Origin: Symplocastrum torsivum CPER-KK1
Lineage (GTDB): Bacteria > Cyanobacteriota > Cyanobacteriia > Cyanobacteriales > Coleofasciculaceae
NCBI GenBank assembly: GCA_019358875.1
Contig: JAHHIF010000030.1
Span: forward strand, 1-64,000
Length of the DNA: 64,000 nt
Direction: 5' to 3'
Positions 1-64,000 of this stretch are shown here, in pieces; positions within the stretch are counted from its first letter, which is position 1; every line of letters begins with the position of its first letter. The translations under genes were made by a program, and so were the position numbers. Below the pieces are notes generated by a model, which saw nothing but the letters and a program-made list of their open reading frames with translations, was not told the origin of the DNA and did not search any database.

Positions 1-1250
1 AAGCGTACCGTTTTGTCGTCACTGCCGCTAACAATCATCTTGCCATCGGGACTGATGGCAACAGCTCTGACCGTACCTGTATGACCTTGTAAAGGTTGCC
101 CAATTGGGTTGCCCAAAATGTTCCACAGGCGCACCGTTTTGTCGTCACTGCCAGTAACAATCATCTTGCCATTGGGACTTATAGCAACAGATTGGACAGC
201 ATCTGTATGACCTTGTAAAGGTTGCCCAATTAGGTTGCCCAAAATGTTCCACAAGCGCACCGTGCTATCTTTACTACCACTAACAATCATCTTGCCATTG
301 GGACTTATAGCAACAGATTGGGCAGTATCTGTATGCCCTTTTAAGGGCTTCCCAATCGGGTCAGAAATGTCCCACAAGCGCACCGTGCTATCTTTACTAC
401 CACTAACAATCATTTTGCCATTGGGGCTTATGGCAACAGATTGGACAGTATCTATATGCCCTAGTAAGGGTTGCCCAATCGGTTTACCCGAAGTATTCCA
501 TAAGCGTACTGTGTTGTCATAATTACCGCTGACAATGGTCTTACCATCAGGGCTGAAGGCAATAGATAAGACAGCACTCGTCTTATCTGGAACCAGTTGC
601 CCAATTAGTTTGCCCGAAATGGCCCATAAGTGTATTATCCCGTCGTTCCTGCCACTGGCTATCACCTTACCATCAGGACTGATCGCAACAGACCAGACAT
701 GGCTCTTTTTATCTGGAACCAGTTGCCTAATCGGTTTGCCCTGTAAGTCCCACAAGCGCAGCGTGTTGTCCTTACTACCACTGACAATCATCTTGCCATC
801 GGGACTGATCGCAACAGACCAGACAGCATTTGTATGTCCTTGAAATGGTTTTCCAATCGGTTTGCCCTGTAAGTCCCACAAGCGCACCGTGCCATCCTCA
901 CTGCCGCTAACAATCATCTTACTATCGGGACTGATAGCAACAGATTGGACTGGAAGTTTGTGACCGCTTAAGGGTTGCCTGATTGGTCTGCCCTGTAAGT
1001 CCCACAAGCGCACTGTGTTATCTTCACTAGCACTAATAATCATCTTGCTATCAGGACTGAAGGCTACAGATGTGACAGGGCGTGTATGTCCTTGAAATGG
1101 TTTCCCAATCGGGTTGCCCTGTAAGTCCCACAAGCGCACCGTGTTATCATCACTAGCACTAACAATCATTTTGCCATCGAGACTGAATGCCACCGAGCGG
1201 ACAAACATTGTATGACCTGTAAAAATGTTTCGTTCTCTGTTTACTTGTAT
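1..1250 (-). repeat. Ten tandem WD40 units, mostly 126-bp period
   Basis: The motif that encodes the end of each WD40 blade recurs at about 1, 127, 253, 376, 502, 628, 754, 880, 1006 and 1132. The spacing is 126 bp (42 codons), with one of 123 bp. Units are so similar at DNA level that recent duplication or gene conversion is likely. The array continues past the left edge. Confidence 0.9.
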
Positions 1251-3758
1251 TGCATTAAGTAAGCTAAATTTCACAGGGTTAAGTATATTCCACGGCATCC
1301 ATGAACGGTTCTGATCTATAGCCTGGATTGCCAGAACGAGTCCATCTATAGGGGTGGCATTTAGCAGATTTTCTACTCTAGCTGCTTTTTCACGTAAAAG
1401 CGAAAACTGTAGTTGAATAAAAGCAAAAATGGTTAATCCAGACAGCGAGGCAATTACTCCAGTTACAATACCAATTGTGCGACGACTGTTGTTTTGTCTC
1501 CTCTGGACGCTGCGCCTTATAAACTCAGCCTCTACTCGGTTAAACCAGTTGTCATTAGAATTGAGTACCTGCTTCAACAAATCCAAGCGTGGATCGGCAT
1601 TCCAGAGAAACTTAGCCTGTTGCTGACTTTTCCACTCAAAAGCCGCAGGTGTCAGCCGCCGTTGTAAAATTAAACTTTCCTGTTCCTGTTGTTTCCAACT
1701 CAGTAGCTTTTGCCATCCCCGCACTAAAACATCATGGGCAGGCTCAACATACTCCTGATTCTTTATATCTCGTCCTTTCACTAACAAGCGAGCAGCGACA
1801 AAGCGCTCAATTACTTCCTTGACTCGCGCATTTTCTGGCTCTGGATACTCTAGTTCATTACATAGCACCCGTCTGCGAGCCAACTCACCTCCACCCACTG
1901 CCACCATCCGCAGCATCACATGGCGCACAGTTCGCTCGTATGCTAAATCGCGCTTCTTCAACTCCTCATATTCACAGTCCGCTCTTTGGGTGAGACTTCG
2001 CGCCACTCCCCCCAGTTGTTCATAATCTTCCTGAGTAATCGCCCGATTATTCCGTTTGCCTTCTTTGACACTTTTGATGTACTTGAGATAAAGCTCACTT
2101 AAGGTAAAAGAAAGCAGGGGCAGCGCTCCTGGCATCTGCACCACTTCATCAATCAAGTCGTCTACCAGCTTTGGCGGCTCGAAATACATCACCTTAGCGG
2201 TGGCGGGTTCTACAATAGCTTGGCGTAATTCCTCCCGCGTCATCACTGGGACAATAAATCGCGCCCCACTCCAATAAGGTTCTAAAGCAGTCTCTCTAAA
2301 TTGGGGTTCAAAGTCACTTCGCAGTGTCAGCACAATCCGTAACCAATCAGGAAAGGCTTTGAGCGCCCTTTCCAAACCCTTGAGAAACATTTCCCGCACA
2401 ACTTCATCCCGGCTGAGAGTGACTAATTCTTCAGATTGGTCAATGACCAGCAACAGCTTTGAGTTTGGGTAAAGTTCTCTCCAAGCCACCAAGTTGAAAG
2501 ACAGGTTCTGCAAGCCTTGTTCATACCACAAGGTATTGTCGCTACTGTTGCCCTCTTTGCTTGCGTCCCCAGAAGTCAGGTCATCAGTCGCCTGATTGGG
2601 AATAGCAAAAACAGGTAACTTTTCTCGTTCCAGTGCCTGGTTCAAAGCCCGGAAGGGAGACTCTCCCGGACGGATGGTTTCTAAGACACGCCATTGCTCC
2701 CGCTGTTTCTTCAACTGTGGAATCAATCCCGCTTTGACCAAACTGGATTTCCCTGAACCCGAAGCCCCTAGTACCACCGTCAACGGATGGTTAGTCACGA
2801 AGTCTTGCAGCGTTTCGATTAACGCTTTTCTGCCGAAAAACTTGTCGCTGTCGCGTTCTTCAAATGACTCTAACCCTTTGTAAGGATTCGCTTTTTCGTC
2901 GAGTTTGGGGGCTTCCTCCAGTTTATTTGCCTTAAAACCAGGGATGGGAAAGATATACTCTCCCTTGTTATGACGTTTGAGTTGACTAAAGCCTGGGGTT
3001 TGTTTGGCACTTGTATTGCCCAACTCACCGTGAATGTAGACGTACAATTCTGTGGCTGTGATCACACCGTCACATCTAAAATCGGCTTCTCCAGAGAGTC
3101 CCTTCAAGAGCAATTCGGCAAAGGGAGAGTGTCCCTCATGCTCACTGCGCTGTCCAAAACGATACAAGGAATCGGCAGCTTTTTCGTCATCGGCGGCAGA
3201 GGTAATCACCTGCTGGGCATAACCAGAGATGAAGCGCTCATAGCGTTCGCGATACATTTTTTGCGCTCGTACCGCATCTCGTTGTCCTGCCCAACGAAAT
3301 GCCCCAGCAAAGCAGCAGTCAAGGATAACTAACAAATGACGGCAAGGCAGTGCTAGTAAGGCATCATGCAGTCGCTTCATCGGTAGCAAGCTGTTGTCAT
3401 TATCCATCCGCGCATCTTGAGGCACCAGAAAACCCATAGGACCATCGGCGTTGTCCAGTGCATCTAGGGCGATGCCGTGTCCAGCAAAGTAGAACAACAG
3501 GCGGTCATCGGGGTGAAGTTGGGTTTTACTGCCATCAGGTAAAGGGAGTGTCTGTTGCTCAAAGGCAGCAAAGAGTTCCCTGAGCTGCGTACCAGTGGCA
3601 TCCTCATCCAGCAGTCGCAGGACTTCGTATTGGTATTTGGTTTCTAGGATATGAGCGATTTTTCTAACGTCATTGACAGCAGTTTTGAGCGCTGGGATGC
3701 CATTGACGTATTGATTAATCCCGATAACTACTGCCAGACTGCGTTTAATTTCTGCCAT
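1..3758 (-). CDS. Caspase - STAND ATPase - WD40 repeat protein (3' end outside window)
   Basis: At least 1252 residues; the C-terminus lies beyond position 1. The start is the ATG at 3756-3758 (MAEIKRSLAVVIGINQY). Residues about 1-250 form a caspase-fold (peptidase C14) domain with the His94 motif FYFAGHG and Cys148-Cys149 in ILDCCFAG, so the dyad is present. An nSTAND1-type NTPase follows, with Walker A GASGSGKSS (Lys337) and a Walker B-like LLLVIDQSEE. A single membrane-type segment sits near residues 760-785 and WD40 repeats fill the rest from about residue 840. Known cyanobacterial proteins of this build are thought to sense a ligand through WD40, oligomerise through the NTPase and activate the caspase. 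Target and trigger are not visible here. The next gene upstream on the same strand is another caspase protein. Confidence 0.9.
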   Translation of the reverse strand, partial: MAEIKRSLAVVIGINQYVNGIPALKTAVNDVRKIAHILETKYQYEVLRLLDEDATGTQLRELFAAFEQQTLPLPDGSKTQLHPDDRLLFYFAGHGIALDALDNADGPMGFLVPQDARMDNDNSLLPMKRLHDALLALPCRHLLVILDCCFAGAFRWAGQRDAVRAQKMYRERYERFISGYAQQVITSAADDEKAADSLYRFGQRSEHEGHSPFAELLLKGLSGEADFRCDGVITATELYVYIHGELGNTSAKQTPGFSQLKRHNKGEYIFPIPGFKANKLEEAPKLDEKANPYKGLESFEERDSDKFFGRKALIETLQDFVTNHPLTVVLGASGSGKSSLVKAGLIPQLKKQREQWRVLETIRPGESPFRALNQALEREKLPVFAIPNQATDDLTSGDASKEGNSSDNTLWYEQGLQNLSFNLVAWRELYPNSKLLLVIDQSEELVTLSRDEVVREMFLKGLERALKAFPDWLRIVLTLRSDFEPQFRETALEPYWSGARFIVPVMTREELRQAIVEPATAKVMYFEPPKLVDDLIDEVVQMPGALPLLSFTLSELYLKYIKSVKEGKRNNRAITQEDYEQLGGVARSLTQRADCEYEELKKRDLAYERTVRHVMLRMVAVGGGELARRRVLCNELEYPEPENARVKEVIERFVAARLLVKGRDIKNQEYVEPAHDVLVRGWQKLLSWKQQEQESLILQRRLTPAAFEWKSQQQAKFLWNADPRLDLLKQVLNSNDNWFNRVEAEFIRRSVQRRQNNSRRTIGIVTGVIASLSGLTIFAFIQLQFSLLREKAARVENLLNATPIDGLVLAIQAIDQNRSWMPWNILNPVKFSLLNAIQVNRERNIFTGHTMFVRSVAFSLDGKMIVSASDDNTVRLWDLQGNPIGKPFQGHTRPVTSVAFSPDSKMIISASEDNTVRLWDLQGRPIRQPLSGHKLPVQSVAISPDSKMIVSGSEDGTVRLWDLQGKPIGKPFQGHTNAVWSVAISPDGKMIVSGSKDNTLRLWDLQGKPIRQLVPDKKSHVWSVAISPDGKVIASGRNDGIIHLWAISGKLIGQLVPDKTSAVLSIAFSPDGKTIVSGNYDNTVRLWNTSGKPIGQPLLGHIDTVQSVAISPNGKMIVSGSKDSTVRLWDISDPIGKPLKGHTDTAQSVAISPNGKMIVSGSKDSTVRLWNILGNLIGQPLQGHTDAVQSVAISPNGKMIVTGSDDKTVRLWNILGNPIGQPLQGHTGTVRAVAISPDGKMIVSGSDDKTVR

Positions 3759-3842
3759 AGATGCAATCGCTCATGTAACTTGCAGATTTTTCGTGTTAGC
3801 GTAGCGGCACGGAATCTGGATTGTCATTACTCTTACTAAGAA

Positions 3843-6800
3843 TTAATGACTAATGACTAACGATTGACTGGTTTTCCCTTGCTTGGCTGAATCGGGTTGG
3901 GGTGATCGCTTCAACCTCGTTAAACCAAAAATTGCTCCTGCCAGCAGCAATACAATTGCCCCAATCACTGCACCATTTAACCAACTCCGAGTCTCAGCTT
4001 CTCGATCAATGTTGTCTGGTGCAATTGGCTCAGACACCGGAGGTTGTTCAGATATCAAAGGTAGAGGAGGTTGGATGGATGGGCGATGCTGGCTAGGCTC
4101 TTGGTTCGATACAGTAGTCACAGCATCTAGGTTAGGTGGGAGAGCGATGAGATTACTTTCTTCTGGAGGCATTGAAGAAGCGATAGACGAAGCCACGCCC
4201 TCCGGGTTAATTGCCTCTAATGGAGGTTGGGGTTTGCGACTTGGGCTAGAGTGGAGAGCGTTCGCTAAGGCATCCAAACCCGCCTTAGTTGTGAAGTAGG
4301 TGAGATGGTCGCAGGCAGCATCGGGTAGTAAAATCTTAGGCTGAGGCGATCGCGTAGCACTGACACTTTTGATGCTGGCTAAAGTAACAGCAATATCGTT
4401 AGGTTGCTCAAAAAACGTCAGATTGACGACTTTGTCCACAGCCTTGCCAAAGAGCCTCTCCATGAGTCGCTTTAACGAGCTAGAATCCTTCCCCAGTTGG
4501 GTTTCCATAGCCGCTGGGACAATAGAGCGGTCACCCGCAACAATCGTATAAGGAACGTGGGGGTCTGAGTTTTGTGCGATCGCTTTCAGAAAGGGAGAGT
4601 CTGGCTGCATTTGCTCTAGAGAATAGTCGTTACTCTCCAGAAATTGAAGTAAGTCAGCCACTACTTTAGTTGGCCAGACAATTGCCGAAAGTTGATTGAG
4701 TCCTATACCTAGGGCAGCAAAAATCCAATCCTGTACAGCAGGCCAAGGAGAGCCACCGTTCGGCGTGCCTAACATCACTAAGTGTTGAACTATTTGATTA
4801 CCGCCTTCTCGCTCAATAAACCAACGAGAGACTAACCCCCCCATTGAGTGAGCCACAATATGCAGCTCTTTTCCGTGGTTGGGTCCCAAACCTACAGCTT
4901 CCAGCCGTTGCCTGAGCAATCGTCCATTCTCCTCAATTGTCGTTTGGAGATTCTCGTAGTCGAACCCTAAGACAAGGTCATACAGTTCGCTCAAGTGTCG
5001 CTGTTGTCCATCCACATCAACTGTGGCGCGTCGGATACTGGGAACCATACTTTGCGTATCCCCAATAATGCCATGAATGTACAGCACTATCTTCTGGGCT
5101 TGAGCAACCTGCGCCTTTACTTTCTCCTGATTTTTCTCATAAACTACTGTCTCATCATCCCTGACCTCGGCTGCCGATAAAATGGGGTACTCAAATGGAC
5201 TGCCCAACTTTTGGCTCACCACTTTTTGAAAGAAGATACGGATTGAACCCTGCAAGCTGCGGCTGCTTACTAAGGGTTTGGGCAATCGCTCCAGGGTAAT
5301 CTCAGTCTTGCCTTGTTCAGTTGTCACCCCTTGACCTAATGGCAGGAAAAACTCACCATCAAAAGCGATCGGCAAGAGGTGTTCACCCTCCGCCAAGGCT
5401 GTATCAACCACCAACTTAAGAGGAGCTTCTGGTGTCACAACCGTGTAATCTTGTACATCATTTAGCTCCAAGGCACTCAAGCCTGGATCACTGCCTCTAG
5501 TGGTTGTGAATTGAAACGTTTCAGTTAGAGCCGAGTCTTGCCGTAGAATAGCTGGCAGAATCAGATTTCCTAAATCTCTACTAGCCTGCGGTATGGTAGT
5601 GAGCGCCGCTTTAGCTTGCAGACTAGGATGGGGTTGCAACTCAACCACACCCTGCTGTAGAACAGTGCTTTCGTTAGACTGAAGGACTCTCCCCTCCTGG
5701 GGTCGCACGACTGTAAACGTAACGGCCTTCGTCATCCAATCATCGTAGTTTCCTCCGGAGCGCACGACCTCACGAGTATGTACTCCGCTCATTAAACGGT
5801 TGAGCGTACCTTGCCCGAATCCTCTAGTGCCGAAAGGAGGCAAGTCCAGCGCCGGTTGCTCTAGTAAACTGGCATCAAAATCTGTAGTGCTGACAATCAG
5901 CTTGAATACATCCTTATACTCAGTAATGCCCTGCTCCAAGAAGTCCTCTGGGATGACAAACACAAGGTCATCAAAGCTGCTCTCAACTGTTCCGTCTCCT
6001 TCTATGCCTTTGGGTGGAATCCGTAGACTACTTCTCTCGTCAAAAAAGGGGACACTTACAGAGAAGCTCTCTGAAATATCGATGACATTACAGAAGAGCG
6101 TTTTCTGACTGTGATTGGTTAGTTTTATTTTTATTTTTGGTGGTATCCATTCACCATTTTCATAGCTGTACTCCACACGTTGCTCAGCAGCACCTTTTGT
6201 AGAATCATTCTGAGGTGATGCCGATGTATCTCGCCCAGAAAGGATGATAACTTCCATCTCCACATCATTGGGTTTAATTCGACTGGTAGCGGGGCTGGAG
6301 AGTTCGAGAATATTATTCCAACGGGCGATATGTTCTAAGCGCTGAATAACCTGCTGTGCACGTTCAGAGGTGTAACCCGCCTCATCCGGTTTTACAGGAA
6401 TTGGCGCAACTAAAGGACGGTCATCAGTCGGCTGTGTAATCCCGTACTGACCATTACGAACTAGCAGATTGTAATCAGCATCCGTACCTACGTCTACTTG
6501 ATGTACGAATAATGAATGTCCTCCATCAGGTCCGGCTGATAAGAGGGCTTGGCGTACCAGTTCGATGCCGACTTCTTCACCGGGTTCGCCTTTAATAAAA
6601 ACCTTCAAAGGAGGTAGTGGGAGAGCGGTTATAACTGCCCAATAGCTTTCGTTTTCGGATAATTGAAGCTCCGGTGGACTCGCTTCGCTAACGCTACCCT
6701 TGGTAATCTGCACTTTGCTGCGTTGTGGCATCACCTGAGTAACTTTAGCTTCCCCAAGAGCCTTTGAGAGTTGGCGTAACTGTTCTGGAGTACTTCCGGC

Positions 6801-7829
6801 TGGAAAGATAGCTAAAAAGGTATCTCCCGTTGTGGGTTTAAGGATACCGTGCAGCACTCCACCATCAATTACCCAACTATTCTCATTCTTACTACGGCTT
6901 AAAGTGAAGTAGAAGGGGCGTTCGGGAATTGCACCACCCAAGAACGGTTTGTTTAACTCTTCCGGGTCAATTGCTTCAACTTGAGGCGACTGCTCCCTGA
7001 CTTTACCGCTTACCAGAGCATTAAGATTTCTGGCTAAATCTCGATAGCTTATGCTGCCATTGGTTCGCTGTAGAGTTTGCAGGAGGAAATAGGAAAAAGC
7101 ACCTCTATGTTGACCATCTTCTCCCTTATATTCCTTCGCCAGCTCATAATCTCGACAGGCAGAGAACATAACGTGCTTTCCCTTAGGTAACACGACACCA
7201 GCCGTCTTCCTTTCAAGGTTACGAGAAGAGGTTAATAGTTCATCTAAGACCGTTTTTTCTTCATTAAAAATAAAGCTGCTCAAAGAGCGATCGCGAGAAT
7301 CCACAGGACCACGACGCACGGTTACATCTGAAGCTAAATCTCTCGTTCCAGTACCCGAATGACAGCAGTCTAAAATAAGCAAAACATGGGGGTTATTCTT
7401 AGCAACTTTTGAAATTAGGTACCCTAATTCCTTATCAGCTAAATCTCGACCATCTGGTGTACGGCTGTCATGGCAAACTAAAGTTTCATCCAAATAATCT
7501 GGCTCTAAATTCCAAAATTCTTCGGGTGCCTTCTCTTGAGCGCCATGACCTGAATAGTAAAAGAACACGACATCTTCACTGTCAGCGTTGCATAGGTGCT
7601 GTTGAAAGCCTTTGATAATTTCCTGACGAGTCGCCTGCTCGTTTGTGAGTACCCAAGGCAGATCATCCGGTTCTACCAGGTTCCATTCACCCTCCTTAGT
7701 CCGCTCCCGAAGATATTCTTCTATAGCCCTGATATCATTAACGCAACCTTTTAGCAGTGGTACTGGGGGAACTGAAGCCGGATCGTATTCATCGATCCCA
7801 ACCAGCAGTGCATAGATGTTCTTCGCCAT
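3843..7829 (-). CDS. Caspase-domain protein fused to an alpha/beta-hydrolase with a C-terminal membrane anchor
   Basis: 1328 residues. The N-terminal caspase-fold domain (about 1-290) has His95 in YYSGHGAQ and Cys155-Cys156 in LILDCCHSG, the usual metacaspase/orthocaspase dyad. The middle, about residues 290-900, has no domain I can name. A lipase-like alpha/beta-hydrolase follows, with the strand YIHGIIG and a nucleophile elbow AHSMGG (Ser995). After a proline-rich linker a single hydrophobic helix near residues 1285-1307 precedes a basic tail, so the protein is probably membrane-anchored. It lies 84 bp upstream of the caspase-STAND-WD40 gene on the same strand, so the two may be co-expressed. 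Cleavage specificity and lipase substrate are unknown. The caspase and hydrolase assignments are strong; a role in regulated cell death is inference. Confidence 0.88.
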   Translation of the reverse strand: MAKNIYALLVGIDEYDPASVPPVPLLKGCVNDIRAIEEYLRERTKEGEWNLVEPDDLPWVLTNEQATRQEIIKGFQQHLCNADSEDVVFFYYSGHGAQEKAPEEFWNLEPDYLDETLVCHDSRTPDGRDLADKELGYLISKVAKNNPHVLLILDCCHSGTGTRDLASDVTVRRGPVDSRDRSLSSFIFNEEKTVLDELLTSSRNLERKTAGVVLPKGKHVMFSACRDYELAKEYKGEDGQHRGAFSYFLLQTLQRTNGSISYRDLARNLNALVSGKVREQSPQVEAIDPEELNKPFLGGAIPERPFYFTLSRSKNENSWVIDGGVLHGILKPTTGDTFLAIFPAGSTPEQLRQLSKALGEAKVTQVMPQRSKVQITKGSVSEASPPELQLSENESYWAVITALPLPPLKVFIKGEPGEEVGIELVRQALLSAGPDGGHSLFVHQVDVGTDADYNLLVRNGQYGITQPTDDRPLVAPIPVKPDEAGYTSERAQQVIQRLEHIARWNNILELSSPATSRIKPNDVEMEVIILSGRDTSASPQNDSTKGAAEQRVEYSYENGEWIPPKIKIKLTNHSQKTLFCNVIDISESFSVSVPFFDERSSLRIPPKGIEGDGTVESSFDDLVFVIPEDFLEQGITEYKDVFKLIVSTTDFDASLLEQPALDLPPFGTRGFGQGTLNRLMSGVHTREVVRSGGNYDDWMTKAVTFTVVRPQEGRVLQSNESTVLQQGVVELQPHPSLQAKAALTTIPQASRDLGNLILPAILRQDSALTETFQFTTTRGSDPGLSALELNDVQDYTVVTPEAPLKLVVDTALAEGEHLLPIAFDGEFFLPLGQGVTTEQGKTEITLERLPKPLVSSRSLQGSIRIFFQKVVSQKLGSPFEYPILSAAEVRDDETVVYEKNQEKVKAQVAQAQKIVLYIHGIIGDTQSMVPSIRRATVDVDGQQRHLSELYDLVLGFDYENLQTTIEENGRLLRQRLEAVGLGPNHGKELHIVAHSMGGLVSRWFIEREGGNQIVQHLVMLGTPNGGSPWPAVQDWIFAALGIGLNQLSAIVWPTKVVADLLQFLESNDYSLEQMQPDSPFLKAIAQNSDPHVPYTIVAGDRSIVPAAMETQLGKDSSSLKRLMERLFGKAVDKVVNLTFFEQPNDIAVTLASIKSVSATRSPQPKILLPDAACDHLTYFTTKAGLDALANALHSSPSRKPQPPLEAINPEGVASSIASSMPPEESNLIALPPNLDAVTTVSNQEPSQHRPSIQPPLPLISEQPPVSEPIAPDNIDREAETRSWLNGAVIGAIVLLLAGAIFGLTRLKRSPQPDSAKQGKTSQSLVISH

Positions 7830-8102
7830 ATTTACCCCACTTCGTCAGTTTTTTTAGAAATTACTGATACATTTTTTCGCTAAATCCCTGTTACAGATAA
7901 TAGAAATGCTATTAGGCTCCATGAAGGTGAGTACATAACGAAACCTAATAGTCTCTTTCCTCCGTCAACCTCAACACTTTCAGGACAGGCACTGTCTTTG
8001 TTCACTACCATAAAGCTCAACAATTACGAGTCCTACCAATAATTAGAGGTAATCGCAAGAATTTATAGTAGTCTCTTACACCGACAGTGCCTCTAGCTCA
8101 AT

Positions 8103-9077
8103 TTACAACCCTAGTTCTATACGAGTTGCTGCTCCAACAACACCATCCGCCGTTAAACCCTTCTGCTGTTGGAATTGCTTGACGGCTTTATCGGTACCGG
8201 AACCAAACACGCCATCGGCTGTAACACTAATCTTCACCTTAACTAAGGCTTCTTGAACTTGGCGGACATCGTCACCCTGCATATAAGGTTTGCTCAGACG
8301 CAGTGTCCTTGTTGTCAGTCTCGAAGCCGTTTCCACCGTGCTTACGCCAAAGCCTGCTATGGCTGATTTATTGAGTCGGGATAGAGTAGCCTGACCACAG
8401 TCACCATCTTCTGCAATACGGTCATTGGGATTGTACCGATTCCACAACCGTTGGAAAGCCTTAATGGCAATATTGCTAATATCTGATCTTCCCCCTCCTT
8501 TATAGTCAAAGTGGGGAGGGTCACCCCGAAGTGGTCGCCAACCCTGCTTTATGAAGAACGGCTCCCAACCGCGTGGGTCATCGACATCTAAGGCTAGACC
8601 ATCCTCATGGTTGCTGGTACTTGGACGAGCGGCTATAGGAATACCGCACTGTCCATTTCTGTATTGGTTGTACAGCATGAGTTGCTGAGGAAGGGTGCGG
8701 TAAGCCGAGTTGATCACCAGCGTTTGACCGCGAGCGCTAATAACGCGAGCCAGTGCCTCTTTTGCCTCACGCTGAAGGAATGGGTTAACCGCTGCACTCT
8801 TATTTTGCACATTTAGGTCGGTAAAGCTCACCAGGCAATTGGCTTCTATACTGTTCATCTCCTCAATGATCTGCTTAGAAAGCCCGCTAACCACAGCGGT
8901 TGAGCAGCCAGGTGCTTGCTGAACCGTAGTTTCGAGACTTCGAGTTGCCTCATCAAGCGCTCGACTCACCTCTTCGAGGTCATTATTAATCTCGTTTATC
9001 TCTCCACAAGGCTCAATAATGCCTCTGTCTTCAGTTTCTTCATTACTGTTTTCCTTCGTGATTTCGTCTTCGCTCAT
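8103..9077 (-). CDS. M15-type (VanY-like) peptidase with C-terminal peptidoglycan-binding domain
   Basis: 324 residues from the ATG at 9077. I preferred it to the ATG four codons upstream because GGAGG lies just before it. The N-terminal 60 residues are acidic and carry no signal peptide. Residues about 110-205 resemble D-Ala-D-Ala carboxypeptidases of the VanY/M15 group: SNHEDGLALDVDD gives the zinc-ligand pattern H-x6-D, and PHFDY the second histidine. The last 60 residues match PG_binding_1 (QGDDVRQVQEAL ... DGVFGSGT ... LTADGVVG). The expected activity is hydrolysis of peptidoglycan peptide cross-links. With no visible export signal, how it reaches the wall is unclear. It could instead be a phage-lysin-like or toxin-associated hydrolase. 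Confidence 0.8.
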   Translation of the reverse strand: MSEDEITKENSNEETEDRGIIEPCGEINEINNDLEEVSRALDEATRSLETTVQQAPGCSTAVVSGLSKQIIEEMNSIEANCLVSFTDLNVQNKSAAVNPFLQREAKEALARVISARGQTLVINSAYRTLPQQLMLYNQYRNGQCGIPIAARPSTSNHEDGLALDVDDPRGWEPFFIKQGWRPLRGDPPHFDYKGGGRSDISNIAIKAFQRLWNRYNPNDRIAEDGDCGQATLSRLNKSAIAGFGVSTVETASRLTTRTLRLSKPYMQGDDVRQVQEALVKVKISVTADGVFGSGTDKAVKQFQQQKGLTADGVVGAATRIELGL

Positions 9078-9327
9078 TGCTACCTCCAAGATATTTAATA
9101 GGGGAATTTTTTCGTATTTGAAACTAGAATTTGTATGAGCTTCTACAAATTATTAATGGACTCTCTTAGTCCTATACGTTCTGTAGGTGGAGCTTCATTA
9201 ACACGGCTCAACCATCCATCCAAAAAGACTCGCTAGCTCGGATTGCGAGCCACTCTCTCTTTATGAAAAGAGACTCTTCTATCAATGATTTCTTCAACTT
9301 CATAAACTACCTTACTGATTAGATAAA

Positions 9328-9795
9328 TTAATCGATTTTGTTTCTTTTTAAATTCCGAAAAATGACTTCCAACAACTTTTCGATTTGTACAGGTTTGATG
9401 AGATAATCATCGGCTCCTAGTTGCCAATCACGGGGGCTTTTGTGCAGGTCAGCCTCAGAGGCTATAAAAACAACAGGAATCTTAACCGTTTCCAAATCTT
9501 CTCGTAGATCGTTTAGAACTCTGTAACCATCTAGTTCGAGTAGATTAATGTCACAAATAATCAAACTTGGCTGAAGTTCCTTTGTTAGCTTTAAACCCTC
9601 TAATCTGTCGGGTACACTAACGATATCAAAACCTTCATCTTCTAATAAATCAAAAATACCTAAGTCTGATTTGTCATCAGATTCAATTATTAATATTAGG
9701 TTTCTCAATGTATCATCCTCAATAGGATAATTCTTATAAGCTTTCGGTAAAACAGCCTGATCAGATAGGCTATAAAAGGTTAAATTGCTTAGCAT
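9328..9795 (-). CDS. Single-domain response regulator (CheY-like receiver)
   Basis: 155 residues, of which about 30-150 are a receiver domain: acidic pocket ESDD, phospho-acceptor in IICDINLLELDGY, conserved Ser/Thr region VVFIASEAD and the switch lysine in DDYLIKP. No output domain is present, so it would act by protein-protein contact after phosphorylation by a histidine kinase not found in this window. The roughly 25-residue N-terminal extension has no recognised motif. It stands alone, on the minus strand, and is divergent from the sigma-like gene at 10.2 kb. Confidence is high for the domain and low for the pathway. Confidence 0.88.
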   Translation of the reverse strand: MLSNLTFYSLSDQAVLPKAYKNYPIEDDTLRNLILIIESDDKSDLGIFDLLEDEGFDIVSVPDRLEGLKLTKELQPSLIICDINLLELDGYRVLNDLREDLETVKIPVVFIASEADLHKSPRDWQLGADDYLIKPVQIEKLLEVIFRNLKRNKID

Positions 9796-10217
9796 TTTAG
9801 TTTTAATCTCACATCCGTCCTTTGAGTGTCACAAGCGAAGAAGTTAGTGGAGCCGAAGGCTATCAACGTCTGCCTTGTAAGGGATTTCAAAGCTCAAGCC
9901 GATACCACGAAGCGAGAAATGTTGCTCGTAGTGCGTAGGTAATCGCTTGACTCAACTCTTGCCTCAGTAGCAGACAGGCAAGTGGCAGCTAAAAGCGTTC
10001 AGGATAGTTCCTGTGCCCTATAGTCTTTCCAACTGTTTCTTAATAGGTGTAAGTGAAATCAACTTATACACTTGTCAGATGCGATGTGATTGAAGAGTCA
10101 GTTTTTCAGTGAGCTTTCCTTGAGTTTTCCCTGAATTCTCGACTAACTGTATAAGCTCAAGATGCTGGCATTTATTTAATTAATGCAACTACTATATATA
10201 AGCTCAGGTAGTGTGAG
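9796..10217. other. Divergent intergenic region
   Basis: The stretch lies between the response regulator (minus) and the sigma-like gene (plus). I see no gene in it. It contains the hairpin repeat at 10043-10092 and, just before the plus-strand gene, an AT-rich stretch with TATATATA near 10192 that could be a -10 region. The promoter idea is inference. Confidence 0.4.
10043..10092 (+). repeat. Dispersed hairpin repeat, copy A
   Basis: A segment of about 50 bp nearly identical, in reverse orientation, to 16633-16683 and more distantly similar to 27457-27502. Its core is an imperfect inverted repeat, GTGTAAGT then a 7-nt loop then ACTTATACAC, giving an 8-bp stem with a 2-nt bulge. It lies about 125 bp upstream of the sigma-like gene. 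It could be an RNA hairpin, a regulator site or a miniature mobile element. Confidence 0.75.
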
Positions 10218-11690
10218 GTGAACGCAGTAGCTATGGGTGCTTCATCAAAATACTGGAAAATTTGCCGCATCAGTCTAAAGAGTGAAACAGATGCCTATGA
10301 GTACTGTCTAGTTCCGACTGCACAGGAGTTTGTTCACAAACAAGTTCCCAATTCTCAAAATGAGGATATGCAAGCTGCTCTGAATTCCTATTTCTACGGC
10401 AATAACTCTACTGTTGATACGACAAGCCGTGCTTTGGCTGGACTTTGTCTGAGGTGTTATGTTTCTGACCCCATCCTCAAAGCCTGCAAAAAAATCGACA
10501 ATCTGTTCTCTGGTGAAAAGCAATTCACCTACCAGGATTTGCTGCCCTTTGTACTCAATGACGATGGTCAAACTCTAGTCATACTAGATAGGGATGGTAA
10601 AACTCAACTCATCCTGGATGACTTGGGTGAAGTTAAGACAACGGCTTATAAATTTTTTACGGTTGAGATATTGCGAACATTTAAGCACAACTCAAGCCGT
10701 CGGATGAGCTTAGACAATTGGGCTTACTTGCAAACTAGACAAAATCCAGAACTAAAAAATTTTTTATCGGAGTTTGGCTTTAAAGCTCTTAGTGACTGGG
10801 CGCTATTGAATAGAGCTAAAGCCAAACAGCTTGAACGTTTATCCTCTCGATCGCGCACTAGCGTAGAAATCTTTCATGCCGTCTACCGTCGAGACAGATT
10901 TGGGCAACGGCAGGCGGGAGTAAGAAAATGTCCAGACCCCTCAAGCGCTCAACTTCAAGAAATGCTAACCCTCTTGCAGGAACGAAAGGTCATCATCAAC
11001 AGCCCAGTTGAGTTGATGAAAGAACTTAAACAGATAGCAACAGAGTTACGGCAGTATGATATCTGGAGTTACAGAGAATCTCTGGATATCTACGACCCTG
11101 ATACGGGAAGTTATACACCTAGAGCGGATTTACCTACTGATTCCTTAAATGAATTAGATGTGGAACGGCGGGAACTGATGGATTTTTTGCATCAGCAACT
11201 AAAGTTAGCTTTGGCTGGTGCGATAGAGCAAGAGATTCGTGCTTCCATTACCAAATTGGAAAAAAGTAAAACCTATGCTCCTCTAGCTAAACAATTCATT
11301 CCTGGTTTGCAACTATATTACTGTCAGGGCTTGTCTCTTAAGGAGATTGCTCCCTTATTGGGAATGAGCAGTTGGGCGCAAGCTAGGCGTGTGTTGAATC
11401 CGGGAGACCTTCTCAACAAGGTTCGGGCTGCGTGCGTGGAACAAGTTCTCGACAAGACGCTAGAAAAGGCAAGAGATAAGGGGCTGACCAAAATTCCTCC
11501 CGAACCCGACTATCTCAAAACCTTGCTTGAGCAAATTAAAGATTTTGTTGATGAAGAAGTCTTCTCTGAGGCAGTAGAAGAAATCCAAGCGGGAAAGAAC
11601 CGTGAGATGAACAGCTTATATGCACAGCAACTTCGCCTTTATTTTGAACAACATATAATAAACACATATCAGGAATCCCGTCATGGTTAG
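10218..11690 (+). CDS. Sigma-70-like DNA-binding protein heading the CHAT/haemagglutinin cluster
   Basis: 490 residues from a GTG at 10218. An in-frame ATG at 10233 (MGASSKYWK) is an equally plausible start, with GAGGTG 12 bp upstream. The region QLYYCQGLSLKEIAPLLGMS (about residues 370-390) resembles the helix-turn-helix of sigma-70 region 4, and the rest is helical and polar. Members of this loosely defined cyanobacterial group sit next to DUF1822 and CHAT genes, as here: the DUF1822 gene overlaps its end by 8 bp (11683-11690), which suggests translational coupling. I infer a role in transcribing the downstream cluster. It could be a non-sigma HTH protein. Confidence 0.6.
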   Translation: MNAVAMGASSKYWKICRISLKSETDAYEYCLVPTAQEFVHKQVPNSQNEDMQAALNSYFYGNNSTVDTTSRALAGLCLRCYVSDPILKACKKIDNLFSGEKQFTYQDLLPFVLNDDGQTLVILDRDGKTQLILDDLGEVKTTAYKFFTVEILRTFKHNSSRRMSLDNWAYLQTRQNPELKNFLSEFGFKALSDWALLNRAKAKQLERLSSRSRTSVEIFHAVYRRDRFGQRQAGVRKCPDPSSAQLQEMLTLLQERKVIINSPVELMKELKQIATELRQYDIWSYRESLDIYDPDTGSYTPRADLPTDSLNELDVERRELMDFLHQQLKLALAGAIEQEIRASITKLEKSKTYAPLAKQFIPGLQLYYCQGLSLKEIAPLLGMSSWAQARRVLNPGDLLNKVRAACVEQVLDKTLEKARDKGLTKIPPEPDYLKTLLEQIKDFVDEEVFSEAVEEIQAGKNREMNSLYAQQLRLYFEQHIINTYQESRHG

Positions 11691-12786
11691 TTCCCCGGTT
11701 AATCCAACTGATTTTGGACTTTTGCCGCCAGAAATAATCTGGCTTGAACCCGAACATTTCGATAGGGCAATAGAGATTACCGACTCTGTGAAGAGTGAAG
11801 CGCACAAGTGGCAAACTTATTTGAATGCTCTAGCACTACTTGGCTTTGAGGAATGGCTAAGAGAACGAACACCCAATAAAACAGTTAATCGAGATACCAA
11901 CTTAATTGAGTCTGTTTGTTATCTCAAGGTTGGTGAGTTTAAACTTTGTCTGATTGCCGCCGAGCACCTGCTTGATGAAGTGGTAAATGTACCTCAAGAT
12001 GCCATAGAGCAACTTGGATTGGCAGCTCATTTCTATGTAGTGCTAGAGGTATTAGAAGAGCAGGAACAAGTAATTGTTAGAAGCGTTGGGTGTTACGACC
12101 AACTGGTTAATTATCTTCGTAGGAGCAATTTACAACTCTTAAGGGATAGTTTTTACCAGCTACCGCTATCTTTATTTGATGCTGAGCCAAATGACCTTTT
12201 GGTCTACTGCCGTTTATTGGAGCCGACTGCTATATCTTTACCTGTTGCCTCAACCAGTAGTCAAGTTGCAAACGAAGGTATTACTCCCTCTGCTCCCTCT
12301 GCACTGGGAGTTCCGCCTGTTTCCGAATTACCGACATACCTGAAGGAAACCAGAACTAAGTTGAGCCAATGGTTACAGGGTATCTTTGACTCTGGGTGGC
12401 TGGGCTTGGACGCACTTATCAGCCCAGAAGCCAATTTAGCTTTGAGTACTAGGAATGCCCAATTGGGTATGAAGAGAGGCAAACTTATTGACTTAGGGAT
12501 GCAACTTGGCAATCAAACTGTCGCGCTGCTAGTGGCGATCGCAGAAGAACCCCAGGAGAAATTAGCTATCTCGATCCAGTTACATCCGACGGGTGTAGAA
12601 AGGTATTTGCCGCCTCTTCTCAAACTAACTTTGCTGTCTAAAGTCGGTAAAACTCTCCAGGAAGTCACTTCAAGAGTTCAAGATAACTACATTCAATTGA
12701 AACCCTTTAAAGGTGAACCTGGAAAACACTTCAGTATTGAGGTAAGTATCGAAAATGTCAGCCTTAGAGAAGACTTTGAGCTGTAA
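11683..12786 (+). CDS. DUF1822 family protein
   Basis: 367 residues with no signal peptide or membrane segment. The N-terminus (PPEIIWLEPEHFDRAIEITDSV ... WQTYLNALALLGFEEWL) and the later parts that read VNVPQDAIEQ and HFYVVLEVLEEQEQV are typical of the cyanobacterial DUF1822 family, whose biochemical function is not known. It overlaps the sigma-like gene by 8 bp and precedes the TPR-CHAT gene by about 160 bp. In my recollection this family commonly sits with sigma-like, CHAT, CHASE2, DUF928 and haemagglutinin genes in cyanobacteria. The central part (about 185-215) is Ser/Pro-rich and probably a linker. Confidence 0.75.
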   Translation: MVSSPVNPTDFGLLPPEIIWLEPEHFDRAIEITDSVKSEAHKWQTYLNALALLGFEEWLRERTPNKTVNRDTNLIESVCYLKVGEFKLCLIAAEHLLDEVVNVPQDAIEQLGLAAHFYVVLEVLEEQEQVIVRSVGCYDQLVNYLRRSNLQLLRDSFYQLPLSLFDAEPNDLLVYCRLLEPTAISLPVASTSSQVANEGITPSAPSALGVPPVSELPTYLKETRTKLSQWLQGIFDSGWLGLDALISPEANLALSTRNAQLGMKRGKLIDLGMQLGNQTVALLVAIAEEPQEKLAISIQLHPTGVERYLPPLLKLTLLSKVGKTLQEVTSRVQDNYIQLKPFKGEPGKHFSIEVSIENVSLREDFEL

Positions 12787-12947
12787 AATGATTGACGCTC
12801 CCAGACTAAACCAAAAGTTACAGCAGTTTTCAAGTTGATGAAGTACACAACTGAGTCTGAAAGCTAGAGATAAAACCTGTTCTACTCCTGACTCCTGACT
12901 TCTGAATTCTGCTGTATACGTCTTGTAGCTTAAACCAATGGCTAAAG

Positions 12948-15641
12948 TTGAAGGGAAAGAACTTGGCAAGAAAACAGCCTGTATTTTTCCGCACTCTACA
13001 ACCCATTTGTCAGTCTCAACACTTAGGTAGAAGTTGGATAGCTAAGCTTCTACTGGCGCTGATGACGGCATTCCTCTGCATAGTAGTGTCGCCTGTTTTG
13101 GTAAAAGCTTCTGCTGTCCACTCTACTGTGCAAAATTTGACAAGCAGCCTGGGGAGGACGCAAGACCTCGTGCAACAGGGTAAAACACTTTATGATGCAG
13201 GACAGTTTGCTGAAGCCGTCAATGTCTTGCAACAGGCGGCTGCTGATTTTAGAGCCACTGGGGATGGATTGAGGGAAGCCATGACGTTGAGCAATCTCTC
13301 CTTGGCTGATCAGCAACTCGGCTTGTGGGTTGAGGCAGAAAAAGCGATTACTCAAAGTCTCAATCTATTACAAAATTCGGATAACTCTAAAGAGCGTTCT
13401 GCAATCCTAGCCCAAACGCTCGATGTTCAAGGACAGTTACAATTGGCACGAGGGAAAGCTGAAGCCGCACTAACGACTTGGCAACAAGCCGCTGATATTT
13501 ATCAGCAAATAGGTGATAGCAGGGCATTAACCCGCAACCGCATTAACTCGGCTCAAGCTTTGCAAGCGTTGGGGCTTTACCGTCAAGCTAAGAAGATTTT
13601 AACCTCTGTGGAGCAAAGCCTCAAAAACCAACCCGACTCACTTCTGAAAGCTAGCGGACTGCGTAGCCTGGGCAACGTCCTGCAAGTCGTTGGCGATTTA
13701 AAGGAATCCCGACGGGTATTGGAGCAAAGTTTAGCACTTGCTTCATCGTCGTCATCTGATCGAGACATCAGCGAGACTCTATTCAGCCTAGGCAACACAG
13801 CCCGTGCCCAGCGAGACACTTCTTCGGCTAAGGATTACTACCAACAGGCAGCAAGTGCATCGGTTGACCTAATCGCACGCATTCAGGCTCAGCTAAATCA
13901 ACTTAGCCTACTTATAGAGACAAAGCAATTTCCTGATGCCTCGGCGCTGTCGTCCCAAATTCAATCTGAGATTAGCAACTTGCCCCCCAGCCGGATGGCA
14001 GTTGATGCCAAAATTAACTTTGCCGAAAGTTTGATGAAGTTAAACACAGGGGAAAGCGAGAGGAGCTTGAGTGAGGATGGGAGAACTTCCCCCCCTCACA
14101 AAATTGCCCAACTATTGGCGCAAGCCGTCCAGCAGGCGCAAAGCTTACAAGACAAGCCAGCAGAATCTTATGCCATTGGTACTCTCGGCGAATTGTATGA
14201 AAAAACGGACCAGTTCTCCGATGCCCAAAAGCTCACCGAGAAAGCTTTGTTCATAGCCCAGAGTGTTAATGCATCGGATATCGCTTATCAGTGGCAATGG
14301 CAACTGGGACGTGTACTCAAGCAGCAGGGAGATATTAAAGGTGCGATCGCTTACTATTCTGAAGCCTTCAAAACCCTCCAATCTCTGCGTAGCGATTTAG
14401 TTGCCATCAATCCAGACATTCAGTTTTCTTTCACAGAAAGTGTGGAACCCGTGTATCGGCAGTTTGTTGAATTGCTGTTGCAATCTCAGGAAAACTCCAC
14501 ACCCAATCAAGACAATCTCAAGCAAGCTCGTTTTGTAATTGAATCTCTGCAATTGGCAGAACTGGACAATTTCTTTCGGTCAGCTTGTGTAAATCCAAAA
14601 CAGGAACTTGACCCGCTGATTGACCAAAAAGACCAACGAGCAGCAGTTATCTATCCAATTATTTTGCCTAACAGTCTAGATGTTATTCTCAAGCTGCCTA
14701 ACCAAGACTTGCGCCACTATAGGACTATAATCGCCCAAGATAAAGTGGAAGGCATTGTAGAAGACCTGAGGGAATACTTAAAAGATGTAACCCGGACGGC
14801 TCAGGTGAAGCAGCAGTCCCAACAGATATATGACTGGTTAATTCGACCTGCTGAAACGGAGTTAGCCAAAAGTGACATCAAAACTTTAGTGTTTGTCCTG
14901 GATGGTGCGTTGCGGAACGTGCCGATGGCAGTTCTCTACGATTTTCAACAGCAGAAATATCTGGTTCAGAAGTATGCGATCGCCTTAACTCCTGGGTTGC
15001 AACTCCTTGACCCCAAACCCTTGCAACAGATACGGTTAAACGCCTTAACTGCCGGAGTGATGGAAGAACGCACTATTGACGGTCGAAAGTTTCTCCCCCT
15101 CGAAAATGTACCACGGGAATTAGAGGGCATCCAGTCTGAGGTACCCAGTAGTAAAGAACTTTTGAATCAGCAGTTTACCGAAACGAACCTGCAAAACGAG
15201 TTGATGGCGGCTCCCTTTTCAGTCGTTCACCTAGCAACTCACGGCGAGTTCAGTTCCGATCCTGAAAAAACCTTTATTCTCACCTGGGATGCGCTGCTCA
15301 ATGTCAATGAATTTGATAACTTACTGCGAGATAGCCACGAAAACAGGTCTAGCATTATTGAATTACTCGTCCTGAGTGCCTGCAAAACCGCTGAAGGAGA
15401 CAAGCGAGCTGCCTTAGGATTGGCTGGAGTCGCTGTGCGGGCGGGGGCACGCAGTACGCTAGCAACATTATGGTCAGTGGACGATCGCTCGACTGCCGAT
15501 TTGATGAGTGAGTTCTACCGAGAGTTGAACGCTGGGGTGAATAAAGCCGAAGCACTCCAACATGCCCAACTTGCTGTTTTTGCGTCTGAAAAAAGCCCAT
15601 ATTTCTGGGCACCCTTTGTTCTGGTGGGGAATTGGTTGTAA
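12948..15641 (+). CDS. Exported TPR-CHAT protease-like protein
   Basis: 897 residues. The 12948 start is TTG; a second in-frame TTG at 12963 has AAGGGA 6 bp upstream and may be the real start. A hydrophobic signal-type segment (AKLLLALMTAFLCIVVSPVL) ends near KASA, so the protein is probably exported. Several TPR-like helical pairs occupy about 60-520. The C-terminal CHAT domain (about 610-897) has a His in VHLATHGEF and a Cys in VLSACKTAEG, the caspase-like dyad, and ends with the typical FWAPFVLVGNWL. CHAT domains are caspase-related; several are proteases activated by partner sensors. Its place between DUF1822 and CHASE2 genes suggests work at the cell envelope with the haemagglutinin, which is inference. 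Confidence 0.85.
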   Translation: MKGKNLARKQPVFFRTLQPICQSQHLGRSWIAKLLLALMTAFLCIVVSPVLVKASAVHSTVQNLTSSLGRTQDLVQQGKTLYDAGQFAEAVNVLQQAAADFRATGDGLREAMTLSNLSLADQQLGLWVEAEKAITQSLNLLQNSDNSKERSAILAQTLDVQGQLQLARGKAEAALTTWQQAADIYQQIGDSRALTRNRINSAQALQALGLYRQAKKILTSVEQSLKNQPDSLLKASGLRSLGNVLQVVGDLKESRRVLEQSLALASSSSSDRDISETLFSLGNTARAQRDTSSAKDYYQQAASASVDLIARIQAQLNQLSLLIETKQFPDASALSSQIQSEISNLPPSRMAVDAKINFAESLMKLNTGESERSLSEDGRTSPPHKIAQLLAQAVQQAQSLQDKPAESYAIGTLGELYEKTDQFSDAQKLTEKALFIAQSVNASDIAYQWQWQLGRVLKQQGDIKGAIAYYSEAFKTLQSLRSDLVAINPDIQFSFTESVEPVYRQFVELLLQSQENSTPNQDNLKQARFVIESLQLAELDNFFRSACVNPKQELDPLIDQKDQRAAVIYPIILPNSLDVILKLPNQDLRHYRTIIAQDKVEGIVEDLREYLKDVTRTAQVKQQSQQIYDWLIRPAETELAKSDIKTLVFVLDGALRNVPMAVLYDFQQQKYLVQKYAIALTPGLQLLDPKPLQQIRLNALTAGVMEERTIDGRKFLPLENVPRELEGIQSEVPSSKELLNQQFTETNLQNELMAAPFSVVHLATHGEFSSDPEKTFILTWDALLNVNEFDNLLRDSHENRSSIIELLVLSACKTAEGDKRAALGLAGVAVRAGARSTLATLWSVDDRSTADLMSEFYRELNAGVNKAEALQHAQLAVFASEKSPYFWAPFVLVGNWL

Positions 15642-15722
15642 GAGAATTTTTGATTTAGGAATTACCTACTGTACAAAAAGACCGTATTTGCCTATTTGCT
15701 TCCTACCTACTTAAAAAAACTC

Positions 15723-16481
15723 TTATTTTTTCTCCATAAGAGAGTTAAGGAAAGGAGTTCTGGAAGTGTGCAATGCCGCTAATTTGGTTTCCTGAAGATT
15801 GATAAAAGACTTGGTTCTTACAAGCGAACGACGAGAGCGTTGAGATATGGGAAAGGCAAAATTTTCAAGCATTTCTTGGAAATTATCTACTTGGTCATCA
15901 ACTAGCCCAGCCGATACTGCCTGACTATTAGAAAGATAGTTTCCAGTAAGTAAACAGTAATTTGCAATACTTAAATTGGCTTTGCTTTTAATCATTCCAA
16001 ACCCTCCTAGTCCAGGTACGATGCCAATTCTTATCTCGTGAAGCGCGAATTGAGATTTTGGTGTCGCAATAATAAAATCTGAAGAAAGCGCCCATTCAAA
16101 TCCACCCCCGCGACAAATTCCATCAACAAAAGAAATTGTGGGTATAGCACACTCAATAAGGCGTTGATAACTATTGGCTATTTTGTCATAGATTTGGGTT
16201 TCTCCGTTTTTTAATTGCTTAACCGTTTCTCCAAACATCTCTTGTAAAGAAAATCCGTCTGAGAAATAGTTAGGTATTGTGCTATTAAAAATTAGGCAGC
16301 GAGTGACATTATTGCTCACTACCTCATCAACTACTGAAGTGAGTAGTTGAATATTTTCTGGATTAAAAGTATTACGTTCATTCAAGGCAAAATTGATACA
16401 TGCTACACGCTGTGAATAAAAATACTCCACACTAACAGTTTTTGTGCCATCTTCTCTTGACAAAGAAACCTGAGTATGCAT
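15723..16481 (-). CDS. Enoyl-CoA hydratase/isomerase family protein (polyketide-type)
   Basis: 252 residues, close to the crotonase family length. Features seen: the oxyanion-hole region CRGGGFEWALSSDFIIA and the catalytic-region HEIRIGIVPGLGG, which has one acidic residue. The first residues (MHTQVSLSREDG) and the divergent sequence resemble polyketide-associated decarboxylases or hydratases rather than beta-oxidation enzymes. No PKS genes are near. The gene is inverted inside an otherwise plus-strand cluster, between the CHAT and CHASE2 genes, with hairpin-repeat copy B about 150 bp upstream of its start. An insertion is therefore likely. Substrate unknown. Confidence 0.78.
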   Translation of the reverse strand: MHTQVSLSREDGTKTVSVEYFYSQRVACINFALNERNTFNPENIQLLTSVVDEVVSNNVTRCLIFNSTIPNYFSDGFSLQEMFGETVKQLKNGETQIYDKIANSYQRLIECAIPTISFVDGICRGGGFEWALSSDFIIATPKSQFALHEIRIGIVPGLGGFGMIKSKANLSIANYCLLTGNYLSNSQAVSAGLVDDQVDNFQEMLENFAFPISQRSRRSLVRTKSFINLQETKLAALHTSRTPFLNSLMEKK

Positions 16482-16501
16482 AAAAAATACCTATCAGTAA
16501 A

Positions 16502-16651
16502 ATGAACTCTTCTACTTATCCAATAGGTGAAACCTCGGTTTACTTATACAGCATCAGAGAAGTTGAAGCTGTGAAGGCAGCCCTGTATCTGCGGCTCAAA
16601 AGCATTACCAGCAAAGTGTTTGGCGCTATCTACAATTCACATCCCATCTGA
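16502..16651 (+). CDS. Possible 49-residue ORF, unknown
   Basis: ATG at 16502 to TGA at 16649-16651. The protein is coding-like (REVEAVKAALYLRLKSITSK) but resembles nothing I recognise and has no clear ribosome-binding site. It may be a gene fragment left by the rearrangement that placed the enoyl-CoA hydratase here. Its last bases overlap the hairpin repeat. The remaining part of the 16482-16824 gap shows no other gene. Confidence 0.2.
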   Translation: MNSSTYPIGETSVYLYSIREVEAVKAALYLRLKSITSKVFGAIYNSHPI

Positions 16652-16683
16652 CAAGTGTATAAGTTGATTTCACTTACACCTAT
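16633..16683 (-). repeat. Dispersed hairpin repeat, copy B
   Basis: The reverse complement matches 10043-10092 almost base for base, including both stem arms and loop. Read on the minus strand it lies about 150 bp upstream of the enoyl-CoA hydratase gene, about the same distance and orientation as copy A to its own downstream gene. Confidence 0.75.
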
Positions 16684-16824
16684 AAAGAATTCAGTTGAAA
16701 AATCAATAGTTTCCAGAAATTGCTTAACGATAGAAGAAGGTGCTTGATGTAACATAGAGGAGCTTTCGGTAATGCTAGGGTGACTGAGGCACTTATAATC
16801 TGACTATTCTTTTGTCAGACACCT

Positions 16825-19419
16825 ATGAGTAGGTTAGTGGTTTTAAGCTTGGGTCAAGGTAACCTACACCAAGGTTTGCCTGCTGTTACGGCACAGCTTG
16901 GGGAACCAGATAACTCCTACCGGATGAAATTTACTGCTAGTTTACCTGCCGCACCAGAAATTTCCGAACTTTATCGAAATTGGCAGTCGCTCTATCGGGC
17001 TTTCTATCAACGACATAGTTTGCGTGTTGGTAGCGAAGAACTTGAAGAAAATTACGATGATTTTGAAATTGAAGAAGCTTACATAACTAATGTTTCTGAA
17101 GTCGATCTAACTCATTTATGCCAGCAGTTTACAAACAGCATTAATGCCTGGCTCCAGTCAACAGAGTTTCGCAAGATTGACCAACAATTACGTACGCAAC
17201 TAAAACCATCTGAGGAAATTCGCTTCATTATTGAAACGAACGATGATTTACTGCGGCGAATCCCCTGGTATCTGTGGAATTTCTTTGAGGATTACCCTCT
17301 GGCGGAAGTGGCATTAAGTGCTTCTGAATATCAACAACCGAATAAATTACCTACAAAAATTCGGATAGGGAAAGTTAGAATTTTAGCTATATTTGGCAAT
17401 AGCAAAGGAATTGAGATTAGTCAAGATAGAACTTGTTTAGAAAACTTATCAGCTCAGGCAGAAATTGAATGTTTAGTAGAGCCAAAGCTAGACCAGTTCA
17501 ATGACAAACTTTGGCACCAAGATTGGGATATTCTCTTTTTTGCAGGTCATAGTTCCAGTCAAGAAAAAGGTTGTCTTCAACTCAATCAAACAGACACGAT
17601 TGCCCTTGACCCATTAAAGTATGCTCTCAAACAAGCGATTAGTCGTGGGCTGAAGCTAGCGATTTTCAACTCCTGTGATGGTTTAGGGTTGGCGCAGCAG
17701 CTACAAGATTTGCAGATTCCGCAAGTCATTGTCATGCGAGAACCTGTGCCGGATAGGATAGCTCAAGAATTTTTAAAGCATTTTTTAGCTGAATTTTCAC
17801 GGGGACAGTCTTTATATGTTGCGGTGCGTTTTGCACGAGAAAGACTGCAAGCACGAGAGGGAGAATATCCCTGCGCCACTTGGTTACCAGTAATTTGCAC
17901 CAATCCTGCCGAACCGCCAATGATTTGGCAACAGCAGCGAACTCGGACTGAAGTCGTAGACGAGGCAGACGATTTAGCGGTACCTCCCGCCGTTAGCGCC
18001 AGAGCGAAACACAAAAAACTTCGAGTGGTAAGGAGAAACACCGCCCCTGGAAACTTCAGCAGCGAGTCTGTCTCCAGAACAGCAAAGCAGAACCCGTCCA
18101 CCAGACATCGCTCCTCTATTACAAGCGATCGCCATCTCCAAACCCTATTGGTAGCGAGTGTGCTTGTAGCCGCTTTGGTGATGGGAGTGCGCCATCTGGG
18201 GATGCTACAACCGAGGGAGTTGCAGGCTTACGACCATTTAATGCAACTGCGAAGTGCAGATGAAAAGCCAGATTCGCGTCTGTTAATTGTCACTGTTGAT
18301 GACGCGGATATTCAGTATCAACTCCAGAAAAAGATGAATATGCGATGGTCGCTATCTGACCAAGCACTGGCTCAACTTTTGCAAAAACTGGAGCAGTATC
18401 AACCAAGCGCTATTGGTATAGATATTTATCGAGATTTTTCTGTTGACCCCGATTATCCGGATTTAGCGACTCGTTTGCGACAGGATAAGCGCCTATTTGC
18501 CGTGTGCAAAGTTTCTGCTCCTAGTGATAGCGCACCTGATGGCACTCTCCCCCCTCCTGAAGTCTCAAAAGAACGCCAGAGTTTTAGTGATTTTGTGGCG
18601 GACAGCGATCGCATTGCCCGTCGCCAGCTTTTGCATTTAACCCCTCCCCTAGAATCTCCCTGTGCGGCAAAGTATGCTTTTAGCTATCTTCTGGCACGGC
18701 ACTACCTGAATGAACAAGGCATCAAGGCGGACATCAATCGAGAACGGAACTTGCAAATTGGCAATGTTGTGTTTAAGCGATTAAAATCCCACTCTAGCGG
18801 CTACCAAGGAGTGGATGCATCGGGTTATCAACTACTGCTCAATTATCGCTCCCTGCCTTCTCTCCAAAATATTGCTGATCGAGTCGCTCTCAGAGACGTT
18901 CTTAGTGACCAGATTAACCCTGAGTTATTGGAGTCTGTGAAGAATCGTATCGTCCTAATTGGCGTTACCGCCCCAAGTTCTTCTGATTATTGGGAAACCC
19001 CCTTTAGCGCTAGCGCACCAGACGAGGAAAAGCAAATACCAGGAGTGTTTGTGCAGGCGCAGATGGTGAGCCATATTTTGAGTGCCGTTCTGGATGGCAG
19101 ACCTTTATTTTGGTGGTGGTCTGGGTGGGTGGAAGCGCTTTGGGTGTGGGGATGGTCATTGCTGGGAGGGGCTATAGCGTGGCGTATTCGTCAACCACTC
19201 TATCTGGGGTTAGGTATTACTGTTGCGCTGTTGACAGTTTTTGGCATCTGTTTTGGTATATTTACACAGGCAGGCTGGATACCTCTGGTTCCATCGGCAT
19301 TGGCATTGGTGTCTTGTGCAGTGGTGTTGAAGGTACTCCCGCGCCCCCATCCAAGCAGCAGCAAGAAACGTTTGCAGGCTGAACTACGAGCAAAAATATG
19401 TCACCTCAAAAGCCGATGA
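16825..19419 (+). CDS. CHAT-like domain - CHASE2 membrane sensor
   Basis: 864 residues. The N-terminal third is CHAT-like: LLRRIPWYLWNFFED, then a His in FFAGHSSS and a Cys in IFNSCDGLGLA, ending about residue 370 with WLPVICTNP. After a basic linker a first membrane helix (LLVASVLVAALVMGV, about 436-455) leads into an extracytoplasmic CHASE2 sensor (LQAYDHLMQLRSADEKPDSRLLIVTVDDADI, through about 760). Then come two or three C-terminal membrane helices and a basic cytoplasmic tail. CHASE2 domains bind unknown ligands, so this looks like a membrane sensor coupled to a cytoplasmic caspase-like module. Its stop overlaps the DUF928 start by 22 bp, which indicates co-translation. Confidence 0.87.
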   Translation: MSRLVVLSLGQGNLHQGLPAVTAQLGEPDNSYRMKFTASLPAAPEISELYRNWQSLYRAFYQRHSLRVGSEELEENYDDFEIEEAYITNVSEVDLTHLCQQFTNSINAWLQSTEFRKIDQQLRTQLKPSEEIRFIIETNDDLLRRIPWYLWNFFEDYPLAEVALSASEYQQPNKLPTKIRIGKVRILAIFGNSKGIEISQDRTCLENLSAQAEIECLVEPKLDQFNDKLWHQDWDILFFAGHSSSQEKGCLQLNQTDTIALDPLKYALKQAISRGLKLAIFNSCDGLGLAQQLQDLQIPQVIVMREPVPDRIAQEFLKHFLAEFSRGQSLYVAVRFARERLQAREGEYPCATWLPVICTNPAEPPMIWQQQRTRTEVVDEADDLAVPPAVSARAKHKKLRVVRRNTAPGNFSSESVSRTAKQNPSTRHRSSITSDRHLQTLLVASVLVAALVMGVRHLGMLQPRELQAYDHLMQLRSADEKPDSRLLIVTVDDADIQYQLQKKMNMRWSLSDQALAQLLQKLEQYQPSAIGIDIYRDFSVDPDYPDLATRLRQDKRLFAVCKVSAPSDSAPDGTLPPPEVSKERQSFSDFVADSDRIARRQLLHLTPPLESPCAAKYAFSYLLARHYLNEQGIKADINRERNLQIGNVVFKRLKSHSSGYQGVDASGYQLLLNYRSLPSLQNIADRVALRDVLSDQINPELLESVKNRIVLIGVTAPSSSDYWETPFSASAPDEEKQIPGVFVQAQMVSHILSAVLDGRPLFWWWSGWVEALWVWGWSLLGGAIAWRIRQPLYLGLGITVALLTVFGICFGIFTQAGWIPLVPSALALVSCAVVLKVLPRPHPSSSKKRLQAELRAKICHLKSR

Positions 19420-20213
19420 AACTTGCTGGTGTTATTCCTTTGCTAGTCCTAATGCTTGCAAGTTACCCACCAGGTGTACAGGCAGAGCTAGCGCGATCAC
19501 TAAACGCACCGTCCTCTGGACGATCGCTCAGCAATATCGTTGCTAACACACCAATCCACCTGGCACAGAATTTTCCAGATGAAGGCGATCCTAAGGGTCG
19601 CCGCCGAGGAGGGACAAGCCGTCGTGAGGGTTGTCCTGCCCTGAAAACGCCTATTACTGCCTTGGTACCGGGTGAGGAAACTAACGGCACATCGTTCTTG
19701 GCATCAACAGTCGCTGAGTATCCAACCTTTTGGGTTTATGTTCCTGAGTTACCCACGAACCTACGCTCTGGAGAGTTTGTGTTGCAAGATGAAGAGGGTA
19801 ACGATGTGTTTAGGACACCGCTCACCTTGCAAGGATTGCCCGGAGCGATCGCGATCGACCTGCCGTCAAATCCACAATATGCTCTCAAGCAAAACTCGAA
19901 GTATCACTGGTTCTTCCGAGTTTATTGTGGTGACCCACAAAATCATCCCGAATATATTTTTGTTGACGCATGGATGCAACGGGTAGCGCTAACTCCCGAC
20001 CTTCAGCGGCACTTGCAGACAGCAAAACCACGGGAGTACACCGCTTACGCTGCCCATAATGTCTGGTACGATGCTGTGACCAATTTAGCTGAACTACGCC
20101 GCACTAATCCAGACGATCGCGTCCTAACTGAAGAGTGGACTAAGTTGTTGAAAGCTGTTGGTTTGGAAGAACTTGCAAGAGCGCCCATTGTTCAACATTA
20201 CACGCCGGAATAA
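19398..20213 (+). CDS. DUF928 family exported protein
   Basis: 271 residues. An N-terminal signal peptide ([22 protein letters not shown]) is evident. The body matches DUF928: [15 protein letters not shown], then [11 protein letters not shown]-like sequence ([11 protein letters not shown]), then [10 protein letters not shown]. The family is cyanobacterial, of unknown function, and usually lies next to CHASE2 and haemagglutinin genes. It overlaps the CHASE2 gene and is followed 35-50 bp later by the haemagglutinin gene, so the three likely form one transcript. The protein is expected in the periplasm or outside the cell. Confidence 0.85.
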
Positions 20214-20266
20214 TAAGTTATAGTTCTGGAAATTATCAGCTTGGGCTGATGGGAGAGGGGTGTACT

Positions 20267-23200
20267 ATGTCCAGAATAGCCCGATACTGGTGGCGTTGGT
20301 GCGGTCAAGTTGTGGCGTTAGGGAGTGGGCTGGTGCTGGGGGGAACGTTAGCAAAGCTACCTGTGATTGCCCAAGGGACACCAGCAAAGCTGAGCGAGAG
20401 ATTTGCTTCTAGTGGAGATTATGTATTAGCCCAGATCGTACCCGATCGCACTTTACCCAGTAATTCTAGCGTCAGTTCGCAGGACAACATCAGAGTTATT
20501 TCTGAAGGAACTCAAGCCGGAAGCAACCTGTTCCACAGCTTTGAAGAGTTTTCTGTACCTACTGGAACGGAAGCTTACTTCAACAATACCCTGGATATTC
20601 AGAACATCTTCAGCCGCGTGACAGGTAGGTCGATATCGAATATTGATGGGCTGTTTCGTGCTAACGGAACGGCAAGTCTATTTCTGCTCAATCCTAATGG
20701 AATTATTTTTGGCCCTAATGCCAAGTTAGACGTTGGCGGTTCGTTTGTTGCAACTACGGCAAGTAGTTTCAAGTTTCCCGATGGTAGCGAGTTTAGTGCC
20801 ACCAATCCCCAGGCACCACCGTTACTGACGATTAATGTAACTCCGGGGTTGCAGTGGGGAGCAAGTACGCCAGGAGCAACTATTACCAATACTGGAAATT
20901 TAGCAGCAGGACAAGACCTGAGCTTGGTGGCTGACTTTCTTGACTTGCAGGGTCAGTTACAGGCTGGGAGAGATTTAACACTCTTAGCACAAGATACAGT
21001 ACAGGTGCGCGACACTGTGACGACACCGCTTTTAGCGCAAGCGAGTGGTAATCTCACCATTCAGGGCAATCAAGGAATAGACATCTTAGCGCTGAATCAC
21101 CCAATGCAGATACCGTTTGTGAGTGGGCGTAATCTGAGCTTAATCAGCGATGGCATTATTTCTCTTGATGCTCGTATGAGCAGTGGTGGCAGTTTTTCCC
21201 TCACAAGTGTATCGGGAGAACTGGCAAATATGGTGAGCTTTTATGACCCGATTATCAGTGCCAATGGTGATGTGGATGTGGCGGCTAACTATACAGGAGC
21301 ATCACTGTTAGTCGAAGCAAGGGGTAATATTCGCTTCCAAGGTGATATCAACATCACCGGACCAGATACTAGCACTTTGCCTCCTGGACCAGATACTGCA
21401 ATACTTAGTACGAGTTCAGCATTAATCATGCGATCGGGGCAGAGTACTCTAGCTTATGGCGCTGCCAATTCTGGTGCAGTACCTGCCTATGGCACTGAGC
21501 CTGTGCCTGCTGGAATTACGATAGGTGGGAATGTTATCTTACAGCCGTTTAATGGGACTGGGGGAACAGTGACGCTATCGGCGGCATCGGGGAATGTGAG
21601 TACCCAGAGGGTTACTACTAATGGTGGCGCGATTAATATTAACAGTGCTGGAGCGATCGCTACTAATGGACAAGCCCTGGACACTAGGAATGGGGCAAAC
21701 AACGGGGGTGAGATTACCCTTGTCGCCAACAACGGCAGCATTACCACTGGCAATTTGAACTCTGACTCGTACTCTAATTCTGGCAGTGCCGGAAATGGAG
21801 GCGCGATTTACCTTAATGCCATGGGGGGAAGCATTATTACAGGTGATGTAAACTCTTCCTCTTTCTCTAATTCTGGCAGTGCCGGAAATGGAGGCGCGAT
21901 TAGCATGAGCGCCAACAATGACAGCATTACCACCGGCTTGTTGGCATCTAACTCGTACTCTTATTCTTCTGACACAGGGGGAAGTGGAGCGGCGATTACC
22001 CTTCAAGCCGCCAACAGCATCAAGATCGCTGGCGATTTGTTTTCTTACTCGCGGTCTGATTCTGGCAATGCAGCAAATGGGGGCGCGATTAGCCTTGGTA
22101 GTACCAATGGTCGTATCACAACAGGTGATGTAAACTCTTCCTCATTCTCTACTTCTGGCAGTGCCGGAAATGGAGGCGTGATTAGCATGAGCGCCAACAA
22201 TGACAGTATTACCACCGGCTTGTTGGCATCTAACTCGTACTCTTATTCTTCTGACACAGGAGGAAGTGGAGCGGCGATTACCCTTCAAGCCGCCAACAGC
22301 ATCAAGATCACTGGCGATTTGTCTTCTTACTCGCTCTCTAATTCTGGCAATGCAACAAATGGGGGCGCGATTAGCCTTCAAGCCACCAACAGCATCAAGA
22401 TCGCTGGCGATTTGTTTTCTTACTCGCGGTCTGATTCTGGCAATGCAGCAAATGGGGGTGCGATTAGCCTTGGTAGTACCAATGGTCGTATCACAACAGG
22501 TGATGTAAACTCTTCCTCATTCTCTACTTCTGGCAGTGCCGGAAATGGAGGCGTGATTAGCATGAGCGCCAACAATGACAGTATTACCACCGGCTTGTTG
22601 GCATCTAACTCGTACTCTTATTCTTCTGACACAGGAGGAAGTGGAGCGGCGATTACCCTTCAAGCCGCCAACGACATCAAAACAGGCGATTTAATCTCTT
22701 ACTCTAATCAGTCTGGAACTGGCAATAGCGGGAATATCACCATCAACAGTATAGAGGGGACAGTAAATACGGGCGCTGTGGACGCGGGTACATTGGCGAA
22801 CAACGGGGGAACTGTTCAGATTTCTGCTTTTAGGGATATTGGTATTAACGGCAAAATAGACACTTGGACGAATGGTTCTGGGAATGGGGGTAATATCACC
22901 CTCACAAGTACAAATGGTGCGATCGCAGTTACAGGCTACTTGGACTCTCGCACTAACTCTGGCAATGGGGGAAATGGCGGTGCAATTACCCTGAGCGCCG
23001 CCAACGACATCAATATCACTGGTTATTTGCACTCTTCCTCTGTGTCCGATTATCGCAGTAGGGGTGACGGAGGCGCGATTAACTTATCGACAACGGGAGG
23101 CAACATCACCACTGGTGGCTATTTGCGCTCTTACTCGGTATCTGTTACGGGCAGTGCAGGAAATGGAGGCAATATTAGCTTATTTGCTGCAAAAGACATC

Positions 23201-25636
23201 AATATCAATGGCGATTTGAGTTCTGACTCGCACTCTCGCTCTGTCACAGGGGGAAATGGGGGCGCAATTAGCATTTTTACCGCAGGGGGCAGTATTACCA
23301 CTGGCTATGTGTTATCTGACTCATACTCAGATCTTCGAGAATACTCTGTTTCGGGCACAGGGGGACAGGGGGGCGCGATTAGCATTTTTGCTGCCAACAC
23401 CATCAAGACTGATGCAATTAACTCCACAGGGGCGCAGGGAGGAAATATTACCATCTCAAGTTATGCGCCTTTCGCTTTAGATAATAGGGTCATCTCTAGC
23501 GATACCTTTGGCTCTGGCAAGGGAGGAGATATTCAGATTACTGCTCCTGCCATTTCCCTCACAGGAGGCGCACAAATATCCGCCTCCACTCATAGCAGTG
23601 GACGGGGCGGGGATATCACTCTTAGAGTCTCCGACAAAGTAGAACTGAGTGGAGCAACAACCAATCCTCCCAAAGGCGTTTTTAGCCCCGGATTTGCCAC
23701 AATTTCAGCCGGGAACTACTTAGGCGGTTTTATTCCCACTGGTAATCTTCCTGTTGATAACATTGGTTTTCCTCTGCCACCTCCACCTGGAACCATATTT
23801 CCTAGCGGTGTGTTTACTCAGGCTACAATCGGCTCCACTGGCAGTGGTGGCAACCTGAGAATTGAAACAGGGCGACTGAGCATCAACGACGGAGCAGCCA
23901 TTGCTACCACCACCTTCGGGCAAGGCAGCAATGCGGGCAACATCTCAGTGCTGGCTCATGACTCTATCTCGATTGCCAATGGCTCACTATTGAGCGGGGT
24001 AGCAGGAGGAGCGAGAGGCGATAGTGGCACGATTGACCTTCAAACTCGTTCCCTTTCTGTAACGGGAGGCGGAGTTGTGCAAACGCAGACCCTGGGAGAG
24101 GGAAATGCTGGAGCGATTCGCGTGAATGCAACTGATGCAGTCACAATCTCAGGCATCAACACCACTTCTAATCCTGTCATTCGCAGTGGTCTACGCTCAG
24201 GTAGTGGTGGCAGCAATGATCTGTTGGGGACAACAGACAGCAACATTGGGCAGGGTGGCGACATCAGCATCACAACGGGTATATTGAGCGTAGTTGACGG
24301 AGCCGTTTTAGATGCCCAAACCCAGAGTAACTCTAGCGGCGGCAACATTACCGTCAATGCCAATACCTTGAGTGCTGTCAATGGCGGCCAACTGCTCACC
24401 TCTACCTCTGGCGGCGGGGAAGCAGGTGACATCACGGTGAGCGCTTCAGAATTAAACTTGACTGGCTCCAATAGCGGTTTGTTTGCCCAGACAACCAGTA
24501 CAGCAAACGCTGGCAACTTGACTATTCAACCACTTGGTGAGGGGCAGAACTTGACGGTTAATTTCCGGGATGGGGCGCAGATATCAGCATCCACCTCTAG
24601 CCGTGGTAATGGAGGAGACTTGAGGATAACTGCCCCTGAGTCTATCACCCTCACTGGCAATGGCTCTCTTATATCCGCTGAAACTTCTGGCAGTGGGACA
24701 GGCGGCGACTTAACCCTAAAAACCGGAACGTTGACGGTGAACGACAATGCACAAGTCACGGTAAGCAGTTCCCAGACCGGGAATGCAGGGTCAATAACCG
24801 TTGAAGCTGACGCTATCCGTCTCGACAACAAAGGAAAAATCAGTGCTGATACCTCTGGAGGTGGGGGGAATATTGAGCTGCGATCGCGCGACTTGATACT
24901 GCGTCATGGCAGCAGCATCACCACCAATGCCAGAGGAAGCAGTATCACAGGCGGCAACATCACCATCGACACTGACAACTTGGTTGCCGTTCCAAATGAA
25001 AATAGCGACATCAGTGCCAATGCTGAAGATAGCTTCGGCGGTCGAGTAATTGTCAATGCTTCTGGCATCTTCGGTACCCAGTTCCGCGATGCGCCCACAC
25101 CATTAAGTGACATCACCGCCAGTTCTGAGCTTAGTCCTCAGTTCAATGGCACCGTGGAACTCAACACACCTGGTATCGACCTCAACCGAGGCTTAATGAA
25201 CTTGCCAACTGCACCCGTTGACACCGAAGTGTCCCAAGTTTGTCAAGCGGGTACCCGTCAAAATCAAAACTCTTTCATCATCACTGGACGCGGCGGCTTG
25301 CCACCCAATCCCAGACAATTTCTTAGAAGTCGAGCTGTTGAGGTAGATTGGGTGACGCTGGACGCTCCGGCAAACAATCTTACCGAGGATGTCCAGAATA
25401 GGGAAAGACAACAGCAGAGAAGCGGCGAACAAACTTCAAAAAGTGCCAATAATGTCAATACTCAAAGCTCTGAAATTGTGGAAGCGCAGGGGTGGGTGGT
25501 GGAAGCCAATGGCAACATTATCTTAGTCGCAACGGCACCGACTGCCACGTCCCATAGTTCCTGGCATACACCAGCGGATTGCCGTACAGTTGAATCAACG
25601 AAACGATCAAACCTACTTGTGGAACGGGCGCACTAG
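20267..25636 (+). CDS. Filamentous haemagglutinin-like two-partner-secretion exoprotein
   Basis: About 1789 residues from the ATG at 20267, chosen over the ATG at 20249 because GGAGAGGGG lies just upstream of it. A long signal region (about 1-40) precedes a TPS/haemagglutination-activity domain (about 45-300) with the hallmarks [40 protein letters not shown] and [11 protein letters not shown]. The rest is Gly/Ser/Asn/Thr-rich and repetitive, as in right-handed beta-helix adhesins. A Cys-containing C-terminal domain ([22 protein letters not shown] ... [13 protein letters not shown]) is typical of cyanobacterial members. It should be secreted through a TpsB outer-membrane porin, which is not encoded in this window. 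Probable role: surface adhesion or aggregation. Confidence 0.9.
21844..22690 (+). repeat. Near-identical nested repeats inside the haemagglutinin gene
   Basis: A block starting at 21844 recurs at 22126 (282 bp on) and again at 22501 (375 bp on). The periods equal 94 and 125 codons, that is three and four units of about 31 residues, so the second interval has gained one unit. DNA identity between the later two copies is almost complete, which points to recent slippage or unequal recombination. Confidence 0.85.
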
Positions 25637-25743
25637 AATTTATGAGCTTTTCTAGCGTCCTAAATGATATCTGCCAGGTCGGAGAATTTAAACGCTAGCG
25701 CCTTGTATTGAACTGCGCGATCGCACTTGAATCTAACCCTGCC

Positions 25744-26020
25744 TCAAATCTTCTGAAGAATTAGTGCCTCACTCAAGGCGATCGCATTTTGAAGAGCGTC
25801 GTTAGTCAAGTCGAGCATCTTCTCCTCCATTTTGGCTAAGCGATCGCGCATTTTGCCTAACACTTCCCGATGTGCTTTCATTTTGCACATCGGGAGGAGA
25901 CTCTCCTTGTTTTAGCGTCGCCAGTTTTCTCATCCGGGCTAATTCACTCTCAACGTCCTTCCAGACATTGGCTTCTCTGACTTTCTGCTCAATGGTTTTG
26001 TGACGTGACTGATTTTCCAA
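25744..26020 (-). pseudogene. Small, probably frameshifted gene of unknown function
   Basis: Two minus-strand frames look coding and abut. The first (start 26020) reads MENQSRHKTIEQKVREANVW and ...DVESELARMRKLATL. The second begins near 25890 and ends at TGA 25744, reading KAHREVLGKMRDRLAKMEEK and DLTNDALQNAIALSEALI. Joined they would give a charged helical protein of about 90 residues. The shift coincides with the perfect inverted repeat at 25865-25895. Alternatively, the second half is its own 48-residue gene with AAGGAG 12 bp upstream of its ATG. I recognise no family. The rest of 25637-26069 holds HIP1 sites and no further gene. Confidence 0.35.
25865..25895. repeat. Perfect 11-bp inverted repeat, 9-nt loop
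   Basis: TCCCGATGTGC at 25865-25875 and GCACATCGGGA at 25885-25895. No T-run follows on either strand, so a simple rho-independent terminator is not supported. Confidence 0.7.
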
Positions 26021-26069
26021 AGTGACAGTGGATTCCGTTAGCTCAGTTTATCGAATTTCTTGGAATTTC

Positions 26070-26372
26070 TTAGGGTTGGGTGGGATTATCTTGAGTTTGC
26101 ACAATCCGCGAGTTTTCCCCAGCCGAAATTGTCGATTCGTTTTTGGTTGACTGAGCAAGTCCTGCTGCACCCGCGATCGCTGTACCTGCTAGTCCAAATC
26201 CAGCCGACCATCTGCCATCATCAAGATTGGGTGTCACTAAAACCGCAACACCAATTACTCCACCAATAGTTGCTAAAAATACAGGAGTCAAAGCCCGACT
26301 TGTCTCAGCGTTCATCGTCGTAATCGTTAATTTTCTTGTAAAAGTCAGCTTTTCAAAGAGAGCTTTCATCAC
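26070..26372 (-). CDS. Small membrane protein, unknown
   Basis: 100 residues with two hydrophobic segments, about 30-46 (VFLATIGGVIGVAVLVT) and 56-72 (AGFGLAGTAIAGAAGL), separated by a short polar turn (PNLDDGRWS). This suggests a helical hairpin in the membrane, with a basic N-terminus and an acidic, Asn-rich C-terminus. Two adjacent ATG codons are possible starts. It lies downstream of the chitosanase gene on the same strand with about 90 bp between them. No family recognised. Glycine-rich hairpins of this kind occur in phage holins and small toxins, but nothing specific supports either here. Confidence 0.5.
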   Translation of the reverse strand: MMKALFEKLTFTRKLTITTMNAETSRALTPVFLATIGGVIGVAVLVTPNLDDGRWSAGFGLAGTAIAGAAGLAQSTKNESTISAGENSRIVQTQDNPTQP

Positions 26373-26462
26373 TTATCGCTAGGATTTTTGAGATTTACGC
26401 AAGTGTTTTAAATTACTTGGTACTCTGCTTGAAAAGCTTCTTTTCATAAGAGCAACTACACC

Positions 26463-27395
26463 TTAAGGAATGGTTTTATCGTGATGAATTGTCTTGACTC
26501 GGATTGAACCGTGCAGGTCGAAATTGTCATCTTTGAGAATCTCTAGCAAGGCATCGCAACGATCCACTGATTTTGCCCATACTTCTCGAGTTTTGGGATT
26601 ATGTGCGTGTTCCAAAACTTTCCGGCGTATCTTGATAAAAGCCTCTAGCCATTCTTTTTCATCAACGCCCGTCTTAGGGGTACCGCCCACTTGCTTTTGT
26701 GTACGCTTCAGTATCGCCGGTAAGCCATCAGGGTCATCTCCTTCCCCATGTTGGATAATCGTGTCATATACTGCGGCTCTTGCCAGGGCTGTGCTTAATC
26801 CCGCATTGTTTGAAAGTTTCACTGAAGGTTGATAGTATAACCTGTCATTAACCTCATCTTGAGCTGCACGAAATTTGGAATCCTTGGCGGCTTTCTTCCA
26901 AGCATTAATAAATCCATCCAGACGGCTAGTATTGCCACTTATGTTCTTAGCTAGGCGTTTAAGTTCTGGCAGAAACTTTGCTAAGACATTATCTGGCACA
27001 TTCTCGCTATAAAGCTCTACGACATCCAAAGCATCCCCCCATTGAGTGGTAAAACCAGCTCGTCCGCAAGTGATACCTCTGTCATCGGTGAGTTCCTCGG
27101 CATAATGGTATTGCAGCTCAATGTCGTCAAACTCAAAAATACTAGTAAACTGCTCCGCACGGCGCTTCTGTTCCGGAGTTAGTCCACCACTAGCCGACGG
27201 CGGGGTAGTCTGCCCATTCGGTAGGCAGATTTCCTGACCCTCTTGCAAATTCTCAGCTTCCTTTTCTGTGAATGGGGTACCATCAGGCTTCATAATTTCA
27301 TGCCAACGGTTCCCCTCACCTAATTCGCGATCGGCAATATCAAATAGTATGTCGTCTGCCTTTATGGTGTAGGAACTACCGATTGTACAAGTCAT
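26463..27395 (-). CDS. LysM-domain GH46 chitosanase
   Basis: 310 residues. The first 60 resemble a LysM module (YTIKADDILFDIADRELGEG ... LQEGQEICLPNG). A short Pro/Ser linker leads to a glycoside hydrolase family 46 domain. The family signature is visible: IFEFDDIELQYHY, then ELTDDRGITCGRAGFTT and GDALDVVELY. By comparison with Streptomyces chitosanase, Glu88 and Asp105 would be the catalytic acid and base. The reaction is endo-hydrolysis of beta-1,4 glucosamine links in chitosan. No signal peptide is visible, which is unusual for a secreted chitosanase, so it may be released by lysis or exported by another route. Hairpin-repeat copy C lies about 60 bp before its start, on the opposite strand. 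Confidence 0.82.
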   Translation of the reverse strand: MTCTIGSSYTIKADDILFDIADRELGEGNRWHEIMKPDGTPFTEKEAENLQEGQEICLPNGQTTPPSASGGLTPEQKRRAEQFTSIFEFDDIELQYHYAEELTDDRGITCGRAGFTTQWGDALDVVELYSENVPDNVLAKFLPELKRLAKNISGNTSRLDGFINAWKKAAKDSKFRAAQDEVNDRLYYQPSVKLSNNAGLSTALARAAVYDTIIQHGEGDDPDGLPAILKRTQKQVGGTPKTGVDEKEWLEAFIKIRRKVLEHAHNPKTREVWAKSVDRCDALLEILKDDNFDLHGSIRVKTIHHDKTIP

Positions 27396-27456
27396 AATTT
27401 ACCTAAACTTAGTAGGGTTTTTGCCTAGAGGACTGATGCCCTCCTTCTGATTCTTG

Positions 27457-27502
27457 ATAGGTGTCAGTGAAATCAACTGATGCACTTCGTGAGATAGAAA
27501 TG
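27457..27502 (+). repeat. Dispersed hairpin repeat, copy C (diverged)
   Basis: Resembles 10043-10092, with the core GTGTCAGT, the same 7-nt loop and ACTGATGCAC. Relative to copies A and B, the left-arm A to C change is matched by a right-arm T to G change, so pairing is preserved. Confidence 0.65.
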
Positions 27503-27539
27503 GGAAAGAGTTTCAGCTAGCTGTAGTAGCGCGGCAAGC

Positions 27540-27863
27540 TTAATTTGCTGGGTTAGGGTAGAGACGACGTAATTTGACCCTTGCATCCTTTGTAGTGAAA
27601 CGCCACTGCACCTTCCTCGGAGCTACCGCCTTGGGAATTTGGCACTTGATATCAGCTTCCACAACACGATTGAGATAATTGTGCCGAGTGAGGTTACTGT
27701 CCTCGACACTCAGCCGACACGACATCCAATGTCGCCTGGGACAAGAGATTAAGCTTAGGTATTCTGCAACCCTAACTAAACAACAACTGATCACCACTGT
27801 TTGAGTTGAGTGTAGCGCGGCGGCTTTGATGTCAAATCTACAGAAATTGCGATCACATTCCAT
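27540..27863 (-). pseudogene. Remnant of an IS630-type transposase (C-terminal end)
   Basis: The reading frame ends with VQWRFTTKDARVKLRRLYPN, which I recognise as the conserved C-terminus of cyanobacterial IS630-family transposases (DDE type). Upstream, SRLSVEDSNLTRHNYLNRVV resembles the degraded preceding helix. The DDE catalytic part is absent and the first 45 residues look random, so this is an inactive fragment rather than a 107-residue gene. It lies directly before the tyrosine recombinase and supports a history of insertions here. Confidence 0.6.
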
Positions 27864-27902
27864 GACACAATAACTTTTTAGAAACCCTGTTCTGATAACT
27901 TT

Positions 27903-28880
27903 ATGGGTTCTAGACCGCTCGGCGCTAAAGATTTAGCGCTCTCTAATCCGCTGCCGCTTACTCAGCACCCGGCGGCAGTTTACCTTGCCCTTTTAGCGAC
28001 TGGCTCTCGCTCGACGATGCGGCAGGCTCTTGATGCGATCGCTTCTCTTCTTACTGATGGTCAGTGTGAGGCGATGAGCTTGGACTGGGCAGCACTACGG
28101 TATCAGCATACGGCGGCAGTTCAGACGGCACTTTCAGAGCAACACTCTCCGGCGACAGCGAGAAAGATGATGTGTGCCTTGAGGCGGGTACTCACCGAAG
28201 CGGTGAGACTAGATTTGATGGAGGCGACTGACTATGCCAAGGCTGTGGACTTACCGAAAATAAAGACGACGACTAAACTTAGAGGTCGTGCTTTGAGTGC
28301 TGCCGAGATTACGGCTTTGTTTGAGGTTTGCCTTAAAGACCCAACTCCGGCGGGTAAGAGAGATGCTGCCTTGATGGCGATTTTAAGGGGAGCGGGGTTG
28401 CGGCGAGCTGAGGTGGTTCACTTGGAGTTACGGGACTTCAACGCTGATGCTAGGGCTTTGGAAGTTCGGGGCGGCAAAGGGGGTAAAGACCGGACGGTGT
28501 ATCTTCCTTCTTCGGCGTGTGAGTTGGTAACTGATTGGCTGCCGCTCCGGGGGAATGAACCCGGAGCGTTATTGTATCCCGTCACCAAGGGGCGACGGCT
28601 ACTCAAGCGACACATGACTCCCCAGGCGGTGCTGATGATTGTTCGCAAACGCGCTCTAGAAGCTGGAGTGACTTCGTTCTCTCCTCATGATTTCAGGAGA
28701 ACGTTTTGCTCGGATTTGCTTGATGCTGGAATTGATATTGTTACGGTAGCGAAACTAGTGGGGCATTCCAGTCCGGTAACAACGGCTAAATATGACCGCC
28801 GGGGAGAGGAGACTAAGCGAATGGCGGTGGAGCGGTTGGAGATTCATACGAATAGGAGTCGAGAGGCTCAAGGGGAGTGA
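27903..28880 (+). CDS. Tyrosine recombinase (XerC/D-like integrase)
   Basis: 325 residues. An N-terminal SAM-like core-binding domain (about 20-125) is followed by a catalytic domain with the full set of active residues: Arg167 in GAGLRRAEV, Lys in GGKGGKDRTV, His262 and Arg265 in SPHDFRRTF, His288 in LVGHSSPVTT and Tyr297 in TAKYDRR. It should cut and rejoin DNA at specific sites, for dimer resolution or for integration of the cargo that follows. It stands next to an IS630 remnant and just upstream of the Trypco1/trypsin-TIR cassette. Base composition is GC-richer than the flanking genes. Confidence 0.92.
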   Translation: MGSRPLGAKDLALSNPLPLTQHPAAVYLALLATGSRSTMRQALDAIASLLTDGQCEAMSLDWAALRYQHTAAVQTALSEQHSPATARKMMCALRRVLTEAVRLDLMEATDYAKAVDLPKIKTTTKLRGRALSAAEITALFEVCLKDPTPAGKRDAALMAILRGAGLRRAEVVHLELRDFNADARALEVRGGKGGKDRTVYLPSSACELVTDWLPLRGNEPGALLYPVTKGRRLLKRHMTPQAVLMIVRKRALEAGVTSFSPHDFRRTFCSDLLDAGIDIVTVAKLVGHSSPVTTAKYDRRGEETKRMAVERLEIHTNRSREAQGE

Positions 28881-28997
28881 ACAACACTCAGCTGAAATTT
28901 TGTGATGTACAAACGGATCAAGAGTCGGGGTTAATATTAACGAAGCGGCTAGGCTAGCGCTCAAGTCCCTTTGACAGGAATTACCAGTAAATCAATC

Positions 28998-29342
28998 ATG
29001 GCGCGGCAACTTTTAGAACTGGATACGGAGGATGGCGGCACCATTCTCGTAGCTATAGATGCACCGGAGGATGCAGTTGGTCGGGTATCTGCTCCTGGAG
29101 AAACACCTGTTAAGAAACTGGATCAGAGCTTTGAGGTGGTGCAAGCTTTAATTGTGCGAGGATGCCGTCCGCTCACTAGAGCCTTTAGGCAGCTACATCA
29201 AGAAACTCAAGCGACGAGTGCAGAAGTTGAATTTGGGGTCAGCTTTAGTGCCAAGGGGAATGTTTATCTGATGGAATCCTCTGGGGGTGCGACGCTCAAG
29301 GTTAAGGTGACTTGGAATATGGCAAGCCAGCCGAACTCATAA
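28998..29342 (+). CDS. Trypsin-co-occurring domain protein (Trypco1 / CU044_2847 family)
   Basis: 114 residues from the ATG at 28998; a TTG at 28971 would add nine residues. The protein is a single small domain: MARQLLELDTEDGGTILVAI, then GCRPLTRAFRQL and the conserved end EVEFGVSFSAKGN ... GGATLKVKVTW. This matches the Trypco1 family, which was described next to trypsin-like proteases in NTP-dependent biological-conflict systems. It sits 9 bp before the trypsin-TIR-ATPase gene on the same strand, exactly the expected partner. In the model for these systems, such effector-associated domains link a sensor or ATPase to its protease by domain pairing. No catalytic residues are apparent. Confidence 0.78.
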   Translation: MARQLLELDTEDGGTILVAIDAPEDAVGRVSAPGETPVKKLDQSFEVVQALIVRGCRPLTRAFRQLHQETQATSAEVEFGVSFSAKGNVYLMESSGGATLKVKVTWNMASQPNS

Positions 29343-29351
29343 TGACGCTGT

Positions 29352-31544
29352 ATGAGTTGGGAACTGGTTAAAACTTGTACAGTTGCGATTGCCGCATTCG
29401 CGGCACCGCCAAGGGCGATCGCCTCTTCCGAAGAGGGCAGAATTTGGGGGACGGGCTTTTTCATCTCACCAGAAGGACATTTACTCACTTGCGCTCATGT
29501 TGTAGAAGATGCAGGTGGGTGGGAACAGGTGCGGGTTAACGGTCAACCTGTGAGTTTAGTGTATTTAGGCGATCGCACTCAAGATGATTTTGCCATCTTA
29601 CAGGTATCAGACTACCAAGGGCAGGCAGTCCCCCTGTCCCTGACTTTTGAGCCGATGAACCGCTTTCTCAGTATCGGCTATGGGCGTCCTGACTTTCCAG
29701 AGGGAGCCTCGATTGATGGCACGATTACCGATCTCAATTCCCAATCGAATTTTGGGAATCTGCCGATGCTACGGTTGCGAATTAAGGCGGATGCTCAACG
29801 GGTACAGGGGGGCTATAGCGGTTCGCCTGTGTTTGATGCTGAAAGTCAACGGGTGATTGGACTGATTGCTGCCTTTGATTATACAGAAGGTGCCCTCGCT
29901 GTCCCCTTGGCGACGGTACTCCAAAAGTGGTCGAGTTTAGAACGATTTCTCAACCCCCAACCGACTGTGCCACCCTTGGAACCAACGGGTCAACGTGCCA
30001 GAGTGTTTATCAGCTATCGCAGCCAAGACCCAGATTTAACGCTTGCCCAGCAGTTTTATGAAGGCTTGAAAGCGGCGGGACATGAAGCCTTCATGGCAGG
30101 GGAGAGTATTCGACTGGGTGAAAACTGGCCGGAGCGGATTGATCGAGAATTAGAGCGGTGCGATTACTTTTTGCTGCTATTGTCTGATAAATCAGCAACC
30201 AGTGAGATGGTAACGGAGGAGGTGCGACGGGCGAGGGAACTGCGCGAGCGCCGTTCGGAACATAAACCGATAATCCTACCGATTCGGGTCAATTTTCCTA
30301 TAGATTCCCCTCTAAATTACGACCTGCGAGGCTATTTGCAGCGGATTCAGCAGCGGGAATGGCACTCGCCTGCTGATACTCCGGTGATTTTGCCGGAAAT
30401 TCTGAGTTTGTTGGCATCAAGTGAGGCACCAGCCCCAGCAGAATCTCCAGAAATAGCACTGCCTGTGGTGGACAGCCCTGAGCGTCCACCTTTACCAGTA
30501 GCAGAGCCGGAAGTACACAGAGAACCAGGGGGGTCAGTCCCTCTCACGTCTAGTTTATACGTGGAGCGACCACCGATTGAAGTGGACTGTTACGAGGAGA
30601 TTTTGCAGTCTGGGGCACTAATCCGAATTAAAGCGCCCAGGCAAATGGGTAAAACTTCGCTGATGGCAAGGATTCTTAATCATGCTAAAGAGCAGGGCTA
30701 TCAAACGATACCGATAACCTTGCAGCGGGCAGATAGTGCGCTTTTGAGCGACCTGGATCGATTCTTACGCTGGTTTTGCGAACAGGTGGGTCGCCGACTG
30801 AAAAAGTTGAATCAGTTAGAGGAGTATTGGAGTGGGTATGGCAGCAAGGATAAATGTATTGCCTACTTTGAGGAGTGTTTGTTAGAAGAACTCGATACTC
30901 CTTTGGTCATTGGTTTGGATGAAGTTGATCGGGTTTTCCCCCATCGGGAAATTGCTGATGACTTTTTTGCCCTGCTGCGCTCTTGGTATGAGTTTGCTCG
31001 GTATGGCGATATGAATAGCGAACTCTGGGAAAAACTCCGATTGGTGGTGGTGCATTCCACCGAAGTTTATGTACCCCTGGATATTAATCAATCACCGTTT
31101 AATGTGGGAACGAATATCGAGTTACCGGAGTTTACCTCAACTCAAGTACAAGATTTGGCAGGGCGTTATGGGTTGAGTTGGTCAACTCATCAGGTTGAGC
31201 AATTGATGACACTGGTGGGAGGTCATCCCTATTTAGTGCGAAAAGCTCTCTATCATATTCGTCGTCAGGATGCAATCCTAGAGGAACTAGAGCAAACGGC
31301 TCCTACAGAAGCGGGAATTTACAGCGACCATCTGCGGCGACACTTGTGGAATCTTAGACAGTATCCTTCGTTAGCCCAAGCGTTTCGTCAGGTTGTTATA
31401 AAAAATAAACCTGTGGAGCTTGATGCGGAGTCAGCCTTCAAATTAGACAGCATGGGGCTAGTCACGCTTCAAGGTAATGATGTGACACCGCGCTGCGATT
31501 TGTATCGATACTATTTCCGCGAGCATCTGGGGAATCAAAAGTGA
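29352..31544 (+). CDS. Trypsin-like protease - TIR - AAA-like ATPase fusion
   Basis: 730 residues with three modules. (1) About 1-200: trypsin-like serine protease with the triad His49 (LLTCAHVVED), Asp79 (DDFAILQV) and Ser156 (VQGGYSGSP). (2) About 214-345: TIR domain (RVFISYRSQDPDLTLAQQFY ... DYFLLLLSDKSATSEMVTEEV) that keeps a Glu in the position used by NAD-degrading TIRs. (3) About 385-720: AAA-like STAND-type ATPase with Walker A APRQMGKTSL and Walker B LVIGLDEVDRVF. No signal peptide, so cytoplasmic. The start ATG gives a protein that begins directly at the protease. With Trypco1 before it and a second ATPase gene one base after its stop, it reads as the effector and switch of a conflict system. 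Trigger unknown. Confidence 0.86.
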   Translation: MSWELVKTCTVAIAAFAAPPRAIASSEEGRIWGTGFFISPEGHLLTCAHVVEDAGGWEQVRVNGQPVSLVYLGDRTQDDFAILQVSDYQGQAVPLSLTFEPMNRFLSIGYGRPDFPEGASIDGTITDLNSQSNFGNLPMLRLRIKADAQRVQGGYSGSPVFDAESQRVIGLIAAFDYTEGALAVPLATVLQKWSSLERFLNPQPTVPPLEPTGQRARVFISYRSQDPDLTLAQQFYEGLKAAGHEAFMAGESIRLGENWPERIDRELERCDYFLLLLSDKSATSEMVTEEVRRARELRERRSEHKPIILPIRVNFPIDSPLNYDLRGYLQRIQQREWHSPADTPVILPEILSLLASSEAPAPAESPEIALPVVDSPERPPLPVAEPEVHREPGGSVPLTSSLYVERPPIEVDCYEEILQSGALIRIKAPRQMGKTSLMARILNHAKEQGYQTIPITLQRADSALLSDLDRFLRWFCEQVGRRLKKLNQLEEYWSGYGSKDKCIAYFEECLLEELDTPLVIGLDEVDRVFPHREIADDFFALLRSWYEFARYGDMNSELWEKLRLVVVHSTEVYVPLDINQSPFNVGTNIELPEFTSTQVQDLAGRYGLSWSTHQVEQLMTLVGGHPYLVRKALYHIRRQDAILEELEQTAPTEAGIYSDHLRRHLWNLRQYPSLAQAFRQVVIKNKPVELDAESAFKLDSMGLVTLQGNDVTPRCDLYRYYFREHLGNQK

Positions 31545-31545
31545 T

Positions 31546-34131
31546 ATGAGTACAGCACCCAACCCGGCATATAAGTATCAATTCGGAGGGAGTTTAGAGA
31601 GGGATTCTCCTACTTATGTGGTGCGGCAGGCTGATGAAGAATTCTATCAAGCTTTGAAAGCTGGGGAGTTTTGCTACGTCCTCAATTCGCGCCAGATGGG
31701 CAAGTCCAGCTTGCGGGTGCAGACAATGCGGCAGTTGCAAGGAGATGGCATTGCCTGTGGTGTTATCGATATTACCTCGATTGGGAGCCACGATATTACT
31801 CCAGCCGAGTGGTATCTGGGTGTCGTTCGCCGATTGGCGCGAAGTTTGGGACTCAAAATTAAGGTAATCCAGTGGTGGAATGAGCGGGAAGGGCTATCGC
31901 CGACACAACGCTTGGGTGAATTTCTCGAAACTGTGCTGCTGGCAGAGATTCCTCACAATATTGTCATCTTTATCGATGAAATTGATAGCATTCTCAAGCT
32001 TAGTTTAAAGGATGATTTTTTTGCCCTGATTCGGGTTTGCTATAACGAACGTGCAGACAATCCAGAATACCGACGCCTTACTTTTGCGCTGCTGGGAGTA
32101 GCGACACCCTCAGATTTAATTCAGGATAAAACCCGCACGCCATTTAATATTGGCAGCGCCATTGAATTGCGGGGGTTTCAGTTGCAGGAAGTGCAGCCGT
32201 TAGAACGGGGATTACAGGGGAAGGTGGATAATTCCCAAAAGGTTTTCACGGAAATATTAGCCTGGACGGGAGGGCAACCGTTTCTGACTCAAAAGCTATG
32301 TCAACTGGTTCTCTCATCTCCATTTACGATTGCCTCTGGTAGTGAAGCTGAGTTGATTGAGGAATTAGTGCGATCACGCATTATCGAAAACTGGGAATCT
32401 CAGGATGAGCCGGAGCATTTGAGGACGATACGCGATCGCATTTTGAGCAATGAGCAACGGGCTGGATATTTGCTGGAACTGTATCGGCAGATTTGGAACA
32501 CTGGAGAAGTTACCGCTAACAATAGTGAAGAAGAAGCCAGATTGCAGCTTTCGGGGTTAGTCGTCAAGCAGGCAGGAAAATTAAGGGTTTACAACCGGAT
32601 TTATCGGGAGGTGTTTGACCAAAGTTGGATTGAGCGAGCGTTAGGGAATCTGCGTCCATACTCCGAGGTGTTTAGAGCTTGGGTAGCTTCAGATTCTCAG
32701 GATGAATCCCGACTGTTGCGCGGTGGGGCATTGCAGGAAGCTCAAGCTTGGGCTAGAGGGAAAAATTTAAGCTATCTCGATCAGCAGTTCCTAGCTGCTT
32801 GCGAAAAAAAGGTGATTGAAGAGCGGATTGCCGTAGCAGATAGGGAAGCGGAATTAGAGCGGGAACGCAAGGATAGGGAAGCGGCAGAACAGAGAAACCA
32901 AGCTCTCGTTGAGGCGAATCGGAAAGCACAACAGCGTATTGTCATTGGGTCTGTTGTATTAGTCACAACTTTACTGGTCGCCGTAATTTTAGCAATCTTA
33001 GCAAGGAGGGAAGTTGTAAAAGCGGAAAGTGTAAAAAATATCTCACGGTTAGCTCAAATCGGTGGAACACTCCAAGATATGGGACTAGCTTCTGAGGCCA
33101 ATGAGGCATGGAATCAATCAAGTCGAGCGCTCGACATCCCAAACGATAAACTGAGACAAGCTATGCTATTCGCTTCTACTTCCTTAGCCCATCAACAACT
33201 CGGACGACAATATGAGGAAAGTGACGAGCAGAGCGAGGCTGAGAAACAGTGGGATGAGGCGGAAAAAACACTTAAGCAAAGTCTGACGCTGTTGTCTTCA
33301 CAAGCAAATATGAATGTTCCCGAACAGTGGGCAATTCGCGTCCACGTCAAGAGAGTTAAGGGGAATTTGCGTAGGCAACAAAAGAAGACTCAAGAGGCAT
33401 TAGAAGCTTACACGGAAGCATTCAATACCCTCAAGGAGGCAGGGAGTAAACTACCACCAGTTGATAGAGATACAGAAAATCCAATCTATGAGTTTCTTCC
33501 TGAGAAACAGAAAATTCTCTCAGCGAGCGCTGTGGAAAATCTACATCGAGAATTCCTCGAACTATTGCCCCAAACATCAAGTCCAGACAAGCAACGGAAA
33601 ATTAACGAGGTTAGGGAATCTCTTAAAGCTCACTTCTTCGCTGAACTTAACTACTTAATGAGAGTCAATAACTGGAGAGAGGCTGATAGAAAAACTGTTC
33701 AAACTATGCTCTACATAGCAGACAGAGAAAAACAAGGTTATCTCGATATCGCAGATATCAAAAAATTCTCCTGCCCTGCTCTTCATACTATTGACAAGCT
33801 TTGGGTGGAACGCTCACAAGGAAAGTTTGGTTTCAGCATACAAAAGCATATTTTGGACAGCTTCCTCAACCAACCAAGGCACTACGATTGGCGCTACGAT
33901 CAAATTCATGGGGAAGCTTGGGATAAGTTTTTGCGTAAAGTGGACTGGCAGAGGATCAGCTCAGAACGAGATATTATTTATAACAAAAAAAAGGCAACAA
34001 GTGGACACCTGCCTTGGGAGGGCGGCAATACGGCAGTGGTTGCGGAGCGCTGGCGGGTCGGAAACCGTGGAGGATGGAGGGCGGAAGTAACTTTTTCTCT
34101 CGCGTTGCGACTTGTAGAATGTAATATATAA
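31546..34131 (+). CDS. AAA-like ATPase - membrane helix - TPR - GUN4 protein (frameshifted near 3' end)
   Basis: 861 residues as read. The N-terminal AAA-like domain (about 1-370) has Walker A NSRQMGKSSL (Lys53) and Walker B IVIFIDEID. A charged coiled-coil segment (about 405-465) and one membrane helix (IVIGSVVLVTTLLVAVILAIL, about 465-490) follow, then TPR-like repeats. The C-terminus from about residue 700 is a GUN4 domain: NNWREADRKTVQTMLYIADR, FSCPALHTIDKLWVERSQGK, FGFSIQKHI. After GHLP (about 34010) the frame encodes unrelated sequence, while the frame that ends at TAA 34122-34124 reads FFSRVATCRM, the normal GUN4 end, so one base appears lost. GUN4 domains bind tetrapyrroles, which could make this a tetrapyrrole- or light-linked sensor partner of the upstream ATPase. 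Confidence 0.85.
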   Translation: MSTAPNPAYKYQFGGSLERDSPTYVVRQADEEFYQALKAGEFCYVLNSRQMGKSSLRVQTMRQLQGDGIACGVIDITSIGSHDITPAEWYLGVVRRLARSLGLKIKVIQWWNEREGLSPTQRLGEFLETVLLAEIPHNIVIFIDEIDSILKLSLKDDFFALIRVCYNERADNPEYRRLTFALLGVATPSDLIQDKTRTPFNIGSAIELRGFQLQEVQPLERGLQGKVDNSQKVFTEILAWTGGQPFLTQKLCQLVLSSPFTIASGSEAELIEELVRSRIIENWESQDEPEHLRTIRDRILSNEQRAGYLLELYRQIWNTGEVTANNSEEEARLQLSGLVVKQAGKLRVYNRIYREVFDQSWIERALGNLRPYSEVFRAWVASDSQDESRLLRGGALQEAQAWARGKNLSYLDQQFLAACEKKVIEERIAVADREAELERERKDREAAEQRNQALVEANRKAQQRIVIGSVVLVTTLLVAVILAILARREVVKAESVKNISRLAQIGGTLQDMGLASEANEAWNQSSRALDIPNDKLRQAMLFASTSLAHQQLGRQYEESDEQSEAEKQWDEAEKTLKQSLTLLSSQANMNVPEQWAIRVHVKRVKGNLRRQQKKTQEALEAYTEAFNTLKEAGSKLPPVDRDTENPIYEFLPEKQKILSASAVENLHREFLELLPQTSSPDKQRKINEVRESLKAHFFAELNYLMRVNNWREADRKTVQTMLYIADREKQGYLDIADIKKFSCPALHTIDKLWVERSQGKFGFSIQKHILDSFLNQPRHYDWRYDQIHGEAWDKFLRKVDWQRISSERDIIYNKKKATSGHLPWEGGNTAVVAERWRVGNRGGWRAEVTFSLALRLVECNI

Positions 34132-34312
34132 GCCTTCCAGCCTTCTGTAAAAATTCCTTAACAGGGAAAATGAGCGATTTTAATTGCAAGAGAATGATCG
34201 ATCGCAAGTAATGGGTTTCCAAGGCAAAGTAAGGGAGCGATCGCATTGCTGATGATGAATTGTTTCACTAATAGAGGTATAGTCTGAGCAGAAACACTCG
34301 GTACGGCGATCG

Positions 34313-35077
34313 TTGACTGTTGTTATTTCACTGTTCAATCAAGCGGGAGGCGTTGGAAAGTCAACGCTCACCCAAAATCTTGGCTATCACCTTTCCCAAC
34401 GCGGTCATAAGGTTTTGTTGGTAGACATGGACCCCCAAGCTTCCTTGACGACGTTCATGGGGTTGGAGCCTGCGGATTTAGAGAAAACGCTCTACGATGC
34501 CCTAGTGTCTCTTGAAGAGGAGCCGATAGCGCTCCACTCCAACTTGCAGGGTATGGATTTAGCTCCTGCCAACATTGACCTGGCTAATGCGGAACAAGAA
34601 CTAATCTTTGCCGAACTTCGGGAATTTCGGCTGAAAGAGGTACTGGCTCCCCTGTTGCCTAACTACGACTTCATCTTGATTGATTGTCCCCCCAGCTTGG
34701 GGATATTGAGTCAGATTAGCCTCGTTGCCTCGACTCATGTCTTAGTCCCAATTCAGTGTCAGTTCAAAGCCTTGAAGGGGACTGATTCGCTGTTGAAGAC
34801 GGTGGCACGAGTGCAGCGCAAGCTCAACCGAACCCTCAAGTTCGCGGGGTTTTTCCCGACGATGTACAGTGTGAGTAACTCTCTCGACCAGCGCACTTTA
34901 CAATCTATCTCGGAACAACTCTCAAGCCTTGCACCAATATTTCCCCCACTGCCCCGTGCGACAGCGGTGGCGGAAGCGGCTGAGTATGGGAAGCCTTTAG
35001 CGCTTTGCCCTAACAAAAATCAAGCTATCCTACGCCTTTTTGATGAGATTGCCCAGCAATTGGAGTGTTTACTATGA
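34313..35077 (+). CDS. parA: ParA-type partition ATPase
   Basis: 254 residues, TTG start at 34313. The deviant Walker A NQAGGVGKSTLTQNL (Lys16), DMDPQASLT and the Walker B-type FILIDCPPSLGILS define the ParA/Soj family. No N-terminal HTH is present, so this is the short type Ib-like form that does not bind an operator by itself. ParA dimers bind the nucleoid with ATP and are displaced by ParB-parS complexes, which moves the plasmid. The stop TGA overlaps the parB ATG as ATGA (35074-35077). A HIP1 octamer lies in the region upstream; I could not identify parS. Confidence 0.93.
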   Translation: MTVVISLFNQAGGVGKSTLTQNLGYHLSQRGHKVLLVDMDPQASLTTFMGLEPADLEKTLYDALVSLEEEPIALHSNLQGMDLAPANIDLANAEQELIFAELREFRLKEVLAPLLPNYDFILIDCPPSLGILSQISLVASTHVLVPIQCQFKALKGTDSLLKTVARVQRKLNRTLKFAGFFPTMYSVSNSLDQRTLQSISEQLSSLAPIFPPLPRATAVAEAAEYGKPLALCPNKNQAILRLFDEIAQQLECLL

Positions 35078-35997
35078 GTCCCCGACAACGTACCCAACCC
35101 CCCGCTGACCGCTCAAAGCTTAAGAATGTGGCTCTCTTTAGTGAAGAGGAAGAACCAACAGTTCCTTCCACGGTTTCCCTCGACCAAATCATCCTACCTC
35201 CCAATCAGCCCCGCCGCTACTTTGACCCCCAAGCGATGCAGTCTTTGGCGGAGTCGGTGAAGAGCGAAGGGATTCTCCAACCCCTACTCGTTCGACCTGT
35301 AGATGAGAAGTATGAGGTGGTGGCGGGAGAGCGACGCTATCGGGCGGCTCTTGAGTCCGGATTAACCGAAGTGCCGGTGACGGTTCGGGTAATGACTGAT
35401 GACCAGGCGGTTCAGTATGCTCTCGTGGAAAATTTGCAACGGGAAGACCTCAATCCGATTGAGGAGACGGAAGGGATACTCAGCCTTCTTGCTTTCCGTT
35501 TGGGCTGTGACTTAGAGGAGGTCACCTCGAAGCTTTACCGGATGGAAAATGAAGCGAAAGGGAAAGTTACCCGAAATGTTTCGGGTAAGGAGGAAACCGA
35601 AGCGATCGAGCCGGTGTTTACCTCTTTGGGGCGAATGAACTGGCTGTCGTTTGTCCGGACTCGCCTCCCACTGCTCAAACTGCCGGCTGACATTTTGGAC
35701 GCTCTACGGGCTGGTCGCCTTGAGTACACCAAAGCCAAAGCGATTGCACAAATTAAAGACGAAGCTGAACGTCAAAGGCTTCTGTCAGATGCGATTCATG
35801 ATTTCCTGTCCTTGAGTCGAATTCGAGAGCGGGTCAAAGAGGCAAAAGTGTCGTCGAGCGAACCTCCAACTCTAGCTGAGCGGATGGGAGCCACTTATAA
35901 ATTGGCTAAGAAGCAAAAAGTTTGGGATGACCCGAAAAAGCGTAAGAAACTGGAATCTTTGCTGGGTCAGATTGAAGCATTGCTCTCTAAGGCGTAA
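35074..35997 (+). CDS. parB: ParB-type centromere-binding protein
   Basis: 307 residues from the ATG at 35074, which overlaps the parA stop and has TTGGAG 9 bp upstream; an in-frame GTG at 35065 is less likely. The ParB N-terminal domain shows LPPNQPRRYFDPQAMQSLA, GILQPLLVRP, VVAGERRYRAA and the CTP/arginine-patch region LVENLQREDLNPIEETEG. The HTH region (YRMENEAKG ... LGRMNWLSFVRTRLPLLKLP) is followed by a basic C-terminal part. It loads on parS and partners the upstream ParA. It is clearly related to the second ParB at 52754-53677, sharing the same middle and C-terminal motifs. Confidence 0.92.
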   Translation: MSPRQRTQPPADRSKLKNVALFSEEEEPTVPSTVSLDQIILPPNQPRRYFDPQAMQSLAESVKSEGILQPLLVRPVDEKYEVVAGERRYRAALESGLTEVPVTVRVMTDDQAVQYALVENLQREDLNPIEETEGILSLLAFRLGCDLEEVTSKLYRMENEAKGKVTRNVSGKEETEAIEPVFTSLGRMNWLSFVRTRLPLLKLPADILDALRAGRLEYTKAKAIAQIKDEAERQRLLSDAIHDFLSLSRIRERVKEAKVSSSEPPTLAERMGATYKLAKKQKVWDDPKKRKKLESLLGQIEALLSKA

Positions 35998-36268
35998 AGG
36001 TAGATCTCTTTTTTTCCTTGAATCGTTTTGGTCTTACGAGGTGCGATCGCTTCCTTGGGAACGTGGCTAGATTCTAGAGTTTATTTGTTATATCTGTTAT
36101 ATTTCCGTTGCCGTTAGTTTGGCTTTAGGTCATCTAACCGCAATTAACCGATACCTCACAATATTACAAGACTACAAAATAGTTCGGACTCGCCTCGCTC
36201 ACACTAACCAGCGACGGCAAGTGATCGTGATCACTCTGAATGGATGAAGGGTTCAGCTATGTTGGGGC
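35998..36268. other. Non-coding stretch with a possible winged-helix fragment
   Basis: Mostly without genes. The plus-strand frame that ends at TGA 36245-36247 reads LTAINRYLTILQDYKIVRTR and RRQVIVITLNG, which resembles the end of a winged-helix DNA-binding domain, but it has no start and no family can be named. Confidence 0.25.
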
Positions 36269-36466
36269 AATGAAGCTGGACGCACGTTTAGCGAAGCTGA
36301 GGTTAAACAGTTAGCCAAAGCTTTGCTAGAAATCCTGATGTACCTGCACACTCGGCAACCACCTGTTATTCACCGAGACATCAAGCCCAGCAATATTTTA
36401 TTGGGAAGGATGAGAGACGGCATTTCTTTTAACAATATTCCTTACACGGAGCTACTTTCTCATTAA
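36269..36466 (+). pseudogene. Fragment of a Ser/Thr protein kinase
   Basis: An open frame of about 66 codons closes at TAA 36464-36466 and directly abuts the next ATG. It reads GRTFSEAEVKQLAKALLEIL, then YLHTRQPPVIHRDIKPSNILLG: the alpha-E helix and catalytic loop (HRDIKPSN) of a cyanobacterial Hanks-type kinase. The ATP-binding lobe and the DFG part are missing, and an upstream in-frame stop (36245) leaves no plausible start. This is debris of a second kinase just in front of an intact LRR-kinase gene. Confidence 0.65.
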
Positions 36467-37807
36467 ATGGAAACCCTAGACTTGCTTCGCTCTGGAGAGT
36501 TAGCCGGGAGCAAACGACTCAATATATCTTGCGGACTCACTCAATTTCCCTCAGAGATTTATGCTCTTGCCGATTCCTTAGAAATCTTGGATCTATCGAA
36601 TAACCATTTAAAAACCTTACCCGATGAGTTTGAACGATTAAAGCGCCTCAAAATTGTTTTCTTTACCAACAATGATTTTGAGGAAATTCCAGAGGTTCTT
36701 TCACACTGCCTTGACCTCAAGATTGTGAGTTTTAAATCCAACCAGATTGCGAGTGTTGGCGAGCAGACCCTACCACAAAAGCTCCGCTGGCTGATTCTCA
36801 CTAACAATAAAATTGAGAAGCTACCCACTTCCCTGGGCCGCCTGAGCAATTTGCAAAAGCTGATGCTAGCTGGCAACCAGCTTCAGTCGCTCCCAGAGTC
36901 AATGGCTTCTTGCCAGAAATTGGAACTCATACGGCTTTCGGCAAATCAGCTCACTGAGCTGCCCCCTTGGTTGTTCACCCTGCCTCGCCTGTCTTGGCTG
37001 GCTTATGCTGGCAACCCCTTGTGTAATAGAGACACTACGACAAAGCGAGTACTTCGAGACATTGATTGGTCTGAGCTGACGCTGGGGGAAATCCTTGGGC
37101 AAGGGGCGAGTGGGGTGATTTATCAGGGGCTTTGGACAACCCAGCTTGCCCAACAAGAGGTGGCGCTCAAAATCTTCAAGGGTGAAATCACCAGTGACGG
37201 GTTACCGGCTGATGAAATGGCGGCAAGTTTGGCGGCTGGGTACCATGACAATCAAGTTAACGTGCTAGGCAAGCTCAGCAACGAACCCCAGGAGAAACTT
37301 GGGCTTGTGTTTTCGCTCATCCCTCCCCATTACAAAAACTTAGGGCAGCCGCCAGACTTTGACACCTGCACAAGAGATACCTACAGTGCTTCCACCTCGT
37401 TCTCTTTGCCTGTCATTTTACGCATTGCTCAGGGCATTGCCTCGGCGGCGGCACACCTTCATGCCAAAGGCCTCATGCATGGTGATCTCTATGCTCATAA
37501 TATTCTGGTGGATGAAACGGGTCAGAGTTTGCTGGGAGACTTTGGAGCCGCCTCTAAATATGACAAGAGTGATGGGGTGATAGCGCAAGCGCTAGAACGA
37601 TTAGAGGTGAGGGCGTTTGGGTGCTTACTTGAGGATATGTTAGACCGTTGCACACTCCAGGAGGAGTCTTTGCACTATAAAGCCGTGGAGAGTCTTCGTT
37701 GCTTACAGCAAGAGTGTCTCAAGCCAGTTTTATCACAGCGTCCTCAGTTTACAGAAATCAGCGAGCGTTTGACTAGTGTTGAGCGACAGGTTTATGGCAC
37801 AGCCTAA
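36467..37807 (+). CDS. Leucine-rich-repeat protein kinase
   Basis: 446 residues. The N-terminal 205 residues hold about seven LRRs of the LxxLxLSxNxLxxLPxx type. The kinase domain follows (about 205-440) with glycine loop GQGASGVIY, Lys in VALKIF, catalytic loop HGDLYAHNIL and metal-binding GDFGAAS. The catalytic loop is HGDL instead of HRDL, as in the known bacterial LRR-kinase family. The start matches how this family begins (METLDLLRSGELAG). It is probably a cytoplasmic Ser/Thr kinase; target unknown. A fragment of a different kinase ends exactly at its start codon, so its own promoter may lie inside that remnant. Confidence 0.88.
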   Translation: METLDLLRSGELAGSKRLNISCGLTQFPSEIYALADSLEILDLSNNHLKTLPDEFERLKRLKIVFFTNNDFEEIPEVLSHCLDLKIVSFKSNQIASVGEQTLPQKLRWLILTNNKIEKLPTSLGRLSNLQKLMLAGNQLQSLPESMASCQKLELIRLSANQLTELPPWLFTLPRLSWLAYAGNPLCNRDTTTKRVLRDIDWSELTLGEILGQGASGVIYQGLWTTQLAQQEVALKIFKGEITSDGLPADEMAASLAAGYHDNQVNVLGKLSNEPQEKLGLVFSLIPPHYKNLGQPPDFDTCTRDTYSASTSFSLPVILRIAQGIASAAAHLHAKGLMHGDLYAHNILVDETGQSLLGDFGAASKYDKSDGVIAQALERLEVRAFGCLLEDMLDRCTLQEESLHYKAVESLRCLQQECLKPVLSQRPQFTEISERLTSVERQVYGTA

Positions 37808-37825
37808 CAATTTGACAATGACTAA

Positions 37826-37927
37826 TTAAATGACTAGGTGACCAGTTAGTGTTATTGCAGCCTTACTGAGATCGGCATTCTTCAAGTCAGCTCCATCACT
37901 TAGGCAGGTAACTTTAGCGCTCGCACG
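37826..37927 (-). pseudogene. Remnant of a pentapeptide-repeat gene
   Basis: The minus strand reads LSDGADLKNADLSKAAITLT and then a TAA at 37826-37828. ADLKNADLSKA is typical pentapeptide-repeat sequence. No start with a ribosome-binding site is visible in the short frame, so this is a 3' scrap. Confidence 0.4.
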
Positions 37928-38022
37928 CTCGATTGACACAGAGCGTTTGTCACTCTCGAAGTTTTTGTGACACAACCATAAAGTTTAGACTATTAAGAAC
38001 CCTTAGACGAATCGGAGGCACC

Positions 38023-39867
38023 ATGCCGACCTATCGCTCCAAAACCTCCACCCACGGACGCAATATGGCGGGTGCCCGTGCGCTCTGGCGTGCCACCGGA
38101 ATGCACACCGAGGATTTCGAGAAGCCCATCATTGCCGTCGCCAACTCCTTTACCCAATTCGTACCTGGCCACGTTCACCTCAAGGATCTGGGTCAATTGG
38201 TATGCCGTGAGATTGAATCCGCCGGTGGTGTCGCCAAGGAATTCAACACCATCGCTGTGGACGATGGCATTGCCATGGGCCATGACGGGATGCTCTACAG
38301 TCTGCCCTCGCGCGAAATTATCGCCGATTCGGTCGAGTATATGGTCAACGCCCATTGTGCCGATGCCCTGGTCTGCATTTCCAACTGTGACAAAATCACC
38401 CCCGGTATGTTGATGGCCGCCTTGCGTCTCAACATTCCTACAGTATTTGTCTCCGGCGGTCCCATGGAAGCGGGCAAGACGAAGCTCGCAGACCACAAAC
38501 TGGACTTGGTGGATGCGATGGTGGTTGCCGCGAACGACAGTATCAGCGACGAGGTTGTCGAAGAGTATGAGCGTTCCGCCTGCCCAACCTGTGGCTCTTG
38601 CTCCGGTATGTTCACCGCCAACTCTATGAACTGTCTCACCGAGGCGATTGGTCTCTCCTTACCGGGCAACGGCACCGTACTCGCGACCCATTTCGACCGT
38701 AAGGATCTATTCCTCAACGCGGCGCGAACCATTGTCAGCATTACCCGTCGCTACTACGAGCAGGATGATGACTCGGTACTGCCGCGCTCCATAGCCAGTG
38801 TCAAAGCGTTTGAAAATGCCGTGATGCTGGACATCGCTATGGGCGGCTCGACCAACACCATTCTCCACTTGCTAGCCGCTGTTCATGAAGCCGGTGTCGA
38901 TTTCACCTTAGCTGACATTGATCACCTCTCGCGTAAGGTTCCCCAACTTTGCAAGGTGGCACCGAACACCCCCAATTACCATATCGAGGATGTCCACCGT
39001 GCTGGCGGCATTCCCGGACTTCTCGGCGAGTTGGAACGTGCCGGATTGCTCCACACGGACGTGCCAACGGTTCACAGTAAGACGCTCAAAGAAGCACTCG
39101 CTCGCTGGGATGTCATGCGTACCGATGACGAAGCCGTCCACACCTTCTTCAAGGCGGGTCCTGCGGGGATTCCAACTCAGCAGGCGTTCAGTCAATCGAC
39201 CCGTTGGCCCTCACTCGACCTGGATCGGGAAAACGGCTGTATCCGCAATATCGAACACGCCTTCAGCATCGAGGGTGGACTGGCTGTGCTATACGGCAAC
39301 CTGGCTGAGCGCGGTTGTATTGTGAAGACGGCCGGCGTAGATGAAAGTATTCATGTGTTTGAAGGCAAAGCGCGCATTTATGAAAGTCAGGATGCCGCTG
39401 TCAAAGGAATTCTCAACGATGAGGTGGAACCGGGCGAGGTGGTGATTATTCGCTATGAAGGTCCGCGCGGTGGGCCTGGGATGCAAGAAATGCTCTATCC
39501 GACCAGTTACCTTAAATCCAAAGGTCTGGGCAAGGTTTGTGCCTTGTTGACCGATGGTCGCTTCTCAGGCGGTACTTCGGGTCTCTCGATTGGTCATGCC
39601 TCTCCGGAAGCAGCGGCGGGTGGCAACATTGCTCTGGTCAAGGGTGGCGATCGCATCCTAATCGACATCCCCAATCGCCGCATCAATGTGGAGCTATCGG
39701 CAGAGGAATTAGCCAACCGTCGTGTGGCAATGGAAGCGTTGGGCAAAGATGCCTGGAAGCCGACACAGCCCCGTCAGCGTCGGGTGAGTGCGGCGCTCAA
39801 GGCTTATGCACTGCTGGCGACTAGTGCGGATCAAGGCGCGGTACGAAACCTGGAAATGCTCGAATAG
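38023..39867 (+). CDS. ilvD: Dihydroxy-acid dehydratase, proteobacterial type
   Basis: 614 residues from the ATG at 38023, which has GGAGG just upstream and begins [20 protein letters not shown]. It converts 2,3-dihydroxy-acids to 2-keto acids in valine, leucine and isoleucine synthesis and needs an Fe-S cluster and magnesium. Family motifs present: [50 protein letters not shown] and [17 protein letters not shown]. Length and N-terminus match the E. coli-type enzyme (616 residues), not the approximately 560-residue cyanobacterial one. The gene is visibly GC-richer than its neighbours. It contains a HIP1 octamer near 39647, so it may have been in a cyanobacterial genome for some time. Transfer is therefore likely. 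It is convergent with the NmrA-like gene. Confidence 0.95.
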
Positions 39868-39923
39868 AGAAATACGCAGAAGACTTGGGATGAAAATGAG
39901 CCGAGCTTCAGCCAACACACAAG

Positions 39924-40862
39924 TCAAAAGTCCTCGTAGGTAAGTTCTTCGTTTGCCCAGTTGGTTTCTTCTAGAAATTCTCTAAAGGTAGTCAGGAGTC
40001 TGGGAAACTCCTCTTCGCGCAGGTGATTAACATCGGCTTGATAGCCCTGATGGCGATACCACTGAATAAGATCGAACAGTTGCTTGCGAAATAGAAGTAA
40101 AAATATCCAGGGAGGAATTTCTTTGTGGACGACTGGTCTTCCCTGGACTCTTGAAAATTCCTCCGCCATCTGTTTTGGGGTCAACACATCTCCGGCTAAC
40201 TCAATCTCTCGACTAATATACTTCGAGGGATGCTGCATCACGTAGGCAGCAACGCGCCCCATATCCTTTGTTGTGATCAGGTGTAAAGGCTTGTCAGGCT
40301 GAACAGAGAAGGGAAAGGAACCCTTTATAATGGACGGTCGCGTATAGGGCTTCCAAAACTCTTCCATGAAAAGGCTTGCTCGCAGCATCGTGGTTGGCAA
40401 GCCAGTCTGTTTGAGGATTTGCTCTACTTTGTACTTCTGCTCAATGTGGCTGATGCCAGAATTCCGCTCTACCCCACCGGAGGAGTTATAAACGAAGTGG
40501 CTAATGTTAGCTTGCTTCGCCGCTTGTGCAACTCGCTTCGCCCGTTCAATTTCTCGTGGATCGGGCGAAGCATAGTCCCCAGAGGTAGCATGACAGTAAA
40601 CAGCTTTAATCCCGGAAAAAGCGGCTGAGAGTGAATTCTCATCATCTAGGTCAGCTTCAACCAGTTCAACGCCTGCATGAGTCAACCTGGATAGAGAAGG
40701 ACGCTCAAGGTCAATTTGGCGAGTAATGGCACGTAGGTTACTCACATTTTGTTCGAGAAATCCTTTAACTACATTTGCGCCTGTACCTCCCGTCACACCA
40801 ATCAGCAGAACTTTGCCAACTTTTATCTTTGTCTCACTAGAGGAATCTGACGAGTGGTTCAT
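39924..40862 (-). CDS. NmrA-like NAD(P)-binding oxidoreductase/regulator
   Basis: 312 residues. An atypical short-chain-dehydrogenase fold with the nucleotide-binding motif GVTGGTGANVVKGFL near the N-terminus, a strand ending VELVEADLDD, KAVYCHATSGD and HFVYNSSGGV. The Tyr-x3-Lys-type pair appears as EQKYKVEQ. NmrA-like proteins either reduce small molecules or sense NAD(P). It lies 36 bp after the GST gene on the same strand, so the two probably form an operon dealing with reactive or electrophilic compounds (inference). The substrate cannot be deduced. Confidence 0.82.
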   Translation of the reverse strand: MNHSSDSSSETKIKVGKVLLIGVTGGTGANVVKGFLEQNVSNLRAITRQIDLERPSLSRLTHAGVELVEADLDDENSLSAAFSGIKAVYCHATSGDYASPDPREIERAKRVAQAAKQANISHFVYNSSGGVERNSGISHIEQKYKVEQILKQTGLPTTMLRASLFMEEFWKPYTRPSIIKGSFPFSVQPDKPLHLITTKDMGRVAAYVMQHPSKYISREIELAGDVLTPKQMAEEFSRVQGRPVVHKEIPPWIFLLLFRKQLFDLIQWYRHQGYQADVNHLREEEFPRLLTTFREFLEETNWANEELTYEDF

Positions 40863-40898
40863 ACTAAAATTGCACCAATCAACAGTTGGGTCAGGTTT

Positions 40899-41612
40899 TC
40901 ATAGGGCTACGCCTACGCGCTTGAAGTAGTCCACATTGAGAAATTGAGAGTACAATTCTTTGATGCGCTCTGGCGACAGGCGCGTTTGTCTGTATGTCTC
41001 TCGGTTTGACATTGCCTCCAGCCAAGTGTTGAGGTGTACTCGCGCCGAATTTTCAATTTCAAAGTCCTTCCAGGCAGACAGCGCCACGTTCATCCGCTCA
41101 AAGAAGGGCATGAAGGCAATGTCCACAAGGCTTACGGTTTCTCCCAAAAAGTATGGACCACCCGAAGCTTCAATAGCCGCATCGAGAAGGAGGAGTTCCT
41201 CCTCTAAGTGTGCCCGTAGCTGGTCATCTTTAGCCGCGTCTTCTGTACGTTTGTGAGAAAGGTAGCTGTAGGAGAGCTTGACCAACTTGGAGTCACAGCG
41301 TGTCATGAGTATCCTTGCTCGCGCTCGTGCGGCTAGCTGTGATGGCATCAGAGTCCCCCCTTTGCCGCCAAACACTTCGCACAAGTACTCGTTGACCACC
41401 AACGATTCGTAGACTACCGTCTCCCCATGCTTGATTACGGGTACGGTTCCATTGGGATTTAGGGCGCAAAACCACTCGGTTTTGTTGTCTTTGCCTAGCG
41501 AAATTTCCTGATACTCAAAATCGACCGAGAGTTCAAGCAGTGTAATCCAACTGCGCTGGGCATACGGGCAGTTGCGGTTGGCGTAAAAAACTAACGGTGT
41601 CGTCTCGTCCAT
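40899..41612 (-). CDS. Glutathione S-transferase family protein
   Basis: 237 residues. The thioredoxin-like N-terminal domain has the Cys motif FYANRNCPYAQRSWITLLE, cis-Pro in NGTVPVI and the glutathione-binding ESLVVNEYL, close to omega-class and GstA-like enzymes. The helical C-terminal domain follows (about 90-225). It uses glutathione for conjugation or reduction of small molecules in the cytoplasm. It is the first gene of a likely operon with the NmrA-like gene. Positions 41613-41903 upstream hold hairpin repeat D1 and nothing else I recognise. Confidence 0.85.
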   Translation of the reverse strand: MDETTPLVFYANRNCPYAQRSWITLLELSVDFEYQEISLGKDNKTEWFCALNPNGTVPVIKHGETVVYESLVVNEYLCEVFGGKGGTLMPSQLAARARARILMTRCDSKLVKLSYSYLSHKRTEDAAKDDQLRAHLEEELLLLDAAIEASGGPYFLGETVSLVDIAFMPFFERMNVALSAWKDFEIENSARVHLNTWLEAMSNRETYRQTRLSPERIKELYSQFLNVDYFKRVGVAL

Positions 41613-41715
41613 CGGTCAATCTCCATTCACTCGCTTTTTGTCAAGGTCAGTAGACCGAAAACTTTGGCGTTCGCTCCATCAACACTCAAGGGTATTGACG
41701 TAAGTATATAACTGG

Positions 41716-41767
41716 CGCATCCGGGCAGAAACGACATTTATGTCGCCGTTCCCCCGCAACTAACCCC
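41716..41767 (+). repeat. Dispersed hairpin repeat D1
   Basis: About 52 bp shared with 46387-46440. Its centre is the palindrome CGACAT-TT-ATGTCG (41732-41745), flanked by a conserved GGGCAGAAA before and GCAACTAACCCC after. Confidence 0.7.
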
Positions 41768-41903
41768 ACACTATAGATAACCTCACTTATCCATTATTCA
41801 AGGGCGAGGCAAAGTAAGGAAAAATAAAACACGTATCCTTCTTGAAGGCTAGCAATTAGCGCTCACATTCCGGTATTTTGGCTCTCATTGGGATGTACCC
41901 CTT

Positions 41904-42290
41904 TTAATTCGATTTACCATCGCTGCCAAAGTATTCCCGATAGGCACAAATTTGGTTTCCACGAACATCAAAAGAAACGGCAATTCGGTTTTTATAGGGT
42001 TCTCCCCTCAGCCATCCCTCGTCCCTGAACTCGAAAACAACAGTCGTCTCACTACTGGTAACGCGCTCAAGCGTGACTGATAGCCCTGGCTTAAAAGCCT
42101 CAGAAGCATACTCGAAGAATTCACGAGCTCTGTGTTTTCCGACATTCAAACCGTGGTAGGAACCGACGGGAAACCAAAAGGTGAAATCTTCGCTAAGCAT
42201 ATCCAAGAATGGGTTCCACTCGCCTGTTGCTAGACCGTGAGTGAAGTGCGAAAAGGCTTGATGAGCAACTTCCACTGTCGTTTGTTGCAT
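41904..42290 (-). CDS. NTF2/SnoaL-like protein
   Basis: 128 residues from the ATG at 42290, with AAGGGA just upstream; an ATG 16 codons earlier lacks such a site. The sequence shows the cone-shaped NTF2-like fold: helix VAHQAFSHFTHGLATGEWNP, DMLSEDFTFWFPVGSYHG, HRAREFFEYASEAF and strands that end QICAYREYFG. Such proteins are often small-molecule isomerases, hydrolases or binding proteins of stress and secondary-metabolism pathways. No catalytic set can be assigned. It is co-directional with the GST and NmrA-like genes, but 290 bp away. Confidence 0.75.
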   Translation of the reverse strand: MQQTTVEVAHQAFSHFTHGLATGEWNPFLDMLSEDFTFWFPVGSYHGLNVGKHRAREFFEYASEAFKPGLSVTLERVTSSETTVVFEFRDEGWLRGEPYKNRIAVSFDVRGNQICAYREYFGSDGKSN

Positions 42291-42559
42291 TTGTCCCTTC
42301 TTAACTATCTCCTGAGCACCGCTTTTATGGCTTTTCAATCAAGTTCTGTAACTAGAGCTTTTGGAAGACGTACAGATCCTGTGTGTCGAGAATATACTGA
42401 CAATTGCTCATCTTGCCAGAGTTTTGCTAGAGTACCTATACTTCGTCGCCAAATCAAGCTAAGTCCTCGAAGCACCAACTATCCCTAGAGGAGTTTGTTG
42501 AAGGCGATAAGTAGCTGAACACTAGGAATTTTTGGGCGCTTCTTTTTAGCCCGTTTCAG

Positions 42560-42715
42560 ATGTGCCGACAGCGTTTTGAACTGTATGCAGACAGCTACCG
42601 CCCGTCTCACTTTTACCTGCCAATACTAGGAAGAGAAGGTAAGATAGAGCGCAAACACTTATCCTTTCCTCAGCGAGAAACTATTGAGCGTTTAGCCAAG
42701 TTGGGCATCATTTGA
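42560..42715 (+). CDS. Possible 51-residue ORF or gene remnant upstream of the aldehyde dehydrogenase
   Basis: ATG at 42560, TGA at 42713-42715, three bases before the aldehyde dehydrogenase start. It reads CRQRFELYADSYRPSHFYLP and then GKIERKHLSFPQRETIERL. It is coding-like but matches no family I recognise, and may be the 3' end of a lost gene. The rest of 42291-42718 shows nothing definite. Confidence 0.3.
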   Translation: MCRQRFELYADSYRPSHFYLPILGREGKIERKHLSFPQRETIERLAKLGII

Positions 42716-42718
42716 ACT

Positions 42719-44140
42719 ATGGGTGCAAAGATTGAAGTTCGCAACCCGCGAACGGGAAACATTGATTATTGGATTGCGCCGCCGACATGCGAGCAGCTTA
42801 CTGAGCAGTGTACCCGATTGCGCGAGGCTCAAATCGATTGGCAGCAGGGAGGTTTAGAGCCGCGAATTGAGACGTTGCAACAGTGGAAACAAGTGATACT
42901 CTCAAAAAAAGATGAGATTACTAAAGCTTTAGTAAGCGACACAGGCAGATTATCTGTATCCATCCTTGAAATTGACTCGTTCATCTCCAGCATTGAGCGC
43001 TGGTGTTGCTTAGCACCAGACTTGTTGGCAAAAGAGGATGAAAAAGCAACAGCCATTCCCTTTATCCAACTGCAACAGGAATTTGTTCCTTATCCCTTAG
43101 TTGGTGTCATCAGCCCCTGGAATTTTCCGCTGTTGCTTTCTACGATTGATATGATTCCCGCCTTACTAGCAGGTTGTGCAGTTGTTGTAAAACCTAGCGA
43201 AATTGCGCCTCGTTTCATTCAACCCCTGGTAGAAACAATTGCCTCCGTTCCCAATTTACGAGATGTTTTAGCCTATGTTGAAGGGGCTGGCGAGATAGGG
43301 GAAGCGTTAATTGAATGTGTGGATTTAGTCTGCTTTACTGGCAGTGTGGCTACGGGTCGAAAAGTAGCACAGACAGCAGCTAAGCGGTTCGTTCCGGCTT
43401 TTTTAGAATTGGGAGGCAAAGACCCGGCTATTGTTTTATCGTCAGCCGATTTAGACAAGGCAACCTCGGCAATCTTATGGAGTTCAGTCGTCAGCACTGG
43501 GCAATCTTGCCTCTCAATCGAGCGCATTTACGTGGCAGAATATATTTTTGAGTCGTTTGCTCAGAAGCTGGTAGAAAAAGCACAACGCCTGCAACTGGCT
43601 TATCCGTCTGTTGAAAGTGGAGAAATTGGTCCCATTATTGCCGAACGACAAGCGGATATTATTGCCGAACACCTACTTGATGCACTTGAAAAGGGGGCGG
43701 TTGTTCACTGCGGAGGCAAGCTTGAAGACTTAGATGGGGGGTTATGGTGCCGTCCTACAGTCCTTACCCAAGTTAACCATTCCATGAAGGTGATGGCGGA
43801 AGAAACCTTCGGACCGATTATGCCCGTGATGCCATTTTCCACGATTGAGGAGGCGATCGCATTAGCAAACGATACCATCTACGGACTCAGTGCGGCTGTG
43901 TTTGCCGGTTCGCAAGCCGAAGCCTTAAACGTAGCACGCTGTATTGATGCTGGTGCCATCAACATCAACGACGCTGGATTAACCGCATTAATACATGAAG
44001 GAGAAAAAAACGCCTTCAAATTTTCTGGCATGGGGGGTTCGAGGATGGGGGCGGCTGCACTCAAACGATTTATGCGTAAAAAAGCTTTTTTGGTTAAAAC
44101 TGGGTCGGTTCCTGACCCTTGGTGGTTTAATACTCAGTAA
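42719..44140 (+). CDS. NAD(P)-dependent aldehyde dehydrogenase
   Basis: 473 residues, the normal family length. Catalytic Cys264 (STGQSCLSIERIYV), general base Glu230 (AFLELGGKDPAIVL) and the oxyanion/cofactor Asn in SPWNFPLLLS are all present, as is the C-terminal EETFGPIMPVMPF. It oxidises an aldehyde to the acid; the substrate class (fatty or aromatic) is open. The start ATG 42719 follows the stop of a 51-residue ORF by three bases. The C-terminus ends SVPDPWWFN. It has no partner genes that define a pathway. Confidence 0.92.
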   Translation: MGAKIEVRNPRTGNIDYWIAPPTCEQLTEQCTRLREAQIDWQQGGLEPRIETLQQWKQVILSKKDEITKALVSDTGRLSVSILEIDSFISSIERWCCLAPDLLAKEDEKATAIPFIQLQQEFVPYPLVGVISPWNFPLLLSTIDMIPALLAGCAVVVKPSEIAPRFIQPLVETIASVPNLRDVLAYVEGAGEIGEALIECVDLVCFTGSVATGRKVAQTAAKRFVPAFLELGGKDPAIVLSSADLDKATSAILWSSVVSTGQSCLSIERIYVAEYIFESFAQKLVEKAQRLQLAYPSVESGEIGPIIAERQADIIAEHLLDALEKGAVVHCGGKLEDLDGGLWCRPTVLTQVNHSMKVMAEETFGPIMPVMPFSTIEEAIALANDTIYGLSAAVFAGSQAEALNVARCIDAGAININDAGLTALIHEGEKNAFKFSGMGGSRMGAAALKRFMRKKAFLVKTGSVPDPWWFNTQ

Positions 44141-44670
44141 TTTAGAGTAATTGTTTTTAATCGGGTATTAGCTGATAAGCCAACAATCCAACGATTCAAA
44201 AGCAAACTAAAATACTTCACCCTAATAGGCTGTCACTCCGATATCTGAGTTAGAAGCACTCTTTGATAGCCGCTCTGACATCGAGATGACTGCTGACTTA
44301 GAAGATAACGGTAGTGACATCGCTTTGACTGCACAGCCGCTAGAGCTTCCTGATCTCAGCACTGATAGCCTCAAGGTAGCCGAGCTAACCCCCCTACCCC
44401 CCGCACCTAAAACCGCTGTCTCAGCTCGCCTTAGCCAAACACCTGAGCTGTCGGGACAAAGTTGTAGAGAGGGCAACACAAGCAGGGCAGGGAAGCTTCG
44501 CCTGAGAGCGCAACCCGGACGGCGTGGACTTAGGAGGGCACCGGGGGACGGGGCACCTGCTGCGGTTTACGCCCCTTTAGTGAGCTGAACCGAAAAAGCG
44601 ATCGCAACCTGGCAGACACGACACTAGTGTCTCCTCGCAACTCACCTCTATTACTTTATAAATCGGGGAA
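44141..44670. other. Gap without a convincing gene
   Basis: A plus-strand frame 44286-44588 could encode 100 residues, acidic and Leu-rich first (DIALTAQPLELPDLSTDSLK), then Arg/Gly-rich. It is composition-biased, has no recognisable domain and no clear ribosome-binding site. A 12-bp palindrome GACACTAGTGTC lies at 44620-44631 and a HIP1 site nearby. Confidence 0.3.
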
Positions 44671-45906
44671 TTAGGCAGCGATTGAGTGGTTAATGCGATT
44701 ATTGGAACTCTCTGGTGCCTTGTTACGGACAAGACTTGCCATCTCTAATAGATGACTCCAGCGCTTTTGCACTTGTTTCGGTGTGATTTTCAAGGCTTTG
44801 GCAATCTCAAAATCGCTCAAATTCGCCCGTTTGAGTGATAACAACTGCTGTTGAAGGGAGTCAAGTTGAGCGACAAATGCGTTCCACTGCGGCTCGGAAA
44901 GTCCCAACTTCTGGTCAAGGTCTGCACCTAACCATTGATGTACTAGCTGCCAGTGAGACGAGTGAGCGAACTTTTCCACATGGTATTTAAAACGCTGTTG
45001 CAGATAATCCCGCGAACGTGGTGTTAAACCCAAGATGTCGTCGATTTCCGGGGCACTCAAGTCTTGCAGCTTTAAGATTAAGTAATCCGCACAATCATTA
45101 TGACCCTGAGACTCTAGGTATTGCACCAGCTCACCAATCACGCGCTCTCGCACAACCGTATCATGAGGGTCAAGAGTATCAGCAACTAGACGCTCTCGCA
45201 CCTGCTGCATCACGGGTGAGCGGTTTTGCATCTGTGCTTCTTCACCTTTGGCAAACTCGGTCACCTGTTCAATGTCCATGACGGTATCGCTGGGTTGGCG
45301 TTTGGCAAAGCTTTTCGCTCTGAGTACCAGTAATTGCACAGCACCATAACGGGTCATTACCCGTCGTTTGGCGTATGCAAGAGTGAACCCCATGTATTCG
45401 GCGAGTTCGATTCTTGTACGCGGGGTGTAGTTATCCGCTAAGTCATTTTCCCGTCTAAAGGCTTTGAGGGAATCGGCGTAAAAGTCTTGTAAGAAGTCTT
45501 CAATCAAGAGGTGTCGAGCGGCAAAGCTTAACTGCGTTCTTTCAGGTGCCACCTGGCGATATATCATCACACTGAGGTGGCTGTGCAGTTCCACACGTCC
45601 TTGCTTTGAACCCAGTTTATAGTACTCAATACACTTAGAGAGACGATGACGTGCCAAGGTTAACTCCCACGAACGAACGTCACCGCCGTTTTGGATGCGC
45701 TCACTCTTGGTACAAATCCGTTCGACTTCTACCACGATGCGGTTGATTACGAGAAGAGCGTTGCTGGGTAGGGAACCAAGCTGAAGTATCAGTTCTTCTT
45801 TTAATAGCTCACTCAACGCCATTGTGTCAGTAACAGTAGAATTTTCCGGAGCGTTGTCGGTTGAGAAAGAAGTTTGATGTAGGGAGTTGGTGGTGGTGGC
45901 GTTCAC
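44671..45906 (-). CDS. HetZ-like / sigma-like DNA-binding regulator
   Basis: 411 residues from a GTG at 45906. The part RTRIELAEYMGFTLAYAKRR, followed by DPHDTVVRERVIGELVQYLE, LQDLSAPEIDDILGLTPRSR and YLQQRFKYHVEKFA, resembles the cyanobacterial HetZ-related family, which is linked to heterocyst and developmental regulation. The C-terminal ISDFEIAKAL-like segment (NLSDFEIAKALKITPKQVQK, about 365-385) is a sigma-region-4-type helix-turn-helix. It is probably a transcription factor. No other development gene is near. A strong Shine-Dalgarno-like sequence on the same strand at 45973-45982 lies too far upstream to serve this start. The HetZ link is from memory of the family. Confidence 0.55.
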   Translation of the reverse strand: MNATTTNSLHQTSFSTDNAPENSTVTDTMALSELLKEELILQLGSLPSNALLVINRIVVEVERICTKSERIQNGGDVRSWELTLARHRLSKCIEYYKLGSKQGRVELHSHLSVMIYRQVAPERTQLSFAARHLLIEDFLQDFYADSLKAFRRENDLADNYTPRTRIELAEYMGFTLAYAKRRVMTRYGAVQLLVLRAKSFAKRQPSDTVMDIEQVTEFAKGEEAQMQNRSPVMQQVRERLVADTLDPHDTVVRERVIGELVQYLESQGHNDCADYLILKLQDLSAPEIDDILGLTPRSRDYLQQRFKYHVEKFAHSSHWQLVHQWLGADLDQKLGLSEPQWNAFVAQLDSLQQQLLSLKRANLSDFEIAKALKITPKQVQKRWSHLLEMASLVRNKAPESSNNRINHSIAA

Positions 45907-46633
45907 GGTAAAAGCTCGGCTCCTGGCTCGAATGACGGCGGTGATGACTCTTATAGAAGTTTGGTGTTGGGTTCACCTCCTTCCAGAGTCGTCAACAATT
46001 CGACTGTAAAGCGCAAGTGAGCGTCCGAGAGCTTGGCTTGTGCAGGCAAACCTTTATGGTTGTTTAACGGCTAATCGCTCATGGGGGTGATTGGGAGTGT
46101 CGGCTGAGCTTGAATGCCTAGTGTGAAAAGACTTGAGCGATTTTTAGGGGGATGAGTACAGAGAGACGTGCTGAGTCAGTCAAGAGTGGACAATCCACAA
46201 ATTGGACTGGATGAATCAGTTCGCTGTTTCATTTCATCGGCATACCCCAAGGGATATGAGTATTCAAGGAATTGCCAAGTACATTCACGACAAATGTAGT
46301 GAAGGTTTACCGCGTAAGTGAGAGATTGAATGATTAAGCTTGCGTTGAAGGTTGTCCGGTTAATGTTCACTCACTCAACCAGCGATCGCATCAGGGCAGA
46401 AACGACATCGAGTGTCGCCGTTCGCCGCGCAACTAACCCCGCGCTTTCGCCTCGGCTCCCCAAGCGTCAATCTGCTCAAGATGTAGCTAGCGGCGTGACA
46501 AAAGCGATCGCTTAAAGTTGGCTGTTGTAACGAGTTCCCACTTTTGTTTAGCAATGGAGAAATTTTTGTTGTTAAGCAAATTAATAATGCTTTGAGTCAG
46601 ACATAGCAACCCTGAGCAATAGCTAACGGGCAT
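45907..46633. other. Long intergenic region
   Basis: No gene supported. On the minus strand the exact anti-16S match AAGGAGGTGA (45973-45982) has no start codon at a usable distance. Hairpin repeat D2 lies at 46387-46440. A 36-codon plus-strand frame near 46211 has no recognisable product. Confidence 0.4.
46387..46440 (+). repeat. Dispersed hairpin repeat D2
   Basis: Matches 41716-41767 over about 52 bp. The stem CGACA/TGTCG (46403-46417) is kept, while the loop differs (TCGAG here) and one extra base appears after it. Confidence 0.7.
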
Positions 46634-47572
46634 CTAATGGCAAGTGACACCAGAAAACCAAGTTTGAGATTTTTGAGCCTCTGCCTCCGATATTCGCCAG
46701 AATCTGACCTGCTCCACACCATATACACTGGCAAAATCCCTGATCGCCTTAAAAGACTCAAGCGTAAGACCTGTATCAATAAACTCTTCGTAGCTAAGAC
46801 CCGAATCGCCTGTGCCATTACCAGAGATAATGCGCTGCTGTACCTCGTTGGTCGCCATTAGCCAGTACTGATTACCTGTTTGAGTTTTGACCTCAAGAGC
46901 GTGCGCTCCAGCAAGGTTTCCTAAATCCTTGATGTTGCAATCGTCAGTTGAAATAGGGTTAGGGCTTTGTGATGGACTCGTCACGGACGAAGTAGCTTGC
47001 GACTCAGATTGAGTAGAAGAGGCGGGCTGACCTCCGGCAACTCTGACAAAATCTCCACGAATCCAGCCTAGAGCGCCGGAGCGAGGGAATTTCACTTGAT
47101 ACCAGGTAGCTTCATCAGCTACGGTTTGGCTAATGACCTGCACGTGATCGCCTACTAATCCGTACCCCAAATACTTGCCAGCGCCGGAGGGTGTAGCTCG
47201 AAGATTAATTTTTGACTTCGGGTCATCGTCAATTAAGGTAGCTTCGGTATCAGCTTCAGTGTTGGCATCGGGTGACACTGAAGATTTGGTAATTTCTTGA
47301 TAGCTCGTGTCACTTTTTTGTCGGCTGGGTTGGATATCGGCACGGGAAGATACAACCGGAGCTTTCTTAGAAGCCGATTGTGTAGCCGTCTGGGGAGAGT
47401 CAGCTAGCGCCCCCATCATTAATAGTCCCGAAACAATAGTCGCTCCAATTTTGGCGTTACGACTCCACGGCGAGAGCCAAATTAAAGGGATGCCCAGCGG
47501 CGGAAAAAATACCAGCGCAGGCAGGATAAACCGCTTCTTTTGATGCCACTTACGAGTGAGTTGAGCTTCCAT
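46634..47572 (-). CDS. Membrane-anchored SH3-domain protein
   Basis: 312 residues. Two hydrophobic stretches near the N-terminus (about 15-33 and 40-57) anchor it. A Ser/Thr/Ala-rich linker follows, then a bacterial SH3 (SH3_3) domain at about 118-178: SKINLRATPSGAGKYLGYGL, VQVISQTVADEATWYQVKF and LGWIRGDFVRV. Such domains bind peptidoglycan or surface ligands. The remainder (QYWLMATNEVQQRIISGNGT ... VEQVRFWRIS) is not recognised but looks folded. It is 90 bp downstream of the NACHT gene, on the same strand. A shared function is possible but not shown. Confidence 0.75.
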   Translation of the reverse strand: MEAQLTRKWHQKKRFILPALVFFPPLGIPLIWLSPWSRNAKIGATIVSGLLMMGALADSPQTATQSASKKAPVVSSRADIQPSRQKSDTSYQEITKSSVSPDANTEADTEATLIDDDPKSKINLRATPSGAGKYLGYGLVGDHVQVISQTVADEATWYQVKFPRSGALGWIRGDFVRVAGGQPASSTQSESQATSSVTSPSQSPNPISTDDCNIKDLGNLAGAHALEVKTQTGNQYWLMATNEVQQRIISGNGTGDSGLSYEEFIDTGLTLESFKAIRDFASVYGVEQVRFWRISEAEAQKSQTWFSGVTCH

Positions 47573-47663
47573 GACGAGCCTTTGATCAAACTAGCATTGC
47601 TTCTGAATCTCAGTATCAAAGGCTGATGTCTACGATCACGTTTGCCGAATGTGTGATTAGAAG

Positions 47664-50006
47664 CTAAGCCTCTGGAGTAAACAATAAATCCAGTGCCTCA
47701 ATTACTTGTAAACCAAAAGCCTGCAAGCCCTGAATCTGAGGGACCGAGCTTTTATGGCTCAGGTGAGTCAGAATCCTGATAACACTTGAATGACCTGGAT
47801 AAATCGGTTCTAGAGTGCGGATTATTTGTAAAGCGAGGTTCTTATCCTGAGTTCTCCTCAACAGTCCAGTTAAGGCATCAATCACCTTTGGGTTCCCAAT
47901 GCCCATCTCTTCAAGCAGCAAGATTAGAAACTTACACGTATTGAGCGTCGGCTCTTCCAGGGAACGCAAGTACTTACAGATAACCGTGACCGCTAGCTGG
48001 CGTTTAGTTTGCAACAGAGCTTGTTGGCACTCATAATAAACCGGACTTGAAACCACCATCTCTTTTTGAAGTCCAGGCTCTTTGAAACACTGAGGACGGA
48101 ACAACTCGATAATCCGGTCGATAACCTCCTCAGCTCGCTCAAAGTTGTTAAACTCAGCTAAACCCGCAGCGATGAGAAACAAAGCTTCACAGGTCTCAAG
48201 TATATCGATACTATCCAATAGCTCCTCAGAGCCTATCTCGTACAGATACTCGAACAACAACTGTTTGTGCGAATCCGCCACATCAGTTCGCCCTAGCCAT
48301 AGCAAAAAGACTTCTCGCCATTGAGATTCTAAGATGCGGCAACGCGGTTGTTCGCCATCAGGGGAGTTAGGGGCACTCTCACAGAAAAAGCGCCAATCCT
48401 TAATCGCACAAGCCGCAAAATATTCCTCAAACGTGGGATGAAAGAAAGCATAGGCCGCTTCATTGGGACTCTCGGCTGCCACCCCAACATGATTTAGCCA
48501 GCCTAACTCCAGAGCTAACCACAACAGCGAGCCTTCCTCGTCTGCCTCTCCGAAAGTTTGGGTGATAGGAGCCGGGATTTGCTCTAGTCGGATTCGGAAG
48601 CGGGAAGTCGGTTGCTTTATTGCCCATAAGGCAAGTTCTCCCAAGGCTTCATTCAGTTGGCGTCGCTGTCGGGTACTACCAATTAACTTGTGCTGCAAGT
48701 CGTAGTAGTTATCAACAAATCCCTTGTAAAGTTTCGCCTTTGTATCGGGCAGTCCTCCCTGCGCTTGCCAGAGATTCCAAGTGTTGCATAGCAAAGCTAG
48801 CCGCAAGGGATTTTTTACCATATCCTTAAGCCGCTCTTTGCCCGCCTCGTTTAGGGAGCGTCGTAACGCTTCTCCGTTCTCAGGTGAGTAGTCATGAAAC
48901 CACTTGCTGATGAACTGAGCCACTTGGTCTTCTTTGGCGTCATCTTCTTCGCTCAGTGCGTCTTGCTCGTCTTTGTAACTAAAAGGCAAGGTGCAATATG
49001 TTTCAACTTTGTCGGCTAGGACATTGAAAGTGCTATCCCAAACATTCGACCGACAAGTCAATACCACCTGCACCTGATGCATCCAACCTTGCTGGAATTG
49101 CTCAGCTAGGGAATCCAGGGGATTGTCTCCTCCCAGTTCATCCACGGCATCGAGTAGTAACCAGACTCGCCCACTCTTAAGTAATTCTTCCAAGGCGTTT
49201 TCCCATTCTTTCGAGGCGGCAACTACCGCCTTTGGCGCGTCTCTCAGCCAGTTTTTCAACAAATACTGACTCAGGGGTTGGTTGCCAACTTCCGCCAAAG
49301 ATACCCAAATGACTACTGGTTCTTCTTCTTTAAGGACTGATGACTCGGTTGATACTATTCTTGAGGCGATTTTAGAGAGCAGGCTACTTTTCCCCGCCCC
49401 AGGCTCACCAATAATCGCAATCGGTTGGTTTTTCGTTTCAAGACTTAGTTTTGGCAAGATAACTTTGTCAAAAAATTCACCGGGCTTAAATATCTGGCTG
49501 ATTTCCTTGCGTTCATACAACAAAGACCCCTGTTGTGCACAATCATCCGCTCCTTGTTTGGTCAGTCGTTTGCGCTTCACCACTGTGACATCGACATACA
49601 AATCATCAATGTTGTGAGTTACCCCTTGCCTTGCGGTTAAGGGGTTGGTGATTAAGCTTTTCGTCTTGAGCGCTAGCATCTCCCGGCATCTTCTTATGAG
49701 TTCCTGAAGCCGTTCCTCCCTCGGTTTCGACTCGACAGGAGTCTTGTTCAAGTCTTCAGGAGCAACAATCTCTTCTATGGCTACGTTCAAAGCTGCACAA
49801 ATACCGTAAGCCTTAGCTGTGTCAACTACTTCTCCCTTAAAAAACTTTCTCAGTGTCTTAGTATCGCAACCTGCCTTGGCAGCAAGTTTCTCGTAACTCA
49901 GGAGCTTTTCGGAGGAGTCGGAATCCACGCTCCTGTGCTTTTCGAGTAATCTTTGCCCTTTCTCAGTCGCTTTAACCCCGCGAGTTGGCTTACCCGTTTG
50001 ACTCAT
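47664..50006 (-). CDS. HTH-NACHT STAND protein (bNACHT-like)
   Basis: 780 residues. The N-terminal 80 residues include an XRE-like helix-turn-helix (SYEKLAAKAGCDTKTLRKFF). The NACHT NTPase has Walker A IGEPGAGKSSLL (Lys206), Walker B VWLLLDAVDELGG (Asp286, Asp289) and a sensor-type VVLTCRSNVW. The winged-helix part ends in FFHPTFEEYFAACAI. The last 200 residues are helical repeats, likely HEAT-like, and form the sensor arm. Bacterial NACHT proteins can be anti-phage NLR-like ATPases. No toxic effector domain is visible, unlike classical bNACHT-effector fusions, so the HTH may make this a regulator or let it repress itself. Three phased palindromes lie 80-120 bp upstream. Confidence 0.85.
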   Translation of the reverse strand: MSQTGKPTRGVKATEKGQRLLEKHRSVDSDSSEKLLSYEKLAAKAGCDTKTLRKFFKGEVVDTAKAYGICAALNVAIEEIVAPEDLNKTPVESKPREERLQELIRRCREMLALKTKSLITNPLTARQGVTHNIDDLYVDVTVVKRKRLTKQGADDCAQQGSLLYERKEISQIFKPGEFFDKVILPKLSLETKNQPIAIIGEPGAGKSSLLSKIASRIVSTESSVLKEEEPVVIWVSLAEVGNQPLSQYLLKNWLRDAPKAVVAASKEWENALEELLKSGRVWLLLDAVDELGGDNPLDSLAEQFQQGWMHQVQVVLTCRSNVWDSTFNVLADKVETYCTLPFSYKDEQDALSEEDDAKEDQVAQFISKWFHDYSPENGEALRRSLNEAGKERLKDMVKNPLRLALLCNTWNLWQAQGGLPDTKAKLYKGFVDNYYDLQHKLIGSTRQRRQLNEALGELALWAIKQPTSRFRIRLEQIPAPITQTFGEADEEGSLLWLALELGWLNHVGVAAESPNEAAYAFFHPTFEEYFAACAIKDWRFFCESAPNSPDGEQPRCRILESQWREVFLLWLGRTDVADSHKQLLFEYLYEIGSEELLDSIDILETCEALFLIAAGLAEFNNFERAEEVIDRIIELFRPQCFKEPGLQKEMVVSSPVYYECQQALLQTKRQLAVTVICKYLRSLEEPTLNTCKFLILLLEEMGIGNPKVIDALTGLLRRTQDKNLALQIIRTLEPIYPGHSSVIRILTHLSHKSSVPQIQGLQAFGLQVIEALDLLFTPEA

Positions 50007-50088
50007 GTGGAATCTGTGCAGAGATTTAGTTGGTTATCTGGTCTAAGCGATAAAAATGCTTGTTGCTCTGGTCGGAGCTGAAAAGTCT

Positions 50089-50130
50089 TTCCGGGAACTT
50101 CCGGGAACTTTCGTTTTCCCGGAAGTTCCC
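50089..50130. promoter_or_regulatory. Triple palindrome array upstream of the NACHT gene (candidate operator)
   Basis: Copies of TTCCSGGAA lie at 50089-50097, 50099-50107 and 50116-50124. The first two are 10 bp apart, so on one DNA face. GGGAACTTCCGGG (50093-50105) and CCCGGAAGTTCCC (50118-50130) also form a perfect 13-bp inverted repeat. No other gene lies within 850 bp on the far side, so the HTH-NACHT gene is the natural target. Confidence 0.65.
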
Positions 50131-51101
50131 TTGAAAGGCAAATCCTCTGACCTTACGGTAGTTATAGCAAGGTCAGTGAGAGTTTTCCACTGAACTGGCA
50201 CCAAACTTCTTGGTGATGAATACTCCTCCTCATCAAGCACTTCTAACTTCTGATTTGAAGGAAGTTGTCAGGCAAGCTATTTAGGAATTATGAGTAGAAA
50301 TCACTCAGAACCAACCTAAGCACTAATGAAGGGAATTGAGACTCAAAACTGCAATCAAACTCAAGCAAATAAAGACTCAATGGGTCTAAAGTCACGAGCC
50401 AAGTTTTGCCTCTCAATAAGCTACGTCCGAGATTGAAACTAACCAGCAATTTGGCAAAGGGATAGTCAAGAGATTAGCCAACTTACTTTCATGGCTTCTC
50501 AAATTTTTAGAGCCAACAAATTTCGAGCTTTCTTAGCTTTTTAGGGTCAACGATGACCGGGATTTGTGCTGGCGTAAAAGCCATCTATTCGCGGTCTAAA
50601 TTCGGTTCACTTCTAGTGGAAAGTCGGTTCACAAGACTCGTTAAAAGCGATCGCTAAATGTAGAGACTACCCAAATAGCTAGAACTCCCTCTACCCAAGC
50701 TAGAGGTCATTAATCCAAAAACTAGTTGGCGAGCAAACCCTCGATTGCCGCACGCAATAGCTAACGCTGCCACAAGTGACAGCGTTAGCTCCCCTGTGGC
50801 ACGAACGCCCTGTCGTCAACATCTAACCCAGCGCTGTTGCACTCAAGCAATTAAATACGTGCCTTTATCCCCGAAACCCCCTCCACTCCAATGATTAGCC
50901 AACTCTCCTTACCCCCCTTTAAGTACGAATTAAGTATTTTGCCGATTTCAAGCCCTAGAACCCTTGTGCATAGGGCGTTGTTATGAACTCCGAATTCTAT
51001 CACAAAATCTTCAAGCCTTTGCAATATGGGCGTTTCAGCCGATCGCTCTTCTCTCACACCTGGGCGATCAGCCTGTTTAAGTATTTTTTGAGTCCGACAA
51101 A
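50131..51101. other. Long gap between the NACHT gene and the second recombinase
   Basis: No convincing gene. One HIP1 site near 50648 and the hairpin structure at 50759-50800. A minus-strand frame of 65 codons (50043-50240) overlaps the palindromes and is not supported. Confidence 0.4.
50759..50800. repeat. Perfect 11-bp hairpin with an overlapping alternative stem
   Basis: AGCTAACGCTG (50759-50769) and CAGCGTTAGCT (50780-50790) form a perfect stem with a 10-nt loop. GCCACA (50769-50774, in the loop) can instead pair with TGTGGC (50795-50800), a pseudoknot-like geometry. It is about 300 bp before the recombinase gene. Confidence 0.6.
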
Positions 51102-52676
51102 ATGAGCACGAAAAAACCTAGAGCTACAAGAGGAAACATTGGTTTGGAAGCCGTCGAGGGACGGTTACGCTTAATTGTCCCTGCCAAACACTCGCCCACT
51201 GGAGAGCAAAAGCGTATCGCCTTAGGAATGAAGGATACTCCCGAAAATCGAGGAGAAGCTGACAAAATCATTAAGCGAATCCATGCCCATATCCAGCTTA
51301 TCGGGGACTATGACCCGCAAAAATTAGAGGAGTACATCTGGGGCAAACCGGAAAATACAGCTAACAAACTCCCGCCTACTCAAGCAAAAGAACTACAGCT
51401 GGATGAATTGTGGACGCTATTTGTTGATCACAAAAGCAAAAGCTGGAGGTTTACGACTTTTATGGGTGTTATGAAAACAGTTGGCTCGCACATCAACAGG
51501 TTAACTACTAAGAAGCTCTCAGATGTTTTGCAGATCGAATCTGAGCTTTCTCAGCTCCGTTATACAGCTAAGTACAGAACTCTAACCAAGATTTCGGCTT
51601 GCTGCACCTGGGCTGTTCATTTCCAGCTCATTTCGCATAATCCTTTTTGGGTGATTGTCGATGGCTTGAAACCACCTAAATCTGATAAAGACCCAGACCC
51701 TTTTACTAGGGAGGAAAGAGACCTAATTATTAAAGCTTACGAAACCCATCCTAGATACAGCTATTTTGCTCCTCTTGTAACCTTTCTTTTTCTCACGGGT
51801 TGTCGAACTGGAGAAGCAGTTGCTTTGCGCTGGAAAAGTGTTACAGAAAAGTACATCACCTTTTGCGAGAGCATATCAGTAGTTCGAGGGAAGCATATTC
51901 ATACAAACAGTACAAAAACTGGGAAGAATCGTGAGTTTCCTCGGACAAATAAGAGTCTAAATAAGCTTTTGAAGCAGCTTAAACCGGAAAATGTCAACCC
52001 CGATGATTTTGTTTTCCAGCAACCCGGTGGAGGTCATATTAACCGTCTAACCTTTCACTACAGTTGGTATGGACAAAAGAATGAGACAAAGGGTCTTGTT
52101 CCTCAAGGAATCGTCTCCAAACTAGCTCGTAAAACCGAAGCTGAAGGAGGGATAGATCATTACCACTGCCCCTATTCAACACGGCATACCTTTATTACTT
52201 TGGCTCTAGAAACAACGGCGATGGAAAAACCTATCTCTCATAGTGATATCTCTCAACTGGCTAGATATGTGGGCAATAGCCCCGCAATGATTTTTGAACA
52301 CTATTTAGGGCGCAGTGGGAACGAAAAGTTAGTCAACACTGAGTTCGACTCACCGTCTCCTCAAGCTTCAGAAGATGGAAAGCCGAGCCTCGACGAACTG
52401 CGAGCCCAATTAGCCACCGCTAACCAACGCATCAACGAACTTACATCGCTCGTACAAACTTTAACTTCATCCCAAAAGCTACCCGCTCCAGTTGAACCCG
52501 CCTCAGAGCCTGAGCTACCACTACCAACGCCTTCCAAAACAGCACCACCACCTCCTCCTCAACCCAATGGGAAAGCGCTCTTCCAGAAGTGGCACCCAAC
52601 TAAACCAGCTGAGGAGTACGAGCAACTTGCCCTGTTCATGTCTCTAGAGGAGATGGTGAATCCTAAGGAGGAGTAA
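51102..52676 (+). CDS. Tyrosine recombinase with N-terminal arm domain and proline-rich tail
   Basis: 524 residues. An arm-type N-terminus (KPRATRGNIGLEAVEGRLRL ... RIALGMKDTPENRGEADKII) resembles phage integrases of the DUF3596-like class. A core-binding domain follows, then the catalytic domain with Arg235 (TGCRTGEAVALRW), Arg361-x-type YSTRHTF with His362, and Tyr401 (FEHYLGRS). The C-terminus adds a short coiled coil (LDELRAQLATANQRINELTS) and a Pro-rich stretch, beyond the usual integrase length. The gene faces a convergent ParB gene across a likely shared terminator. It may mediate integration or excision of a region of this replicon. Confidence 0.9.
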   Translation: MSTKKPRATRGNIGLEAVEGRLRLIVPAKHSPTGEQKRIALGMKDTPENRGEADKIIKRIHAHIQLIGDYDPQKLEEYIWGKPENTANKLPPTQAKELQLDELWTLFVDHKSKSWRFTTFMGVMKTVGSHINRLTTKKLSDVLQIESELSQLRYTAKYRTLTKISACCTWAVHFQLISHNPFWVIVDGLKPPKSDKDPDPFTREERDLIIKAYETHPRYSYFAPLVTFLFLTGCRTGEAVALRWKSVTEKYITFCESISVVRGKHIHTNSTKTGKNREFPRTNKSLNKLLKQLKPENVNPDDFVFQQPGGGHINRLTFHYSWYGQKNETKGLVPQGIVSKLARKTEAEGGIDHYHCPYSTRHTFITLALETTAMEKPISHSDISQLARYVGNSPAMIFEHYLGRSGNEKLVNTEFDSPSPQASEDGKPSLDELRAQLATANQRINELTSLVQTLTSSQKLPAPVEPASEPELPLPTPSKTAPPPPPQPNGKALFQKWHPTKPAEEYEQLALFMSLEEMVNPKEE

Positions 52677-52680
52677 GCGC

Positions 52681-52740
52681 TTTCCCTCACCTACCCCTGC
52701 GTCTTAGTGTTAGGTCGTAGGTGGTAGGTTTTAGGGGAAA
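52681..52740. terminator. Likely bidirectional terminator between convergent genes
   Basis: TTTCCCTCACCTACC near 52681 pairs imperfectly with GGTAGGTTTTAGGGGAAA ending at 52740. An A/T flank on each side gives a T-tract after the hairpin in both directions. It sits between the convergent recombinase and parB-like genes. Confidence 0.5.
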
Positions 52741-52753
52741 ATCTATCTTGATT

Positions 52754-53677
52754 TTATCCGTCGATCAATGCTGACAATTCAGAAAGAAGCACCTTCACTC
52801 TCTCCCACTTTTCAGGATTTTCCCAAACCTTAGACTCTCTAATGCGACGGTAAGCTCTTTCCATCAACGTTTTGGAATAGTCTGTCTCAGGGGCGGGTGA
52901 AGAGGGTTTGATGCGTTTTCGCAACTCACTCAGGCTTATATTGTCTCTTATCGCTTCTTCAAGCAAGGATTGTCGCTTCAATTCATCTTTGACTCGTGCG
53001 AGCGCTTGGGCTTTAGTGTATTCCAAGGAGCCGGCTCTGACAACCGACAATATGTCTTCGGGCAACTTGAGCAGCGGTAAGCGATTGGTGACGAAGGACT
53101 TCCAAGTGAACTTCCCCAGCTCGTTAAATGTTGCACAAATCTCCTTAAACGAGTCACTGCCCATAACGTTAGGGGCAGTAACTCCTTTGACTTCATGCTC
53201 GATGCGGTAAAGCAGGGCAACTACTTCTTGTACGGATAGCTTGAGCTTGAGCGATAGCAGTTGCAGGATGCCTTCAGTTTCGTCAATTGGGTTGAGGTCT
53301 TCGCGCTGGAGGTTTTCAACTAATGACAACTGTAGAGCTTCTTCGTCGGTTAGTTCCCTGACGACGACGGGTACACAAGTTAGCCCAGCGATGTGAGCGG
53401 CGCGGTAACGTCGCTCTCCGGCTACCAACTCATACTCACCTGAAGGCTTTTGTCGCACTAGCAGAGGCTCTAGTATGCCTAGCGTCTTTACGGAAGTGGT
53501 TAATTGCTCTAACTTCTCAGACGTGAAAGAACGCCTTGGCCGCTTTACGGGTAATGTGATGGCAGCGAGTGGCACGAGCATGGGGTTGGAGGGTTGTACA
53601 ACTCTTTCGTTCTCCAAAACACTGGCGGCTATTGGCTCACTTATTGGTGACCCGCTTAAAGAGGGACAGGACATCAT
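52754..53677 (-). CDS. Second ParB-like protein (no ParA partner)
   Basis: 307 residues. ParB domain motifs: LPVKRPRRSFTSEKLEQLTT, GILEPLLVRQKPSGEYELVA, GERRYRAAHIAG and LVENLQREDLNPIDETEGIL. The HTH region and C-terminal half (LGKFTWKSFVTNRLPLLKLP, KVWENPEKWERVKVLLSEL) follow the parB product at 35 kb closely. The two are paralogues or parallel acquisitions. No parA lies nearby; instead the gene starts 9 bp after the pentapeptide/nuclease-like gene on the same strand. It may bind a different centromere, act as a regulator, or nick DNA as some ParB-like proteins do. The first is inference from sequence only. Confidence 0.88.
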   Translation of the reverse strand: MMSCPSLSGSPISEPIAASVLENERVVQPSNPMLVPLAAITLPVKRPRRSFTSEKLEQLTTSVKTLGILEPLLVRQKPSGEYELVAGERRYRAAHIAGLTCVPVVVRELTDEEALQLSLVENLQREDLNPIDETEGILQLLSLKLKLSVQEVVALLYRIEHEVKGVTAPNVMGSDSFKEICATFNELGKFTWKSFVTNRLPLLKLPEDILSVVRAGSLEYTKAQALARVKDELKRQSLLEEAIRDNISLSELRKRIKPSSPAPETDYSKTLMERAYRRIRESKVWENPEKWERVKVLLSELSALIDG

Positions 53678-53686
53678 TGGTATCTA

Positions 53687-55456
53687 CTAAGACTTACTCA
53701 ACAGCTGCAGAAATTCCTCGACTACGGCATCGGGGTTCTTATCACACCGCTTGGAATCAAACCGATAAACCCGCACCCCACTATGCTCAAACACCCGCTC
53801 CCGCTCTTGCTCTGTCGCTCTCTTCTCTGGCGTATGGAACGGTCCATCGATTTCCACAATCCCCCAGCGAAATCCCTTCGGCGTTGGCGCACAGATGAGA
53901 AAGTCTGATTCTTTGTTCTGTCGGCTCTCTTGCACGTTCAGTCGTGCGATCGCATTGGGATAATACAACAATCCTTTTTTGTCTAACGCCATTGCAAACT
54001 TGACTTCTGAGTTAGAACGAAAACGCAGTCCATTCCAGTTGACGATTCTCATCTTCGGGATGAATCTCACTCCTTGATTCACCCCTGGTGGTTCAAGAAT
54101 TGTTCCTTCCAGGTTGGCGCTTTCTAGATTCACTTCACTCAAGTCCACTCCCGCCAGGTTGGCATTCCCTAAATCGGCTCCACTTAAGTCCGCTCCCGTC
54201 AGAACAGCAAACGCTAGGTTGGCTTTATTTAAGTTCGCTCCTTTAAGCGACGCGCCTGTGAAGTTGGCGAGTACTAGGCTGGCTGTAATGAGGTTTGTCT
54301 CCACTAGTTGAGCCTCGCTTAAATTGGCGGACATCAAGTTACTACCCAGAAGATACGCTTGAGAGAGTTTCGCTTTTTTGAGGTTGGCTCGTGTAAAAGT
54401 TGAAGAGCTGAGTTTGGCTTTTTGCAGATTCGCGCCTTCTAAGACCGCTTCGCTGAAGTCGGGTATTCCTGTCGCTCCGATGAGGTTAGCTCCACTCAAG
54501 TCGGCGAAAACGAAGTTTCCTGTATCTAACTGGCTGTTACTGAGGTTGGCTCCTCTTAATGAGGCTGACTGGAAGTTGGTGCCCAGCATTTGTGCTCCGG
54601 TAAGGTTAGCTCCCTCTAAGGAGGCTTCGGCCAATACGGCTCGACATAATACGGCATAACTTAAATCGGCTCCTTTTAGGGAGGCTTGTTGCAGATACGC
54701 TTCAAACAGGAAGGCTTTTGTTAAATCGGCTTGGTCGAGGTTGGCTCCTTGTAAGTCGGCTCGTTTGAGGGAGGCGTTCTTTAAGCGAGCTTTGATGAGT
54801 ATGGCTTGATTGAGTTGTGCTTCCTTGAGCTGAGCGTTGGATAGTTCAGCCTCAATTAGCCAGGCTTGGTTTAAGTCAGCTTGGTTTAAGAAGCGTCCTT
54901 TTGTTGCTAAGTTGACGATTTCTGCGACTTGCCGCCACTTTCCAGTAAGTTTGGTGTTTTTGTCGATTTGTATGTTGAGCAGTTTGGCGTAGTTTAGGGT
55001 GGTTCCTTCTAGAGAGGCTCCACTGAGGTTGGCTCCGATGAGTGTAGCGCTATGCAGGTCTGCCCATTTCAGGTTGGCTCCTGTGAGGTTAGCATCTTGA
55101 AGATAGGCGTTATTCAAGCAGCTTTTGATCAGCTTGGCTTGTGTTAGGTCAGCACGCATCAGGTCACTACTAAACAGGTTGGCTTGTGATAGGTCGGCTC
55201 CCCTCAAGATGGCAGTATTTAATACGGCATAGCTCAGTTGAGCGTTCACGAGTGTGGCAGAGCTAAGGTCTGTGCCAAAGAATGAAGTGCGACTTAAGTC
55301 GGCTCCGGTGAAGTCGGTGTCTTTGAGAGATGCATGGTCGAAGAGGGCTTCGCTGAGGATGGCTTTGTTGAAGTCGGCGGATTCTAGGGATGTGCCGCGA
55401 AAGTCTCTTTCTCCTTGGGCATATCTTTCTAGTATTTGGTGTTCAATTTCTGTCAT
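53687..55456 (-). CDS. Pentapeptide-repeat protein with C-terminal DUF559/Vsr-like nuclease domain
   Basis: 589 residues. Residues about 15-445 are pentapeptide repeats of the A(D/N)LxxA type (ADLSQANLFSSDLMRADLTQ and so on), interrupted near 165-185. They predict a long right-handed quadrilateral beta-helix. The last 135 residues form a different domain: FRSNSEVKFAMALDKKGLLY, ESDFLI, then IVEIDGPFHTPEKRATEQER and RVYRFDSKRC. The E...D...ExDG..H pattern fits PD-(D/E)XK-type DUF559/Vsr endonucleases. Pentapeptide helices can mimic DNA (Qnr, MfpA). The pair suggests a DNA-associated protein with possible nuclease activity. It probably shares a transcript with the second parB. Confidence 0.8.
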   Translation of the reverse strand: MTEIEHQILERYAQGERDFRGTSLESADFNKAILSEALFDHASLKDTDFTGADLSRTSFFGTDLSSATLVNAQLSYAVLNTAILRGADLSQANLFSSDLMRADLTQAKLIKSCLNNAYLQDANLTGANLKWADLHSATLIGANLSGASLEGTTLNYAKLLNIQIDKNTKLTGKWRQVAEIVNLATKGRFLNQADLNQAWLIEAELSNAQLKEAQLNQAILIKARLKNASLKRADLQGANLDQADLTKAFLFEAYLQQASLKGADLSYAVLCRAVLAEASLEGANLTGAQMLGTNFQSASLRGANLSNSQLDTGNFVFADLSGANLIGATGIPDFSEAVLEGANLQKAKLSSSTFTRANLKKAKLSQAYLLGSNLMSANLSEAQLVETNLITASLVLANFTGASLKGANLNKANLAFAVLTGADLSGADLGNANLAGVDLSEVNLESANLEGTILEPPGVNQGVRFIPKMRIVNWNGLRFRSNSEVKFAMALDKKGLLYYPNAIARLNVQESRQNKESDFLICAPTPKGFRWGIVEIDGPFHTPEKRATEQERERVFEHSGVRVYRFDSKRCDKNPDAVVEEFLQLLSKS

Positions 55457-55581
55457 CCCTTCTCCTGGTCAAAGACGCGACATTGACGTCGCTTGAGTGT
55501 GAAAGCTTTTTTTAGCTCTTATTTGACAAAGTTAAGCCCCACACCTATTCCAGGGCAAACCAAAACCCTCACGATGAGGGG

Positions 55582-55621
55582 TCTTTTGGACTTTGTTCCT
55601 TGAACGGCTCGTTGGGTGCTA
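55582..55621 (+). repeat. 40-bp direct repeat, left copy
   Basis: Matches 58695-58734 at 38 of 40 positions in the same orientation (core CTTTTGGACTTTG ... AACGGCTCGTTGGGTGCTA). The two copies bracket the helicase and HNH genes. Confidence 0.75.
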
Positions 55622-55679
55622 TAGCAAAAGGCAGAAGGCTTTTATGCAGAAGGGAAACATTGACGGGTCTTGGTTTCAG

Positions 55680-55713
55680 TAGAAGGCAGAAGGCAGAGGG
55701 CAGAGGGCAGGAA
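55680..55713 (+). repeat. Short tandem heptamer repeat
   Basis: Tandem GAAGGCA and GAGGGCA units run from about 55680 to 55713. Such heptamer tracts are common intergenic repeats in filamentous cyanobacteria. The remainder of 55457-55753 shows no gene. Confidence 0.6.
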
Positions 55714-55753
55714 GCGCTCAGAGTGGCTTTGTCTAAAAGTTCTTACAAGCCAT

Positions 55754-58348
55754 CTAACGCCGCCGCCACTGCAACTGTTCTGCCAGTCGCCTCATAAACT
55801 GACGAGCCAGCTTCATGGCTTCAAGATACTGCTGCTCCGTAGTATGCTCTGACCAACTTCTCCCAGTTTTCTCCTTAATAAACCCAAAAACCGCCGCATG
55901 AACCAACGCCGAATTGCTCCGAAAATCCGGTTCATGTCCCTTGGCTTCGACTCGTGCTTTCGCATCCCTCAGCAACTGGGTTGGACGTTCAACCAACGAG
56001 CAACCATTCGTCCCATCAGGAATTAGATGCTTGGCATTAAACAAATTATTAATCAGACTCCGTACCTGCGCCCCATAGCGAGCTTGAGTTTCCATCTTCG
56101 CTTTGTCAGGACGAGCAACTGCCTCCGGGTGCGGCACCTCCACCACTTCCGTTGCCAACTCCGCCTCTAACCCCTTGAGAAACAACTCATAAGCTGAAGA
56201 AGGCATTGTATCCTTAAGCCGGACACCCCCAACGAGAATTTCACCCTCGTCGTCCAAATCGAAGCCACGTTTTTGCAGTACCACTCGCCGGGAATAGTCT
56301 CGATAAGAAATCAGCTCTTCACCCACCAAAATCTGCCAATCCAACCCAATGTGGGAGAGAAAATTCGCAGGACTTAACTCCCTAACTTCCCTGGATTTAC
56401 TGACATCCACCCCCACACCCTTGGGAAAATCATTCCACGCGGGTGTAATCTGCACACTTCGCTCATCAAGAACTGCTTCCACTTGTATGGAGTAGGTTCT
56501 GATGCTTCTAATTTGGCTCAACTTTTCACTAATCGCATCCGCTTCCTGCTGCCAAGGTAAGGGAGTTGACTTCTCGTCCGTAACATCTCCAGCAAGCGGA
56601 GGCGAGTCTTGCTCCTCCCGTTGTGTTTCCCCGAAGTTTTTGGGGGTGATGTCTTCATCCACACCGTAAGAACCACCCGACTCCGACACCCGTGGACTCT
56701 TCCCATTACCTTCAGACAAGTTCCCCGTCGAACGCAGTTCTTCAACGATAGAAAACTTCGGTGAGACTTCCTCCTTCGCCCCCACTGGCACTCGCAGTTG
56801 CAAGACATCTCCGGGTTTCACCGTTGAGGTATCACTTAAATTGAGAATCGTTTCCCCTGCTTCGTACTCGGTTGTCAGCAACGGACGCACCCGTTCCCGC
56901 ACAACGTCTTCTCGAATCACATCCGATGTCACACCCTGCTGAAACTTCCCAAATAACTCCCTGAGTCCTAACGCCGCATGAGTGACGACAACGCCCCAAT
57001 TGGGATGAGTTAATTGAGGGAAGTTACCCGGTGCTTCCCCTGGCACTCGCCGCAAGGCTCTTCCCCATTCTTGTTCGGCCGGAGACATACTTTTGAGAAT
57101 ACACAAGCAACAGGAGACGGAAATCCACTTATGGTCGAACCCGACACCGACTAATCCGCAATGCACAATTACCCAGTAGTCACCGTTGTAAAAGCGCGAC
57201 AAAATTGAGCTGGGACGACCGGCTAGGTCGTAAGAGTCATGTTCCGAATGGATAACACCGACTCTTCCCTCCAAGACGGGGAAATTCTCTTCTAATAGCT
57301 TAGCGACTCGATGGGTATGAGGAATGTTGAGCGCCCGCACGAGCATCGCCTGAGGTTGTCCTGTGCGTTCGCGCTTCCTCAATAAGATATCTACTGCCAT
57401 CTCTAGGACGGGTATTGAGAAGGAATCGGCAAACAGAATCTGACGGAACCACTGTTTATCTGTCTCGGCTTTGTTGAGAAATTCCTCAAAGCTATATTCA
57501 GTTTCCGAGCCTGCCTCCTCAACTAAGAACGCCGTAGAAGTCGCTTCTTTGTACATGAGCTTTTTAATCGGAGGCGGCTCAAGCGACCAAGCTTCCTGAA
57601 GGGTAAACTCATAATCAGCAACGGGTGCATATTTCAGCACGCTGCGTCCCAAGGCATCCAACTCTTCCACCTGGGTGTACCGAACGTGAGGTAGTGGTTG
57701 AGCATCGGAGCGGAACTTTGACCCGGTAAAATAGGTAAGTAACGCGAACTCGAAGTAATTGCAAATTGTTCGATAACTATTTGCTGCTGAGAAATGCGCT
57801 TCATCAGTGATGAGGACACCAACTGAGTTGGGTTCTATATCTCCTCGACTCACCAGATTGACCAAAAACTGTCGATTGCCAACCAGCATATCGGCTGTGT
57901 CTAGACAATAGGCGTAGCTGTTGAAATCGCTGGCGTCTAACTCTACAATCTTGGGGGGTGGCACTCCTGGGGGCAGAATCTTGAGCTGATAAAGCGGCCA
58001 TTGGTCGTAGAGTGGACGATGTTTATGGTCGGTTGGGAAGTCCCTTAAGAATCGGCTGCGGAGTGTGCAATTATCTGACAAGAACAACGCTGTTTTTCCC
58101 AGCATCCAGGGGGCAAGGATAAAGGGAGTAATCGCTTGCATCAGGGTTTTTCCTGTACCCACGCCAGCGAGAATTAACGCCGCCTCTCGGTGATGCCCAT
58201 CCATCTCTCCTCGACAAGCTTTCTGGTAGATGGCGAGTAGTGCTTGTTGCTGATGGGGATAAAGTTCTGTCTGTCCTTGAAGTATCCGGTGCAGGACAAG
58301 CGAGTGATACTTTATGAAGTAATTGTCATCTGACCTCATCACTTGCAT
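55754..58348 (-). CDS. SF2 (DEAD/DEAH-type) helicase-like ATPase
   Basis: 864 residues. Motif I AGVGTGKTLM (Lys67), a Q-motif-like LYPHQQQALLAIYQ, motif II TDEAHF (Asp182-His185) and later helicase motifs such as TYFTGSKF and the motif VI-like EQEWGRALRRVPG place it in superfamily 2. The C-terminal 300 residues are not recognised and contain a low-complexity stretch (about 515-600). It likely remodels DNA in plasmid maintenance, mobilisation or defence. A small HNH protein gene lies 70 bp upstream on the same strand. Starts at 58348 or 58339 are both possible. Confidence 0.8.
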   Translation of the reverse strand: MQVMRSDDNYFIKYHSLVLHRILQGQTELYPHQQQALLAIYQKACRGEMDGHHREAALILAGVGTGKTLMQAITPFILAPWMLGKTALFLSDNCTLRSRFLRDFPTDHKHRPLYDQWPLYQLKILPPGVPPPKIVELDASDFNSYAYCLDTADMLVGNRQFLVNLVSRGDIEPNSVGVLITDEAHFSAANSYRTICNYFEFALLTYFTGSKFRSDAQPLPHVRYTQVEELDALGRSVLKYAPVADYEFTLQEAWSLEPPPIKKLMYKEATSTAFLVEEAGSETEYSFEEFLNKAETDKQWFRQILFADSFSIPVLEMAVDILLRKRERTGQPQAMLVRALNIPHTHRVAKLLEENFPVLEGRVGVIHSEHDSYDLAGRPSSILSRFYNGDYWVIVHCGLVGVGFDHKWISVSCCLCILKSMSPAEQEWGRALRRVPGEAPGNFPQLTHPNWGVVVTHAALGLRELFGKFQQGVTSDVIREDVVRERVRPLLTTEYEAGETILNLSDTSTVKPGDVLQLRVPVGAKEEVSPKFSIVEELRSTGNLSEGNGKSPRVSESGGSYGVDEDITPKNFGETQREEQDSPPLAGDVTDEKSTPLPWQQEADAISEKLSQIRSIRTYSIQVEAVLDERSVQITPAWNDFPKGVGVDVSKSREVRELSPANFLSHIGLDWQILVGEELISYRDYSRRVVLQKRGFDLDDEGEILVGGVRLKDTMPSSAYELFLKGLEAELATEVVEVPHPEAVARPDKAKMETQARYGAQVRSLINNLFNAKHLIPDGTNGCSLVERPTQLLRDAKARVEAKGHEPDFRSNSALVHAAVFGFIKEKTGRSWSEHTTEQQYLEAMKLARQFMRRLAEQLQWRRR

Positions 58349-58418
58349 CGGGGAGTGGGGTTAGCTGTTCGTTTCAATCTTTGAAGGCAGTTGAGAATCG
58401 CAAAAGCTGGATTGTTTT

Positions 58419-58658
58419 CTACTCTCCTTCAAGTTTGTTGGATTTGCGTCTGTTGCAATCTGCACATAACGCTAGCGCATTCCACACCTCGGTTGCTCCT
58501 CCCTGAGAAAAAGGGAGTTTGTGGTCGGCTTCAAAATTCTCCTGGCTCAAAGTTGTGCCACAGTACTGGCATTTGTAATTCGCTCTCCGTAAAATCAAGA
58601 GTTTTTGAGTTTTTGTAAAGCAGCGTCTTGCCAACTCAAACGTTCCTTCGGCTCTCAT
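58419..58658 (-). CDS. Small HNH endonuclease-like protein
   Basis: 79 residues, with the HNH core CQYCGTTLSQENFEADHKLP ... GGATEVWNALALCADCNRRK. The two CxxC pairs bind structural zinc; the conserved D-H and N residues are in place. The short length leaves no DNA-targeting domain, so a partner such as the adjacent helicase may guide it. It lies 70 bp upstream of the helicase gene, on the same strand. It could be a restriction-like nuclease, a homing-type remnant or a maturation enzyme. Confidence 0.85.
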   Translation of the reverse strand: MRAEGTFELARRCFTKTQKLLILRRANYKCQYCGTTLSQENFEADHKLPFSQGGATEVWNALALCADCNRRKSNKLEGE

Positions 58659-58694
58659 ACAAGGCTATTTTAAAGCCTCGCTATAAGGGAGGGT

Positions 58695-58734
58695 TCTTTT
58701 GGACTTTGTTTATTGAACGGCTCGTTGGGTGCTA
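58695..58734 (+). repeat. 40-bp direct repeat, right copy
   Basis: See 55582-55621; two mismatches, adjacent to each other in the middle. Confidence 0.75.
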
Positions 58735-58748
58735 CTCTACGCTGCACT

Positions 58749-59039
58749 TCAATGATGAGGACATAACCGTTCTCTCACGTCTGCCGGAATCTGCTCCCAT
58801 AATTCCCAAATTAAGTCCATCTCTGCCAGTCGCCTGGTGTAAATCGCTTCGGGTACCATCCGAGTACTGCCGAACCAGCGTTCTACGTTGGCGAGGCTGC
58901 ATCCACAAATCGCGGCGATTTGCCGCTGTGTGACGTTCCATTTTTGATAGAAGGCAAAGACATCCATTGACAGCTGACAACTGCTGTACAGGTTCAGGAG
59001 GGCGAGTTCTCTGGCTCTGAGGGGACGCTGACTATTCAC
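58749..59039 (-). CDS. Small HTH protein of unknown role
   Basis: 96 residues. The segment WNVTQRQIAAICGCSLANVE followed by RWFGSTR is a helix-turn-helix, resembling XRE/TetR-type recognition helices, so it probably binds DNA. The remainder is Trp- and Glu-containing helices (MDLIWELWEQIPADVRERL). It overlaps the end of the 59032-59352 gene by 8 bp and is co-translated with it. No family can be named. A partner of the gene before it is likely. Confidence 0.65.
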   Translation of the reverse strand: MNSQRPLRARELALLNLYSSCQLSMDVFAFYQKWNVTQRQIAAICGCSLANVERWFGSTRMVPEAIYTRRLAEMDLIWELWEQIPADVRERLCPHH

Positions 59040-59352
59040 TCTTTGTCACCTCTTCAACGAATTGTGTTGCTGAAGATGAGTGGCTAGGTAGCAGTTCCAG
59101 GTCATCTGACCATCCCCAGTCGGCTTGAGTCCACTCTTTAGAAGGACTGGCTGGGTCGAGGATGATGTAGTACTGCCACTGCCAGCTAGCTAGGTGTTCA
59201 GCCCAAATGTATCGCATTCCCATGACTATGCCCCAGTCAGATGTCGGCATGGGTTTCCAACGTACTTTTGATACTCCGACTTGGAACACTGGTGCTGGAA
59301 TTTTGTCAGGGGGAACCTGAGCTGGAGCGGGATGATTTTTTGCAATAGGCAT
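59032..59352 (-). CDS. Hypothetical protein paired with the HTH gene
   Basis: 106 residues without membrane segment. Rich in Trp and aromatic residues (WGIVMGMRYIWAEHLASWQW QYY region, positions about 40-63) with an acidic tail. Its 3' end overlaps the next gene by 8 bp, so the two are made together, as a regulator/partner or toxin-antitoxin-like pair could be. Nothing in the sequence decides this. The family is not recognised. Confidence 0.55.
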   Translation of the reverse strand: MPIAKNHPAPAQVPPDKIPAPVFQVGVSKVRWKPMPTSDWGIVMGMRYIWAEHLASWQWQYYIILDPASPSKEWTQADWGWSDDLELLPSHSSSATQFVEEVTKSE

Positions 59353-59550
59353 AGATTTATTACCTGAGAGATGAGGAATACCAGTTGCTCACAGATGGAA
59401 AAATTCAGGCAAACACTCTGATAGTGATCGCATTGAAGTAAATGCTAAAAGCGTGCGGTTTAGCTAGAGAAGCACTGGTGCGTCTTATGTTTCAGGCTTT
59501 GGGTATTTAGCGGGCAATCAGAGAATACTCAAACATTAACATTAATCACA

Positions 59551-59609
59551 CACTCACACAAGTAACTAAGCACACATTTGGACAACCAACCACAAGAAGT
59601 GTGTGAGTG
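59551..59609. promoter_or_regulatory. 10-bp inverted repeat upstream of the RHH gene (candidate operator)
   Basis: CACTCACACA (59551-59560) and TGTGTGAGTG (59600-59609) are perfect reverse complements, 39 bp apart and ending 34 bp before the RHH start. Small RHH proteins often repress their own promoter. The remainder of 59353-59643 shows no gene. Confidence 0.5.
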
Positions 59610-59643
59610 AGAGGATAGAAATAAGTATGTAAAAAGGCCGGGT

Positions 59644-59889
59644 ATGCCTAGAAAAACAAGAACTGAAAGGCTCACCCTTTCAATGGAGGAAAACTTAAAG
59701 CGACGTTTTAATACGGTATGTACCTGGAAAGGTTTGAATATGAGCGATGTTACTCATGAGCTGATAACGCAATGGCTTGAAGAAAATACACCGCCTGGTC
59801 TTTTTGAGGACCCACAAGAGTCCTCACGCGAACCAAAGCGCAAACGTAGTGACGGCAAGCCAAAAAGCCAACCAGAAAACGAAACCTGA
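59644..59889 (+). CDS. Ribbon-helix-helix DNA-binding protein
   Basis: 81 residues. MPRKTRTERLTLSMEENLKR ... VCTWKGLNMSDVTHELITQW is a CopG/MetJ-type ribbon-helix-helix: one strand (RLTLSM) and two helices. A charged Lys/Arg/Ser-rich tail follows. Proteins of this size on plasmids act as copy-number or partition regulators or as antitoxins. A 10-bp inverted repeat lies just upstream and the HTH/Rep-like gene starts 206 bp downstream. A second frame in 59890-59983 continues with coding-like sequence, but I see no start for it. Confidence 0.75.
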   Translation: MPRKTRTERLTLSMEENLKRRFNTVCTWKGLNMSDVTHELITQWLEENTPPGLFEDPQESSREPKRKRSDGKPKSQPENET

Positions 59890-60095
59890 ATCAGAAGGTC
59901 AATCCCAGCCGAAGCCTCGGAGCTTTATAAGCAAATATCCTCCAGCTACTTTTCCCGGAGACGATCCACTAAAGTGTTCATGAGGTGAGGCAAGCTGCCA
60001 CTCCGGAACCGCTTGCTTAAACTGGTAGTACCAACCACCACTTAGCCGTTACTGACCGTTCTGTTGTCATCTCTATTTTCTTCTCCCCTGCTGCC

Positions 60096-61967
60096 ATGAT
60101 TGACGGCGATTCTCTGCGGGATAACTACTCTTCGAGTTCCCTTTCGGGGTACGCCTCACTCATTCAGGAGTATGCTGAACGGCTTCGCTGTGCTGGGGAA
60201 CTTGAAGAGCAAATTCTCACGAACGTCGCGATTAAGATTCACCAGTATCTCCTAGAACAGCCCTTCTCCGATAAAGAGAACGACTTTCTTCAGCTTTCTG
60301 CTCAGGCAGAACTATCTCCTGAACTGATGGTAAGACTGAAACAATCTTTTCAAGGATACTTCAGCCAGGAGTTTTGGGAGAGTCAAGCTCAGTGGATTTT
60401 AGAAGCACTGGAGCAGTGGAGAAAAGATAAGTTTATCCCAGGCAACAACTACGAGCCTTCAATCACTGCTAACTCTCTCTTAACGGAACAAGAAGTCGCG
60501 ATAGAAAAACAATTACAGAACTACTGCTGCTTATACAGCGCTGACGAATTACTACAGCATAGTAATGTTTATGACTTATCTAAAGAGGAGTTAGTTACTC
60601 TTTTTAACTACTACTCCCCATCAGTCATCACCGAACATCCATTATTTCTGGTTGAACCGATTGAAGCTATTCCCACCTGTCCTCCGTATAGAGCAGGTTT
60701 AGAATGCACCTATCGCTTGGATAAATGGGTTAACAACGAAAATAATTGGGCAGAATTCAAGTTGACGGATAAAAGTACTTATAAAAATAAAGTACAAGTA
60801 TATATATCAGAACCAAATGGCATTGATTTTCTACCTTTAGCAACTGCTTTACAAGTTCTAGATGGATTGGGTCTTGAAGCAGCTAAGTTGCAGTTAGTTT
60901 TTGGAGCCTACTTAGCCAAACAAGAAAGACCATGGAAGGATGAAGTATTATTGCGAGGAACTGAGCTAATTGAACTATTGGGATGGGGAAAAAGAAAAGA
61001 TCTAACTGAGTCTGATAAGCTTCAACAGATTGCTAATCTCGCTCATGGTATAGGACGGCTAGTCATGCAGTCTGAGTGGCAGATGAAAGTCGGGAATAAG
61101 TCGTATGACTTGAGCAGCACCTTAATTTCTCCTCTATGGTTCCTTTCAATAGAGGTAATCAGACAGCTAAATTGTTTGAAGTCTAAAAATGTCGAATATC
61201 GGGAAGTATACATTAAGTTAAGAGCAGGTGACTGGGCTTCTAAGTGGTTTAACAAAGCAGGCAATAAGGCAAAAGAAGCCCTTCATCAATTTGGTTATTT
61301 AGCCCAAGAAATTCTGAGGATCGACCCCTACCATGACGAACTAGCGCTCAAGCTAGCAATTCATCTCTCGATACTGAGTCGCATTCGCGCTAATAACAAA
61401 AATCCCTATCCATATTCTGTAAGTACGCTATTAAGAGCGGTAGAGATTGGAGCAAGGCTTAGGGACGCTTGTCAGGACAAACGCAAAGCCTATGAATTGA
61501 GACGGCGCTGGGATAAGGCTCTGAAAATGCTGATGGAACTGGGCTGGCAAATTGAATTTGACCAGGACTATCCCGAATGGTTAAGACCCTCCAATCAAGC
61601 TGAGAAACCGGAAGGATGGCAAAGCGTTAATGGAAAACGGGTAAAACTAATTGACCGCCTAATGGCAGCTCACTTATTTATCAAACCACCAAACATTGTT
61701 CAAGAAAAGCTCTTAAAAATTAATCAACGAAAAAAACCATTGCCAAAAAGATTGCCATCGGTCTCTAGGGGTCGCGTCACTGGCGAACAAATCCGAAAGG
61801 AAAGGGAAGCCAAGGAAGTAAGCCAAGCCGCACTGGCTCTGTGGATGGAGAAAACCCCGGCTTGGCTCTGTCAAATCGAGAAGGGGAGACGGAAGCTCAG
61901 TCCTAAAGATGCGAAGGAGCTACTGAAGGGTATTGATTTTCTGGCTCAATCGCAAACTTCAGAGTAG
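60096..61967 (+). CDS. Large HTH-containing, possible replication-initiation protein
   Basis: 623 residues. The N-terminal 200 residues are helical and acidic. The middle (PLATALQVLDGLGLEAAKLQ ... LLRGTELIELLGWGKRKDLT) resembles winged-helix regions of plasmid replication-linked proteins, but I cannot assign a family. The C-terminal part (GEQIRKEREAKEVSQAALAL, WMEKTPAWLCQIEKGRRKLS) is an XRE-type helix-turn-helix. Palindromes and three 22-bp iteron-like repeats begin 39 bp after its stop, and CyRepA1 follows. Binding to those repeats is the simplest hypothesis. It may equally be a copy-control regulator. Confidence 0.65.
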   Translation: MIDGDSLRDNYSSSSLSGYASLIQEYAERLRCAGELEEQILTNVAIKIHQYLLEQPFSDKENDFLQLSAQAELSPELMVRLKQSFQGYFSQEFWESQAQWILEALEQWRKDKFIPGNNYEPSITANSLLTEQEVAIEKQLQNYCCLYSADELLQHSNVYDLSKEELVTLFNYYSPSVITEHPLFLVEPIEAIPTCPPYRAGLECTYRLDKWVNNENNWAEFKLTDKSTYKNKVQVYISEPNGIDFLPLATALQVLDGLGLEAAKLQLVFGAYLAKQERPWKDEVLLRGTELIELLGWGKRKDLTESDKLQQIANLAHGIGRLVMQSEWQMKVGNKSYDLSSTLISPLWFLSIEVIRQLNCLKSKNVEYREVYIKLRAGDWASKWFNKAGNKAKEALHQFGYLAQEILRIDPYHDELALKLAIHLSILSRIRANNKNPYPYSVSTLLRAVEIGARLRDACQDKRKAYELRRRWDKALKMLMELGWQIEFDQDYPEWLRPSNQAEKPEGWQSVNGKRVKLIDRLMAAHLFIKPPNIVQEKLLKINQRKKPLPKRLPSVSRGRVTGEQIRKEREAKEVSQAALALWMEKTPAWLCQIEKGRRKLSPKDAKELLKGIDFLAQSQTSE

Positions 61968-62005
61968 TCGTCTCATTAAGTAACCGTTCCGGTTGACCCG
62001 CTAAA

Positions 62006-62040
62006 TTAACAGTCCTGTTAATTGTTAACAGGACTGTTAA
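62006..62040. promoter_or_regulatory. Perfect 16-bp inverted repeat made of two palindromes
   Basis: TTAACAGTCCTGTTAA (62006-62021) and TTAACAGGACTGTTAA (62025-62040) are reverse complements with a 3-bp spacer. Each half is itself a TTAACAG-NN-CTGTTAA palindrome, spaced 19 bp centre to centre. No T-run follows, so a protein-binding site is more likely than a terminator. Confidence 0.7.
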
Positions 62041-62109
62041 TGGCAAAAAAAATCCTGAATAAACTCCTCAAAGCTTTGCCAGAAAAGGATATAGCGATTA
62101 ACAACTTTT

Positions 62110-62175
62110 CCCGAATCTCCTGACTAATACGCCCGAATCCCCCGACCAATATACCCGAATCCCCCGACCTACTAT
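62110..62175. other. Three 22-bp direct repeats, candidate iterons/origin
   Basis: Units start at 62110, 62132 and 62154, each CCCGAATC plus YCCYGAC plus a variable end. The 22-bp period is two helical turns, the classical iteron spacing. An AT-rich stretch follows (about 62170-62210). They lie between the HTH protein gene and the CyRepA1 gene. Confidence 0.6.
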
Positions 62176-62390
62176 TTTTGAAACGTTTATCAGACAAACA
62201 TTACAGCCCTCGTTTTTCCTCTGATCAGACTGATAAGGCTGATGCTTGTGCCAACCCCTGTTCAAAGACTCTGGCAAAATTAGCAACAAACCACTCTCGC
62301 CTTCGCTAGTTCGAGGCTTTGCGGCTACCCGACTAACCGCCAAGTCCTAAGTTAGGGTGCATTCTTACGCTGGACTCAGTACTGCTGAAG

Positions 62391-62603
62391 ATGACTACCA
62401 GGAATCAAATCGTTATATCCCAGTACGCTGTTGCCGCTATCAAGATGGCAGTCGCTCGGTTAGGCACTACCAAGGCAAGAACCTATCTTCCCTCTATGGG
62501 ACTCCCGGAAAAGAGTCGATTGTCTTTCGCCTACCACTATCTGGAGTTTTCCTCTGTTTTTCCAGAGGAAAACTCATTTCCGAAAATCCAACTTAACAAC
62601 TAA
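62391..62603 (+). CDS. Possible 70-residue protein, unknown
   Basis: ATG at 62391, reading TTRNQIVISQYAVAAIKMAV and KARTYLPSMGLPEKSRLSFA. Amino-acid use is ordinary for a protein, but the ribosome-binding site is weak and no family is recognised. The competing frame that starts at 62357 looks less protein-like. If real it is a small gene between the iterons and CyRepA1. Confidence 0.35.
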   Translation: MTTRNQIVISQYAVAAIKMAVARLGTTKARTYLPSMGLPEKSRLSFAYHYLEFSSVFPEENSFPKIQLNN

Positions 62604-62919
62604 AGCCCATAAAAGTGAAGCCGAAACCCAAGCCTTCCAAGCAACCGTCCTAGCTGTTTTCCAGTCCCGATTTTTTCGGTAGCGGTACTTAGCTTGTCGA
62701 TACTATCGTACTCAAAAGGGAAGGAAAAAGCGATCGCGCTCCAGGCAGGACTCTAACTGTTTCAATTCTTACGTTCCTTGTTACTAATTCTCGGTCGTCA
62801 TTGGAGCAAAAGCACTAATACTCCCTAGCAACAGAAAACGGTTAGACCGCTGTCTTGGAATTAAGCGTTTATCTGCTTTATAGGCATGGGTCAAGGCTCC
62901 TCTAAGGAGTCACCTACCA
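62604..62919. other. Gap before the CyRepA1 gene
   Basis: No gene seen. It holds a HIP1 site near 62731 and, just before the start codon, the ribosome-binding site AAGGAG (62904-62909). Confidence 0.4.
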
Positions 62920-64000
62920 ATGTCATACAAGAACTCAGAACGTGTTGGGGTAATTAATACCCCCAACAACCTTGCCCATGCCGAATATCAGGAACTAGCT
63001 TTAGGGAGCGCGATCGCACCTGAGTTAATTGCCCAAAACTTCTTCCACCTGGAAGGCAACGAACCCTACGAGCGACTATTCATCTCTGATAAAATTCCCC
63101 GGCTCAACACAGGACGAGTCTCTAGCGGCTTCCTCAAACGCTTCCGTCACGTCGAACAGGGCGGTTGGTGGTGTTCAGGACTAGATCCATTCGATAACTG
63201 GCGACCAATGGAATGGGGACGATTTAAACCCCTTTCCCCTCGCCTCGATTGGGAGTCGGGCAAGCTAATTAAGTACGAATCGCCACCAAAAACCCCAAAC
63301 CGTGTCACCTACTTTGACGTTCCCCCAGACATTTGGGACAAAGTAGCTCAGCGATACAACATCAAACGCTATCACTCCCCTCTAGCCCTACGCCTCTGTG
63401 GCAGAAAGAAAGCTCCAAACTTCTGGGAATGGGTAAAGAGCCATCCAGAAATCCCCATCATCCTTGCCGAAGGTGAAAAAAAAGCGGCTTGCTTGCTCAG
63501 TCTAGGATTTGTGGCGATCGCGCTTCCTGGCATCTGGAACGGTCGCGTCGGCTTCAAAGACTTTGACGAAAGGTTACATCCCGATCTGCTCCCACTGGCA
63601 CAGCCAGGACGACGATTCCAAATTTTGTTTGATCGCGAAACCAAGCTCAAGACCCGCTGGGCTGTCTACCAGGCTACCCAACGCACGGGCAAAGCCATCG
63701 AAGCCGTCGGGTGTGTCGGCGAAGTCGTCGTGCTGCCGGGACCTGAGAAAGGCGTTGATGATTTTGTTGTGGCGCGTGGCAATGATGCCAACTCACTTGT
63801 GAGTGCGATTGTCGCGGATGCTTATACACTTAGAGACTACCAGCGCTTTTACCGCCCACGAGTTAGGGGACTGAGCGACAAGTACAAGCCCCACGTTCGG
63901 GTTAACGTGAAATATCTCTCTCAAGCCGTCTCCCTGCCTTCTAGGGGTTTGGTTGTGCTATCGAGCGATATGGGAACTGGTAAAACCGAACTGTTGCGGC
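62920..64000 (+). CDS. CyRepA1-family plasmid replication protein (3' end outside window)
   Basis: At least 360 residues, open at the right edge. The start ATG 62920 has AAGGAG 10 bp upstream. The N-terminus resembles DUF3854: FWEWVKSHPEIPIILAEGEK followed by KKAACLLSLGFVAIALPGIW, a Toprim-like/primase-associated domain with a conserved Glu in AEGEKK and the acidic FDRET. The read ends within a Walker A (SSDMGTGKTELL), where the helicase domain begins. NCBI names such cyanobacterial proteins plasmid replication protein CyRepA1. It is expected to prime and unwind DNA at the plasmid origin. It supports assigning the whole window to a plasmid. Confidence 0.85.
   Translation, partial: MSYKNSERVGVINTPNNLAHAEYQELALGSAIAPELIAQNFFHLEGNEPYERLFISDKIPRLNTGRVSSGFLKRFRHVEQGGWWCSGLDPFDNWRPMEWGRFKPLSPRLDWESGKLIKYESPPKTPNRVTYFDVPPDIWDKVAQRYNIKRYHSPLALRLCGRKKAPNFWEWVKSHPEIPIILAEGEKKAACLLSLGFVAIALPGIWNGRVGFKDFDERLHPDLLPLAQPGRRFQILFDRETKLKTRWAVYQATQRTGKAIEAVGCVGEVVVLPGPEKGVDDFVVARGNDANSLVSAIVADAYTLRDYQRFYRPRVRGLSDKYKPHVRVNVKYLSQAVSLPSRGLVVLSSDMGTGKTELLR

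Follow-up and report, generated by a model that had tools for sequence, protein, structure and literature searches.

Introduction

Trypco1 was named by Kaur, Burroughs et al. (2020, eLife, PMC7159879), whose VMAP and MoxR-vWA ternary systems place it beside a trypsin domain, draw on trypsin, caspase, cyclase and TIR heads in a modular grammar, and include GUN4 in cyanobacterial versions. These authors also drew attention to GUN4 in the conflict systems of cyanobacteria and suggested that it acts as a sensor of photosynthesis status (tetrapyrrole) in conflict proteins, and its porphyrin-binding Phe/Arg have been published (PMC8967248). In the two-NTPase STAND systems with GT4/HEPN effectors (Kaur et al., 2021, PMC8195603), two STAND-like proteins are proposed to form a mixed ring, and one of the two ATPases has eroded motifs. 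Anti-phage receptors of the STAND/NLR type, namely Avs proteins and bacterial NACHT proteins such as bNACHT25 (PMC12169576), share a logic of effector head, ATPase and sensor tail.

The three-gene cassette described here lies in a 64-kb stretch of DNA, called the window below, and is classed with the NLR/STAND-type modular conflict systems, as a variant. Trypco1 lies beside trypsin, and TIR and protease heads are present as in the VMAP-type grammar (PMC7159879), in agreement with the conflict-system flavour recognised in an earlier note on this DNA. By contrast with VMAP/MoxR-vWA, two AAA_35 ATPases make up the core and the tails can be putative extracytoplasmic sensors; no MoxR, vWA or VMAP component was found by Pfam among the cassette and flanking genes, and the cassette is not VMAP because MoxR/vWA is lacking. 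Its STAND-like fold lies near Avs3/Avs4, and it has in common with NACHT proteins a genomic site and the trypsin/Trypco1 head, but it is split over two ATPases and usually membrane-anchored, and it is not a bNACHT system since genes 2 and 3 have no NACHT match in Pfam at E 0.01. Unlike in the two-NTPase STAND systems, both ATPases retain Walker A and B. Its GUN4 domain has the recognisable sequence and fold of cyanobacterial GUN4-domain proteins, from which it differs in forming the C-terminus of an ATPase anchored in the membrane. PADLOC 2.0 gave shared-domain matches and no whole-system match; its PD-T4-6 match on gene 3 covered only the GUN4 tail and was discarded as evidence of defence. 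No description of the AAA_35 pair as a system was found in the openly accessible literature searched.

Organization of the Cassette

All three genes lie on the forward strand. Gene 1 (28998..29342) encodes a 114-aa Trypco1 protein (PF19493, E 3.7e-18), a predicted partner or adaptor of the trypsin domain; its homologues in other genomes are 57-65% identical and adjoin the same trypsin. The ATG at 28998 was taken as the correct start, since the Nostocaceae homologues likewise have 114 aa and the N-terminus MARK. Gene 2 (29352..31544) encodes the 730-aa ATPase-a protein, in which Pfam recognised Trypsin_2 (E 1e-17), TIR_2 (E 3.6e-20) and AAA_35 (E 4.4e-145), and its homologues with all three domains occur at loci L071, L078, L153, L202/L223, L203, L204, L205, L243 and L244. 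The HtrA-like trypsin domain (29352..29966, PF13365; PDB match HhoA) is followed by a TIR domain (30000..30383, PF13676), which weakly matches the bacterial TIR 7uxr, and by a clade-a ATPase domain with a STAND-like fold (30525..31523, PF14516, 483 bits). Gene 3 (31546..34131) encodes the 861-aa ATPase-b protein, identified by Pfam and by its place in the ATPase-b clade. Its clade-b AAA_35 domain (31588..32619, PF14516, 124 bits, E 9.3e-36; Walker A/B intact) leads through a coiled coil and a conserved SRLLRG linker to a predicted transmembrane helix (aa ~465-486, 32938..33003, hydropathy 2.89). Beyond it lie a helical TPR-like region (33091..33576), with Pfam TPR matches only below the cut-off, helices in the AF2 model and Foldseek TPR matches, and a GUN4 domain (33631..34017, PF05419, E 5.8e-25) matched by Foldseek to the GUN4 structures 1z3x, 7e2r and 4xkb. 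Structural support for the GUN4/TPR part is only moderate, given its mean pLDDT of 72.7.

The genes are separated by 9 bp (1/2) and 1 bp (2/3), in line with the proposal that the three are packed as one unit. A scan found fewer promoter-like matches than shuffled sequence (3, shuffle mean 5.9) and more terminator-like matches (10, shuffle mean 5.6), none of the latter within the intergenic gaps. Pfam identified the flanking genes as integrase, ParA, ParB, LRR-kinase and GH46. The recombinase said to stand beside the cassette is real (PF00589) but incidental, being absent from the flanks of homologous cassettes; recombinase and ParAB were ruled out as system components, as these cassettes have different flanks.

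The intact protease triad (H49/D79/S156) and the putative catalytic Glu of the TIR domain, both claimed previously, are indeed present. Among relatives the triad is near-invariant (H in 37/37, D in 36/37, and S in 34/34 of those covering its position), and the catalytic-position Glu is retained in 40/43; loss of these residues among relatives, which the earlier note had named as evidence against its own reading, is thus not what was found. Together, a TIR domain and its catalytic Glu are features that would fit a TIR NADase. Selection on trypsin, TIR and ATPase was purifying in the homologous heads of Nostocaceae (dN/dS 0.05-0.19). The two ATPases do share one Walker A type, QMGK[TS]SL in both genes 2 and 3, and their Walker B motifs, LDEVD and IDEID, are likewise intact. 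For the AF2 model of the clade-a ATPase domain (pLDDT 92.7), Foldseek ranked 2qen and 2fna, both archaeal ATPases, as the nearest solved folds, followed by Avs3, ORC/Cdc6 and the plant NLR RPP1, with Avs4 also matched; on account of these neighbours the domain is regarded as STAND-like, and it combines Walker A and B with the STAND/ORC-type fold of the STAND class.

A Conserved Pair of AAA_35 ATPases

Cyanobacterial genomes were searched and neighbourhoods typed with local profiles and Pfam. ATPase-a designates the C-terminal type of gene 2 (~390-520 bits to Pfam AAA_35) and ATPase-b the N-terminal type of gene 3 (~100-130 bits). Separating the two by the scores of their own HMMs was abandoned because the profiles drifted together; a tree was used instead, in which they form two deep clades (split SH-aLRT 100), three rows being mislabelled by position owing to contig ends or ORF starts. 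Among the 34 loci with enough flanking sequence, ATPase-a adjoins ATPase-b in 31: 28 in the same orientation and no more than 3.5 kb apart, two overlapping and one divergent, with a gap below 110 bp in fourteen cases. The partners also co-diverge (Mantel r 0.62, p 1e-4, 42 pairs), which may partly stem from shared ancestry and joint transfer of both genes. The host genome itself has four ATPase-a genes, three of them with a b partner.

The constant core is this STAND-like pair, and all other parts are exchangeable. The cassette is real and more general than the earlier note supposed, being part of a cyanobacteria-wide pattern of modular AAA_35 pairs that lay beyond its account. Chance neighbourhood, or a chimera in decay whose parts do not work together, would suit the exact GUN4-bearing combination having been found once; the gaps of 1 bp and 9 bp, the pairing in 31/34 loci and the dN/dS of the homologous heads nevertheless make such an explanation barely credible.

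Exchangeable Heads and Tails

The order Trypco1/trypsin-TIR-ATPase-a/ATPase-b was found in the window and in eight other genomes, at L071, L078, L153, L202 (= L223, Tolypothrix FACHB-123), L204 (UBA8803), L205 (Scytonema NIES-4073), L243 and L244; the L078 copy has a truncated b gene, with two short ORFs in between. The search for the three neighbours across cyanobacteria suggested by the earlier note thus succeeded for the gene order, but none of the eight is GUN4-tailed. In Symploca SIO3C6 (L203) trypsin-TIR-ATPase-a and ATPase-b stand without Trypco1, and the tail of ATPase-b (L203:8953-11508) is a second trypsin-like domain; L235 and L249 have a cassette version without TIR. The trypsin/Trypco1 pairs of L205 and L078 are distant (trypsin 29-39%, Trypco1 24-36% identical), so this module may have joined TIR-ATPase-a more than once.

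According to Pfam, heads of ATPase-a with a TIR are trypsin-TIR (with Trypco1), CHAT-TIR, caspase-TIR, adenylate cyclase-TIR, kinase-TIR and HTH-like-TIR, and those without are CHAT alone, a/b-hydrolase-like and trypsin alone. Tails of ATPase-b comprise WD40, TPR, TPR-GUN4, HisKA-HATPase (L153 and L210), FHA and peptidoglycan-binding domains, and also Peripla_BP_6/ANF receptor, second trypsin, GAF-like (by eye) and multi-TM types. The latter, in L207, L211, L243 and L249, span ~400-800 aa with two to six predicted TM helices and no Pfam match, and are possibly a pore or an unknown receptor.

GUN4 behaves as one of these tails. It is found on ATPase-b in seven other loci (L104, L105, L155-L159), whose partners are CHAT, a/b-hydrolase-like or incomplete, some of them not directly adjacent. 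The ATPase-b domain of the window is closest to those of L203 (74%, trypsin tail) and L072 (69%, WD40 tail), compared with 55-58% for the GUN4-tailed ATPase-b domains, and constraining the ATPase tree to a single origin of GUN4-tailed ATPases was rejected (AU p 1.5e-36). GUN4 is accordingly seen as a swapped tail, since the tree rejects a single origin and GUN4-tailed ATPase-b has other partners. The window's GUN4 domain, the most divergent of nine in the host genome, satisfies Pfam and Foldseek as a family member in sequence and fold; its core LW..S...FG[FY]S.QK is retained.

The earlier note had seen in the GUN4-carrying second ATPase the mark of a dedicated abortive-infection device, and its GUN4-input idea has a precedent in Kaur et al. 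(2020, PMC7159879). A device defined by GUN4 and triggered by the cytosolic tetrapyrrole level could invoke the supported GUN4 fold and that published sensor proposal. It must reckon, though, with the lack of GUN4 in all eight other Trypco1/trypsin-TIR cassettes, with the polyphyly of GUN4-tailed ATPase-b, and with a TM topology that disfavours a cytosolic tail. GUN4 as the defining component was ruled out by the first two observations, and the device as a whole appears improbable to us.

A Fixed Site Shared With NACHT Genes

In Nostocaceae the cassette occupies a fixed site, bordered on one side by a divergent RR-kinase gene that is ~80% identical across strains and on the other, within the fetched stretch, by ureC (identified from sequence) or groEL. 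Alleles at this site in Nostoc strains and Tolypothrix are 80-93% identical in TIR-ATPase-a and 63-85% in ATPase-b, and their tails are unrelated between strains, except for the related pair L207/L211. We sampled 40 site loci through the RR-kinase gene alone, of which two were cut by contig ends and 38 were intact. An AAA_35 cassette was present in five, NACHT-NCH2 proteins in five, Trypco1 with trypsin-NACHT in one, and short remnants of NACHT genes, recognised by their N-terminal sequence, in three; the remaining loci held other genes or nothing. The interval from RR-kinase to ureC (L223-L262) is thus a hotspot in Nostocaceae for the cassette, NACHT-NCH2, Trypco1 with trypsin-NACHT, remnants or none. 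The NACHT proteins of this site are only putatively anti-phage receptors.

At L226:6352-9636, Trypco1 adjoins a trypsin-NACHT-NCH2 protein, and its trypsin is 90% and its Trypco1 96% identical to the Tolypothrix cassette versions at the same site. These identities at one site lead us to conclude that the trypsin/Trypco1 head has moved between a NACHT receptor and the AAA_35 pair.

Constant flanking by the RR-kinase gene in Nostocaceae, together with the HisKA-HATPase tails of L153 and L210, could point to a two-component-like module in which the ATPases serve a phosphorelay and TIR is a scaffold. The RR-kinase gene is nonetheless present in 185/218 genomes searched and the cassette is absent from 33/38 intact RR-kinase loci, for which reasons it was regarded as a flank and rejected as a partner; the TIR catalytic Glu, retained as described above, also speaks against a scaffold, and such a module is highly improbable.

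Membrane Topology and Proposed Mechanism

A TM helix like that of gene 3 was found in 40/54 ATPase-b proteins. In the 47 TM-bearing ATPase-b proteins used for flank charges, the mean net charge was +3.6 on the N-side and +0.6 on the C-side, the N-side being higher in 41, lower in none and tied in six (p 2e-8, a generous value since the sequences are related). This more positive N-side flank suggests a cytosolic ATPase, with most ATPase-b tails probably exposed on the other side of the membrane, a location that suits the periplasmic-binding and peptidoglycan-binding types. Where the TM helix is missing, the domains are of HisKA, FHA or GAF-like type, in keeping with a cytosolic position. In the window the flanks of gene 3 tie (+3/+3), and GUN4 outside the cytosol would be odd, which weakens the case for an extracytoplasmic tail in this protein.

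The cassette may represent one version of a modular receptor-effector system that has two ATPases and serves immunity or cell death, our preferred reading, for which we consider the case evenly poised. It builds on the observed gene order, domains, catalytic residues, pairing and co-divergence, and on the exchange of heads and tails at a fixed site that, like the trypsin/Trypco1 module, is shared with NACHT proteins; the biochemistry sketched here, from sensing and relay to oligomerisation and TIR and trypsin action, is deduced from the protein families concerned. ATPase-b would act as receptor and detect a signal with its exchangeable tail, here TPR-GUN4 with a putative ligand-sensing GUN4, probably across the membrane where a TM helix is present. 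Linker and TM helix would relay this signal to the STAND-like ATPase of ATPase-b, which ATPase-a, carrying the effectors, would join in an ATP-dependent mixed oligomer. Clustering of the TIR and trypsin domains in this oligomer would allow TIR to cleave NAD+ and trypsin to cut a target, perhaps so as to release or regulate Trypco1, with growth arrest or cell death as the outcome, as in NLR-type immunity.

The missing system match in PADLOC and the lack of Trypco1 at L203 count against this reading, and histidine kinase, GAF-like, FHA, periplasmic-binding and peptidoglycan-binding tails, like cyclase and kinase heads, would also suit ordinary signalling. The system might instead be a stress or death regulator whose tail responds to tetrapyrrole, light, envelope or nutrient status and whose TIR/protease head drives death or dormancy, with no phage role: tails of the periplasmic-binding, peptidoglycan-binding, GAF-like, FHA and kinase types typically sense the environment, and some heads are an adenylate cyclase or a protein kinase. 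Presence/absence, wholesale tail swaps and the NACHT-shared site, however, typify conflict genes rather than core regulators, and we hold this regulator to be unlikely, while giving it real weight.

For the immune receptor-effector reading, the broader proposal that cyanobacteria have undescribed two-ATPase, membrane-spanning immune receptors, in which a constant STAND-like pair takes swappable sensor tails, GUN4, periplasmic-binding and peptidoglycan-binding domains among them, and swappable TIR, protease or cyclase heads, reassorted at a hotspot shared with NACHT genes, is put forward tentatively, as somewhat short of an even chance. If true, filamentous cyanobacteria would own a split NLR-like receptor family with sensors outside the cytosol, an arrangement that would recall the way in which receptors on the surface of animal cells signal to TIR effectors, and the long-noted cyanobacterial fusions of GUN4, WD40 and TIR would gain a common context. 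The exchange of tails among alleles of a single locus would then point to the part that should set the trigger, so that ligand specificity could be tested directly.

Other Genes of the Window

Elsewhere in the window, a 446-aa protein combines LRR and protein kinase (36467-37807), and a 780-aa NACHT protein (47664-50006, reverse strand) lies near a second tyrosine recombinase (51102-52676). Consecutive genes at 12948-25636 encode CHAT-TPR, CHAT-CHASE2, DUF928 and a 1795-aa filamentous-haemagglutinin-like repeat protein, and a glycosidase of the GH46 chitosanase type is encoded on the reverse strand at 26463-27395.

Follow-up and report, generated by a model that had tools for sequence, protein, structure and literature searches.

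A phased half-site array as the probable operator of a cyanobacterial HTH-NACHT gene

A short array of symmetric half-sites in a 64,000-nucleotide stretch of DNA from Symplocastrum torsivum CPER-KK1 (hereafter the window) lies 83 bp upstream of an HTH-NACHT gene and is probably the cognate operator through which the encoded protein would regulate that gene. The array consists of an inverted half-site followed by two direct half-sites 10 bp apart. This layout recurs upstream of genes with closely related helix-turn-helix (HTH) domains and was not seen in front of NACHT homologues that lack this HTH; the letters that fill it track the HTH sequence. For these reasons direct DNA binding and autoregulation, as originally predicted, constitute the best-supported reading, with the qualification that the letters themselves are not conserved. 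From these comparisons it would appear that HTH-NACHT sensors of this kind probably control their own promoter region through DNA binding.

The element and the gene downstream

The features of the locus are collected in Table 1. TTCCSGGAA occurs three times in the window, all at the element (50089-50097, 50099-50107 and 50116-50124), against a chance expectation of 0.46, and only 1 of 100 shuffled windows held three such sites anywhere. The two copies of TTCCGGGAAC are spaced by exactly 10 bp. Three sites, two of them 10 bp apart, are what the original prediction described, and its placement of them 80-120 bp upstream of the STAND NTPase gene agrees with the measured 83-124 bp from the ATG (50006) of this minus-strand gene. 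The perfect inverted repeat (50093-50107 and 50116-50130) proved longer than the 13 bp first assigned to it, with arms of 15 nt, and only one other inverted repeat in the window has arms this long (62005-62041). Symmetric half-sites close upstream of a regulator's own gene, as is characteristic of Cro/C1-type operators, are thus found here.

Table 1. Coordinates of the putative operator and surrounding features in the window
Feature	Position	Strand	Description
Putative operator	50089..50130	-	CCGGGAA-aacgaaag-TTCCCGG-aag-TTCCCGG: inverted half-site and, after an 8-bp spacer, a tandem pair of half-sites with a 10-bp period
Distal inverted half-site	50116..50122	-	CCGGGAA on minus strand
First direct half-site	50101..50107	-	TTCCCGG on minus strand
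Second direct half-site	50091..50097	-	TTCCCGG on minus strand, 10 bp closer to gene
Perfect inverted repeat	50093..50130		15-nt arms, 8-nt spacer
HTH-NACHT (STAND) protein gene	47664..50006	-	780 aa
Cro/C1-type HTH domain	49761..49904	-	HTH_26, residues 35-82, 22.5 bits (cut-off 22.0)
NACHT NTPase domain	48954..49424	-	Residues 195-351, 46.1 bits (cut-off 26.7)
Intergenic region, 1.1 kb	50007..51101		Only a 22-aa ORF at 50216-50284; no intact divergent partner gene
Tyrosine recombinase, divergent neighbour	51102..52676	+	Not counted as part of the unit

The element is unique within its genome. With up to 3 mismatches allowed, the 20-bp core has a single occurrence in the 7.8-Mb genome, which rules out a dispersed repeat of the REP or MITE kind, and the same search revealed no further regulon sites besides the element itself. 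Weaker matches to the repeat arm lie mostly within coding sequence, and none of them displays the three-half-site layout.

The encoded protein had been described as a STAND NTPase carrying its own XRE-like HTH, and both the NACHT domain and a Cro/C1-type HTH_26 domain are indeed recognised above their cut-offs. Its C-terminal part resembles, by inspection, the HEAT-repeat region of homologues. Foldseek comparison of the HTH, based on a single-sequence prediction of low confidence (pLDDT 59.5) that lends weak support at most, returned XRE, 434 Cro and C proteins as best matches, all weak (E>0.08), and matches in the PDB by sequence and fold were likewise weak and mostly of the Cro/C1 class. The closest homologues share about 47% identity with the window protein and no closer orthologue was found, so that the window's own letters are not footprintable by comparison; a single-protein scan of GTDB contigs and viral contigs found no close homologues either.

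Further features of the window were noted in passing. The intergenic region upstream of the gene contains a second inverted repeat (50759-50790, arms of 11 nt, loop of 10), and strong inverted repeats with arms of 17 and 13 nt are located at 62005-62041 and 62544-62575. A HetZ-related protein is encoded at 44671-45906 (NCBIfam 587.7 bits, cut-off 612) and a 1328-aa caspase-like protein at 3843-7829 (PADLOC caspase, E 1.7e-41). ParA- and ParB-like genes, recognised by eye, lie at 34313-35997 with a second ParB at 52754-53677; the contig is possibly a plasmid or an integrated element.

A layout shared by close HTH homologues

Among homologues the NACHT part is joined to many different N-terminal domains. 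The HTH module, captured at E 1e-9 by a profile termed A2, is present in 209 of 391 genomes of the order, either as a fusion with NACHT or with other STAND-type cores or on its own. Comparison was made of the regions upstream of the best-scoring A2 HTH genes, with start codons picked by rule. The sequence motif of the window is essentially absent from these regions except for AAGTTCCC in the nearest HTHs, which by inspection occupies the position of half-site 1 in three related HTH-NACHT genes, a paralogue in the same genome included, and in the window too. What recurs is the arrangement: an inverted half-site, a short spacer in which ATTAA is frequent (by eye), a half-site, and that half-site repeated 10 bp on, with letters that vary from gene to gene. 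Examples are AGTGCAG-attgaa-CTGCACT-aat-CTGCACT (L201), AAGGTCA-aattgaaa-TGACCCT-ttt-TGACCCT (L198) and TGGTGAA-gataattaag-TTCCCCA-aac-TTCCCCA (L207), and at least 10 distinct half-site sequences keep the layout.

A strict, orientation-symmetric search (half-sites of 7 nt, a spacer of 4-14, 12 or more of 14 positions matching, between -180 and -30) found the layout at the 10-bp period in 20 of 70 non-redundant regions upstream of genes whose protein starts with the HTH (19 of 69 excluding the window), a count to be read knowing that the layout was first noticed in part of the same data and that related genes share ancestry and are not fully independent. Dinucleotide shuffling, in 30 rounds, gave 1.2 and never more than 3; when the period was set to other values between 7 and 21, 1 to 6 of 70 regions passed; and none of the 32 regions upstream of NACHT homologues without this HTH carried the layout (Fisher p 0.0003). 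About 30% of the HTH genes, under a third, therefore pass. Within the 20 positive regions the tandem half-site faces the HTH gene in 17, and the layout stands 70-125 bp from the start codon in 16. A second test, anchored on the best dyad alone so as to avoid selection by the tandem repeat and covering offsets of 7 to 24 bp, placed the 10-bp offset at the top on both sides, with mean matches of 2.80 and 2.63 of 7 compared with about 1.85. The expectation that the same motif would stand upstream of homologues was thus borne out in arrangement and not in letters.

The letters are linked to the HTH: half-site similarity correlates with HTH identity across 30 genes (Mantel r 0.30, p 0.0005), a relation in which relatedness is only partly controlled and which weakens below 50% HTH identity (r 0.17). 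In a later hold-out of 20 loci, most of them with more remote HTHs, the layout appeared in two, no better than at other periods, and one of the two was a close relative (L284) with a perfect 14/14; the absence of enrichment there limits the layout to the close HTH subfamily. It is likewise absent from the XssQ-like HTH-NACHT subfamily, the region upstream of xssQ included.

Other repeats were seen upstream of HTH-NACHT genes. Some XssQ-like genes show, by eye, direct repeats about 11 bp apart, and four more distant genes (L154, L157, L242 and L250) have upstream direct repeats of about this spacing (TTGACTTGTGC, TGTCGGAGTTC), which perhaps follow the same principle at another period. Palindromes of 18 bp, about 31 bp apart (e.g. 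CAGGGGTTTAAACCCCTG, AGTCCACTTAAGTGGACT), lie upstream of L056, L136, L137, L227 and L232, in several genomes; those of L056 and L136 were first taken as operators but then set aside, because L227 and L232 have them too and they could be dispersed repeats. Within the coding sequences, NACHT homologues from several cyanobacterial genomes contain a single in-frame TGA, which in L109, L126 and L061 falls at an identical position (NTYN*LQ, AAC TGA CTA CAG), where a conserved N-terminal stretch of about 160 codons gives way to the NACHT part; readthrough, re-initiation or a split gene are candidate readings. About 20 further homologues are listed with one TGA, the position having been checked in the three named.

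The shared layout also bears on whether the element might be a core or attachment site used by the neighbouring tyrosine recombinase, whose gene lies 1 kb away. The geometry, with inverted arms around an 8-bp spacer and an extra direct arm, is reminiscent of loxP or FRT, and a recombinase gene is at hand; however, the genome holds no second copy to act as the other attachment site, and the same layout precedes HTH homologues that have other genes as immediate neighbours. Integrase homologues of the window recombinase are only about 40% identical. A recombination site is accordingly regarded as very unlikely.

Promoter position, divergent genes and control

If the element is the operator of the window protein, subunits would bind the 7-bp half-sites via the N-terminal Cro/C1-type HTH. 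Two would sit on the dyad formed by the inverted and the first direct half-site; the third, closer to the gene by a full helical turn, would occupy the same DNA face. With the tandem half-site exactly one helical turn from the dyad, three HTHs could be presented on one side of the DNA, an arrangement that fits a STAND protein which oligomerises and could bind cooperatively. In the 16 clearest homologue cases, -10-like hexamers often start about 18-32 bp past the last half-site, which puts the array beside the -35 position, from where it would govern transcription of the protein's own gene; a consensus scan at the window element itself passed no promoter-like site. As to the sign of control, we lean, by analogy, towards ATP- or ligand-dependent activation with basal control, activation being a reasonable guess because the distant homologue XssQ is a DNA-binding activator.

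The same region could instead act as RNA: within the gene's 5' leader the inverted repeat would form a long hairpin serving as attenuator, terminator or stabilising stem. The minus strand is predicted to fold at -44.7 kcal/mol (z -5.2), with the 15-bp stem extended by 5 bp. Such a hairpin would explain the dyad but not the conserved tandem half-site 10 bp away, and no T run follows the stem on the gene's strand. The search for intrinsic terminators found none on the minus strand and, on the plus strand, one weak overlapping match, fewer than the shuffle mean of 1.6; Rfam gave no family at gathering score, the matches being chance stem matches. Furthermore, the -10-like hexamers of homologues are downstream of the element, which would hence be untranscribed there. 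A role in RNA thus seems quite unlikely.

A further alternative concerns whom the operator serves. In relatives the intergenic region is often shared with a small divergent gene (median start-to-start distance of 165.5 bp from the HTH gene), and two small divergent families, A3 and A4, are mostly divergent from HTH-NACHT genes or genes with similar N-terminal modules. The element might belong to another regulator, or mainly to a divergent partner since lost, with autoregulation wrong or obsolete. In favour of this, the window has no intact divergent partner, and XssQ activates xss cluster genes that include xssP (PMC8205485), whose start lies 165 bp from that of xssQ. On the other hand, the tandem half-site faces the HTH gene in most layout-positive regions, the half-site letters follow the HTH sequence, and NACHT homologues without the HTH lack the layout altogether. 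The arrangement itself is not specific to the HTH, because 12 of 33 controls without it likewise have divergent ORFs in the same range (130-220 bp); divergent pairing thus seems to be a feature of the wider NACHT family. Service to another regulator or to a lost partner is considered unlikely.

Autoregulation remains the preferred reading, and to it the divergent pairing adds a lead outside the main conclusion. In many relatives the shared intergenic region would also serve the divergent small gene, possibly co-regulated with the HTH-NACHT gene, and the putative operator of the window protein may also serve a divergent neighbour; a search of the window for traces of a small divergent gene gave no credible match. 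Divergent ORFs of 50-125 aa with a hydrophobic segment were counted in 31 of 74 cases. The paralogue in the same genome is one of the relatives that have a small divergent membrane protein. Small proteins of this size, often with one hydrophobic segment and without a Pfam match, are encoded divergently 95-320 bp upstream of the HTH gene in L170-L173, L178, L182, L193, L197-L199, L226 and others, and larger partners of 220-234 aa in L130, L133, L132, L202 and L233. The partners in L130 and L133 contain a stretch, GRPDIV...VVEDCKSG, which by eye is like a PD-(D/E)XK nuclease, with no Pfam match in the parts tested. As a tentative and rather doubtful extension, HTH-NACHT proteins of cyanobacteria could form a transcription-coupled NLR system, in which the protein, once it senses its signal, assembles on the phased half-sites of the common intergenic region and induces a small divergent membrane or other effector together with itself, while the letters drift with the HTH and so insulate paralogues from one another.

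Bacterial relatives of NLRs have mostly been studied as effectors that act via protein contact or enzymatic activity. If the present reading is true, a family of NACHT sensors that act through DNA, and whose operators follow a grammar that can be recognised, would connect bacterial NLRs with classical one-component regulation. Such a grammar would make target sites predictable from sequence and the reading of phased DNA by a STAND oligomer testable. Ordinary motif searches would miss an operator of this type, as its layout is independent of the letters.

Comparison with known systems

Cro/C1-type (XRE) autoregulators, such as the C proteins of restriction-modification systems and 434 Cro, possess palindromic multi-site operators beside their own promoter and share the HTH class of the window protein (HTH_26). 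They are small dimers, whereas the window HTH is attached to a NACHT switch; the putative window operator differs from theirs in combining a dyad with one half-site a helical turn away. MalT-like STAND activators join a STAND ATPase to a DNA-binding domain and are expected to act as oligomers on repeated sites; MalT, however, carries a C-terminal LuxR-type HTH, in contrast to the N-terminal Cro/C1-type HTH on the NACHT protein of the window. With the bacterial anti-phage NACHT proteins (bNACHT, Avs, EruA) the window protein has the NACHT core in common. Its matches to the defence models are weak (Avs2, E 4e-4; EruA, E 2.5e-8, 32.6 bits against a cut-off of 1000), all far below full-length membership, and no effector domain was found in it.

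A distant homologue with the same domain order is XssQ of Synechocystis sp. PCC 6803, an HTH-NACHT activator of sulfated exopolysaccharide genes whose DNA binding was demonstrated by gel shift and whose sites lie upstream of the regulated genes (PMC8205485). Autoregulation by direct DNA binding had originally been called unusual for NACHT proteins, a judgement that is too strong given this activator. XssQ resembles the window protein in its N-terminal HTH followed by NACHT, its length of about 780 aa and a detectable homology (24% identity, E 6e-13), and its HTH matches the A2 profile at 2.6e-12. The available passages of the literature on XssQ contain no report of autoregulation. Its consensus as given there, AAGTTNNAC, occurs singly or in tandem (23 bp apart upstream of xssE). 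No AAGTTNNAC site was found at the window element, which is TTCCCGG-based and in which AAGTTCCC is similar only in AAGTT; the putative window operator differs by its inverted and 10-bp tandem half-sites. Autoregulated Cro/C1 operators and HTH-NACHT activators such as XssQ are already known, and the novelty lies in an operator layout that is helically phased, independent of its letters and linked with one subfamily of HTH-STAND sensors.
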